NCBI RefSeq assembly: GCF_016097555.1
Contig: NC_054708.1
Span: 2,794,339 to 2,858,338 of the forward strand
Direction of reading: 5' to 3'
Length of the DNA stretch: 64,000 nucleotides
From: Gigantopelta aegis
Lineage: Eukaryota > Mollusca > Gastropoda > Neomphalida > Peltospiridae
Shown here: piece after piece, positions 1 through 64,000 of the stretch
How the letters are laid out: each line of letters opens with the position of its first letter
How positions within the stretch are numbered: position 1 is the stretch's first letter
Notes under the pieces: model-generated
The model's input: only the letters and a program-made list of their open reading frames with translations
Databases searched by the model: none
What the model was told of the DNA's origin: nothing
Position numbers and translations under genes: made by a program

Positions 1-951
1 CATACTTCAGTGGTAGAAAACCCGTGTCAGATGACAGGTTCAAATATACTTCAGTGGTAGAAAACCCGTGTCAGATGACAGGTTCAAATATACTTCAGCG
101 GTAGAAAACCCGTGTCAAACATACTTCAGTGGTAGAAAACCCGTGTCAGATGACAGGTTCAAATATACTTCAGTGGTAGAAAACCCGTGTCAAACATACT
201 TCAGTGGTAGAAAACCCGTGTCAGATGACAGGTTCAAATATACTTCAGCGGTAGAAAACCCGTGTCAAACATACTTCAGTGGTAGAAAACCCGTGTCAGA
301 TGACAGGTTCAAATATACTTCAGCGGTAGAAAACCCGTGTCAGATGACAGGTTCAGCGGTAGAAAAATATACTTCAGCGGTAGAAAACCCGTGTCAAACA
401 TACTTCAGTGGTAGAAAACCCGTGTCAGATGACAGGTTCAAATATACTTCAGCGGTAGAAAACCCGTGTCAAACATACTTCAGTGGTAGAAAACCCGTGT
501 CAGATGACAGGTTCAAATATACTTCAGTGGTAGAAAACCCGTGTCAGATGACAGGTTCAAATATACTTCAGCGGTAGAAAACCCGTGTCAAACATACTTC
601 AGTGGTAGAAAACCCGTGTCAGATGACAGGTTCAAATATACTTCAGTGGTAGAAAACCCGTGTCAGATGACAGGTTCAAATATACTTCAGTGGTAGAAAA
701 CCCGTGTCAGATGACAGGTTCAAACATACTTCAGTGGTAGAAAACCCGTGTCAGATGACAGGTTCAAATATACTTCAGTGGTAGAAAACCCGTGTCAGAT
801 CGGTAGAAAACCCGTGTCAAACATACTTCAGTGGTAGAAAACCCGTGTCAGATGACAGGTTCAAATATACTTCAGTGGTAGAAAACCCGTGTCAGATGAC
901 AGGTTCAAATATACTTCAGTGGTAGAAAACCCGTGTCAGATGACAGGTTCA
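1..951. repeat. Tandem array of 44-bp and 31-bp units
   Basis: Two related units alternate irregularly: a 44-bp unit containing CAGTGGTAGAAAACCCGTGT followed by CAGATGACAGGTTCAAATA, and a 31-bp unit in which the last part is replaced by CAAACA. The array starts before the window and breaks off near 951. Open frames across it are by-products of the repeat. Confidence 0.95.
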
Positions 952-954
952 AGT

Positions 955-1222
955 TTATTTTGTTTAATCACACCACTAGACCACATTGATTAATTGATCA
1001 CCGGCTATTGGATGTTAGACATACGGTAATTTTTATATAGGCTTATAGTCTGAAAGGAAACCCGCTACATTTTATATGCACTTTCCCACAGATATAGCAG
1101 TCGTGGAGCACTGGTTGAGACCGTGGAAAACCAATCAGAGAATGGGTTCACTGGGGATTCGATCCTGCGACCAAAGCACCTCAAGCGAGCGTTCTACCTA
1201 CTGAGCTAGATCCCGCCCACAA
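955..1222 (-). mobile_element. SINE-A copy, diverged
   Basis: Read on the minus strand this begins with a tRNA-like head with A-box TAGCTCAGTAGG and B-box GGATCGAATCC, passes through a body ending in CTATTGGATGT-type sequence (plus strand near 1010), and ends near the array at 951. It lies just downstream of the FABP exon at 1376-1451. Confidence 0.85.
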
Positions 1223-1311
1223 AAGACGTACAGGTACGTTAAAACACATGGTAGCGGCTGTTGGAAGAATCAGCCAAACATAGGTCAGTAGACATCAGAA
1301 AGACAGGCATC

Positions 1312-1366
1312 AAAGCGGACGGACGGACGGACGGACAGGTACAGACGGACAGATAGATAGACATAA
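1312..1366. repeat. GGAC/GATA simple repeat
   Basis: Repeats of GGAC grade into GATA; they sit ten bases inside intron 1 of the FABP gene whose first exon follows. Confidence 0.85.
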
Positions 1367-1375
1367 TGTACTCAC

Positions 1376-1451
1376 CTAAAGCATCGCTAAATTCGTCAAA
1401 GCCGGTTGTTTGTTCTGGCATGAGTTCCCACCGACCCACATAGTTATCCAT
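1376..1451 (-). CDS. Fatty-acid-binding protein (FABP), second gene: first coding exon only
   Basis: This exon encodes the N-terminus of an intracellular lipid-binding protein, a small cytosolic beta-barrel that carries fatty acids or retinoids. The 25 codons give MDNYVGRWELMPEQTTGFDE and then FSDAL, with the family's G-x-W start motif and the F-D-E-F helix lead-in. The exon ends in phase 1 at a GTGAGT donor. It is exactly 76 bp, the same length and phase as exon 1 of the complete FABP gene at 13.75-24.8 kb, and the peptides align without gaps, so the two are tandem paralogues on the same strand. The remaining exons must lie left of position 1. The start is the only Met before the motif. A TATAAATA on the minus strand at 1906-1913 is a possible but distant promoter element. 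Family assignment is firm; ligand is unknown. Confidence 0.88.
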
Positions 1452-2662
1452 AGCGATTCAAAGAGCCACAAACAATCGCAAACAACTACAGCGGAGTTTT
1501 TTCGTTCCTCGTCCGACGTCGTCTGTTTTATGTCAAGTTGCGCTTCTCACTAGAGCCGCAGTAATGATTTCCTAGTTATTGCCGGCGTAAAACAAATACA
1601 ATCGCTTGTTGGCTACATAGACTTGGCTTAAGTCTTAATTTCCAGTTAATATTCCATGTCGGGAATGGGGTATGTTCGCAGGAGTGACGCCTTGGTTACT
1701 GACACATGTTAATGTCTAGTGATTCCAGGAAGTAGGCAGGATTACGCTCATCCTCTTCGCTTCTTTTCACGTTTCCTTCCTCCCAGACAAGCAGTCTGCT
1801 TGGCACCAAACTGAGTCAAGTCTACGACCGGCGTGTATCACGCTAAGTGGCTTTCAGAAAGTTAATATTTGCATCAATAGGCCAGCGGCCGCGGCTGGGC
1901 TTGAATATTTATAGGACATCGTTTATGCCAGTTTGGCGTTATCGATGAATAATGAATATTCTTTTTTATATGTCTATATATTCATGTCTCAAACAGATTG
2001 TTAGTGTAACCATTTTACACGATCTTTAAGACTCACTCTGTAACATTCAGCTGTGGGGTCAGTGTTAGTGGGTCACAGAGTCGGTACCAAACCATATATA
2101 CGGCGTAATGAATTTGTTTGCCGTCATAAACCACAACACTGCCGACGAAGACGAGGAAACCACACGGTCATAGACTAGCATACAAGCATTTTTTAAAACA
2201 TAATTTTTTATGACATTTTTAATGTAAAATGAAGCAAATGGACCTAATTAAAAGAAAAGCACACAAAATCTAATAATATTTCATCATAAATCTGTTCAGC
2301 ATAGATGTAAATATGACACGTCAGTGGATATTCCATAGGCCGATTTCGCAAATTTGCAAAAAGCGTCCCCTCCTCGCCAAAGCAAGATATAATAATTTAA
2401 CAAAAAACTAAAATTAGCACAATTTTCTTTGTTCTCATAACTAGTTATCCTCCAAGTTTTAATGTGTTTGGTTAAACCGTGTATTTTTAATTATTAAGAA
2501 AATGTGTTGCCAGTCTGCCGAAACTGTCCACAGCCGGGTACAGAAACACAGAAATGTTGGAAAATATTATACTGTTGCCACATACTGACAATCACTTTAC
2601 AACTAATATGTCTTATCGAAAATATTATTATGTAGTCTTTGCATTTATTAATATAAAATACA
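1452..2662. other. Upstream spacer of the left FABP gene
   Basis: Low-copy, increasingly AT-rich sequence. I see no convincing coding exon or repeat. It should contain the promoter and any 5' untranslated exon of the FABP gene at 1376-1451. Confidence 0.5.
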
Positions 2663-2873
2663 ACAGGCCCGTAGGAACTGGGGAAGGGCGGGCCTAGGGA
2701 CTTGTTCTCTATCACACACTCTAGGATGAAAATGTGTTTTAAATTTTCACTACTCTGCATAAATAAAGATGTAATAAAGATAAAAAATCTAGTTTGTATC
2801 CCTTACTGGAGACTGTATCCCCCCCCCCCCCCCCCCCCCATACACACTTCAAATATCGTTCCTACAGGCCGGT
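2663..2873. mobile_element. Short TIR element with poly-C core
   Basis: The ends are inverted copies of a 16-bp motif (ACAGGCCCGTAGGAAC on the left; the right end reads ACCGGCCTGTAGGAAC on the minus strand, 14 of 16 identical). A poly-C run of about 19 sits at 2820-2839. No coding capacity. Confidence 0.5.
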
Positions 2874-3299
2874 ACAAATGTAGATAATATGTAGAGGGTG
2901 AGGTTAGGAACCAGTTCCTTTTATCTTTAGGATTTTGTAATCATGATTTCAGGTAGTTTGCTCCACATACTGACATAAAACACATTTGTTATATATTGGA
3001 ACAAAATATAAATAATTACAATATATCCAGTGTTATTTTCTTTAATCATTCATGGAGGAAGAAGGAAGTCCTGATGAAAATATACTACAGGTAAAATATA
3101 TTACAGGTAAAACAAAATAATATATGATGCTTATTCCATGTGGTAACTATTGTTAATTTTGCTTTAAATTGCTAGATGCCAAAAGTGATTAATTATATTA
3201 TTTTATGGTAACAGTCGAAAATTAGACGACCAATTGTTTCAACCTCTGCCAAAGGTACCAGGTTTTCTGCCAGAAAATAAGTTGAGGGTACGTAATAAA

Positions 3300-3423
3300 A
3301 CAGGCCCGTAGGAACTTCGGGGTGTTATCACATTAATTTTTGCCATTGTAACCAAAATCTGATGTAGAGTTTATACCCGGTCCGTCAGTGCCCCACCTCC
3401 CAAAGTCGTTCCTATGGGCCTGT
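3300..3423. mobile_element. Short TIR element, same family
   Basis: It starts ACAGGCCCGTAGGAAC and ends with the inverse motif differing at one base, so the 16-bp termini match at 15 positions. At 124 bp it is a minimal MITE-like copy of the same family as 2663-2873. Confidence 0.55.
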
Positions 3424-4756
3424 AAAAACTAAATATATTCAAAGGAGTATATTGGGTGGTTATAGGTTTGAAATGTGTGTTTTTTATTGAACATTTTATT
3501 TCACGCACTTTTACAAATTTTAAACAGCAATTATGTTAATATAATCTATCGAAAAAATAAAACATTATATACATCAAATGTATATACATTAATTTCTGAG
3601 ATGTTTTAGTACATACATGTAAGTTTACCCTCCGCACCCTCTGGCAGAAACCCAGGTTAGGTATTAAAACAATTATTTGGTGTAGAGTATTTTTAATATG
3701 ACATACAGAAAGCATTAAAAAGTACAATTTTATTATGCTTTAATAATCGACATTAGCTTTAAAATTATTTAACCATCATTCCTTCTGGCCAGAGTACATA
3801 CGTTGTTCCTGCCAAAGTGTTAGCATTTTAATTTTAATGACAATATACTGAACTGACGATAAACATTGTTAACGTTTTAAAGGTGGTTTGTTATGAGGTT
3901 AACAAACCAACTAGATCAAGAGACGTTAGTATGGAATCGTTATGGGCTGTCGGTAAAAATTAATTTGGTAATTATAGGTAAATAAATGTGAAGTTTAAAT
4001 ATTCGTATGTGAACAAATTGCAATACCTTTATTTAATGTATATCTTAAGTACATACTTGTTTTAATTTTCACATTGTAAATGTACCATAACCTGCTGTAT
4101 TTAGTTGGTGTAAAGCCTGTTCGACGACAATAATGCATCCATGTTTTAAAACAACTTTCGTTTTTTTGGAAATCGAAACCATGATGTTAGCCGTTTCTTG
4201 GGATGCATTGCTGTTACTGTTTCAGTTAAACACTGCGCAGTTAACCATCATATAATTACGTTGACAGTATATAATAACACTAATTATCTTGTAAATTAAA
4301 TTTCCGATAAACCTGGAGACAAAAAAAGAAATAAAATAAAAGACGATTAAAAGGCACAACCAAAGAATCAACACGTGTACTGGTATTGCTTGGTAACTCT
4401 CACCGATGACGTATTGCCTCGCTTTCGTTCAGATCTATGCATAATCCCGCCCACTTCTGTTTTTACTCCAAACCTAAGACTTCAGCTGACCGGTGCCTCG
4501 CAGTGAGCCAGGCGTTAGAGTAATGCGGTCTTTGACGCTGACTTAATCCATTACACACTACATGTCTTTTGGTGTCCAGTTTCCTTTAACCCTCTCCTTA
4601 GTGGATCTGTTCGTAATAATATTTTCCGTTCAGTCAGTTTTCATGGTTGTTTTTAAAAAGGGCGTGGTGTGTGCTTTAATATTTGTGAAACTTACTAATT
4701 GACAAAAGTAATGTAGCAGTAGCTAGTTTTTCTCTATTAAAAGTAAAAGTTTGTTT
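3424..4756. other. AT-rich spacer
   Basis: AT-rich sequence without recognisable coding exons, RNA genes or clear repeats. Confidence 0.5.
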
Positions 4757-5054
4757 TGTTGGACGACACCACTAGAGTACATCGATTTATTAATCATCGG
4801 CTAATGGATGTCAAACATTTGATAATTTCGACATATAGTCTTTGAAAAGAAACCCTCTACATTTTTTCATCAGTAGCAAGGGATACTGTATATGCACCAT
4901 CCCATAGACAGGATAGCACATGCCACGGCCTTTGATATACCAGTCGCGGTGCACTGGCTGGAACGAGAAACAGCCCAATGGGCCCACCGACGGGGATCGA
5001 TCCCACACCGACCGCACATAAGGCGAGCGCTTTACCACTGTGCAACGTCCGCCC
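4757..5054 (-). mobile_element. SINE-A, near full length
   Basis: On the minus strand a tRNA-like head (A-box near TGCACAGTGG, B-box GGATCGATCCC) is followed by the conserved body (CCCATTGGGCTGTTTCTCG, then TATATCAAAGGCCGTGGCAT) and the GTGTCG tail at 4757. Its head runs straight into the 56-bp array at 5044. Confidence 0.9.
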
Positions 5055-5370
5055 CCTTCAGTTAGATGTATGCAGGGACAGGTCCACACAATACTGTGCT
5101 ACGTCCGCCCCCTTCAGTTAGATGTATGCAGGGACAGGTCCACACAATACTGTGCAACGTCCGCCCCCTTCAGTTAGATGTATGCAGGGACAGGTCCACA
5201 CAATACTGTGCTACGTCCGCCCCCTTCAGTTAGATGTATGCAGGGACAGGTCCACACAATACTGTGCTACGTCCGCCCCCTTCAGTTAGATGTATGCAGG
5301 GACAGGTCCACACAATACTGTGCTACGTCCGCCCCCTTCAGGAAGAAGTATGCAGGGACAGGTCCACAAA
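5044..5370. repeat. 56-bp tandem array seeded by a SINE end
   Basis: About six copies start at 56-bp steps with ACGTCCGCCCCCTTCAGTTA. The ACGTCCGCCCCC part is the inverted head of the adjacent SINE-A, so each unit contains the SINE/flank junction. The last copy is diverged. Confidence 0.9.
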
Positions 5371-5394
5371 ATTATATAAGATCAGGTCTTAGTT

Positions 5395-5535
5395 TATTCA
5401 CTTTCATATAGACAGGACAGTACATACCACTGTGTTTGATTGCCAGTCGTTAGACACTTGTAGGGACGGAGGAAGTCCCGAGCCCATCATGGGTGGCCGA
5501 TCCTACAGCCTACTGCACCTAGGAGTTAATCGTGC
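5395..5535 (-). mobile_element. Degenerate SINE-A fragment
   Basis: Body motifs of SINE-A survive in diverged form on the minus strand (ATAGACAGGACAGTACATAC, then a CCAGTCG block). The ends are indistinct. Confidence 0.45.
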
Positions 5536-5546
5536 TCCAGTTGTTA

Positions 5547-7602
5547 GTTGAGTATAAATACAGTATGAGACATAGAGAATAATACATGAGTGGCCGTTAG
5601 ATAAATACAGTATGAGATTATAGAGAATAATACATGAGTGGCCGTTAGATAAATACAGTATGAGATATAGAGAATAATACACGAGTGGCCGTTAGATAAA
5701 TACAGTATGAGATTATAGAGAATAATACATCAGTGGCCGTTAGATAAAGACAGTATGAGATATAGAGAATAATACATGAGTGGCCGTTAGATAAATACAG
5801 TATGAGATATAGAGAATAATACACGAGTGGCCGTTAGATAAATACAGTATGAGATTATAGAGAATAATACATCAGTGGCCGTTAGATAAAGACAGTATGA
5901 GATATAGAGAATAATACATGAGTGGCCGTTAGATAAATACAGTATGAGATATAGAGAATAATACATAAGTGGCCGTTAGATAAATACAGTATGAGATTAT
6001 AGAGAATAATACACGAGTGGCCGTTAGATAAATACAGTATGAGATATAGAGAATAATACATAAGTGGCCGTTAGATAAATATAGTATGAGATATAGAGAA
6101 TAATACACGAGTGGCCGTTAGATAAATACAGTATGAGATATAGAGAATAATACACGAGTGGCCGTTAGATAAATACAGTATGAGATATAGAGAATAATAC
6201 ATCAGTGGCCGTTAGATAAATACAGTATGAGATAAATACAGTATGAGATATAGAGAATAATACATCAGTGGCCGTTAGATAAATACAGTATGAGATATAG
6301 AGAATAATACACGAGTGGCCGTTAGATAAATACAGTATGAGATATAGAGAATAATACATCAGTGGCCGTTAGATAAATACAGTATGAGATATAGAGAATA
6401 ATACACGAGTGGCCGTTAGATAAATACAGTATGAGATATAGAGAATAATACATCAGTGGCCGTTAGATAAATACAGTATGAGATATAGAGAATAATACAC
6501 GAGTGGCCGTTAGATAAATACAGTATGAGATATAGAGAATAGTACATCAGTGGCCGTTAGATAAATACAGTATGAGATATAGAGAATAATACACGAGTGG
6601 CCGTTAGATAAATACAGTATGAGATATAGAGAATAATACATCAGTGGCCGTTAGATAAATATAGTATGAGATATAGAGAATAATACACGAGTGGCCGTTA
6701 GATAAATACAGTATGAGATATAGAGAATAATACACGAGTGGCCGTTAGATAAATACAGTATGAGATTATAGAGAATAATACACGAGTGGCCGTTAGATAA
6801 ATACAGTATGAGATATAGAGAATAATACATCAGTGGCCGTTAGATAAATATAGTATGAGATATAGAGAATAATACACGAGTGGCCGTTAGATAAATACAG
6901 TATGAGATATAGAGAATAATACACGAGTGGCCGTTAGATAAATACAGTATGAGATATAGAGAATAATACATCAGTGGCCGTTAGATAAATACAGTATGAG
7001 ATATAGAGAATAATACACGAGTGGCCGTTAGATAAATACAGTATGAGATATAGAGAATAATACATCAGTGGCCGTTAGATAAATACAGTATGAGATATAG
7101 AGAATAATACACGAGTGGCCGTTAGATAAATACAGTATGAGATATAGAGAATAATACATCAGTGGCCGTTAGATAAATATAGTATGAGATATAGAGAATA
7201 ATACACGAGTGGCCGTTAGATAAATACAGTATGAGATATAGAGAATAATACACGAGTGGCCGTTAGATAAATACAGTATGAGATTATAGAGAATAATACA
7301 CGAGTGGCCGTTAGATAAATACAGTATGAGATATAGAGAATAATACATCAGTGGCCGTTAGATAAATATAGTATGAGATATAGAGAATAATACACGAGTG
7401 GCCGTTAGATAAATACAGTATGAGATATAGAGAATAATACACGAGTGGCCGTTAGATAAATACAGTATGAGATTATAGAGAATAATACACGAGTGGCCGT
7501 TAGATAAATACAGTATGAGATTATAGAGAATAATACACGAGTGGTCGTTAGATAAATACAGTATGAGATATAGAGAATAATACATCAGTGGCCGTTAGAT
7601 AC
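5547..7602. repeat. 47/48-bp tandem array, about 43 copies
   Basis: The unit contains GAGAATAATACACGAGTGGC followed by CGTTAGATAAATACAGTATG. Units differ mainly at CACGAG versus CATCAG and at GATATAG versus GATTATAG, and these variants recur in blocks, showing that groups of units were duplicated together. Short frames on the minus strand are by-products. Confidence 0.97.
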
Positions 7603-7943
7603 CATTTATCTCGCAACGAGTTGTTTCAAAATGAACGAAGGAAAGCGAGTTTGATACATTTTTAAACGAGTGGTAACTAACGGACACGAATGTATTATTC
7701 TATTTCTTACATATCCTCAAAAACTAGGTTTTAAGCAAATTTTAACATCTTTTTCGACTAAAAGTTATTTACAACCGTTGCACTTACAGCTAGCTATACG
7801 TTACAATGTAATCGATTTCCATCGTGTAGTTTTTCATTGGATGCATGGCAGTGGTGACCTGGTCGTCACCTAGGAGCAGCCAGTCGTATGTCTTGAAATT
7901 GTTAACACGTGCATGTGTTAACAACGCATGGTATTCTCACCAA
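7603..7943. other. Spacer with an inverted trace of the array unit
   Basis: No gene seen. Around 7660-7710 the words GAGTGGTAACTAACGG and GTATTATTCT look like a diverged, partly inverted copy of the 47-bp unit, possibly the far end of an element from which the array grew. Confidence 0.4.
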
Positions 7944-7952
7944 CGGGTGTGT

Positions 7953-8327
7953 CATCTTCATAAATCAAGGCTAATATTCGTTCCTCGTATTCAGCCTTGA
8001 TACATGTCGTCAAGAAATCGTGCCACAAAATGCTTAAATTTCATTGGATGCGATGAGATCTGATTGCAACGCTCCTTATAGATTCCCTTGTTATTGTAAA
8101 CAAAGACGGCAGCGTCAGCGTCCGGCGGATAATTTTTGATATTGCTTTCAAGATTGTCACATGTTACCGATGCTGTGATTGGTCAACGATGTCATCGTGT
8201 AAGGGACATAATCGGTATTACAAATTTTCTTCCAATAGAGGGCGCTAGTAGTGGATATCAGTAATCTTGACTACATATATCAAGGCTGAATACGAGGAAC
8301 GAATATTAGCCTTGATTTATGAAGATG
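7953..8327. mobile_element. MITE with long TIRs and 9-bp TSD
   Basis: The element begins CATCTTCATAAATCAAGGCT and ends with the inverse of it; the inverted repeats are about 50 bp and nearly perfect. It is flanked by the direct repeat CGGGTGTGT (7944-7952 and 8328-8336). A 9-bp TSD with long TIRs is typical of Mutator-like (MULE) elements. It has no coding capacity. The same family occurs at 53928-60017, where it is split by a LINE. Confidence 0.9.
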
Positions 8328-8359
8328 CGGGTGTGTAAGATATAGTTATATTAACTAGA

Positions 8360-8634
8360 ATACATGGGCTGGACGAAGACCAGTATACGTGCTAAATTGC
8401 TCGCTAGGATCGATCCCGTGGGTGGGCCTATTGGGCTACTTCCTGTTGCAGCCATGGCACCATGACTGGCATATCAAAGGCCGTGGTGTGTGCTATCATC
8501 TCTATGGGATGGTGCATATGAAAGATCCCTTGCTATCTATGACTACATGTCAAAATTACCAAATGATTGACATCCAATAGCCGATAAATCAGTGTGCTTT
8601 AGTGGTGTCGTTAAACAAAACAAACTTTAACTAG
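8360..8634 (+). mobile_element. SINE-A with damaged head
   Basis: The B-box region (GGATCGATCC), the body with TATCAAAGGCCGTGGTGTGT and the tail GTGTCGTTAAACAAAACAAA are clear; the A-box part is eroded. Confidence 0.88.
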
Positions 8635-9258
8635 TATACAAATTCAGGTTAATGAATGATTTTGTGTTTGTTTTAAAAAATAATAATAATTAATTTTAGA
8701 AACTACGTTTTCTTCATAGCACTCTAGTGAACTATAATGGACAGAGTTTCGTTGATATAGCAGTGCCGGTGTATTTTAACACTACAGCATTCTTTCTGCG
8801 ACTCTGGATCGTATTAAAATCCACTAACACGTGCTGGCGCGTCGCCCACACTCAGTATCCCCATCACGTGGCTTTTATGAGGAAATCGCCTAGTGGCGCT
8901 GCTTCATTACCTCTCTGCAGTTTGGCATCATTGGGCCAATTCGGTTTAACATGGAACCATTACTGTCTGTTCACAGAGGAATTTCAAACCGGGACGTAGC
9001 AAGAACATGCATCACGTACATTCTCAGGATATTTAAATGTGTATTCCCCAAATAAACGTCAGCATTCATTATATATGTGTATAAAATATATGGCTGAGCT
9101 GTATTGGCTATTAGTAGTATTGCATATCTAATCCGTAACCACATCGTGTGGTGATGTCTTCTCTAAACCTCTAACACATACCAGTACTAAGTTATATGTT
9201 CGCTTTTGCTCATCACAAAGTATTGCTTGAAAATCGTAAACACAGATGTTGATAACTT
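8635..9258. other. Spacer
   Basis: A 90-codon open frame at 8727-8999 has no recognisable motif and no splice context; I do not call it a gene. Nothing else is supported. Confidence 0.4.
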
Positions 9259-10002
9259 TCACATTTCTGACATATTGACTTCACCAAAAATAAGAGATCT
9301 CCACTTTGAATCTATACATACAAGCCTTTTAATCCAAGCAATTTCTTGTGCCATAATGAATGTTTGAATATTTGGTACTTTAATTCCTCCATCTCTAATA
9401 GTATAATTCATTTGTATACGTTTAACTCTGTCAGGTTTACCCTTCCAAATAAAATTAAAAAACTTTTTTTGAAGTTCTTGAATACCATTAATAGGTGGAT
9501 TTGGAATAGAGGAAAATAAATGATTTAATTTTCCAAGAACAAGAGATTTTAATACTGTGTTTCTTCCCAATGGAGTGAGAGTTCTACTTGACCAACTGTT
9601 CAAAATAGATTCAATAGCTTTAAATTTTTCCCTAAAATTACTTTCTATCATATTTTCCAAATCAGTATCAAAGTTAATCCCCAATAAAGTAAATTGTTCT
9701 GTCCAGTCAAATTTCCAGTCCCGACATATCTTATATCTACTACGTTTTTTCGACCCTATCCAAATTAGTTTAGTCTTGTCCACATTTACTTTAAGATCTG
9801 AAAAACGAGCAAAAAATGCAAGGGTGTTTAAGGTGGTATAGAGACTTTTTTTTGTGCCATCTAATATCGCTGTTGTATCGTCAGCAAACTGCGTAATTAA
9901 ATATTCTATATTTCCAAGTTTTATTCCTTTTATGTTTTTATTGTTTTTCAATAGCTTGGCTAATATTTCTGAACAAAGAAGAAATATATACGGGGAGATT
10001 GG
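9259..10002 (-). pseudogene. L1/Tx1-like LINE ORF2 fragment (reverse transcriptase, thumb and downstream)
   Basis: The minus strand encodes the second half of a non-LTR reverse transcriptase: ISPYIFLLCSEIL, the catalytic box with FADDT, SDLKVNVDKTKLIWIG, WTEQFTLLGINF, LTPLGRNTVLKSL, then IPNPP and DGGIKVPN. Non-LTR enzymes use this domain for target-primed reverse transcription. The copy lacks its 5' part and stops at the zinc-finger end, so it is a dead fragment. A SINE-C at 10003-10329 is inserted exactly in the conserved Q-G-D-P/S-P-Y region: a diverged remnant (D-P-V-S) continues on the far side at about 10330-10365. It is the same LINE family as the fragments at 30.8, 53.2 and 60.2 kb. 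Confidence 0.88.
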
Positions 10003-10329
10003 CGTCAGACATATGGTTAAGGACCACACAGATTTTGAGAGGAAACCCGCTGTCGCCACTACATGGGCTACTCTTTCCGATTAGCAGCAAGGGATCTTTT
10101 ATTTGTGCTTCCCACAGGCAGGATAGCACAAACCATGGCCTTTGTTCAACCAGTTATGGATCACTGGTCGGTGCAAGTGGTTTACACCTACCCATTGAGC
10201 CTTGCGGAGCACTCATTCAGGGTTTGGAGTCGGTATCTGGATTAAAAATCCCGTGCCTCGATTGGGATCCGAACCCAGTACCTACCAGCCTGTAGACCGA
10301 TGGCCTAACTACGACGCCACCGAGGCCGG
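10003..10329 (-). mobile_element. SINE-C inserted in a LINE
   Basis: On the minus strand it opens with CGGCCTCGGTGGCGTCGTAG, carries a B-box like GGGTTCGGATCCC, and has the middle segment with CAAATAAAAGATCCCTTGCT. It splits the reverse-transcriptase frame of the LINE around it. Confidence 0.9.
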
Positions 10330-10377
10330 TCAACAGATACAGGGTCACGCCAATATTTATTGTTTCAATTGCAATTT

Positions 10378-10876
10378 GATGTAATGTTATATATATTATA
10401 ATGTAATGTAATGCTATAGATGTTACAATGTAATGCTATAGATGTTACAATGTAATGCTATAGATGTTACAATGTAATGTTATATATGTTATAATGTAAT
10501 GCTATAGATGTTACAATGTAATGTTATAATGTAATGTTATAGATATTATAATGTAATGTTATAGATGTTACAATGTAATGTTATAGATGTTACAATGTAA
10601 TGTTATAGATGTTACAATGTAATTCTATAGATGTTACAATGTAATGCTATAGATGTTACAATGTAATGCTATAGATGTTACAATGTAATGATATAGGTGT
10701 TACAATGTAATGTTATAATGTAATGTTATAGATGTTACAATGTAATGTTATAATGTAATGTTGTAGATGTTACAATGTAATTCTATAGATGTTACAATGT
10801 AATGCTATAGATGTTACAATGTAATGCTATAGATGTTACAATGTAATGCTATAGATGTTACAATGTAATGTTATAT
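10378..10876. repeat. 22-bp tandem array
   Basis: About 22 copies of a unit read as AATGTAATGCTATAGATGTT plus AC, with occasional shortened units (ATGTTATAATGTA). Confidence 0.95.
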
Positions 10877-10921
10877 ACACACACAAAAAGATTCAACTGT
10901 GATTTTTCTCATTAGTGTTTG

Positions 10922-11195
10922 GGACGGGATTTAGCTCAGTCAGTTGAGTGAACGCTTGACGTGGTTGCGCCGCAGGATCGAACCGTGGTATGTGTGCTTT
11001 CCTGTCCAGTGGCATAGGAAGGTGTTAAAACGTGGGGGGCACATGACCCCCCTTGCCCCCCCCCCCCCCCCCCGCTTCCTACACCAGTGCTGTCTGTGGG
11101 AAAATGCATATAAAAGATCCCTTGCTGCATTAGGAAAAATGTAGCACCTTTCCTCTGATGACTACGAATCAGAATTACAAACTTTCATTAGTGTT
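10922..11195 (+). mobile_element. SINE-A variant interrupted by a poly-C segment
   Basis: The tRNA-like head has A-box TAGCTCAGTCAG and B-box GGATCGAACC. About 85 bp with a C17 run (around 11057-11073) replaces the middle, after which the body resumes at CATATAAAAGATCCCTTGCT. Confidence 0.75.
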
Positions 11196-11455
11196 TGTTT
11201 TCTTTAACGACACCACAAGAGCACATTGATTATTAAATGTCAAACATTTGGTAATTCTGACAGTCATCAGAGGAAACCCGCTACATTTTCTTAATGCAGC
11301 AAGGGAACTTTTTTATGCACTTTCTCACAGACAGGAAACCGCATACCATGGCCTTTGACCAGTTGTGGTGCACTGGTTATAACGAGAAAACCCCCAATCA
11401 GTTGAATGGATCGAGCGAGCACTGAACCGACTGAGCTCAATCCCAGCCCTTTCTT
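11196..11455 (-). mobile_element. SINE-A, opposite orientation
   Basis: On the plus strand it reads from the inverted tail (TTTAACGACACCACAAGAGC) to the inverted tRNA-like head at GACTGAGCTCAATCCCAGCCC. It faces the SINE at 10922-11195 tail to tail. Confidence 0.85.
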
Positions 11456-11498
11456 ATTAGTGTGTACTAGAATAGAAGAGACACCACTGACACTCGTT

Positions 11499-11762
11499 CA
11501 CCGGCCTTGGTGCTGTCGTCGTTAAGCCATCGGACACAAGGATGGTAGTACTGGGTTCGCAGTCCAGTACCGGCTCCCACCCAGAGCGAGTTTTAACGAC
11601 TCAATGGGTAGGTGTATGACCACTACACCCTCTTCTTTCACTAACCACTAACAACTAACATACTGTCCTGGACAGGCAAACCAAATAGCTGAGGTGGGTG
11701 CCCAGGACAGCGTGCTTGAACCTTAATTATAAATAAGCACGAAACTAAGTTGAAATGATATG
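11499..11762 (+). mobile_element. SINE-B
   Basis: Head CACCGGCCTTGGTGCTGTCG with GTTAAGCCATCGG, B-box GGGTTCGCAGTCC, conserved CACTACACCCTCTTCT and CTGTCCTGGACAG blocks, tail at AAGCACGAAACTAAGTTGAA. Confidence 0.88.
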
Positions 11763-12014
11763 ACACTCGTTCACAAGAATGTAAGACTGGTCTGTATTAC
11801 TGAGCCTCGTCATTATTTGTAAAGACGCCACAAACATAAAACACAGAAATGAATAACATCGGTGTTAGGACATTACAAACTTATACAGATGATAATGAGA
11901 TGAATGGTTAAGCCGCAGTATTTTTCATTTCGGTATGGGTCAACTTGACAGGGTCATAGTCCATACTTGTTGTTCAGTATGATTCAAGCCCAAGGTAGAC
12001 GGAACATGCCGTGT

Positions 12015-12246
12015 CTGCTTGGTAATCATCCCCCATGTGAGGCCATACACTCGGGAGACACACCTATAATGGCACCTATGAAGTGGGTGAAACTCAGTGC
12101 GTGTGGCCTTCACCCTAGCGTGTACTCGCTCTGCTTGGTAATCATCCCCCATGTGAGGTCATACACTCGGGAGACACACCCATAATGGCACCTATGAAGT
12201 GGGTGAAACTCAGTGCGTGTGGCCTTCACCCTAGCGTGTACTCGCT
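12015..12246. repeat. 116-bp direct duplication
   Basis: Two nearly identical copies start at 12015 and 12131 with CTGCTTGGTAATCATCCCCC; only a few substitutions separate them. Confidence 0.9.
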
Positions 12247-12253
12247 CTGTGTT

Positions 12254-12583
12254 GGGGCGGGACGTAGTCCAGTGGTAGAGCGCTCGCTTGATGCGCGGTC
12301 GATTTGGGATCGACCCCCGTCGGTGGGCCCATTGGGCTATTTTTCGTTCCAGCCAGTGCACCACGACTGGTATATCAAAGGCCGTGGTATGTACTACCCT
12401 GTCTCTGGGAATGGTGCATATAAAAGATCCCTTGCTGCTAATCAAAAAGAGTAGCCCATGAAGTGGCGACAGCGGGTTTCCTCTCTCAATATCTGTGTGG
12501 TCCTTAACCATATGTCTGACACCATATAACCTTAAATAAAATGTGTTGAGTGCGTCGTTAAATAAAACATTTCCTTCCTTCAC
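12254..12583 (+). mobile_element. Chimeric SINE: SINE-A head, SINE-C tail
   Basis: The head and body are SINE-A (A-box TAGTCCAGTGG, B-box GGATCGACCCC, body TATATCAAAGGCCGTGGTAT), but after CCCTTGCTGCTAATC it changes to the SINE-C 3' half (CAGCGGGTTTCCTCTC, CCATATGTCTGAC, tail GCGTCGTTAAATAAAACATT). Confidence 0.88.
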
Positions 12584-12593
12584 TCGGTGTTAA

Positions 12594-13210
12594 GCGGTAT
12601 TCTGATTATGCGATTTGTCGCACAGACTTGTTGCATGCGATTTGTCGCACAGATTTGTTGCATGCGATTTGTCGCACAGACTTGTTGCATGCGATTTGTC
12701 GTAGCGACTCGAATCGTGTGTGTGGGAAGATGTTATGTCATGCGATTTGTCGTAGCGACTCGAATCGTGTGTGTGGGAAGATGTTATGTCATGCGATTTG
12801 TCGTAGCGACTCGAATCGTGTGTGTGGGAAGATGTTATGTCATAAGATTTGATGATGTGTAAAAATATTTTTCTGGAAATGTAAGTGAATACAAATTTCC
12901 TGTAAAATAAAGAAGACATGAATGTAGACAAATTACTGATGGCATTAGTCAACAAAACAATTATTGATCACATCTGGACAATAATAGGTTTTATGGACCA
13001 TTGAAATCTGATATTTTGACATGTTTATAAGCAAATGAAAAAAACCCAGAAGTGACAAAACTAACCGGTTGTACTTTAATGTGATTTGATTGGCTGAGAG
13101 CTTGCGATTTGTCGTATAAGACTAAAGTCGTTCCAATTTAGATGTTCTCACGGTATGATTGGATCGCATGCGACAAGTCGGTACGACTAATCGCATTATG
13201 AGAACGCCCC
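12594..13210. mobile_element. TIR element with tandemly expanded left end
   Basis: The left end GCGGTATTCTGATTATGCGA and the right end, read inverted as GCGTTCTCATAATGCGATTA, are terminal inverted repeats. Inside the left end the motif TGCGATTTGTCG is amplified: about four 27-bp units (12606-12700) followed by three units of about 51 bp (12687-12845) that also carry CGACTCGAATCGTGTGTGTG. The rest is AT-rich and non-coding. Confidence 0.7.
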
Positions 13211-13236
13211 TTTAAAGCGATACTGTAATGAAAAAT

Positions 13237-13322
13237 GAAAAATCTCCACTGCCTCAGGTGGGACACGAACTCAGTGCCTACCACCCTTGAGTCCCATATT
13301 TTAACCACTACACCCGAGGCCA
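13237..13322 (-). mobile_element. tRNA-like SINE head fragment
   Basis: On the minus strand a head resembling SINE-B (GCCTCGGGTGTAGTGGTTAA, B-box-like GAGTTCGTGTCCC) is present without a recognisable body. It lies about 430 bp past the stop codon of the complete FABP gene. Confidence 0.6.
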
Positions 13323-13750
13323 TTGCGTCACGAGATTATTTACAGACGCTGTATATCATATTTTAAAAAAGAAGAAAACACATGTGTTTTAAACACCACT
13401 TTAATAACTAGAGGTACATAGTGATGGATGATGATGTATCATCTGAATACTTCGACAGTGTGAGCAATCATTCAGTCATCACGAATTACTATTATATTTT
13501 GTTTTCACAGTTAGCTAGGATTTTTTTTTATAGATAACCTAAACAACACTGTCTTAAATAGAGGGGTGTTCCTCTCTTGTGAACAGCGAGAGATCATTAT
13601 GCGTAGCACAAGCAGTGGTAATGCCATGTCGAAATCAAGTTGTTTTATATAAATGCATAAAAGCAATACTTAAACTAGCGTGCAAAACTCATTGGACTCA
13701 GGCTTTGTTGGAGTGTTGCAGTGTCCGATATCGTTCGATTTAAAATTGTA

Positions 13751-24817
<11,067 letters not shown>

Positions 24818-25273
24818 ATCGTCTGCTGTGTGTGTGCCGAGTGTGGGTGGGTCTACGTGTGTTGTCTGCTAACTTGCGACTGTCTACTGTCTCGTGTGGG
24901 GTGTCTGCTACCTCCTGCTTGTGTCGGCTGCTAAGGAAAGAAAAGTTTCGGGTTAGGAGAGGACAACTGTTTATCTACGGCTGAGGTGCACTTCGAGCCC
25001 TGGGCATCACGGGACGGGTGTATCGACGAGCGTTATCGCCAGGGATGACCTAGGGGTGGCGGGGAAAGGTGGGAGTTCGTGACAGGAGACAGGAAGTAGG
25101 CTATAGAGACAGAAACTTTGAGAATATGATGTGTAACTGATTTTTTTTTTTTTTTTGCATTGATTACAGTGTTGTGGAATATTTATAATACGCTAGTTAG
25201 ATACTTGGCGGACTGGTTGACCAGTTGCTTGGTCAGTCTGTCAGTCCGTTAGTCTGTCAGTCGGTTTGGTAGA

Positions 25274-25384
25274 TATGAGCCACGTTCCACTAAGCTATGT
25301 TAGCCCTAAGATTACCTTAGGTGTACAAGATAGCCATGCACTTAAGTGATCTAGGGCTAGGATATCTTTGTGTAACAGGGCCCT
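25274..25384. mobile_element. Single-unit relative of the 53-bp array element
   Basis: A 111-bp palindrome-like element starts near TGAGCCACGTTCCACTAAGC and ends AACAGGGCCCTG, inverted as CAGGGCCCTGTTACACAAAG. Its middle (TTAGCCCTAAGATTACCTTA, then GTGATCTAGGGCTAGGATAT) corresponds to one unit of the 18848-21878 array, without amplification. It lies about 460 bp upstream of the FABP start codon. Confidence 0.6.
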
Positions 25385-26246
25385 GGCGTGTAAACCCAGG
25401 TCGGTCCTCACAGTGAATCCAGTAGGTTACTTTCTCTTCCAACCAACAACAAACGATATATGGTATGTGCTGTCTTGTAGATGGCAAAGTACATATGAAA
25501 TTTTTTTTTTGTCCTGGTCAAAAGTTAAACGATATATAATAGCATCGAGTTTCTAACGTGTGCTTATATGATTAGATAGTGTTAACATTGGTAAAGAAAC
25601 ATGCCTTTCTGTTGACATCTAACAACGTTCATACTCTACACAAGTATTTAAGAGAGAAACGAGAGAATAATTACTACGACAGAGTCACCACCCATCCATT
25701 TCACAGTGTTCGCCCCTGGTGACTCATGCATTGACATAGACATACGTGTCGTAAACTTTGTAATGTGGAAGGTTGCGTCTTGATAAAAGAATGTTTTCAA
25801 GACCACAAGTATTTCCAGCGTTGCGCAGGTTCACCAAGCCTCGGAACCGCAGTTCGAATGTTGAGCTTAAATTACACACAAACACAGGCGCTGCTGCAAG
25901 TTTTAACTTTATAGACCTTATCGCTTGAGACAAACAATACATTTTTTACTTGGTGTTTTCAATTTTGTTGCTGGTTCCAGTGTAGTTTATTGCAACAATT
26001 AAAAAAAAGAGAGTCGGTTAACGACTACATGTTGTTAAATGTAACATTAAATAAATAAAGTAAAAGTAATAAATGTCATTACAAAAAAATCATTCAAAAC
26101 TGAAACAGGAGCCGATTGTTAAATGAGTTCATGTCGATCAAAGTACAACACGCCCATTGTGGGAAACGTTCTGACCTGGGAGATAACAGGCAAAGTTTTG
26201 TTCCTGAAAAACACCGATTACAGTTTAGAATGGAAATAAAAAAAGT

Positions 26247-26277
<31 letters not shown>

Positions 26278-26515
26278 GTTAAAACTGTTTTTAAATAACC
26301 TTTAAAAAAAACCACTTCTTAAAATTTTAAAATAAAAATAAAACATACAGGACGAAACCATCAAAGAAAAGTAAAATCAAAACCTTTTAAAAAAAGGTTT
26401 TAAATACCATAAGAACATAGTTCATAGTATTATGTTGACAAACATACGTGTCGTGTAATATGTATTAAACTCTTCACAGAAACACCAGGTCAACTAATAC
26501 AGTTGACAAATTGAA
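25385..26515. other. AT-rich spacer upstream of the FABP gene
   Basis: No coding exon or clear repeat is recognisable apart from a short TAAA run around 26250-26275. Confidence 0.4.
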
Positions 26516-26518
26516 TAT

Positions 26519-26648
<130 letters not shown>

Positions 26649-26781
26649 CACACATTTATACACACATACATACATACATGTTGTGCCAAATATCTATTTA
26701 TATTACTGTCATCAAGGGATTTAAGAATCCACAATAGTATCGCAATACTGTTGCAATAGTAAAACTGACCGCAATAGTCAC

Positions 26782-26819
<38 letters not shown>

Positions 26820-26820
<1 letters not shown>

Positions 26821-27797
26821 GGTAATTAGTGATATAATATTAATTATTAATATTTAAGGTTCTTCAATAGTTTGAAAGTTTCACGTTATATGTTTTATAC
26901 TGATTGTTTCAACTTTGTATTATTTGCAGACTGTTCCCATTGTGGAATCTATATTTGCAATAATAATGAATCTTATCTTATCGGTTTTTAAGTCGCGTCT
27001 TGAGCTGTACCGACATGTTGGTAACCACTGTTTCGTCATCTGAGCACAAACTCAATATAATGGCAGGTCTGCGCAGCTTAATTCATGCTGCAATATACAG
27101 AATGTTTCATGGGAAGGGCGGGGGTTACTGAGTGGTGTTACATCCACATACATCGAGGATGTTTAAACATTCCTACGCATTACCACTTCCCCCACCCTGC
27201 CTCCCGTGGAGCGGATGCGATCACTTCCTGACCGGTAATAACAATCATTGAGGACGATAAGTTTTAGTTTTAAAGAAGCAATCTCGAAGTTGCACGAATT
27301 AGATTTAAAGATTAACTAGTACTTTAAACTGTAAACATTATACCTACAGTTAAAGCATGTGACAAGTTACTGTTATTTAATTTAATAGATGACGACGGAC
27401 GGAACTGGACGCTTTAAATTGAGGCGAACACATCGTAATGTTACGTTAGGCCGATGCAGCCAAGTTTGATGTCTTTGCACAACTCATCTGTCTCTGATGA
27501 CCCTCTCTATCTGATGACAGTCAACGTGCCAGCATTAGTGAATTCGCTTCACGTCATAAGACAGGAATCGTGTTGTTCTGAACGCGATTTTGTTTACACG
27601 GTAAACACTTCATGGCAAAGACTTTACGTGTGAGGTCGATTAATTGTAGTTAGTTATCACAAATAAATGAAAACAAACAGAGAAGTGGTGCCCTTGAAAA
27701 TATGATATTCCACCTTCAAGTCATGTGACAACCATTTGCAGAAGTCAACATTAAGAGAAGTTTAAATGAGTCCATTTCGCATCAAATTTACGTCCCT
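26820..27797. other. Spacer
   Basis: Low-copy sequence with no gene, RNA or repeat that I can support. Confidence 0.4.
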
Positions 27798-29462
27798 GTT
27801 CACTCAGCGACATAGCATGTTGTTTTATAGAGTATCAATGTGGTAATATCTTAAAGGTCTCCCCGTGGTCTTAATTAGGGGAGCGACATAGCATGTTGTT
27901 TTATAGAGTATCAATGTGGTAATATCTTAAAGGTCTCCCCGTGGTCTTAGTTAGGGGAGCGACATAGCATGTTGTTTTATATAGTATCAATGTGGTAATA
28001 TCTTAAAGGTCTCCCCGTGGTCTTAGTTAGAGGAGCGACATAGCATGTTGTTTTATATAGTATCAATGTGGTAATATCTTAAAGGTCTCCCCGTGGTCTT
28101 AGTTAGGGGAGCGACATAGCATGTTGTTTTACAGAGTATCAATGTGGTAATATCTTAAAGGTCTCCCCGTGGTCTTAGTTAGGGGAGCGACATAGCATGT
28201 TGTTTTACAGAGTATCAATGTGGTAATATCTTAAAGGTCTCCCCGTGGTCTTAGTTAGGGGAGCGACATAGCATGTTGTTTTATAGAGTATCAATGTGGT
28301 AATATCTTAAAGGTCTCCCCGTGGTCTTAATTAGGGGAGCGACATAGCATGTTGTTTTATAGAGTATCAATGTGGTAATATCTTAAAGGTCTCCCCGTGG
28401 TCTTAGTTAGGGGAGCGACATAGCATGTTGTTTTACAGAGTATCAATGTGGTAATATCTTAAAGGTCTCCCCGTGGTCTTAGTTAGGGGAGCGACATAGC
28501 ATGTTGTTTTATATAGTATCAATGTGGTAATATCTTAAAGGTCTCCCCGTGGTCTTAGTTAGAGGAGCGACATAGCATGTTGTTTTATATAGTATCAATG
28601 TGGTAATATCTTAAAGGTCTCCCCGTGGTCTTAGTTAGGGGAGCGACATAGCATGTTGTTTTATAGAGTATCAATGTGGTAATATCTTAAAGGTCTCCCC
28701 GTGGTCTTAGTTAGGGGAGCGACATAGCATGTTGTTTTATAGAGTATCAATGTGGTAATATCTTAAAGGTCTTCCCGTGGTCTAAGTTAGGGGAGCGACA
28801 TATATTGTTTTATATAGTATCAATGTGGTAATATCTTAAAGGCCTCCCCGTAGTCTTAGTTAGGGGAGCGACATATCTTGTTGTTTTATATATTATCAAT
28901 GTGGTAATATCTTAAAGGTCTCCCCGTAGTCTTAGTTAGGGGAGCGACATAGCATGTTGTTTTATATAGTATCAATGTGGTGATATCTTAAAGGTCTCCC
29001 CGTAGTCTTAGTTAGGGGAGTGACATATGTTGTTTTATATAGTATCAATGTGGTAATATCTTAAAGGACTCCCCGTGGTCTTAGTTAGGGGAGCGACATA
29101 ACATGTTGTTTTATATAGTATCAATGTGGTAATATCTTAAAGGTCTCCCCGTGGTCTAAGTTAGGGGAGCGACATATGTTGTTTTATATAGTATCAATGT
29201 GGTAATATCTTAAAGGTCTCCCCGTGGTCTTAGTTAGGGGAGCGACATAGCATGTTGTTTTATATAGTATCAATGTGGTAATATCTTAAAGGTCTCCTCG
29301 TGGTCTTAGTTAGAGGAGCGACATAGCATGTTGTTTTATATAGTATCAATGTGGTAATATCTTAAAGGTCTCCCCGTGGTCTTAGTTAGAGGAGCGACAT
29401 AGCATGTTGTTTTATATAGTATCAATGTGGTAATATCTTAAAGGTCTCCCCGTGGTCTAAGC
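27798..29462. repeat. 76-bp tandem array, about 22 copies
   Basis: The unit contains GGGGAGCGACATAGCATGTT, TATCAATGTGGTAATATCTT and AAAGGTCTCCCCGTGGTCTT. Early copies are almost identical; copies from about 28790 onward show more substitutions and a deletion (CATATATTG, CATATGTTG), so the right side is older or less homogenised. Confidence 0.97.
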
Positions 29463-29562
29463 ATTTTGAACTTTGACACGAAACCCTGATTTGGTACAAC
29501 ACAACATTCATATAAGTGCGACAGCCACTGCACATGCACATGCACAGATGTCAAGGGCGTAG

Positions 29563-29830
29563 GCTTGTGGGGGGGGGGGGGGGGGGGGGGTCGGTATTTC
29601 GAAAAACTACCCGTTGAGACTGAAACAATTTATTTTCTTAGAGTACAGTATTAGGCTATTAATGTAGCTGTCCAGTAAAATGTAGACAAAGATCCGCTAG
29701 GTTTATATCCCCCCCCCCCCCCCCCACACACACACACCCACCTCTATATCCACACCCACACCCACCTTCATATCCACAAACACACACACACCTCCATATC
29801 CACATCTACACACACCTCCATACTCCCCCC

Positions 29831-29864
<34 letters not shown>

Positions 29865-29876
29865 CACACACACACA
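29563..29876. repeat. Poly-G, poly-C and CA-rich low-complexity block
   Basis: A G-run of about 21 (29570-29590), a C-run of about 17 (29709-29725), CACACA/CCACAC stretches and a second C-rich run (29825-29863). No coding sense. Confidence 0.9.
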
Positions 29877-30137
29877 CCATCCCAGATATCGCAATGCCCC
29901 TGTATGTCGAGTTTGAACATGTACATGATTTCAAGCAAGTTTGCACACAGTTCAGTTAAAATTAAATATCTACCTAATCACTATCGTTTATCACACTGCT
30001 CGACAGGTGACGGTAAAACTAAACTGAGACATCAAAGGCAAACAAATACTTGGGCTGTTTAAGCCAGACCGAGCAGTGACTTGCTCTGAGACAGAAAAAA
30101 TTAAGGCGACAGTTTTGAAATTTACATCCAAAAATAA

Positions 30138-30316
30138 AATGAATTGACTGCTCGGCCGAATATTTATATAATTTGGAGCATTTTTGAAGGATAGTCCAAA
30201 AATAAATAAGAGAAAGAAGCGAGGATCGGACTATTTAATAATATTTTTAAAAAAAGAAGTAATTTCGACATAAGGTCTAATGTCTAAAAGTTTAAAGTCC
30301 GATCTTATGGTCTGGG
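30138..30316 (+). repeat. Dispersed repeat, copy 1
   Basis: Shares about 170 bp with 35743-35912 in the same orientation, from GAATTGACTGCTCGGCCGAA to GTTTAAAGTCCGATC. Probably part of an unclassified mobile element. Confidence 0.75.
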
Positions 30317-30624
30317 CCGGAGGGGGGGGGGGGGGGTAAGTTTGAGGTGGGCGGAATTTTGAATACGAATTTAGTAGTTGGTCAAAGACCGAAAGGAAAA
30401 TGAGCTACAAAAATTTAAGTTCAAACAATAACATTAGAGTGCTCGACCGAAAAGGTTTTAAGGTGATGTGAGCAATTTAGACGGGCTGCCAAATAAACTG
30501 CGTCGGACTGTTTACAAAAAAATAAACATAAAATTTTGAACTGCGGTCGAAATGTTTTAAGTCCAACTAAGCCCAAAACAGGAGGTGCCTGTCCTAAGAG
30601 AGGTTGGCGTCTACGGAGAGTTGA

Positions 30625-30775
30625 GGACCGGTGTAAACGGAATGCAAGTCCGTAGGAACAATGGTCTGCCCGGACTTAATCTCCTAGGAATGCAGGTCCT
30701 AGGTCTAATATACCTAGGAATGCAAGTCCTAGGACTTATGTTCCTTAGGAATACTGGTTTGACTGCCAGGATATC
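30625..30775. repeat. Short hairpin-rich repeat (GTCCTAGG-type), copy 1
   Basis: Repeats of GGAATGCAAGTCCTAGG and the segment GACCGGTGTAAACGGAATGC match, inverted, the region 34060-34245. Units are themselves partly palindromic. Confidence 0.6.
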
Positions 30776-30806
30776 AAGTCCGAGCCAGACCCAAACCCAA
30801 ACAAAA

Positions 30807-31960
30807 AAGTAATAAAACGTCTGAATACATTATTTGTTTAATTTATTTGGGAGAATAAACCAGAAAAGATAAAACGAACATCAATAACACAAGACTACAA
30901 AAATGGTGGTATAAAAATGATAAATATAGATAACTTTCTTATAGCTTTAAAATGTATATGGGTTCGAAGATAATGGATAACCCTATTTAAGTCAGTTACA
31001 GGTATATCCACAGAGGATCTAATCTTATATGGGGATAATTTTATTGTTCGTAAAACATTGCACATGAAAAATATGTTTTGGAAAGATACTCTGGAAAATT
31101 GGGCAGAAATACAACAAAAACAAAATCCGAATAATGTAGAAGACATACTTGGAACAAATATATGGCTATATTGGTAAAAGCATTATTTTTATAAACGATT
31201 TATTAGACGAAAATTAATTTTTTGAGGAAAAATACCATATAACTACAAATTTTATCAACTATGCATCATTAATAAATGCTGTCAAATCATTTATATATAA
31301 ATTAGATCAGTTAAAAGACGATCATTTTAACACAGTGAAACATCCTATATACCCTTTAAAACTGCAACTATTAATAAAAAGTAAAAAAGGGTGCAGAGAT
31401 ATGTATGACATTTTAAACTTTCAGTATGTAAAGCCAAAAGCACAGATAAAATATAGTAATGAAGGCTTCTTATTTGAACAAACTGACTGGGAAAAATATT
31501 ATGTTTTACCATTTCGATGTGTGAAAGTTTCTAGCCTTGGTTTCAGTATAGATTACTGCGAAACATATTAACTACTAATACTTTTCTATACAAGATTAAC
31601 TACACTGATTCTCATATATGTAACTTCTGTAATAATTTTCCTGAAACAATACAATATTTATTTTTCGATTGCGATAAGGTACACACTTTATGGGAAGCAG
31701 TAACAGATTGGATATTTACTCGAACAGGAACTATAATTCATTTTAATAAAATTATTATAATGTTTGGTTTGATAAATAATAATAAAAGCGATTTTATAAA
31801 CTGGTTAATAATTAATATAAAATATTATATATACAGTATGAAAATACAAAAGAAATGTTTTAAGTATTAATGCTGTACATGGCATAATGCAACATAAATT
31901 TGAAATTGAAAGATATATTCTTTTAAAAACTTGTAAATACGATGTATTTAATAATGAATG
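30807..31960 (+). pseudogene. L1/Tx1-like LINE ORF2, C-terminal part
   Basis: Interrupted frames on the plus strand read WENKPEKIKR, DYKNGGIKMINIDNFL, FWKDTLENWAEIQQKQ, and further on DSHICNFCNNFPETIQYLFF with DCDKVHTLW, the C-terminal zinc-finger-like (zf-RVT) segment of L1-type ORF2 proteins. Stop codons and frameshifts break it repeatedly, so it is not functional. It is 5'-truncated: recognisable sequence starts just after the hairpin-rich repeat at 30625-30775. The FWKD...IQQKQ block is the same as in the fragment at 61579-61940. Confidence 0.82.
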
Positions 31961-33214
31961 GGCAACGTGGCAAACACTATCTTATTGAGACTTAAAGATA
32001 ATCTCGACATGGAAACAGCTTGTTTGAAAACAAAATTCAGACATTTTAGAACAAATATAATACTTTTAATTTCATTTCTTCAGTATATATTTCTGGTAGA
32101 TGTGGGTACATCTGTGAATATATGTACATGTATAATATATATGTGTATGCATTTATGTATGTGGGTATCTCTATGAATATACTGTCATATACGCGCAATT
32201 ATGCACGAAGTAACTCTGTTCCGGACCAGACTTGCATTCCTGGACAATCAAATTTTTAGTCCGGTCGTACACATAAAAATTAAATTATAAATGTAAACAA
32301 AACGAAAAACAGTTTCCTTTTTGGTGTATTTAATTAACTTAGGATACTAGCGCCTCTCTTTATTTAAATATTTTCTATTTATTCCAATATTTTCCATTTA
32401 TATAATTTGCAAGAGTTTGTACACATTTTGTTGACCTTATTACATGAGCAGAACCAAGGTCTTTATTCACTGCGTATTGTTCTAACTAATAAATGTTTAA
32501 ACATTTAAAAGTAACTCAAAAACATTTACCATAATTCGAAGCATATTAGTACTCACAAATAAGTATAACTTGCCCATATGATATACCAGCACAATTATCT
32601 GTTAGACATTATATATTGGTATTTGATAATAATCATAATCATAATAATAATAATAATAATAATAATAATTTAACTATAAAAATGTGATATTTGCGTTATA
32701 TACATTATCTTGTTATTATATAATTTTAAGTCTGTGCCTTTCTGTCAATAATGTTGCAGGCGCGTGTACATAGGGTGTGGGGTGGGGTGGTGTGTTCTAA
32801 ACACCCCTCTTCAAAGCAAATTTCTTGACCTCTCCCCTGCATAGCTTACTGAACATGTGCCTGCTTTGTCAATTTTACTCATTTTAAAAATTAATTTGGT
32901 CTGACATATGACATATCAGACTCTAGCCTCTATGATATATCTTAGTCCCAACAAACCATACCATCGATAAACAAATATGTTAAATGGTTTTCATTAATGT
33001 TTATCAATTAATAGAAATATCAATGACTAAGAGTGGGTTTTAGCAGCTCAATGGGCTACTACACCGACTAAAACAAAACAGTAATCCCTGAACAATTATC
33101 ATACTGTTAATAATATGCACACACAATTTACAAAGATCCTTTTAAACAGACGAACTACTCATGACACTTTTACACCTGACCGTTTTGGTCGCAATAGGCA
33201 TTCAGACTCCCTTT
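31961..33214. other. AT-rich spacer, probable LINE 3' remnant at left
   Basis: The first 200 bp may be the LINE's 3' untranslated region. An (ATA)n tract lies at 32638-32671. No gene is supported. Confidence 0.4.
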
Positions 33215-33420
33215 TTGGGAGAAGGGGTGGGGGAGGCATGCTGATCATTATTGCCCGAATGAAACAAAAATGTCCGAATCAGGAACACAACGTATATTTA
33301 TATTCGCATTACTACCAAGACGCTAAATAGGATTCCAAACAAATCAGTCTGCATCTTTATATGGATTACAACTAATACTGTGAGTAAAATTATGGAAGTG
33401 CATGTTGAAGATTTTAGGCC
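33215..33420 (+). repeat. Dispersed repeat, copy 1
   Basis: Matches 63340-63550 in the same orientation through AAAATGTCCGAATC, CATTACTACCAA and ATGGATTACAACTAAT. Origin unknown. Confidence 0.65.
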
Positions 33421-34059
33421 AGCTAATTTTGCCCGAACGTGTCCATTGCTCCCTTGATTAAGAAAATCACAATTAATCAGATTGTGACTTACCGTCAAAA
33501 TATAAACTTACAAAACATATTGTTAAAAATTATGTTGGTGCATATAGAAATTGTCTTTTGTTGTTCACCAAATGTTAGGGGTTTTTTAGTTACCAGTTTT
33601 CATATATATATTTAAAAAAAAAAAGTTTGGGTTACATATTGAAGTGTGGGGGGGGGGGGGGGGAATATATTTGTTCGTGTTGAACACATGGACATATAGC
33701 CTACTTTATATCTGTAGTTGCTTTATATACTTTTGAAAAAGCAAGATATTCGTCCTACATCAATATGCTAACAAGAATGTAAGACGATTACAAAATCCAC
33801 TCACGTGTCTGATCCACAAGTCTATGACGTAAAAAATAAAATTAATTTGATACTCAAACTTTAAAATATTTTTTGACATGGAGATTTGAACCCACAATAA
33901 TTTTAAAAGATTCGTACACTTATCCATCACACTACGAAGGAAGGCTGCCCAAAACTCACTCCTTTTTTCGTGTCTTTCTGGCAGCTCGTGCAAATTGCAG
34001 AGTATAATAAACAGACATCTAATTTGCCGGACTAGTATTTCTGTCACTGCTGTAGAAGG
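33421..34059. other. Spacer with a poly-G run
   Basis: A G-run of about 16 lies at 33648-33663. I see nothing else. Confidence 0.4.
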
Positions 34060-34245
34060 AATTTAAGTCCGGTAGGAATACAAGTCCTAGGATAAAAACA
34101 ACTTTAAAATAAACCAGGAATGAAAGTCCGGGTAGGACTATGGTTCCTAAGCTATGGAGGTCCGATAGGACTACTGTACATAGGAACCGAAGTCCTACGG
34201 ACCTCGGTTCCTACGGACCTGCGTTCCTTTTACACCGGTCCAGCA
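34060..34245. repeat. Short hairpin-rich repeat, copy 2 (inverted)
   Basis: Inverted relative of 30625-30775, with AGGAACCGAAGTCC facing GGACCTCGGTTCCT and ending TTTTACACCGGTCC. It adjoins the end of the open frame at 34230-34982. Confidence 0.6.
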
Positions 34246-34982
34246 GTCAGTGACGGGATCAGGTGCTTCCAGCTTAGCAAGGCCTGGATGACGATGTTGT
34301 AACCGGCGCTGCAGATCGTCTTGACGATTCGGTGGATAGTTGGGCTGTCCATCCGATGTAGAAGAATCGCTTGTCTGAAGATCTGCTGGCGTCGGTGTGT
34401 CACGACAAGTCCCGTCGCGTCGTTGAACCGTAGGGTGTACAGCTCGTAGTGAGTCCCATCCGGCAGTGGCTTCCATTTCTGGTTGCTGTACCGGCCTCTC
34501 AACTTCTTCGTGTCTGTTGTATCCCCTTGGACGTAGTCCCGGAATTGTCTCTTGAGTTTCCCCACGGCCAACTCCCACGGGTCTACGTCCTCCTCTGCAG
34601 CAGGCGGGGGGATTGTTGGAGCAGGCGGCTTCGACTTAGCAGGGTGGTCGTCTGGTGGTGTGACGGCTTTCCGCTTAGCAGCCACGGCAACAACTGTATC
34701 CACTGCCGACTCAACGGGAGCGGTAGGTAAAGTTAACCGCTTCACCGGAGTCGGCTTGGGAGTAGAAGTGTGCCGTCGCGGTGGTGACTGGTACATGGCA
34801 GTGTCCAGTGTCCCGCTGATCGCGTCCGTCGACTTGTCCGCCTGTGGCGAGCTGGTCTCCTTCCGCTGAGTAGATGGAGGGGGCGCGAACGCAGATGGAA
34901 CCATGTGTCGCCCCTCTTTCCACGTCCTCTTCTCTTCCTCTTCGGGGTATCGAGATCGCAGTACACGCGACTCGATACTCAC
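34230..34982 (-). CDS. Unidentified 250-residue open frame, CpG-rich
   Basis: I do not recognise this protein. The N-terminal 130 residues are rich in Pro, Ser, Thr and charged residues (RYPEEEEKRTWKEGRH, PPRRHTSTPKPTPVKRL, KSKPPAPTIPPPAAEEDVDP) and look disordered. The rest is better ordered: DPWELAVGKLKRQFRDYVQG, then GTHYELYTLRFNDATGLVVT, then RRQQIFRQAILLHRMDSPTI. There is no signal peptide or membrane segment. Base composition is clearly more GC- and CpG-rich than the surrounding spacer, which favours real coding over chance. It could be one exon, an intronless gene or part of an unclassified mobile element; the hairpin-rich repeat at its 3' end and the related repeats around 35.7 kb fit the last option. 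The start at 34982 is the first Met of the frame and is uncertain. Confidence 0.4.
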   Translation of the reverse strand: MSIESRVLRSRYPEEEEKRTWKEGRHMVPSAFAPPPSTQRKETSSPQADKSTDAISGTLDTAMYQSPPRRHTSTPKPTPVKRLTLPTAPVESAVDTVVAVAAKRKAVTPPDDHPAKSKPPAPTIPPPAAEEDVDPWELAVGKLKRQFRDYVQGDTTDTKKLRGRYSNQKWKPLPDGTHYELYTLRFNDATGLVVTHRRQQIFRQAILLHRMDSPTIHRIVKTICSAGYNIVIQALLSWKHLIPSLTAGPV

Positions 34983-35090
34983 GCAGCACGCCGCAACTAG
35001 CTAAGAGTCCCCCAGGTGGGGGGTGGGGGGTGGGGGGGTGGGGTAGCTCGAAAGCACAAACAGCAACATCTTGCTTCATAGCGAGTTGAA

Positions 35091-35235
35091 ATCGGAGTGA
35101 GAGAAGAGGGTGTAGCGGCCTTACATCTATCCATTGACTCGTTAATACTCGCTCTGGGTGGGGGTCGGTACCGGGATGTATCTGTACTTACCAGCCTTAC
35201 GTCCAATGGCTTAACCACGACACCACCGAAGTTGG
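35091..35235 (-). mobile_element. SINE-B head fragment, inverted
   Basis: Plus strand GAGAGAAGAGGGTGTAGCGG, CTCTGGGTGGGGGTCGGTAC and the inverted head TTAACCACGACACCACCGAA; the tail half is missing. Confidence 0.85.
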
Positions 35236-35370
35236 TTACACTTTTATTAAAGATCTTGTCCAAAAATAAGTTTGGATTGAGAGAATTCTTGCGGATTGCT
35301 TTCATGAGTATCCACATGGTTTCTTGTCAAAAACGGTTGAATTTTTAGGTCTGCAACTTAGTCGTCTAAT

Positions 35371-35517
35371 AACGTACGGAATTAGTCGCAGGTGTAGGTT
35401 ACGAGAACGTACGGAATTAGTCGCAGGTGTAGGTTACGAGAACGTACGGAATTAGTTAAAGGCGTAGATTACGAGAACGTACGGAATTAGTTAAAGGCGT
35501 AGTTTACGAGAACGTAC
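35371..35517. repeat. 36-bp tandem array, block 1
   Basis: Four copies of a unit with GAACGTACGGAATTAGTCGC and AGGTGTAGGTTACGA. A related block lies at 36604-36710, so the two blocks bracket the unidentified frames at 35.9-36.5 kb. Confidence 0.85.
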
Positions 35518-35742
35518 CGATAGATAGATGTTTAGTTTAACGTGCCCATATACCACTAGGGTTTCGAACACGCCCATCCCGAGTCCTGCCTCCGATAAGA
35601 TCGATGGCCTGACTCGGGATGGGGGGGGGGGGGGGGGGGGAGAGAGTTGAAAATGGGCAGAATTTTGAAAATAGAAATTAGTAAAAAAGTTAATAGAATT
35701 TTTAAAAATAAATAAATAAAAAGTTACAAACCAAATATAAAA

Positions 35743-35912
35743 AGAATTGACTGCTCGGCCGAATATTTATATAATTTGGAGCACTCTAGAAGGACAATTC
35801 AAAAATAAATAAGAGAAAGAAGAGAGGATCAGATTATTTAATAATATTTTTTTTAAAAGAAGTAATTTCGACATAAAATTTTGTCTAAAAGTTTAAAGTC
35901 CGATCTATATGT
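35743..35912 (+). repeat. Dispersed repeat, copy 2
   Basis: Second copy of the 30138-30316 sequence, preceded by a poly-G run (35622-35640). Confidence 0.75.
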
Positions 35913-36245
35913 CCACGTGAGTGGCCTCGTTACGGTCGTTTGGGTGCACAGCTTATAGGGACGAGATGGGTTGCATCCCGTCAAGAAAACCCCTAGATTG
36001 TCAGTCATTAGACGTTGCAGATGTAGTGCTGTGCTGAAATACAGATCTTGAGAAGCCGGATCCGTCTGAACGAGAGAGAGTATCAGACTATGGTATAGTC
36101 CAGTCGTCATGGGTTGGTATAGTGGTGCGGACGGGCCCGACTCCGGAGGATACGAGATGGTATCACTATAAAGCAAAGAAAAGTCTAGAAAAGAGTAGTA
36201 GGGACCGACCCCGCTTCCTATTTCTTCTTGGAGTGGGGCGGTCAA
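35905..36245 (-). CDS. Unidentified open frame
   Basis: About 113 residues from MTAPLQEEIGSGVGPYYSFL through LYFSTALHLQRLMTDNLGVF and GCNPSRPYKL, before the frame runs into the dispersed repeat at 35912. The composition is protein-like (no low complexity, CpG-rich codons), but I recognise no domain. It follows 14 bp after the frame at 36259-36471 on the same strand and may be the same broken gene or element. Confidence 0.3.
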
Positions 36246-36258
36246 TCTTCCAGTGCTG

Positions 36259-36471
36259 CTAGAACAGGCTCGGACATGTAGAGACTAAACGCGAACAACC
36301 GTGGCGTTCTGCAGAATGGCCGTCACACGAGTCACGAAAAAACAAGTCGACATATTCAGCCGGAGAAATGACGTGGAAGCAAGGAATCTCGCTAAAAAAG
36401 AATCCAACCTGGTGGTGCAGGCTGTCGAAACGAGAAGCGTTCCAGTGTTCAATCAGTTCCAATGGCCGCAT
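36259..36471 (-). CDS. Unidentified open frame
   Basis: Seventy residues, beginning MRPLELIEHWNASRFDSLHH and including VDLFFRDSCDGHSAERHG. Protein-like and CpG-rich, with no recognisable family. It starts about 17 bp from a perfect hairpin (36487-36519). It may be a fragment of the same locus as the neighbouring frames. Confidence 0.3.
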   Translation of the reverse strand: MRPLELIEHWNASRFDSLHHQVGFFFSEIPCFHVISPAEYVDLFFRDSCDGHSAERHGCSRLVSTCPSLF

Positions 36472-36486
36472 TCATCCCAGTAGAAA

Positions 36487-36519
36487 ACTTCATTTCGTTG
36501 ACAAAAACAACGAAATGAA
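36487..36519. other. Perfect 13-bp hairpin
   Basis: CTTCATTTCGTTG is followed by a 7-base loop (ACAAAAA) and its exact inverse complement. Confidence 0.85.
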
Positions 36520-36603
36520 GGATCCCCAAGTCGAGCACACGAAAGCACGCGCAGTGTGCACAAGCGAAACAAACACGTCTTACCGCGTCGAGCTCCAGAC
36601 TGG

Positions 36604-36710
36604 GAATGAGAATGTACGGAATTAGGTCATAGCCGTGGCTTACGAGAATGTACGAAATTGGTCGAAGGCATAGATTACGAGAACGCACGGAATTAGACGA
36701 AGGCGCTAAC
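36604..36710. repeat. 36-bp tandem array, block 2
   Basis: Three diverged copies (GAATGTACGGAATTAGGTC, GAATGTACGAAATTGGTCG, GAACGCACGGAATTAGACG) of the unit at 35371-35517. Confidence 0.75.
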
Positions 36711-36787
36711 AATAGTGTGACGTCATATTAGAAAGACGTCGTTTGTTCTTATCAAACTATTGCAATCAATTTATTTCTGTTTCTTAC

Positions 36788-36985
36788 CACGGTAAGTGAA
36801 ATAGTATGACAGGGCCTGCGGAGTGTATTTGAAAGGGGAGGGAGGAGGGGGGACTGTCAGTTCGATTGTCCGGGGAATGGAAATACGAGGACCCGAAGAG
36901 TTCGAATTTGTTACTGGAGTTCTTAGACATGCGCCGCTGAGATAATTTTGAGTTTCAGGTGTTAAAATAGGGCATTTCCAGTCTT
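36788..36985 (-). CDS. Possible isolated exon, Pro-rich
   Basis: The minus strand has an acceptor (TTATTGTGCTTAG), 198 bp open and a GTAAGA donor, both junctions phase 1, so the exon is symmetric. The peptide includes DWKCPILTPETQNYLSGACL and ELTVPPPPSPFKYTPQALSY. I recognise no family. It may belong with the unidentified frames to its left, which are downstream on the same strand. Confidence 0.28.
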
Positions 36986-37307
36986 CTAAGCACAATAACA
37001 GCGAACCGTCGTGGGTGGCCCTCCGCCCTTCCCGTTCCTCGGCCCCTGATATGGTATTTTTTGTTCAATTTATGTATCAAAAGTATGCTAAATTTAAGGT
37101 CTCACTACACAGTTCACTTCCGAGTAAGAGTTCATTCATCATGGTCTACTATAGTTCCTAACAGTGCTAATGATATGGTTCACATATTTGTATTTTTCAA
37201 TGTTGAGCCTTGTGGCTGGATTTTGCCCATGATATTTTGTAATATTGTTCATTGATATTTTGGAACACGGGTGTATAGCGGGAGAGGCGGCCGTTGTGAA
37301 TCGGTTC

Positions 37308-37310
<3 letters not shown>

Positions 37311-37398
<88 letters not shown>
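37311..37398. repeat. (GA)n microsatellite and T/G-rich tail
   Basis: About 44 GA units, followed by T- and G-runs up to 37470. Confidence 0.97.
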
Positions 37399-37400
<2 letters not shown>

Positions 37401-37499
37401 TGTTTTTTGTTGGGTTTTTTTTTTTTGGGGGGGGGGTAGGCTTTTTTAAAGGTTTTTATTTTTGGGGAGGGTTGTCTTTCTTTGGTGGCAATGCTTCAT

Positions 37500-38172
37500 T
37501 TGGGTTGTTTGCTAATACATTTGTAGCACAAATGTGATATAATATATGCGGATTGATTTAGTGTTATATGGGTTGTTTGCTAATACATGTGTAGCACAAA
37601 TGTGATATAATATATGCGGATTGATTTAGTGTTAATGGGTTGTTTGCTAATACATTTGTAGCACAAATGTGATATAATATATGCGGATTTATTTAGTGTT
37701 ATTTGGGTTGATTGCTAATACATGTGTAGCACAAATGTGATATAATATATGCTGATTGATTTAGTGTTATTTGGGTTGTTTGCTAATACATGTGTAGCAC
37801 AAATGTGATATAATATATGCTGATTGATTTAGTGTTAATGGGTTGTTTGCTAATACATTTGTAGCACAAATGTGATATAATATATACGGATTGATTTAGT
37901 GTTAATGGGTTGTTTGCTAATACATGTGTAGCACAAATGTGATATAATATATACGGATTGATTTAGTGTTAATGGGTTGTTTGCTATACATGGTAGCACA
38001 AATGTGATATAATATATACGGATTGATTTAGTGTTAATGGGTTGTTTGCTAATACATGTGTAGCACAAATGTGATATAATATATACGGATTGATTTAGTG
38101 TTAATGGGTTGTTTGCTAATACATGTGTAGCACAAATGTGATATAATATATACGGATTGATTTAGTGTTATT
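37500..38172. repeat. 67-bp tandem array, 10 copies
   Basis: The unit contains GGGTTGTTTGCTAATACATG, TGTAGCACAAATGTGATATA and GGATTGATTTAGTGTTA. Copies are over 90 percent alike. Confidence 0.96.
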
Positions 38173-38190
38173 TTCTCACTCAGTGTCACT

Positions 38191-38440
38191 AGGGGCGGGA
38201 CGTAGCCCAGTGGTAAAGCACTCGCTTGATGCACGCTCAGTTTGGGATTGATCCCTGTTGTTGGGCTATTGCTCGTTCCAGCCAGTGCACCACTACTGGT
38301 ATATCAAAGACCGTGGTATGTGTTATCCTGTCTGAGATGGTGCATATAAAAGATCCCTTGCTACTAATGGAAAAATGTAGCGAGTTTTCTCTGTATGTCA
38401 AAATTAGCAATTGTTTGACATCCAATAGCCAGTGTTTTAT
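38191..38440 (+). mobile_element. SINE-A, 3' truncated
   Basis: From GGGGCGGGACGTAGCCCAGT to TTTGACATCCAATAGCC, then the tail is lost. It ends about 50 bp before the exon at 38489. Confidence 0.9.
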
Positions 38441-38488
38441 ACATTGTCAACCCAAACCCAACTATAACCATGTCACTGTTTCCACGAG

Positions 38489-38660
38489 GCCAGCAGCTCG
38501 CACATGGATGTGACGTCACAGTGTCAGATCGAGTCCAACTCGTGGAGCACCTTGATGGAGCGGAGGAAGAAACTCGCAGCCGCCCGAGAGAGATTCTTCA
38601 GTCACACCTACCCGACAGATAACAACCTCGATGAGGTGGAGATCGACCAGCTCGCGCAAG
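38489..38660 (+). CDS. Unidentified gene, first visible exon
   Basis: Open through SSSHMDVTSQCQIESNSWST to IDQLAQ, ending phase 1 at GTTAGT. The left edge is uncertain (acceptor at 38488 or start codon at 38504). The donor is part of the first unit of the 32-bp array. Confidence 0.6.
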
Positions 38661-41600
38661 GTTAGTATACAGTTAACTCCCTTGTGTACTGTATCAGTAT
38701 ACAGTTATCACCCTTGTGTACTGTAAGAGTATACAATTATCTCCCTTGTGTACTGTAGCAGTATACAGTCATCTCCCTTGTGTACTGTAGCAGTATACAG
38801 TTACCTCCCTTGTGTACTGTAGCAGTATACAGTTATCTCCCTTGTGTACTGTAGCAGTATACAGTTATCACCCTTGTGTACTGTAAGAGTATACAATTAT
38901 CTCCCTTGTGTACTGTAGCAGTATACAGTCATCTCCCTTGTGTACTGTAGCAGTATACAGTTACCTCCCTTGTGTACTGTAGCAGTATACAGTTATCTCC
39001 CTTGTGTACTGTAGCAGTATACAGTTAGCTCCAGCTAGCAGTGGAGTAAATCATAACACATTGTCCACGATATTAACATAAATTAAAAAAGAATAGAAAA
39101 AAGAGAATTTTCCCAGGTGAATCACACATGTAGTGATGATAGCCAGTCCTTGTTTTGTGTAACAAGAATATCTGAACTAGGTGATGTCAACCTAAATATG
39201 GAAATAATCTGTCATTTTTCGAGGAACCCCCCACCCCCCCCCCCCCCCCCCAATTTGCCATTTCACAGTTGTCACTCCACCCCGACCATGTGTTTATACT
39301 TGGTATGTACAAATAACTCATGGAAAGTCAGATCTCATGCAACACAATTGTCCACTACAAATGTAGGTGCAATTCCTGTCAAATATCCAATTTCTTACCT
39401 ATTTTCAAACTAGGGTGCATTTTAAAAGCACTATCTTCGTGTGCAACACGACACTGATTGGTCAGTTTACTTATCAGCTAAATTAAGAACAATTTTTTTT
39501 TTTCGGTTTATAAATTTTAATGCTCCAAAATGAATACTTCATGAAAGTCATTTGGTTATATGTTGACGACTGGCCAAGGGGAGATAACTCTTTGAGGAGT
39601 TTCACTGTTTCGAGCTGAGTTTGCCTGTACAAAAAATGGAGAAAAAAATGATTGGGATGGTACATTGGAATTTTTTTTCTTTAAAATAAAGATTTCTATT
39701 TTAGGCCAAGTCTGACTGATTGCTAAACCTGGTAATATCATACTGTATAGAGGGGGGGTATTTTCAGGCCATCTCATCTGTCCTGCAATTTTTACACTTG
39801 ATTTTAAAGTTGAAAATTGTGGAATGTGGGAAACATTTTCATTTACTTAAGTGATTATCACAAAACTGTTGCTCTGTTGAGAGTATCTTTGGCATAATGG
39901 GTAACCACTAGCAGCCATACGTCCACCATGACACAACAGCATGTTGTTTCAGTGTGTTGTTACTGCATACCAGGACAGAGTATTCGTGTGTGTGTGGGGG
40001 GGGGGGGGGGGGGATTCTGCGGACCTGGCATATGTGTTCCCAGAGGCAGGGTTATTTGTCAGTCAGATAATTTTGAAAAGTGAGAACATGTTTTTGTCAC
40101 ACTGGGGAAGACTAAACAAATTTAATTTGTACACTGACATTGAGAAATTATTATGGGGAAATCCCGCCCAAAAAAAGAAACAAGCTTTGGGTAGACCCCC
40201 TAAAAGACAAAATGTATATGTAATTGGTCACAAATTCCATCACCAAAAAGAAGGTACACTGCTCCAAATGCCACCAAATCACCTACCTGTACCAGACTGT
40301 TCAGGGAAGACTTTGATGCAGTGGCTAAGCCGTCAACGAGTCGAGGTGCATCTTCTTATATCGTCACCGATTCACAGGGGACGACTGGAAATATACGGTT
40401 ACTTCTGCCTCAGCCAGCTGTTCCCGATACCTTGGAAGATTTCCTGAAACAAAGCAATCAAGACTTAGATGGCTATAAACTTCTTCATTGTGGTAAAGTG
40501 CTCAATCTATTCAATGAATCTTATCGAGAACATAGAAATAACTTCCCAACATGTAATGGTGATCTGAAGTATGACGAACAGTCCTATCAACAATGGGGTA
40601 TGTTTTGGCGCCTATGATTAAAATGTGAGCTATGCTATTTTAGATCGAAGAAGCACAACCTGTACGAAGAAGTCACTTTATCCACTGCACAAGGTCAGAA
40701 AGCTGCTCAGCCTAATATTGGGATACATGTTGGTCTTATGAATACATCATTTGGAATTACAGGATTTCGCGATTCCTTATCCGCAGCTGGTATACCTGTT
40801 TGAAGCAAGCGTTGAATGCAGATTTTAGCCAATTACGTTGGATCCAAAACAGTGTACTTGAACAGACAGGATATGAAAGAAAGACTGTCTAATTTGGTTC
40901 GACTAAACAAACTAAAAGGTTTCACCAGTGTTCGCAAGATAAGTGTCGAGGCAGACTGCCGTTACAACAGTAGACTTTTCGGTGGGAACTCTAGCACACC
41001 TCTGCAGCCTGAAACTCAAGCGGTCTACACCATTGTTGAGAACGAAACACCTAGAAAGAAAATTATTGGGATCTACACTGCAAAAACGCTAAAATCCTCA
41101 GATCTAAAGGAGAGAAAATTACATGTCCAAATGACAATGAAAAATGTACAGCTAATATCAAGACTACAGATTCCATCGGCAATGAGGGTTTGTATGCTGA
41201 AAAATGTGTTAATGAATTTCAAGTGGATGAAGACAAACTGAATATTGGCTATTTCATGACTGATGGAGATTCACATGCTACTGACGGTGCTACCTGAGCA
41301 CAGACAGGTTCCATTGAGAATTTACGTGACACTAGACATTTTTCTAAAAGCCAACAAAAGGCTATTGAGAAGTTTTATTCAGCGAAAACATGTTTTAGGG
41401 AAGACATAAATAAGACCGAGAGAAATGACGTTTTGCCATCGATATCAAGCAACGTTGTCACCTCAAACTTGACATCGCCCACCGTCAACTTGCAGGAGAT
41501 ATCACTAAAATAACAAGACAAATGACTTACACCGTGGATTCCATTGTGGCGTGTGTGAGTGGCAGCTGTTCAACACTGTGTCAAAGGCTTTCATTCGTGT

Positions 41601-44600
41601 GTTCGGGCAGGCGGATCAAAGCATGGAAAGCAGCTTATTTACCTGCAGACTCAGTTCCTAAAATGAAAGAAGACGATAAAGACTTATTAAGAAAATCCTT
41701 AGAACATCGACTCGGCAAAACTGCAGTCCTGAAAACAAACTTAATACAAACACTAAAAAAATAGAAAGTATCAACCGGGCTTATACTAGAACAAATCTGA
41801 AACAAGTGACATTCTATCGCAACTTTGAAACGAGAATACATAGTGCAGCCCACATACTTAACAAAGGAATTCTAAAGTCTACTGTTACGAGATGTCAACT
41901 AGTGGGAGCCCCACTGACTGGAAGAATACACGCCCTCGCAGAACTGAAAGCTCTACTCGGTACAGATCCCGAAGAAATTACCTTCGCAAGGTTCGATATC
42001 AACAATATGACAACAAACACCACAGTACTGCAAGAACAACCTACAAGAAGAATGTGCTCGACTCCGAAGTTGTACCACCATGTCTAACAGATCATACATA
42101 CCTGTCCCCAAGAAGACAATATAACCTGGATGGCCGACACAGTGTTTCGAGACAATGTTTAGACAGTGCTGACGGTTGTTGTTATCATAATGTGGTTCGA
42201 GGCTCAAGTGTTCAATGTTAATACAGAGGGAGTGGTAACATAAATGCGATACATCCATGCTACGAGGTATGTCAAAGTGATTGTGGTGGAGTATATACTG
42301 AAGTCGTGTACTTAAAAGTTTGGTGTTTTGGACGACCAGGTATTTTTGCATGAATAACTCCATATTTGTTATGATTCTTTCTTTTGTCCCATTTTTGGCA
42401 ACCTGTCCAAATTACACATTCCAAATTTGGCTTTTTTTCAGTCTTGGCCAGTATAAGATTTTTCATAGTGAATACCCAGTTTGAGTTCACCTCAAACTTA
42501 ACATTTGCTGTTGTCATATTACATCAATGATTATGTAATAAATTATGAAAATTAAAGCAGAAAAAATTAATTTGTTGTTCCATTAAAATTATGAAATATG
42601 CAAATACATTGTTATTATTACCTTGGAAATCAGTATTTTTTGTGTGAATTCCAGTGATATGTGTCAAGAGTGTCTTCAGGTAGCAGTGAAGCAAGTCATA
42701 ACAGACTGTCCACCATATTAACATATATTAAAAAAGAATAGAAAAAGAGAATTTCCCCAGGTGAATCACATGTAGTGATGATTGCCAGTCCTTGTTTTGT
42801 GCAGCAAGAATATCTCAACTAGACCTGTGATGTCAACCTAAATCTTAAGTAATCTTTCAGTTTTGGAGGCACTCCTCAATTTGCCATTTCACGACTGCTA
42901 GGAAGTCACTCCATCCCGACCATGTATTCATACTCGGTATGTGCAAATAACTCATGGAAAGTGAGATCTCATTCAACACAATTGTGCACTATAAATGTTG
43001 GTACAATTTCTGTCAAAGATCCAATTTTTTATCTATTTTCAAACTCATAAATTATTTTATTAAACAATGGGGTGCATTTTAAAGCACTAGCTTCGTGGGC
43101 AACACAACGCTGATTGGTCAATTTTACTTCTCTGCTACCTCCATTGTGTACTGTGGTAGTACACAGGTAGCTCCCTTGTGTACTGTAGCAGTATACAGTT
43201 ATCTCCTTTGTGTACTGTAGCAGTATACAGTTATCTCCCTTGTGTACTGTAGCAGTATACAGTTATCTCCCTTGTGTACTGTAGCAGTATAGTTAGCTCC
43301 CTTGTTTACCCTAGTAGTATACAGTTAGTTCCCTTGTGTATCGTAGTAGTATACAGTTAGGTCTCACTACACAGATGTCATCTGCCATTGAAACCCATGT
43401 TAAATTGCCCAACTTCAAACGAAGATTGCCAATAGAACGGGTTCTCGTTGGCACTAACAACATACACCATTGCGAACATACATTATATAAGCATTTATTT
43501 TCACTCCAAAATTGAGAACATTTCCGTATCAGTTTTTTGCTATATGACCGCATCTGGCTGTAGTACCGGTCCGAACAGGTGGTTCATTAACCGATTCACT
43601 CCGGCAGTCTCTTGCGCTATACACCCATGTCCCAAAGGTCGATGCACAATATTACAAAATAGAATGGGCAAAATACAGCCAGAAGGCTTACCATTAATGG
43701 GACTAAAATATTCACAGGAAGTTTAAATAAGTGAATAATTTTAAATAAATTAAATAAATCTAAATATTCAGTATATAGATATATAATATCTAATTTTTAC
43801 GGAGAAAAAGGATCTTATTAGTCGGAATAGCAGCAAAATGAGGATAGTCTCTTTAAAGATGGGTTGATTTAAAAATAAAGTTACCCGAGATGGCGGGACG
43901 TATCTCACTTTTATTTAGCGCTCGCCTGATGCGCGGTCGGTCTAGGATCGATCCCCGTCGGTGGGTCCATTAGACTGTTTGTCGTTATAACCACAACTAC
44001 GGCTGATATGACAAAGATCGTGGTATGTACTATCCTGTCTGTGGGATTGTGCATATAAAAGATCCCTTGCTACTAATGGAAAAATGTAGCGAGTTTCCTC
44101 TCTAAGACTATGTTAAAATCACCAAATGTTTGACATCCAATAGCCGATGATTAATAAACCAATGTGCTCTAGTGGTGTAGTTAAATAAAACAAACTTGTT
44201 GGTCCATAAACAAGATGGTGTCGTACTGTATACAAATCAGTACTGATAGCGAGCTGGTGCTGTAAGTTTGCAGAATGATTTGTTAGTACACTCAAACCTG
44301 CTATAAAGACCACTTAAAGTATCTAGGAATTATTGCTTTTATTAACAGGGGTCTTGATATACAGGTTATCATGCACGTCGACAGACTCTAGTACACTTCA
44401 TTGATATTTAGCGCCATTGCTTGTACACCTTAGATCATAATATACTGTTCTGTCTTTATACTCCATCACGTCGGTGGGCCCATTGGGCTATTTCTCGTTC
44501 CAGCCAGTGTCCACGACTGGAGTATCAAATGCCGTAGTATGTGCTATCCTGTCTATGGGATTGTGCATGTAAAGGATCTCTTGCAGCTTGTTCCGAATGT

Positions 44601-45053
44601 GCACGTAAAACCCTATGACCTGACCTAATTAAAAAATGTAGCAGGTTTCCTCTCTAAGACCATATGTCAAAATTACCCAATATTTGACATCCAGTAGCCG
44701 ACTATAAATAAATCAGTGTGCTGTAGTGTCGGTAAACAAAGCAAACTTTAACTTCACCTTTTACAGAAGTGGTAACCAATGTGTTAATGGAGCTGGCTAG
44801 AGAATGGCGGGAGGCGTTCCGGAAGGAGCAGAACAGACAAATGGATAAGATTCAGTGTTTCGAGTGCGACAAGAACTCTCCTGTGGCGGAGGTATGCATG
44901 CCTCATAAACTCGCCGGAAGTGTGACGTCGAAGCATAACGAATCCAAAACGATGCTGAATACATTTTGGGAAATTCTACTGCCATGTCTTAAGGACAAAG
45001 AGAAGGGAAATACCATGGATCATTCGTCTCTTAAACACAGAAAGCGTCATTAA
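38489..45053 (+). CDS. Unidentified two-exon gene (or 3' end of a longer gene)
   Basis: Exon 38489-38660 joins exon 44767-45053 in phase 1 (CAA G / AA GTG). From the Met at 38504 the product is about 147 residues. It is strongly charged and looks alpha-helical: MERRKKLAAARERFFSHTYP, DEVEIDQLAQ, then VVTNVLMELAREWREAFRKE and MDKIQCFECD, ending SLKHRKRH. I see no signal peptide or membrane segment and recognise no domain; a helical scaffold or coiled-coil role is only a guess. The first listed exon could be internal (possible acceptor TTTCCACGAG at 38479-38488), in which case earlier exons lie to the left. The 6.1-kb intron contains a 32-bp array, a broken Mutator-like transposon and two SINEs. 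AATAAA signals lie about 90 bp after the stop. Confidence 0.6.
38661..39030. repeat. 32-bp tandem array, left block
   Basis: About 11.5 copies of GTATACAGTTATCTCCCTTG plus TGTACTGTAGCA, starting at the splice donor itself. It continues at 43137-43370 beyond the inserted transposons. Confidence 0.95.
39033..39482 (+). mobile_element. 450-bp MITE-like element, left copy
   Basis: Begins GCTAGCAGTGGAGTAAATCA and ends near GGTCAGTTTACTTATCAGCT; the ends are imperfect inverted repeats. Inside is a C-run (39227-39251). The same sequence recurs in the same orientation at 42678-43135. Confidence 0.7.
39483..40319. other. Transposon-associated non-coding segment
   Basis: Between the left MITE-like copy and the transposase remnant. 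It has a G-run at 39996-40013 and words such as KKQALGRPPKRQNVYV in one frame that may be the degraded N-terminus of the transposase; otherwise nothing clear. Confidence 0.4.
40320..42220 (+). pseudogene. Mutator-like (MULE) transposase, frameshifted remnant
   Basis: Several frames on the plus strand together show the Mutator-like transposase domain common in mollusc and cnidarian genomes: NNFPTCNGDLKYDEQSYQQW, a NIGIHVGLMNTSFGITGFRD block, ISVEADCRYNSRLFGGNSST with PLQPETQAVYTIVENETP, and a TDGDSHATDG block matching the family's acidic (catalytic) motif, then RDTRHFSKSQ. Towards the 3' end, SAAHILNKGI and words like the family's C-terminus follow. At least five stops or frame changes interrupt it, so it is dead. 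These enzymes cut and paste DNA elements and leave 9-10-bp TSDs; the MITEs at 7953 and 53928 have such TSDs, but I cannot link them to this copy. It sits in an intron of the unidentified gene. Confidence 0.85.
42221..42677. other. Non-coding segment of the transposon insertion
   Basis: AT-rich, with no recognisable coding sequence. It separates the transposase remnant from the right MITE-like copy. Confidence 0.4.
42678..43135 (+). mobile_element. 450-bp MITE-like element, right copy
   Basis: Begins GGTAGCAGTGAAGCAAGTCA and ends TTTTACTTCTCTGCTACC; inverted, the end reads GGTAGCAGAGAAGTAAAA, so the 14-18-bp termini are inverted repeats. It aligns along its length with 39033-39482. Confidence 0.72.
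43137..43370. repeat. 32-bp tandem array, right block
   Basis: About seven units, several diverged, of the same array as 38661-39030, showing that the intervening 4.1 kb was inserted into one array. Confidence 0.92.
43371..43891. other. Intron spacer
   Basis: AT-rich sequence between the array and the next SINE; no gene is supported. Confidence 0.4.
43892..44198 (+). mobile_element. SINE-A
   Basis: GCGCGGTCGGTCTAGGATCG, ATCCCCGTCGGTGGG, CATATAAAAGATCCCTTGCT, tail GTGTAGTTAAATAAAACAAA; the head's A-box is damaged. Confidence 0.9.
44468..44755 (+). mobile_element. SINE-A lacking its head
   Basis: Starts at GTCGGTGGGCCCATTGGGCT and ends GTCGGTAAACAAAGCAAACT just before the splice acceptor at 44766. 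A 40-bp internal insertion follows GATCTCTTGCAGC. Confidence 0.88.
44767..45053 (+). CDS. Unidentified gene, last exon
   Basis: The acceptor ACTTCACCTTTTACAG is followed by AA, which completes the codon from 38660. It is open for 94 residues to TAA at 45051. A SINE-A ends about 13 bp before the acceptor. Confidence 0.65.
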
Positions 45054-45352
45054 CATTATTGTTTTTACTATAGTAATTTTCAAATTATTTATAAAATTAA
45101 TGAATTTTGTTTTAAAATGTAAATTTTTATTTTAAAAAATAAATAATTAAATAACCACAAGTCATGTAGCTTTTCAAATTATTTACAAATTCATGAATTA
45201 ATTTTTTTCACATTTTTATTTGAAGAAATAAATAATGAAATCCCCACAACACATCATGTAGCATCACTTTAAAGGGAAACAATCCCAGTATACATTACGT
45301 ATCCAGCAACAAACTTCATTGTAAATATTCGATGTTTATTTACAAATGATAA

Positions 45353-45615
45353 CATTAAACAATGGAATTTAAATAAACATGAACAAAGACACAAACAAAA
45401 CACAAAACACATTCGCTATCTGACATTCGGCACCAGCAAATTTATGGAACTTAAATAAACAGACAAACGACCATAACCAAAACACGTACGCTATCTGGAC
45501 ATTCGGGACAAGCGTCATGTGAATTTGTAAGATCATATTTAATGGAAATTAAATAAACATGGACAAAGGCAAACGAAACACAAGACAAATCCGCAATCAG
45601 GAAATATCGATTTGT
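45353..45615. repeat. Degenerate 90-bp tandem repeat, three copies
   Basis: AATGGAATTTAAATAAACAT, ATGGAACTTAAATAAACA and AATGGAAATTAAATAAACAT head three copies that continue with AAACACAAAAC and GCTATCTGACATTCGG. It lies between the convergent gene ends. Confidence 0.7.
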
Positions 45616-46004
45616 ACGCGCCATGTCACGTTTTAAGATCAAATCCATATCACGCATGTGCAATTGTCCGTCATTGTGCGTTATCCGACCGATCTACTTT
45701 GAACTGCATGTCCCTGAAAATAGAGAAAGTATTTTATTAACAAATAAAAATATTATCAATCTAAGTTTGTTTTAAAATCATTGCTATAAGCAGCCAAATC
45801 CAAAGAAGGGAAAAAAAAAAAAAAAAATACACAATGAAATATATATATATATATTAATTATCTCCCTTTTGTCAACGTCCGCGCTACTAAATTATGCATC
45901 CGTCACTAATTAATATATAACAGCCTATTATATTTTTTCGGCAAAAGTAAAATATGTTAAATCATTTTCATTCCCCAATTGTAAAATACCACAATCTAAA
46001 CCAT
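45616..46004. other. AT-rich spacer between convergent genes
   Basis: Contains A-rich and (TA)n tracts (45812-45854). No gene is seen. Confidence 0.4.
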
Positions 46005-46228
46005 GTGACATTGGTAATGAAATCTTATTACTGGTAACCTCATTACCTGATTATCAGCCTGTGACATTGGTAATGAAATCTTATTACTGGTAACCTCATT
46101 ACCTGATTATCAGCCTGTGACATTGGTAATGCAATCTTATTACTGGTAACCTCATTACCTGATTATCAGCCTGTGACATTGGTAATGCAATCTTATTACT
46201 GGTAACCTCATTACCTGATTATCAGCCT
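46005..46228. repeat. 56-bp tandem array abutting a stop codon
   Basis: Four copies at 56-bp steps with TGACATTGGTAATGAAATCT and GGTAACCTCATTACCTGATT; the last overlaps the 3' end of the glycine-rich gene by a few bases. Confidence 0.93.
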
Positions 46229-47717
46229 ATGTTCCGTCTGTTAAATTGTCCATTTTGTTGCCGCATTTGCCTGTTTCTTCTGTTTTGACTTGTCAGTCGA
46301 CTGGCTAGCAACTCCGTAATTCCGCTGCTAAATGCTGGCCCTAGTCCGGCTCTAGAGGTACCTTGTCTTGTGGTACGAGATCCAGTGCCAGTACCTCTTC
46401 CAGACTGACCCTGTCCCCTATTACCAGATCCAGTGCCAATACCTCTTCCAGACTGACCCTGTCCCCTATTACCAAATCCGGTGCCCATACCTCTTCCAGA
46501 CTGACCCTGTCCCCTATTACCAGATCCGGTGCCAATACCTCTTCCAGACTGACCCTGTCCCCTATTACCAAATCCAGTGCCAATACCTCTTCCAGACTGA
46601 CCCTGTCCCCTATTACCAAATCCGGTGCCCATACCTCTTCCAGACTGACCCTGTCCCCTATTACCAAATCCGGTGCCCATACCTCTTCCAGACTGACCCT
46701 GTCCCCTATTACCAAATCCGGTGCCAATACCTCTTCCAGACTGACCCTGTCCGCTATTACCAAATGCGGTGCCCATACCTCTTCCAGACTGACCCTGTCC
46801 CCTATTACCAAATCCGGTGCCACTACCTCTTCCAGGATTAATTTGCCCCTGTCCCCTGTTACCAAACCCAGTGCCCATACCAGTTCCAGGAATTGCCTGT
46901 CCCCTATTACCAAACCCAGTGCCCATACCGCTTCCAGGAATAACCTGTCCCCTATTACCAAATCCGGTGCCCATACCGCTTCCAGGAATAACCTGTCCCC
47001 TATTACCAAATCCGGTGCCACTACCTCTTCCAGGATTAATTTGCCCCTGTCCCCTATTACCAAACCCAGTGCCCATACCGCTTCCAGGAATAACCTGTCC
47101 CCTATTACCAAATCCGGTGCCCATACCTCTTCCTGGATTAATTGCCTGTCCCCTGTTACCAAACCCAGTGCCCATACCACTTCCTGGAATAACCTGTCCC
47201 CTATTACCAAACCCGGTGCCCATACCGCTTCCAGGATTAATTTGCCCCTGTCCCCTATTACCAAACCCGGTGCCCATACCGCTTCCTGGAATAACCTGTC
47301 CCCTGTTACCAAACCCAGTACCAATACCGCTTCCAGGAATAACCTGTCCCCTATTACCAAATCCAGTGCCAATTACATTACCAGGAATAGCCGGTCCTCT
47401 ATTACCAAAACCGCCGTCAATTCCAACTGGAGGAATACCTGGACCCTTGTTGCCAAAACCGCCACCTGTTCCAATACTCGGTCCCATATTGTTAAAACCG
47501 CCACCCATTCCAATTCCCGGTACCTGTATCCCCTTTCCGGGAATACCAAGACCCTTATTGACAAACCCGCCGTGTATTCCTTTGCCAGGAATAACATGTC
47601 CCTTCTGGCCAAACAGAGGATCTACTGGTTCGGGTAGAGGTTCAGGGAGAGGTTCAACCTCGGGTTTAGGTTCAGCTATTGGCTTTACTGGCTGGACATA
47701 GGGAGTTCTTCGATATC
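46222..47717 (-). CDS. Gly-rich gene, repeat-coding last exon
   Basis: Acceptor TTCCTGTATTTGTAG, then 1496 bp to the stop at 46222-46224. The DNA itself is a 48-bp tandem repeat with some 54-bp variants, and long open frames on the opposite strand are shadows of it. The frame chosen continues from the signal-peptide exons and has non-repetitive, protein-like ends. Confidence 0.85.
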
Positions 47718-50700
47718 CTACAAATACAGGAATAGAAACGAAATTAGGATTCACAAATTGAAACAAGGACAACTAAATACTGTTATTTTTATGATCATGC
47801 GAGGAAGACATTTTCGGTACAACTTAACACTGATATCTCTATGTTCACATTAGTAAAACATTTAGATACAGCTTAACATTGATATTTTATGGAATCACGG
47901 GGAATAAAAGAAAGGAATGTTTATATAAAAAAACCCAACATCCTGGCACATTCCTTGGTGGTCGACAGCAGCTGTTACACATGATCCAGAGAGAGGGAGA
48001 AGAATAACCACTGACTACTCTTTTATTAGAACTAACGGCGTTTGCAAGAACATCCTCCCAGAAACAGAGCATCACGTACCACGGTCTTTGAATACTTGAA
48101 TGTTGTTTGTGATCTGGTTGGACAGACAAAAACAACAGGTCGGCTAAGCACATGAACAGTAACATGTTGGAATATTTAAACAACAGGTCGGCTGAGCACA
48201 TGAACAGTAACATGTTGGACTATTTAAACAACAGGTCGGCTAAGCACATGAACAGTAACATGTTGGACTATTTAAACAACAGGTCGGCTAAGCACATGAA
48301 CAGTAACATGTTGGAATATTTAAACATAAGGTAAGTGAAACAAAATCTCGACTCGCATGTTTTGCATTTAATATCCACAGTTATTTAAATTTCAGATTCA
48401 CTTTCTGTGACTGCAAATATATTTCATTGGAAAGTGAGATCGGAGACCCAGTACTAAGATCTTTTTTTAATAATTAATATTAATATTTAAATATAAACGA
48501 TGCCTTACTTTATAATAGCCTGATCCTGTGTTATATAAATAAATAATGACTCACTGTCGTTATAACCTGTTTCAGTGGGACAGGAGATGCTCAGCTTTCG
48601 GGAACACCTAGTATCATCATTGTTTTACAGTGATTTATGAGTGCATGCCATCACAGCTGTATATATTTCATTGAACTCTATCCTATGCAAGTTTGGCTTT
48701 TCTAAGCTAGTCCTGTGCGTGATAGTCTTCCTACAGGCGATGAAATATCCTGTTACGGATATTTACGGACATGCTAGGTAAGTGGCGGTCCTCCTAAGGA
48801 GGAGCATCTGATAGAAGGTCATGCAAGCAATCACGACTTAAACACATAAAACGTCCTCGGCTGTCTTGTGCAGAGATACGACTTTGATCACGGATACGGT
48901 TTTGCCATTCAGATTGACTATTGTAGTGTTATATAATATGTAATTGATATATACAGATCAATGGAAAGAAGTAACGGTTCACACCAACACTAACAGAATC
49001 TAGTTACTGCAACGAAACCCCTCGCCCATAATGTCAGGACGTGAACCATGTCACTGACACACAATCTCAAGGGCGGGACGTGGTAAAGTGGTCAGTCTAG
49101 GATCGATCCTCGTCGGTGGACCAATTGGTCTATATCTCGTTCCTGACAGTGTACCACGACTGATATATCAAAGGCCGTGGTATGTGCTATCCTCTGGGAT
49201 GGTACATATAAAAGATCCCTTTTTACTCTCTAAGACTATATGTCTGAATTACCAAATGTTTGACATCCAATAGCCGATGATTAATAGATCAATGTGCTCT
49301 AATGGTGTCTTTAAACAACAACAAAAAAAAAAATTCTAAACTTTCTCAATCTCAACATTACGACGATAATAGTGACTGAACTTTGGTCTACAAAACCAAG
49401 TGTTCCCTCATTTCCTTGTCTCAGTACGTACTGTCGTAATAACCGAACCCACTGTTACATAACATGTAATATATAAATAAAGGTATCACTTACTATCGTG
49501 ACAACCACATTCAGTGATAAATATTATGTAATTTATAAATCAAACAATCACTTACTGTTGTTGATACCTGCTTCGATGTTATCGGTTAGTTGTGCCTGTG
49601 CTATGTCTTCATAACCTGCAATTACAACCATGCGTGTGTGTGTGTGTAAGAATGGTGTTAATTAATTCTCAGAGATGATCAAATGGAACTTTTCTCATTT
49701 TCAAATTACTTAAAGACTATTTGTGTATATACAAGCTAATTAACTCTATATTTACTACTACCAACATTCATCGAGAATATGCAATATAGTATAACCTGAA
49801 ATGTTATTAAACTTCTCACGTTTATTTGTATAAAAATACTGTTATTAGACCTCTGTTCAGAAATGCTGTCATTAAACCTTTGACGTTTTTGTTTTTAAAA
49901 TGTTGTCATTAAACCACTGATGTTTTGGTTTAGAAAAATGCCGTTATAAAATATATCATGTTTCTGTTGTAGAAATGCTGATATTAAAACCCTGATCTTT
50001 CTGTTTAGACATATTGTTATTAAACCGCTGATGATTCTGTTTAGAAATATTGATATAAAACATCAGATGCTTGTGTTTTAGAAATGCTGTTATCAAACAT
50101 ATGCTGTTTCTGTTTAGAAATGTTGTTATAAAACAACTGATGTTTCTGTTCTAGAAATGCTGGTATTAAAACTGATGTTTCTGTTTTAGAAATACTGAAA
50201 TAAATCATTATTTTCTGTTGTAGAAATGCTGATATTAAAATCTGATGTTTCTGTTTTAGAATACTGATATAAAACTCAGCTGTTCTTGTTTTAGAAATGC
50301 ATTTATGAAAACTCTCATGTTTCTGTTTTAGAATACTGACCAAAATGACAGCTGATCCTATTCCTTATTTCGAAGTTGTGCATTGTTTTTCATCTCTTTG
50401 GTGAACCTCTTGCACATTTAGTATTTCTGCATTGTTTTAGATGAAGAGATAGACGACAGATGTGGTGAGTCAACCACTATTTTACTCTGCATTGATTTAG
50501 ATGAAGAGATAGACGACAGATGTGGTGAATCAACCACCATTTGACTCTGCATTGTTTTAGATGAAGAGATAGACGACAGATGTGGTGAATCAACCACTAT
50601 TTGACTCTGCATTGTTTTAGATGAAGAGATAGACGACAGATATGGTGAATCAACCACTATTTTACTCTGCATTGTTTTAGATGAAGAGATAGACGACAGA

Positions 50701-51279
50701 TGTGGTGAATCATCCAATGAAGAGATAGACGACAGATGTGGTGAATCAACCACTATTTGACTCTGCATTGTTTTAGATGAAGAGATAGACGACAGAAATG
50801 GTGAATCAACCACTATTTTACTCTGCATTGTTTTAGATGAAGAGATAGACGACAGATGTGGTGAATCAACCACTATTTTACTCTGCATTGTTCAGAGATA
50901 CGGCCCTGTCATGCATTACGGTTTTGTCGTTCACATTTATTTAACCTCTGATATGTTTCTTTTAGGTATGCTGAGTTATGAGTTATTAACGTTTAACATC
51001 TAATGTTTATATTGTAGAAATTTTGTGTTATCAAATCTCTGATGTTTTCGTTTAGAAATGCTGTTATTGGATCTCTGAATTTTTTGTTTTGGAAATATTG
51101 TTATTAAACCTTTGAAATTTCTGTTTTAGAAATACTGTTATTAAACCTTGAATTATTAAACCTCTGGTGTTTCTGTTTTGGTAATGCTGTAAACTTCTGT
51201 AGTCAACACAGATTGCATTAGGCCTACCTGACACCAAGACTGCGCAGGCGCAAAGACACAAACTCAGCATAGCAGCCAT
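46222..51279 (-). CDS. Secreted Gly/Arg/Gln-rich repeat protein, four exons
   Basis: Joining 51228-51279, 49556-49615, 48555-48566 and 46222-47717 (minus strand; all junctions phase 1) gives about 539 residues. Exon 1 encodes a signal peptide, MAAMLSLCLCACAVLVSG, so the product is secreted. Exon 2 gives YEDIAQAQLTDNIEAGINN, the microexon SYND, and the large exon a Pro/Glu-rich segment (PIAEPKPEVEPLPEPLPEP) followed by about 25 repeats of roughly 16 residues such as GTGFGNRGQVIPGSGM and GTGFGNRGQGQSGRGM. It ends with a basic, Asn/Gln/Arg-rich tail (RRNRQMRQQNGQFNRRNIG). No cysteine is obvious in the repeats and the net charge is basic. Such proteins are often extracellular matrix components (shell matrix, mucus, adhesive), but no domain proves a function. 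The microexon and exon order are inferred from splice sites and phase. Confidence 0.78.
48131..48330. repeat. 48-bp tandem array in an intron
   Basis: Four copies of AACAACAGGTCGGCTAAGCA followed by CATGAACAGTAACATGTTGG and a variable end. Confidence 0.93.
48555..48566 (-). CDS. Gly-rich gene, 12-nt microexon
   Basis: GTTATAACGACA lies between an acceptor ending GAAACAG and a GTGAGT donor, phase 1 on both sides, so inclusion adds four codons and skipping keeps the frame. The first 12 bases of exon 2 (GTTATGAAGACA) are nearly the same. Confidence 0.55.
49072..49331 (+). mobile_element. SINE-A with internal deletion
   Basis: GGGCGGGACGTGG, a shortened head, TATATCAAAGGCCGTGGTAT, TTTGACATCCAATAGCCGAT, tail with poly-A. 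It lies in an intron of the glycine-rich gene, antisense to it. Confidence 0.9.
49432..49443 (-). other. Decayed microexon copy
   Basis: GTTATTACGACA followed by GTACGT on the minus strand resembles the 48555 microexon and donor, but the preceding base pair is CG, not AG, so it should not be spliced in. Confidence 0.4.
49494..49505 (-). other. Decayed microexon copy
   Basis: GTTGTCACGATA followed by GTAAGTGAT is a third relative of the microexon. The acceptor position reads TG instead of AG. Confidence 0.4.
49556..49615 (-). CDS. Gly-rich gene, exon 2
   Basis: Acceptor GGTTGTAATTGCAG, 60 bp open (YEDIAQAQLTDNIEAGINN), phase 1 at both ends, donor GTAAGT. Both splice sites are strong. Confidence 0.82.
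49800..50345. repeat. About 38-bp degenerate array, left block
   Basis: Units like GATGTTTCTGTTTTAGAAAT with GCTGTTATTAAACC, each diverged in length and sequence. The array resumes at 50940-51195 after the 60-bp array. Confidence 0.85.
50425..50893. repeat. 60-bp tandem array
   Basis: About eight copies of CTGCATTGTTTTAGATGAAG, AGATAGACGACAGATGTGGT and GAATCAACCACTATTTTA, one truncated. Since 60 is divisible by three, a 156-codon frame runs through it on the minus strand. Confidence 0.95.
50940..51195. repeat. About 38-bp degenerate array, right block
   Basis: Same unit family as 49800-50345 (CTGATGTTTTCGTTTAGAAA, TGCTGTTATT). It ends about 30 bp before the signal-peptide exon. Confidence 0.8.
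51228..51279 (-). CDS. Gly-rich gene, exon 1 (signal peptide)
   Basis: Start at 51277-51279, chosen because it gives a compact hydrophobic signal sequence; an in-frame Met at 51315 would add 12 polar residues and lies in a tandem repeat. Ends phase 1 at GTAGGC. Confidence 0.78.
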
Positions 51280-51285
51280 CGTAAC

Positions 51286-51665
51286 CGATTTGTCAACTGA
51301 AATACATAATGGCACAGTAATAAGTATTTAAAATCAAGATATCCACAGCTTACAGCTGATACATAACACGTGTATAACACCATCGATTTGTCAACTGAAA
51401 TACATAATGTCACAGTAATAAGTATTTTATATCAAGATATCAAAAGCCTACAGCTGATAAATAACACGTGTATAACACGATTTGTCACCTGAAATACATA
51501 ATGTCACAGTAATAAGTATTTTATATCAAGATATCAAAAGCCTACAGCTGATAAATAACACGTGTATAACACGATTTGTCACCTGAAATACATAATGTCA
51601 CAGTAATAAGTATTTAATATCAAGATATCCACAGCCTATAGCTGATAAACAACACGTGTATATTA
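51286..51665. repeat. 95-bp array directly upstream of the start codon
   Basis: Four copies start with CGATTTGTCA at 51286, 51384, 51479 and 51572 and include AACACGTGTATAACAC. The array begins 7 bp upstream of the glycine-rich gene's start codon and so covers its 5' UTR or promoter. Confidence 0.9.
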
Positions 51666-52450
51666 CCACCGTGGCCTGAATAATACTAAAACTTGAAGAT
51701 ATACGTTTCACATAAAAGTATATTTTCAGTAAATTTAATAATAAATCGACTAAACACAGCTTTACTGTTTAAGTGTTAATATCATCTAATACTTATACCA
51801 TTACAATATAAGGTGTGGGGGTTTTTTTTATAATAGTACGAACTGGATGTAATGAAACGAAACCTTCGTGTGAAATATTGATAGTCAAAATCTTCTCCTC
51901 GTTAACTTAAGCCTTAGTTATAATACTTTAATGACTAAAAATCACAAACAAAATATAAAAAATTAAACAATTAGTATAGTGCAATAGCACAGTATATTCA
52001 CTTCATACTGTGCTATTACAAACAATATTTACCTCAACTGATTCACGGGTATGCAGTGGCGCACTACATTTTCTGAATTGTTTATATGCTGTGTATTCAA
52101 TGACGTAGGTGGCTAATGTAACGGTAGTCCAGTTGCGTCGTTTCGTATCAATCAATCATAACTGCTGCTTTCCGTGTTTCCTCTGTGTGCCACGTCCTGA
52201 TGTATACGCTTGTCACAATTCTTTATTTTGTTCCGTCATCGTCCAGACTTTCCGTTTACATCGCCTTATTTTATAGTTATATGAGCTAGGTTGTCAACTG
52301 CAGTAAGTGGTGACATGTAAATTAATAACAAAAGAAAGAAATAGCTTGTAAGAATGTGTCTAAATATTTATTTGTATTTCAAAACGCCTCCTGTTGTTTT
52401 AAAAATAGGCGGACAAAAATAGATCACGTTGAAATTACTCTCTCTCTCTT
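51666..52450. other. Upstream region of the glycine-rich gene
   Basis: AT-rich. A perfect 13-bp inverted repeat (AATAGCACAGTAT and its complement, 9-bp loop) lies at 51983-52017. No coding exon is recognised. Confidence 0.45.
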
Positions 52451-52459
52451 TCACAGAAA

Positions 52460-52460
52460 C

Positions 52461-52541
<81 letters not shown>

Positions 52542-52592
52542 ACGGAAAGAGAGAGAGAAACATACATACATTCAGACAGGGGGGGGGGGGGG
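52460..52592. repeat. (GA)n microsatellite and poly-G
   Basis: GA units with a few interruptions (52465-52557), then a G-run of about 14 at 52579-52592. Confidence 0.96.
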
Positions 52593-52639
52593 AAGAGGTT
52601 TTTTGTGGGGACCGGGTTGTTTTGTTGCCTTCTTTTTTT

Positions 52640-52735
52640 CTGTATGTCAAAATTACCAAATGTTTGACATCCAATAGCCGATGATTAAAAAATCACTATG
52701 CTCTAGAGGTGTTGTTAAACAAAAAATCTTTTTGT
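52640..52735 (+). mobile_element. SINE-A 3' fragment
   Basis: TGTCAAAATTACCAAATGTT, TTTGACATCCAATAGCCGAT and a GTGTTGTTAAACAAA tail; the head is absent. Confidence 0.85.
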
Positions 52736-53167
52736 TGTCTTTTCTTTTGTTGTTGTTTTGGGGGTTTTCTGTTGTATAAAATAATTACAAATGTGTAAAA
52801 AAAACAAGACCAATCAACAATCAAATTGAATAAAATGGTGTATTTGTGATACTCCGACGTTTTACAGGACGTTCCGACATCAAGATGATGGATGCCAAAA
52901 TGAACATCTTGTTTATCCTTCAGAGCAAATACTCGTAGTCTGGATTGCGTTAGAAATAAATTAAATATAAACATAACTCGCAGATATCAAAACTGTAAAC
53001 TCGTTTCAATGGTCACGTCTCAATACCATTTAAAACACTGGTTCTTTTTACTAAACAGATAAGGAGAGAGGACAAAGAGAGGTCCCCTGGAGGAGAGGTT
53101 AAATATAAAACCATTTGATCCTTCTAACTGTAACCAATAGCCTATCCAGTGGCAGAGGAGATTTCAT
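52736..53167. other. Spacer before the nested transposon stack
   Basis: No gene is seen; the last 100 bp may be degraded LINE sequence leading into the reverse-transcriptase fragment. Confidence 0.4.
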
Positions 53168-53561
53168 ATGCCAATGACACTTTGCTTGACTTCTTCGTGG
53201 AATTTTATTGAAAAAGTTTTAGATTTGTTTAATATTCAAATACTAGTATCTATAACAAATTGGATAAACACTTTATATCATAATTCAACATCAAGAATAC
53301 TCCAAAATGGATTTTTATCTGAAAGTTTTAAACTAGAATGTGGATGTAGACAAGGTGGTCCTCTCTTTCCATATGTTTTATAATATGTGTAGATATTCTC
53401 GCAATATCAAGTAGAATTTTCCGACAAAATAAATGTTTTTAAAATAGGTGGAGAGGAATTCGTCTTATCACAATATGCAGACGACACAAGTTTAATCCTA
53501 GATGGACATCACAAATCTCTTGAACACAACTTAATAATGTTACATTTATATTCTAATGTTG
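53168..53561 (+). pseudogene. L1/Tx1-like LINE, reverse-transcriptase part (outermost layer, left piece)
   Basis: The plus strand reads WNFIEKVLDLFNIQ, ITNWINTLYHNSTSRILQNG, LECGCRQGGPLFPYVL and, after a stop and frame change, QYADDTSLILDGHHKSLEHN: the fingers and palm of a non-LTR reverse transcriptase with its YADD catalytic box. It stops at YSNV where a SINE-A is inserted. The expected continuation (CGLKINYSKSKVIWIG) is found 7.1 kb further on at 60689, so both are halves of one element. It has internal stops and is dead. Confidence 0.88.
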
Positions 53562-53863
53562 GACGTAGCCCAATGATAAAGTGCACGCCTGATGCGCGAT
53601 CGGTCTAGGATCGATCCTCGTCGGTGGGCTCATTGGGATATTTCTCGTTCCAGCCAGTGTTCCACGACTGGTCTATTAAAGGCCGTAATATATGCAATCC
53701 TGTCTGTGGGATGGTGCATATAAAAGATCCCTTGCTACTAATGGAAAATTTTAGCGGGTTTCCTCTCTATGATTGTGTCAAAATCACCATATGTTTGACA
53801 TTCAATAGCCGATGATTAATAAATCAATGTCCTCTAGTGGTGTCGTTAAACAAAACAAACTTC
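53562..53863 (+). mobile_element. SINE-A inserted in the LINE (second layer)
   Basis: GGACGTAGCCCAATGATAAA through TTTGACATTCAATAGCCGAT to GTGTCGTTAAACAAAACAAA. Its tail AAAACAAACTTC (53852-53863) was itself the target of the next insertion and reappears at 60677-60688. Confidence 0.92.
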
Positions 53864-54717
53864 TTTTTTGTATTATTATTCCCATTTTTATTGACATGAT
53901 ATCCACACACAGATGTATACAGTGAATCATCTTCATAAATCAAGACTAATATTCGTTCCTCGTATTCAGCCTTGATACATGTAGTGAAGATTACTGATAT
54001 CCACTACTAGCGCCCTCTATTGGAAGAAAATTTGTAACACCGATTATGTCCCTTACACGATGACATCGCTGACCAATTACAGCATCTGTAATATGTGACA
54101 ATCTTGAAAGCAATATCAAAAATTAACCGCCCAAACTTTTTTTTTAACATATCGTGACAAACACGACACGTTTCCACGGACGCTGACGCTGCCATCTTTG
54201 TTTACAATAACAAGGGAATCTATAAGGAGCGCCCCTGCGTGTGCATTAACCTCACCGTGGTGCAGGAGTGAACATTCTTTTATAGAATGGCCAATAAATG
54301 CACAACTCCTCGTATGAGGCACCTTGTTTGCCGTGAGGTGCAACCCGTGAAAATGGATGATGGGATCCTGGTGATTGAGTTGGGGCATATCTGCGGGTAT
54401 GACTTCTGACAAGACATCACTTTGGCCCGGAATTCATATAGACGGGTGTTCAGGAAGGCCCGACCTGATCAATCGGCTGGTCACGTCAAGCTCGAGGGCA
54501 TACAACCCTTTGCTTTGTTACATCTCCAAAGAACAAACATTGTTTCAATGGTCATATGTTTTGTTGCTCTTGGGGCGGTGGCTAGGGTCAATCAGGTGAT
54601 TTATTATTTCTTATTGCCTGAGTATATCAACCATGTATCCCTGGCATGATTGTCTGCTGGTTATCCGCAGCATCATGTCCCCTTGTTGGACTCCGTGGTG
54701 GGTGGGGAGCATGAGTG

Positions 54718-55734
54718 ATGAATTATATGAACTATATTATGGCTCAAACAACAACACTAACTTTTGATGGGACCCTGAAAAGTGTCCACACCGAAGTTTC
54801 GGACTCTTCATCATCAGATGAAGAGTCTACGACATTGTTTGTAAAGAAATCCAGAGTGATTTCTTCAAAAACCTGGCCAAGGTTTCTTGTCATCGGGTCT
54901 ACTGATGATGAGGCCTTGAAGAAATTGTCGCCTTTTGCGATTCAAAAAGGGCTCGAAGGCTTGGCCGGCGAGCCTAAAAGTGTTAAGAAATTAAGGAGTG
55001 GCTCATTGTTGGTCGAATGCTCAACAGAGAGTCATTCCAGAAATCTTCTTAAATCAAAACATTTATGTAATATTTCCATCAAAGTCAGTCCTCACGCTAG
55101 CCTTAATTCCTCTAAAGGAGTGGTTCGGTCTAGGGATTTGGAAGGAGTCAGTGAGGATGACATTTGCGAAAATCTCTCCTCACAAGGTGTCACATCAGTC
55201 AAGCGGATTAAAGTCCGTCGGAACAATGAACTGGTTTCGACGAACACCTTAATCCTTACATTTAATATGCCAACCCTTCCAAATTCTGTCAAAGCAGGTT
55301 ATTTAAATATACCTGTCGTGCCGTATATTCCTAACCCTTTACGATGTTTCAAATGCCAAAGATTTGGACATGGACAAAATACATGCCATAACAGATTGAC
55401 ATGTGCTCGTTGTGGTCAATTTGACCATGACAGCAAGGCATGTCAAAATGATATGGCATGTACCAACTGTAAAGGGAAACACTTTGCGTACTCGCGAGAG
55501 TGCCCAAGGTGGAAAGTGGAAAAAGAGGTACAACATGTGAAAGTTGAAAAACACCTCTCTTTCACAGAGGCTAGAAAGGTTGTGGAAGCATCAACACCTC
55601 CAGCAGCTGGTAAATCGTATGCCGCTGCTGTGAAGGTATCTACAACCAATATAGCCATTCAGACAGACCTTACATGGCCTAATGGTGAGGACAAATTTAA
55701 GAAGACTTTAAAAGCAAACTACAAAAGCTGCTAA
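54718..55734 (+). CDS. LINE ORF1: zinc-knuckle nucleic-acid-binding protein
   Basis: 338 residues if started at the Met at 54718. The N-terminus is Ser/Glu-rich (SDSSSSDEES); residues about 50-195 resemble the RRM-like folds of I-type ORF1 proteins (FLVIGSTDDEALKKLSP, SGSLLVECSTESHSRNLLKS); residues about 210-255 carry three Cys/His knuckles, CFKCQRFGHGQNTC, CARCGQFDHDSKAC and a variant CTNCKGKHF. ORF1 protein packages the element's RNA. It ends at KANYKSC, but downstream in another frame comes a Ser/Pro-rich segment (GSSSGEPGPSKPPPRKDLKK, then NNPFEAL) typical of an ORF1 C-terminus, so a one-base frameshift near 55720 may have shortened it (inference). Confidence 0.85.
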   Translation: MNYMNYIMAQTTTLTFDGTLKSVHTEVSDSSSSDEESTTLFVKKSRVISSKTWPRFLVIGSTDDEALKKLSPFAIQKGLEGLAGEPKSVKKLRSGSLLVECSTESHSRNLLKSKHLCNISIKVSPHASLNSSKGVVRSRDLEGVSEDDICENLSSQGVTSVKRIKVRRNNELVSTNTLILTFNMPTLPNSVKAGYLNIPVVPYIPNPLRCFKCQRFGHGQNTCHNRLTCARCGQFDHDSKACQNDMACTNCKGKHFAYSRECPRWKVEKEVQHVKVEKHLSFTEARKVVEASTPPAAGKSYAAAVKVSTTNIAIQTDLTWPNGEDKFKKTLKANYKSC

Positions 55735-56023
55735 TAAACAAGTTTCCAAATCATCCCAGGTGTCTTTGGATTCTACCAAACCATCAAGAGGTTCATCTTC
55801 TGGGGAGCCAGGTCCCAGTAAGCCTCCGCCACGGAAAGACCTTAAAAAACCCAATAAGGATTCTTCTTCAGGACGTCTGAAGAAATATGAAAAACAGTTG
55901 GTTCCGACCAACAATCCTTTTGAAGCTTTGACTGATGTGGATGATCAAATGGATATAATGCCAGATGATTGTCCACAATCACAAAGATCTGGAAAGCCAA
56001 AGATAACTCCGTACTTCCCCCTA

Positions 56024-59000
56024 ATGGCTAATTCAGTCATTCAGTGGAACTGCCGTGGGCTTAGGCCCAATTTTGATGAATTAAGTCTTTTAATTCAAAA
56101 ACATAATTCTCTTGCAGTGTGTCTTCGGGAAACTTTCTTGAAGGACACTGATCATATTACTATGAGAGGATTTAACCTCTATCATAAATTTCAAGAAACT
56201 GAAAATAGAGCATCTGGGGGTGTTTCCATTCTTGTTAATGAAAACTTTCCTCAGAGTATAGTGACATTAAATACCAATTTACAAGCTGTGGCTGTAAAGG
56301 TCACGGCTCATAAAACTATAACTCTGTGTTCAGTTTATTTACCTCCTCGAAACCATTTTGATTTTAATTCAAGAGATCTTCAAGATCTCATTAATCAGCT
56401 CCCTACTCCCTTCATTGTTATGGAAGATTTTAATGGTCACCACACTTTGTGGGGATGCGAGGATGTAAATATTAGAGGAAAACAATTGGAAGACTTAATT
56501 CTCAAAAATGACTTACTTTTATTCAATGATAAAAGTCATACATATTTTCATTCTGCAAGTGGTTCTTTCACTTCTATAGATTTAACCCTTTGTAGTCCTT
56601 CACTTTTTCTTGATCTCTCCTGGAAAGTTGGTTCAGACCCTTGTGGTAGTGACCACTTTCCCATTATTTTGGAGAATGATGGACCACCATCACTTGAAAG
56701 GGTTCAAAGGTGGAAGTTGGCGAAGGCAAATTGGGGTCAGTTTCAGCATCTGTGCAGCACTCGTCTGCAACAATTTGTCATTACGGATGTTGATGATCCC
56801 ATATCTTTGTTCACTTCTATCTTGAAGGATATTGCAGATGAAACTATTCCTAAGACTTCGGCAGTGCCAAAGCGTTTCAATAAACCATGGTTTAATGATA
56901 CGTGCAAAGATGCATTCAAAGAGCGAAACAGGTTGCTTGAGCGGTTCAAACGTGAACCTACAGCAGACAACCTGAATGCATTTCGTATTGCTAGGGCTAA
57001 GGCTCGCAGAGAGATTAGACGGAGTAAGAAATCATCTTGGAGATCTTTTGTCTCCAAGTTGAATTCACAAACATCAGTGAAATCTGTCTGGAATAGGATC
57101 CGTAAACTCAAAGGTAAAGAATCCAGTAATACAGTTCATCATTTGTCTGTCAATGACACGGATGTCACGTCTCATCGTGACATTGCCAATGCATTGGCAG
57201 ACAACTTTTCTCATAACTCATCTTCTGCTTTCAGTACAGATGCTTTTACATCTGTCAGAACTAAAGCTGAAAAGCAGTCCATTAATTTTTCATCCGAAAA
57301 TGCTGAAGTGTACAACAGGCATTTCTCTATGGAGGAATTGCAGGATGCTCTTCGTAGAACCCATGATACTTCAGTAGGACCGGATGAAATTCATTATCAG
57401 TTATTAAAACATTTACCTGAATCATCTTTGATGGTTCTTTTGAATATTTATAATAACATCTGGATTTCTGGAGACTTTCCTTCTGATTGGAGGAAAGCTA
57501 TTATCATTCCTATTCCCAAGCCTGGTAAGGATCCAACCAATCCTACTAGTTATCGCCCTATCGCTTTGACAAGTTGCATTGTAAAACCATGGAACGCATG
57601 ATCAATCGTCGACTTGTCTGGTATCTCGAATCTCACAAATTGCTCACTAACGTGCAATGTAGGTTCAGATCTAGACGTAGCACGGTTGATCATCTTGTTA
57701 GATTTGAAACGTTTTGTAGGGAAGCTTTCATCCATAATCAGCACTTGGTTTCAGTGTTTTTTGATTTGGAGAAGGCTTACGATACCACGTGGAAGTATGG
57801 GATTTTAAACGACCTTCATGGCATGGGCCTTAGAGGTCGCCTTCCTGTTTTTATATCTCAATTTTTAAGAGATAGATCTTTTAAAGTCCGGGTGGGGTCG
57901 ACTTTGTCCGACATTCACCCACAGGAGATGGGTGTACCTCAAGGTAGCATCCTGTCTGTAACTTTATTTTCTGTGAAAATTAACAGCATCACCCAGTGTT
58001 TAACACCTGGTGTGGATTGCTCGTTATATGTCGATGATTTTCAGATTTGCTATAGATCGTCCAATATGAGTATCATTGAGCGTAAGTTGCAGCTTTGTTT
58101 GAATAAACTTCATCAATGGGCAACTGACAATGGTTTTCGATTCTCAAAGGCAAAAACGGTTTGTATGCATATCTGCCAGAAAAGAGGTCTCCACTTAGAC
58201 CCACAGTTGTTTTTGGACAAAAATCCAATTCCAGTTGTGGAGGAGACTAAATTTCTGTGGGTTATATTTGACAGGAAGCTATCTTTTGTGCCCCATCTCA
58301 AATATGTTAAAAAGAAGGGCTTGAAAGCTCTCAATATTTTAAAAGTTATTGGTAATACAGAATATGGAGGAGACCGAAAGGTTATGCTCCGTCTGTATAG
58401 ATCTCTTGTAAGGTCTAAACTAGATTATGGATGCATTGTGTATGGGTCGGCACGCAAGTCTTGCTTGCAGATGCTAGATCCTATACACAATCAGGGAATT
58501 AGACTTTGTCTTGGTGCATTTAGAACATCTCCTGTAGAGAGCCTGTACGTTGATGCACACGAACCTTGCAGTATGCTGCCAAGATTAAATCTTTACCAAC
58601 ACATCCAACACATGATGCGGTGTTTGATAACAAATATATGAAGTTGTTTGATGCAAGGCTGAATGCTATTCGTACATTTGGTCTTCGCATTAAGCGTTTT
58701 TTGTCGCTTTCTAACATTGATTTAACTGACACTTTGGAAACTCCTTCATATTTTGTTTTACCACCTTGGTGTATTATACCACCTATAATTGTGTTTCATC
58801 TTTCGCACCTAAAGAAAGATCGTACAGATGCTGTTGTGTACAAACAGTTTTTCATGGAAATTCAGGACAAGTACCGTGATTACATTCCTGTGTATACAGA
58901 TGGATCACGGGATGGGAATTCTGTGGCTTGTGCTACAGTTTTTCCATCAGACACAATACTTTCCATGCGACTGCCCGACTCAGCATCAATCTTTAGTGCT

Positions 59001-59684
59001 GAAGTTTGGGCAGTCATTAGAGCCTTAGAAGAAATCAAAGATTCAATAGCATCCAAATTTATTATTTTTACAGACTCACTTTCGTGTCTCCAAGCTTTAC
59101 GTAATATGAAGCTGGACCATCCCTTAATTGGGATGGTGATACGAAAGTGTGTCTTTTTATCTATTGCCAACAAAGATGTTGTATTTTGTTGGATGCCCAG
59201 CCATGTTGGCATCAGGGGCAATGAAAAGGCAGATTCAGCTGCCAAGTCTGCTTTGGATTTGCCTCATGCCAGGGTTGGTGTACCTTATACTGATTTTAAA
59301 AATAATATCAACCAATTTATCTTTTCGACTTGGCAACGTGATTGGGACGGTGAGATTGCGAGCAAGCTTCATGCTATCAAGCCAGTCTTGCGAGAGTGGC
59401 AGTCCTCCTATAGACAGTGCAGGAAGGATGAAGTAGTCTTGTGTCGTGCCCGCATCGGTCACACTCACTTGACCCATTCATTTGTCTTAAAGAAAGATCC
59501 TCCACCTCAGTGTGAGTACTGTCAGTGTACTCTGACGGTACGCCACATTTTGGTGGAGTGTAAGCATCTTCATGAAACTCGAAAAGATATTTTTGGTCAA
59601 AGTAATGTGATGGAATCATTTCGATTCCATCCAGAACGTATTTTACAATTTTTACGCGACACCGAGTTTTATTCTAAATTTTAA
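56024..59684 (+). pseudogene. LINE ORF2: endonuclease, reverse transcriptase and RNase H, frameshifted
   Basis: Start chosen at MANSVIQWNCRGLRPNF. The endonuclease (56024 to about 56680) shows QWNCRGL, SVYLPP, DFNGHHTLWG and GSDHFPI. The reverse transcriptase (about 57400-58330) shows PIPKPGKDPTNPTSYRPIAL, FFDLEKAYDTTWK, GVPQGSILS and the catalytic YVDD near 58027. RNase H (about 58890-59260) has YTDGS, SAEVWAV, FTDSLSC and NEKADSAAKSA, so all its acidic residues are present. A Cys/His motif (CEYCQCTLTVRHILVEC) lies near the C-terminus. Two lesions break the frame: a one-base change near 57580, before KTMERMINRRL, and a short deletion with frameshift near 58570. The endonuclease reads MEDFNG where the family usually has GDFN. 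Confidence 0.92.
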
Positions 59685-60187
59685 TTATATCTATCTGTGA
59701 TATTTGTATTTTTACACAGTCCTTTACACTGTGTTTTTATTTAACTGTTGAATTTTTATATTCATGTTGATCATAAAACAATTGTTTTTGCATTTACCAT
59801 TGTTTGACACCCAATAGCCGATGTATTTTACGTGCTGGGGTGTCGTTAAACATTCATTCATTCATTCATTCATTCATTCTATAAGGAGCGTTGCGATTCG
59901 TTGCAATCAGATCTCATCGCATCCAATGAAATTTAAGCATTTTGTGGCACGATTTCTTGACTACATGTATCAAGGCTGAATACGAGGAACGAATATTAGC
60001 CTTGATTTATGAAGATGACAGTGAATATGATGAAGAGATATTTAACTACATAAAAAAATAAAGTTGTTAAAGAGATATTTAGCTAAAAATCAAATATATG
60101 TGACTACTAATCCAACATACATGTATGAAAAATTCAAAAGGAGACCGAGAACATACTAAGTATCAAAACGAAGAGAAGAAATACAAT

Positions 60188-60643
60188 CTAAGTTTTAAAT
60201 AAGTTGTGACAAATTGACCAAAATTTTGTGAATTTATCATAATTGCACGCGGAAACGGCTGTTGCTTTTGTCACATAATAGTATTCAGTCAACTCTTTTT
60301 GGATCCATTTCAAACTGGGTACATGTGCATTGAAATGACTTTTAAATATTAAGTGTTTTGTAACAAGTACAATGGCATTAATGGGATCATTATTTCTGGT
60401 TTTAAAACCAAAAATTACATTTTCTTTATTAAATTTAATGTTGCTGCCTGTTTTTACATGAATCCAGTTCTGAATATCAGTCCCAATTGAGTTGACTAAA
60501 GTCCATTCCCAAAATAAATGGATAATTGTACCAAGTTCTAAATTACAAAAATTACACTTCGAACAAGAAATATAACCAATTTTATATAAATAGGTATTAA
60601 CAGGAAGTATATTATGAATTATTTTAAAATTAAACCAGCGCAA
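60188..60643 (-). pseudogene. LINE ORF2 C-terminus (zf-RVT region)
   Basis: MRWFNFKIIHNILPVNTYLY, then CSKCNFCNLELGTIIHLFWE: the Cys/His C-terminal segment that follows the reverse transcriptase in L1-type ORF2 proteins. 151 residues are open to the natural stop, but the catalytic domains are missing, so this is a truncated copy. Confidence 0.85.
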
Positions 60644-60688
60644 TTCACTATTATCAGTACAGCATAAAGGAATTATAAAACAAACTTC

Positions 60689-60880
60689 CTGTGGCTTGAA
60701 AATAAACTATTCGAAATCGAAAGTCATATGGATAGGCAGAAAACCAATACACCAAAGATGTCTATCATCATGTAAAATGGAAATTAGAATGGGTGCAGAA
60801 CAGTTTGAAGATGACTTAAAACAAATTATTGTAATCAATTTTGAAATCATAATAAATGAAATGAAAAAGTTAATAAAGAT
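60689..60880 (+). pseudogene. Outermost LINE, middle piece
   Basis: CGLKINYSKSKVIWIGRK resumes exactly where the 53168-53561 fragment was cut, then GAEQFEDDLKQIIVINF and MKKLIKI, up to the TIR element at 60881. Confidence 0.85.
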
Positions 60881-61578
60881 CAGGGGTCTATTTCACTAAA
60901 CATCGTAAGTTTACGTCTTCTACTAGCAGTTATACCGGTCGTGCGTTTACACGTGTCTGACGTCTATATCACTAACCATCGTAAGTTTACGTCTTCTACT
61001 AACAGTTATACCGGTCGTGCGTTTACACGTGTTTGACGTCTATATCACTAACCATCGTAAGTTTACGTCTTCTACTAGCAGTTATACCGGTCGTGCGTTT
61101 ACACGTGTTTGACGTCTATATCACTAAACATCGTAAGTTTACGTCTTCTACTACCAGTTATACCGGTCGTGCGTTTACACGTGTTTGACGTCTATATCAC
61201 TAAACATCGTAAGTTTACGTCTTCTACTACCAGTTATACCGGTCGTGCGTTTACACATGTTTGACGTCTATATCACTAAACATCGTAAGTTTACGTCTTC
61301 TACTACCAGTTATACCGGTCGTGCGTTTACACATGTTTGATGTCTATTTCACGTAGAAAATTGTATCATTACGGAATAAGCAGCATTTTAAAGATAAAAG
61401 AAAATGAAATATGTGTATTTCTAAGTATATTGGTTGACCTATAATAGTAATAAGAATTGTGGTTTAGTCGTAGATTTACGTTTACGTGTATAACAAGGCT
61501 TACGATGTTTAGTTTAGTCGTAGATTTATGTTTACGTGTATAACAAAGGCTTACTATGTTCTGTGAAGTTGGGCCCAG
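60881..61578. mobile_element. TIR element with 76-bp array, inserted in the LINE
   Basis: The left end GGGGTCTATTTCACTAAACA and the right end, inverted as GGGCCCAACTTCACAGAACA, share about 20 of the first 27 bases. Six 76-bp units start at 60901, 60977, 61053, 61129, 61205 and 61281 with CATCGTAAGTTTACGTCTTC, the motif of the left end itself. On the right two shorter inverted units (TCGTAGATTTACGTTTACGT, GGCTTACGATGTTTAG) occur at 61465-61560. LINE coding sequence is present on both sides. Confidence 0.75.
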
Positions 61579-61940
61579 GGCTATATAAATTGAATAGTCG
61601 TTTTTAAATATTTAATAATTCCTAAAATAACTCACCTATTAAATTCATTGCCAAACCCGCCAGAACAAACAATAAAACTGAAAATTTTACCTCAAAGCTA
61701 TTCAAACAGCGGCATTAAAATTATAAATATTTCGAATATTTTGAAGTTACTATAAAAATATGTGTACAAAAGCTTATTGCGTGTGGGGATTATTTTATCA
61801 AAATACAAATTAAGAAATTAAAAAAACTATTTTTGGAAAAATGTCACAGAGTTGGTGTTTAATTCAACAAAAACAAATCCCACAAAGCATAAATGAAATA
61901 ATCAGAATCAGTACTTGGTATAACAATAAAATAACTATTG
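61579..61940 (+). pseudogene. Outermost LINE, right piece
   Basis: THLLNSLPNPPEQTIKLKIL, NSGIKIINISNILKLL, then in another frame SWCLIQQKQIPQSI and STWYNNKITI, matching the same segments of the copies at 9.3 and 30.8 kb. It runs into the 94-bp array. Confidence 0.8.
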
Positions 61941-61944
61941 ACCA

Positions 61945-62975
61945 GAAACCAGCGGCAAATGTGTCTGACAAGGACCAGGTTCATTTGAATCATACTGAGG
62001 ACAAACACAAACAAATAGGTTACAATATCATCACACCGCGGTACGTGTGTCAGAGACAGACAGGGGGCCAGGTTCGTTTTAATCCTAGTTTACAACAAAC
62101 ACAAACAAATAGGTTACAACATCATCACACCACGGTACGTGTGTCAGAGACAGACAGGGGCCCAGGTTCGTTTTAATCCTAGTATAGAACAAACACAAAC
62201 AAATAGGTTACAATATCATCTCACCACGGTACGTGTGTCAGAGACAGACAGGGGCCCAGGTTCGTTTTAATCCTAGTCTAGAACAAACACAAACAAATAG
62301 GTTACAATATCATCTCACCACGGTACGTGTGTCAGAGACAGACAGGGGGCCAGGTTCGTTTTAATCCTAGTATAGAACAAACACAAACAAATAGGTTACA
62401 ATATCATCACACCGCGGTACGTGTGTCAGAGACAGACAAGGGGGTCAGGTTCGTTTTAATCCTAGTATAGAACAAACACAAACAAATAGGTTACAATATC
62501 ATCTCACCACGGTACGTGTGTCAGAGACAGACAGGGGGCCAGGCTCGTTTTAATCCTAGTATAGAACAAACACAAACAAATAGGTTACAATATCATCTCA
62601 CCACGGTACGTGTGTCAGAGACAGACAGGGGGCCAGGCTCGTTTTAATCCTAGTCTAGAACAAACACAAACAAATAGGTTACAATATCATCACACCGCGG
62701 TACGTGTGTCAGAGACAGACAGGGGGCCAGGCTCGTTTTAATCCTAGTCTAGAACAAACACAAACAAATAGGTTACAATATCATCACACCGCGGTACGTG
62801 TGTCAGAGACAGACAGGGGGCCAGGTTCGTTTTAATCCTAGTATAGAACAAACACAAACAAATAGGTTACAATATCATCACACCACGGTACGTGTGTCAG
62901 AGACAGACAGGGGGCCAGGCTCGTTTTAATCCTAGTCTAGAACAAACACAAACAAATAGGTTACAATATCATACG
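61945..62975. repeat. 94/95-bp tandem array, about 11 copies
   Basis: The unit contains CAAACACAAACAAATAGGTT, GGTACGTGTGTCAGAGACAG and GTTCGTTTTAATCCTAGTAT. The first copy is clearly older (more diverged) than the rest. Confidence 0.95.
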
Positions 62976-63339
62976 TCCAATGGATGTTAAAACGTGAACC
63001 ATTATTAAATACGACAACACCATCGACTGTTTTGGTATGTGTTTAATACGGCTATTCCTATATAATACACTGCTTCACATAATCGTCAACGTTTATAGAT
63101 TATGTAGCCCAATCTCCGCATTCTTACTGGAGTGCTGTGTCTATCTGACTTATATCATCTGTCTTCTCATATGTCTGAACCCATTCAATGGCATTCTTGC
63201 GTTGAGTCTGAAATACCAACAAAAACAAAACACTCAAGTATTGTGTTTGTATACATTATATTGTTATATTAAATTAAAAAGCACAACAACGGCAATTAAC
63301 CACGGCAATCGGCAATGCCGTGCATAGGCGTACGGGTTC
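62976..63339. other. Spacer
   Basis: No supported gene; a 96-codon frame has no motif. Near 63296-63325 the words CCACGGC and GCCGTG begin a series that recurs to 63790. Confidence 0.4.
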
Positions 63340-63550
63340 TCATTTTTGTAAAGGGGTGGAGGGTAGGGGCAGGCTGGCTTTTGTCTGAATTAAACGAAAA
63401 TGTCCGAATCTGGATAACAACATTTATTCATATTACCATTACTACCAAACAGCTATATAGGACTGCAGTCGAATCACTACTCATTTTTACATAGATTACA
63501 ACTAATTCTGAACGTAGAATGATGGAAATATATGGTAAAAAGGTATCAAG
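63340..63550 (+). repeat. Dispersed repeat, copy 2
   Basis: Second copy of the 33215-33420 sequence (AAAATGTCCGAATCTGG, CATTACTACCAAACAG, AGATTACAACTAATTC). Confidence 0.65.
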
Positions 63551-64000
63551 TTAGCATATTTTTCCCGCCCCCACCCCACCCCACTGCTCCTTGTCTCGTA
63601 CCATTGATATTGACCTGGTATTTTCAGTTTTCCAGAGCATATATTTTGCCACGGAACATTCAATTTTCTAGTTTAGATTTTCTAATCAATTAATTTTGTT
63701 TTAATAATACCAACAAAGTAAACTCCTCACTTACACATTAACCACAAAACTGCCATGGAAAATGCCGTGGAGACTATTTTTCCACGGCATATTTTTTTGC
63801 CGTGGCCATTTTCGTAATTGCCACGATTGAAAGCATGGCATTCGCTTGACGTCATACGACGGCTCTCTGCCATCATCTATCGTCCATTCGTATCTAATAA
63901 TTATTACAGTATATCACCTTTACGAGAGAAGACAAGGTCATTTTTCCTTTCAGACTCACTTAACCTGTGTATTTCGTGATAAATCATCCTCCACTTCTCA
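63551..64000. other. Spacer with CCACGGC hairpins
   Basis: ATGCCGTGG faces its inverse CCACGGCAT at 63760-63788, with further GCCGTGG and GCCACG words nearby. No gene is seen. Confidence 0.5.

Follow-up and report, generated by a model that had tools for sequence, protein, structure and literature searches.

The window (the whole 64,000-nucleotide stretch of Gigantopelta aegis DNA analysed here) contains a five-deep stack of transposons, in which an L1/Tx1-like LINE is interrupted by a SINE, the SINE tail by a second, inverted LINE, that LINE by a MITE, and the MITE by an I-type LINE. A sequence-only reading had reported this nest with three exact target-site duplications of 12, 9 and 13 bp; all three were found at the positions it gave, and the element types, their order and the continuity of the outer LINE's coding sequence were upheld. 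The depth of five also stands, with the addition of a further insertion into the outer LINE at 60884-61575 that had been overlooked. The features are as follows:

53186..53559, + strand: outer LINE of the L1/Tx1 kind, left piece; an old fragment with reverse transcriptase up to ...LYSNV, compared with 19 other genomic copies
60691..60883, + strand: outer LINE, second piece, beginning CGLKIN... and ending in CAG
61579..61950, + strand: outer LINE, third piece, ending at 61950 where the family goes on
60884..61575, + strand: sixth element, a MITE with imperfect inverted ends, from comparison with outer LINE copies
53560..53863, + strand: SINE in the outer LINE, with A/B-box-like pol III motifs noted by eye in its head, and with the end AAACAAACTTC
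53852..53863, no strand: 12-bp duplication AAAACAAACTTC, left copy, lying entirely in SINE tail as judged from the SINE family tail, read directly
60679..60690, no strand: the same duplication, right copy, read directly
53864..60678, - strand: second LINE of the L1/Tx1 kind, 5'-truncated, with its A-rich 3' end at 53864
53919..53927, no strand: 9-bp duplication ACAGTGAAT, left copy, read directly
60018..60026, no strand: the same duplication, right copy, read directly
53928..60017, + strand: MITE with about 431 bp of its own sequence (53928-54231 and 59891-60017) and 64-nt terminal inverted repeats
54219..54231, no strand: 13-bp duplication TCTATAAGGAGCG, left copy, read directly
59878..59890, no strand: the same duplication, right copy, read directly
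54232..59877, + strand: I-type LINE with both ends complete and frames broken, from copy comparison
54232..54306, + strand: HDV-like ribozyme fold at the I-LINE 5' end (Rfam RF02682, 27.2 bits)
54715..55734, + strand: frame of I-LINE ORF1, in which CCHC-like knuckles can be made out by eye
55712..57601, + strand: I-LINE AP-type endonuclease frame (PF14529, 1e-22; PF03372, 1.3e-10)
57550..58641, + strand: I-LINE reverse transcriptase frame (PF00078, 1.2e-25)
58554..59684, + strand: I-LINE RNase H frame (PF00075, 9e-12)
59796..59852, + strand: 3' tail of the I-LINE, with relatives in the SINE tail and in a 262-bp short family

Regarding the two outer layers of LINE sequence, reverse transcriptase comparisons point to the L1/Tx1 group (L1 and Tx1 taken together) for both. 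The sequence-only reading had typed the outer LINE in this way, which holds, and the second, inverted LINE proved to be of the same kind. With the second LINE's reverse transcriptase as query, tblastn matched the outer left piece at E 7e-22 (39% over 119 aa) and the outer family copy L060 at 52% over 176 aa. In L060 a single reading frame stays open across both interruption sites for 566 codons, as far as the fetched sequence goes. The reverse transcriptase of L012, a second LINE family copy, matched human LINE-1 ORF2 chains at E 8e-30, against 6e-10 for an R2 protein. Pfam returned nothing for the short outer-LINE pieces. The outer LINE at this locus is a fragment: among its 19 other genomic copies no family match was found upstream of the left piece, and beyond a 94-bp array at 61975-62972 no in-line match was obtained with family copies extending some 1500 bases further than the searched piece, the sole match there being a stretch of L057 at 63320-63537 that is out of line with the outer LINE. 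The sixth element is flanked by a 3-bp CAG duplication (60881-60883 and 61576-61578), its target being CAG/CTG; its right end is doubled, and its left part has grown into an array of six 76-bp repeats.

The SINE, whose ends were defined from 16 fetched copies, belongs to a family with 8821 first-look candidates, the best other copy being 92% identical among 40 scored. ARAGORN found no tRNA in it. A duplication was sought against the family's empty sites and none was recognisable in the window copy, so it is by the interruption that this step is known. The second LINE, with 39 other scored copies at 89-95% identity, itself accounts for no more than 53864-53927 and about 60018-60678. The MITE inserted into it (983 first-look candidates, 40 of them scored at 97-100%) has terminal inverted repeats that are 97% complementary, and the 9-bp duplications around 19 other copies are exact in 12, show one mismatch in 5 and fit neither in 2. 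Long inverted repeats together with a 9-bp duplication are the hallmark of MULE-type MITEs, and the same combination at 53928-60017 would place this element among them.

The innermost LINE had been called full-length; its ends are indeed complete, and its frames are broken. The frame shifts near 57.58 kb and again around 58.57-58.60 kb, the final shift coinciding with the loss of some 29 bp that 34 of the 39 other scored copies have; a further change, near 55.72 kb, may be natural. ORF1 gave no Pfam match at E 0.01, and a solved-structure search with the reverse transcriptase returned one weak unrelated match only (E 0.53). The predicted AP endonuclease, reverse transcriptase and RNase H occur together in one element, the domain set that characterises the I superfamily, to which the element would thus belong. 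Apart from an unknown clade, the I superfamily is stated to be represented in molluscs by Nimb and Ingi alone (PMC10294476). In the right copy of TCTATAAGGAGCG the first TC may instead belong to the end of the (ATTC)n tail, so the duplication measures 11-13 bp.

Continuity was assessed by reading natural family copies across the insertion points, instead of removing the layers in silico, and the comparison used the highest-scoring copies of a single genome assembly, as opposed to a random sample. Failure of the emptied sites to align with their families, the outcome named beforehand as speaking against the nest, did not occur. For the outer LINE, BLAST joined a stretch ending at 53558-53561 directly to one that begins at 60692-60696 in 16 of the 19 copies (matches starting inside 60881-61599, the sixth element, or outside 53.1-62.1 kb being omitted from the table); a 17th, L051, is continuous by eye, and in L052 and L065 divergence begins ahead of the site. 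The second LINE is continuous across the MITE site in 17/19 copies, L014 and L019 diverging directly downstream, and the MITE across the I-LINE site in 19/19, with the overlap predicted from the 13-bp duplication. An independent order is given by the terminal branch lengths of the window copies, which are 14.6% for the outer LINE, 7.1% for the SINE, 3.8% for the second LINE, 1.8% for the MITE and 1.2% for the I-LINE; the long outer branch partly reflects a subfamily difference, most of the compared copies being 20% away and mutually close. Private substitutions fall in the same order, from outermost to innermost (6.96, 2.97, 1.70, 1.32 and 1.05%), the MITE and I-LINE having 4 and 6 private sites, so that their ages are too near to tell apart. 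The nest had been described as dated by its duplications; these give the order of the insertion events and no dates.

The locus is almost certainly the product of successive, independent insertions. All of its elements are high-copy repeats (277 to 8821 first-look candidates each), a setting in which assemblies err, and a chimera joining unrelated repeats might be suspected. Such a join would yield neither three exact duplications at the junctions, nor an outer LINE continuous with its family, nor a monotone order of divergence, and we rejected it as very improbable. Joint movement of some of the layers, such as a MITE with the I-LINE as its cargo, is hardly credible either. MITE ends flank the I-LINE, and in principle a unit of that form might transpose, but none of the 19 other fetched MITE copies holds an I-LINE at that place, the two are dispersed independently, and the I-LINE has its own duplication within the MITE. 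The anatomy, the order and the continuity in family copies are shown, and the enzymology is taken from what is known of the element classes. An L1/Tx1-type LINE fragment was the first occupant, and its reverse transcriptase gene received the SINE. A second L1/Tx1-type LINE family then entered the SINE tail, inverted, presumably by target-primed reverse transcription, followed by a putative cut-and-paste MITE close to that LINE's 3' end and lastly by the I-type LINE, again presumably through target-primed reverse transcription. In a separate event, the outer LINE received another MITE, a part of which became a tandem array.

The implied rarity of the nest was overstated. Nesting is ordinary for this genome: 7 of the 39 I-LINE 5' ends examined lie inside another I-LINE copy; an insertion is also carried by two of seven fetched I-LINE copies (L002 and L005). 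Nested transposable elements of large genomes likewise consist of elements within elements ordered by interruption, those described being plant LTR elements (PMC6911290), whereas LINEs, a SINE and MITEs are nested here in an animal genome. Beyond its element classes and host, the nest holds nothing new in kind.

Two further observations lay outside the sequence-only reading, namely the tail shared between LINE and SINE and the ribozyme. The HDV family has a characteristic helix order and a GC.AA joining strand. The fold at the I-LINE 5' end comprises P1 (1-7/31-37), P2 (9-16/66-73), P3 (18-20/28-30) and P4 (42-47/53-58), arranged as a double pseudoknot with a C in J4/2; one of the P1 pairs is mismatched in the window copy. 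It is common to all 39 other I-LINE copies examined, with GGCCAAT in 38 and an exact P1 in 32. A first, loose descriptor also matched AT-rich and simple repeats and was replaced by a strict one, and three weak, degraded matches in L063 (14-20 bits) were not counted.

Whether this structure is a ribozyme or merely a conserved 5' UTR or promoter element was weighed on several lines of evidence. The Rfam scores of 27.2 and 26.8 bits are below the RF02682 gathering cut-off of 44, an evidently chance match in the same scan reached 24.3, only L088 matched among five further sources scanned, and L002 and L115, which carry the fold or its 5' end, gave no match. Within the I-LINE family (19 sequences) no pair changed on both sides. 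Simple folding, by which pseudoknots are not predictable, was mildly better than shuffles (z -1.9; 9/200 as good) and predicted P2 and P4 with a different middle helix. The descriptor, written after the fold had been seen, was met by 30 of the 39 I-LINE 5' ends. All of this would suit a UTR or promoter element; however, the fold begins at the I-LINE's first base (the Rfam match 2 nt from it) and has the HDV helix order and GC.AA joining strand. Moreover, two double changes rebuild P2 in all four short-element copies (L002, L005, L015, L032), two of which lose the outermost pair; these were read on an alignment fitted to the model, and the complementary strands are also directly readable. The strict descriptor found only the window copy and four short-element copies in 285 kb, a scan that left out L001, L009, L029 and L049 as pieces of the window itself, and had zero matches in 768 kb of Markov sequence. 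Standard pairs filled 98.0% of pair cells, against at most 58.6% with the partners slid. A plain UTR or promoter element is thus an improbable reading. The ribozyme fold is supported and we infer cleavage; with this HDV-like ribozyme the I-LINE probably cuts its 5' end loose from read-through transcripts.

The 262-bp family joins the HDV-like ribozyme, with its two compensatory P2 changes, to the I-LINE 3' tail, being 88% identical to the 5' 74 nt and 87% to 157 nt of the 3' end. It has 378 first-look candidates; its core is identical in 13 of 20 fetched copies, and all 20 have end repeats of 7 bp or more. A predicted 5' ribozyme, the 3' end of a LINE and duplications of its own are the marks of a SIDE, and the family would qualify as one. 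LINE/SINE pairs sharing a 3' tail are a known kind of system, and the tail of the nest SINE (53786-53852) resembles that of the I-LINE over about 60 nt. The pair differs in its terminal repeats, the SINE ending in AAACAAACTT and the I-LINE in (ATTC)n, so the SINE's true partner may be an older relative of the I-LINE. Mollusc SINE families are cited in PMC10294476. We think it fairly likely that the I-LINE uses a 5' HDV-like ribozyme to release its RNA, and that two kinds of short element parasitise it: a ribozyme-headed 262-bp element, dispersed genome-wide and active now or until very recently, and an older SINE with a pol III-type head. With two levels of short element carrying its tail, one LINE machinery would serve three different template 5' ends.

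When compared to known systems, this architecture matches trypanosome L1Tc/NARTc and the Drosophila R2 SIDEs. L1Tc is described as a LINE encoding AP endonuclease, reverse transcriptase and RNase H that also has an HDV-like ribozyme at its 5' end, and NARTc as its short, internally deleted partner sharing that ribozyme; the I-LINE and the 262-bp family have the same domains, a predicted 5' ribozyme and a short partner, but the organism differs, the I-LINE has an (ATTC)n tail, and the likeness is one of architecture (PMC4035085). With R2 and the R2/R1 SIDEs the likeness is in compensatory changes in helices; in contrast, the 262-bp family has an I-type LINE as partner and is dispersed genome-wide, its 20 fetched copies sharing no fixed target and having 7-16 bp duplications of varied sequence, with many copies identical (PMC3414825). 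Non-LTR retrozymes, reported also from the mollusc Mytilus, are likewise short, non-autonomous elements with a self-cleaving ribozyme, though they carry hammerheads and are described as circular RNAs, whereas the 262-bp family has a predicted HDV-like fold and a LINE 3' tail (PMC7761336). Among titles and abstract openings on HDV-like ribozymes in non-LTR elements or molluscs, internally deleted elements and oyster ribozymes, with partial journal coverage, none describes this case.

The nest provides a clean internal calibration, since nesting and, as an independent measure, divergence put its five families in order. Its by-product, the ribozyme and the short family, matters more. If the ribozyme cleaves, this I-type LINE would join the elements whose 5' ends arise through self-cleavage, and the 262-bp family would be a young, dispersed, ribozyme-dependent LINE parasite, allowing direct tests of what a LINE needs of its template at the 5' and 3' ends.

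The layered locus, contained in a genome of 1.15 Gb, consists of an outer LINE, a SINE, an inverted second LINE, a MITE (53928–60017) and, innermost, an I-type LINE (I-LINE, 54232–59877). All three target-site duplications claimed in the sequence-only reading were found, exact and at the named junctions:

53852–53863 and 60679–60690: exact duplication pair, second LINE
53919–53927 and 60018–60026: exact duplication pair, MITE
54219–54231 and 59878–59890: exact duplication pair, I-LINE

The MITE ends in inverted repeats of 64 nt (97% complementary), and the 9-bp duplication is a trait of its family (12 of 19 copies have it exact, 5 with a single mismatch, and 2 in neither form). The SINE does interrupt the outer LINE, but its window copy has no recognisable duplication; SINE duplications are visible in other copies, such as L072 and, with one mismatch, L078. 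A second SINE 3' fragment (52645–52746; 81% to 53776–53877) lies just upstream of the nest.

Rather than stripping the layers in silico, the analysis set every host element against its naturally occurring copies at other loci of the genome. For the outer LINE (best 40 of 467 candidates scored, 19 other copies fetched), the stretch ending at 53558–53561 directly abutted that starting at 60692–60696 in 16 of 19 copies, a 17th was continuous across the site by eye, and in L052 and L065 divergence set in before the insertion site. In the second LINE (best 40 of 277 scored, 19 fetched), the flanks of the MITE site occurred in order and within about 35 bp in 17 copies, and two diverged just downstream of it. 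All 19 fetched MITE copies (best 40 of 983 scored) were continuous across the point where the I-LINE is inserted in the window, showing the overlap that would follow from its 13-bp duplication. Misalignment of emptied sites with the family, named earlier as the refuting result, was not seen. The reverse transcriptase (RT) of L012, a copy of the second-LINE family, matched LINE-1 ORF2 chains (8e-30) and also pieces of the outer LINE, in order, which places the second LINE, like the outer one, in the L1/Tx1 group. The outer LINE is cut off at 61950, next to a tandem array of 94-bp units (61975–62972), one of the minisatellite arrays that are plentiful in the window.

The count of five layers overlooked a sixth element, a MITE interrupting the outer LINE between 60883 and 61579. 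Both flanks of its site were in order on one locus in 14 of 19 outer-LINE copies, and in L057 and L066, whose alignments extend to the junction, 35 nt separate them. Its duplication in the window is CAG; among ten fetched family copies (2910 first-look candidates, best 40 scored), CAG or CTG was seen by eye at both ends in six (L144, L147, L148, L150, L151 and L153), the remaining four having no such pair or being unreadable. The window copy carries six tandem units of the left part (period 76 bp), whereas readable family copies have one; this six-unit array (within 60884–61575) may be a satellite seed.

One tree was built per family; the length filter removed none of the fetched copies.

Divergence of window copies (terminal branch; private substitutions) and of other copies (median terminal branch; number)
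Outer LINE: window 0.146, 25/359; others 0.014, n = 19
SINE: window 0.071, 9/303; others 0.034, n = 16
Second LINE: window 0.038, 11/646; others 0.036, n = 19
MITE: window 0.018, 4/304; others 0.004, n = 19
I-LINE: window 0.012, 6/569; others 0.014, n = 7

The order of terminal branch lengths is the same as the claimed order of insertion, with the MITE and I-LINE values too close to separate. Since the other outer-LINE copies have a median of only 0.014, the value of 0.146 includes subfamily distance. Because copies were picked by score, the branch values are ranks; the nest described as dated therefore keeps its order but not its dates.

The I-LINE encodes endonuclease, RT and RNase H domains and ends in (ATTC)n. 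It had been called full-length, which holds for its two complete ends but not for its reading frames, which are broken; about 29 bp near 58.57 kb, present in 34 of 39 other scored copies, are missing. Its tail resembles that of the SINE:

53786–53852 (SINE) and 59796–59852 (I-LINE): related 3' tails

The window SINE matches the I-LINE tail over 29 nt at 90% and 14 nt at 100%, and SINE copies L072 and L078 match it at 73% over 60–66 nt. The shared tail points to a LINE/SINE partnership, in which the SINE was probably mobilised by some LINE with a tail of this family; as the extreme ends of the SINE and I-LINE differ, that LINE may have been an older relative.

At the 5' end of the I-LINE, the following structure was predicted:

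54232–54306: HDV-like fold; P1 CCCCUGC/GCAGGGG, P2 8 bp, P3 3 bp, P4 6 bp, joining strand GCCAAUA

When 11 kb were scanned against Rfam, an HDV-type ribozyme match came out below threshold (27.2 bits, cut-off 44; E 0.099, or 0.0027 in a 301-base scan). The same 11-kb scan returned a 24.3-bit match to a CRISPR repeat family, evidently by chance, so such scores are worth little without position; the HDV-type match starts at 54234, 2 nt from the first base of the I-LINE. All 39 other I-LINE copies examined (best of 934 candidates) share the fold and have the identical starting base although their flanks differ, a shared start that is partly selected because the query began there; their first two bases are CC in 35, CT in 3 and TT in 1. 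P1 is exact in 32 of them and GGCCAAT is present in 38. A single P1 pair is mismatched in the window copy. The folding energy is unremarkable alone (z −1.9), and no covariation was found within the I-LINE family's fold. A strict descriptor, composed after the fold had been seen, matched 30 of the 39 I-LINE 5' ends; over both strands of 285 kb its only matches were the window copy and four copies of a short element, and 768 kb of Markov sequence contained none.

These short elements were detected with a covariance model built from the I-LINE fold and run on 65 sequence sources. Four more strong matches resulted (L002, L005, L015 and L032; 72–80 bits), each at the head of a short element that otherwise consists of the I-LINE 3' end:

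L005:275–550 and L124–L143: very young 262-bp short element (candidate ribozyme head, I-LINE tail, (ATTC)n)

Three weak, degraded matches to the model occur in L063:2607–3227. Compared with the I-LINE (GUGCAUU/AAUGCAC), P2 of the short element (GUGCUGU/ACAGCAC) has two pairs changed on both sides with pairing kept; the outermost P2 pair is lost in two of the four copies, and an Rfam scan did not report the L002 fold. From a genome search (378 first-look candidates, best 40 scored), 20 short elements were fetched, all with end repeats of 7–16 bp and 13 with an identical 262-nt core. Since the fetched copies were among the best-scoring, this identity shows a young set but does not date the family as a whole. 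The duplication starts with TC, TTC or ATTC in 14 of the 20, overlapping the (ATTC)n tail, as the I-LINE duplication in the window likewise does; it can plausibly be inferred that the tail pairs with the target during priming.

Nesting is common in this genome, and the locus is tidy but ordinary. In seven of 39 I-LINE copies the 28 nt preceding the 5' end again belong to an I-LINE, and two of seven fetched I-LINE copies contain an insertion:

L086, L092, L100, L106, L114, L115, L116: I-LINE inside another I-LINE

The insertion points of L106 and L116 almost coincide (56761 and 56760 in window equivalents), and a single point, 59164, is shared by L092 and the short element of L002; these are possible preferred sites.

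The two closest known systems, L1Tc/NARTc of trypanosomes (PMC4035085) and the R2 SIDEs of Drosophila (PMC3414825), have the same architecture, and for the latter cleavage of the ribozyme by itself was demonstrated in vitro and compensatory changes are described (PMC3414825). In the present case, with its candidate ribozyme, this architecture is built on an I-type LINE and is spread throughout the genome.
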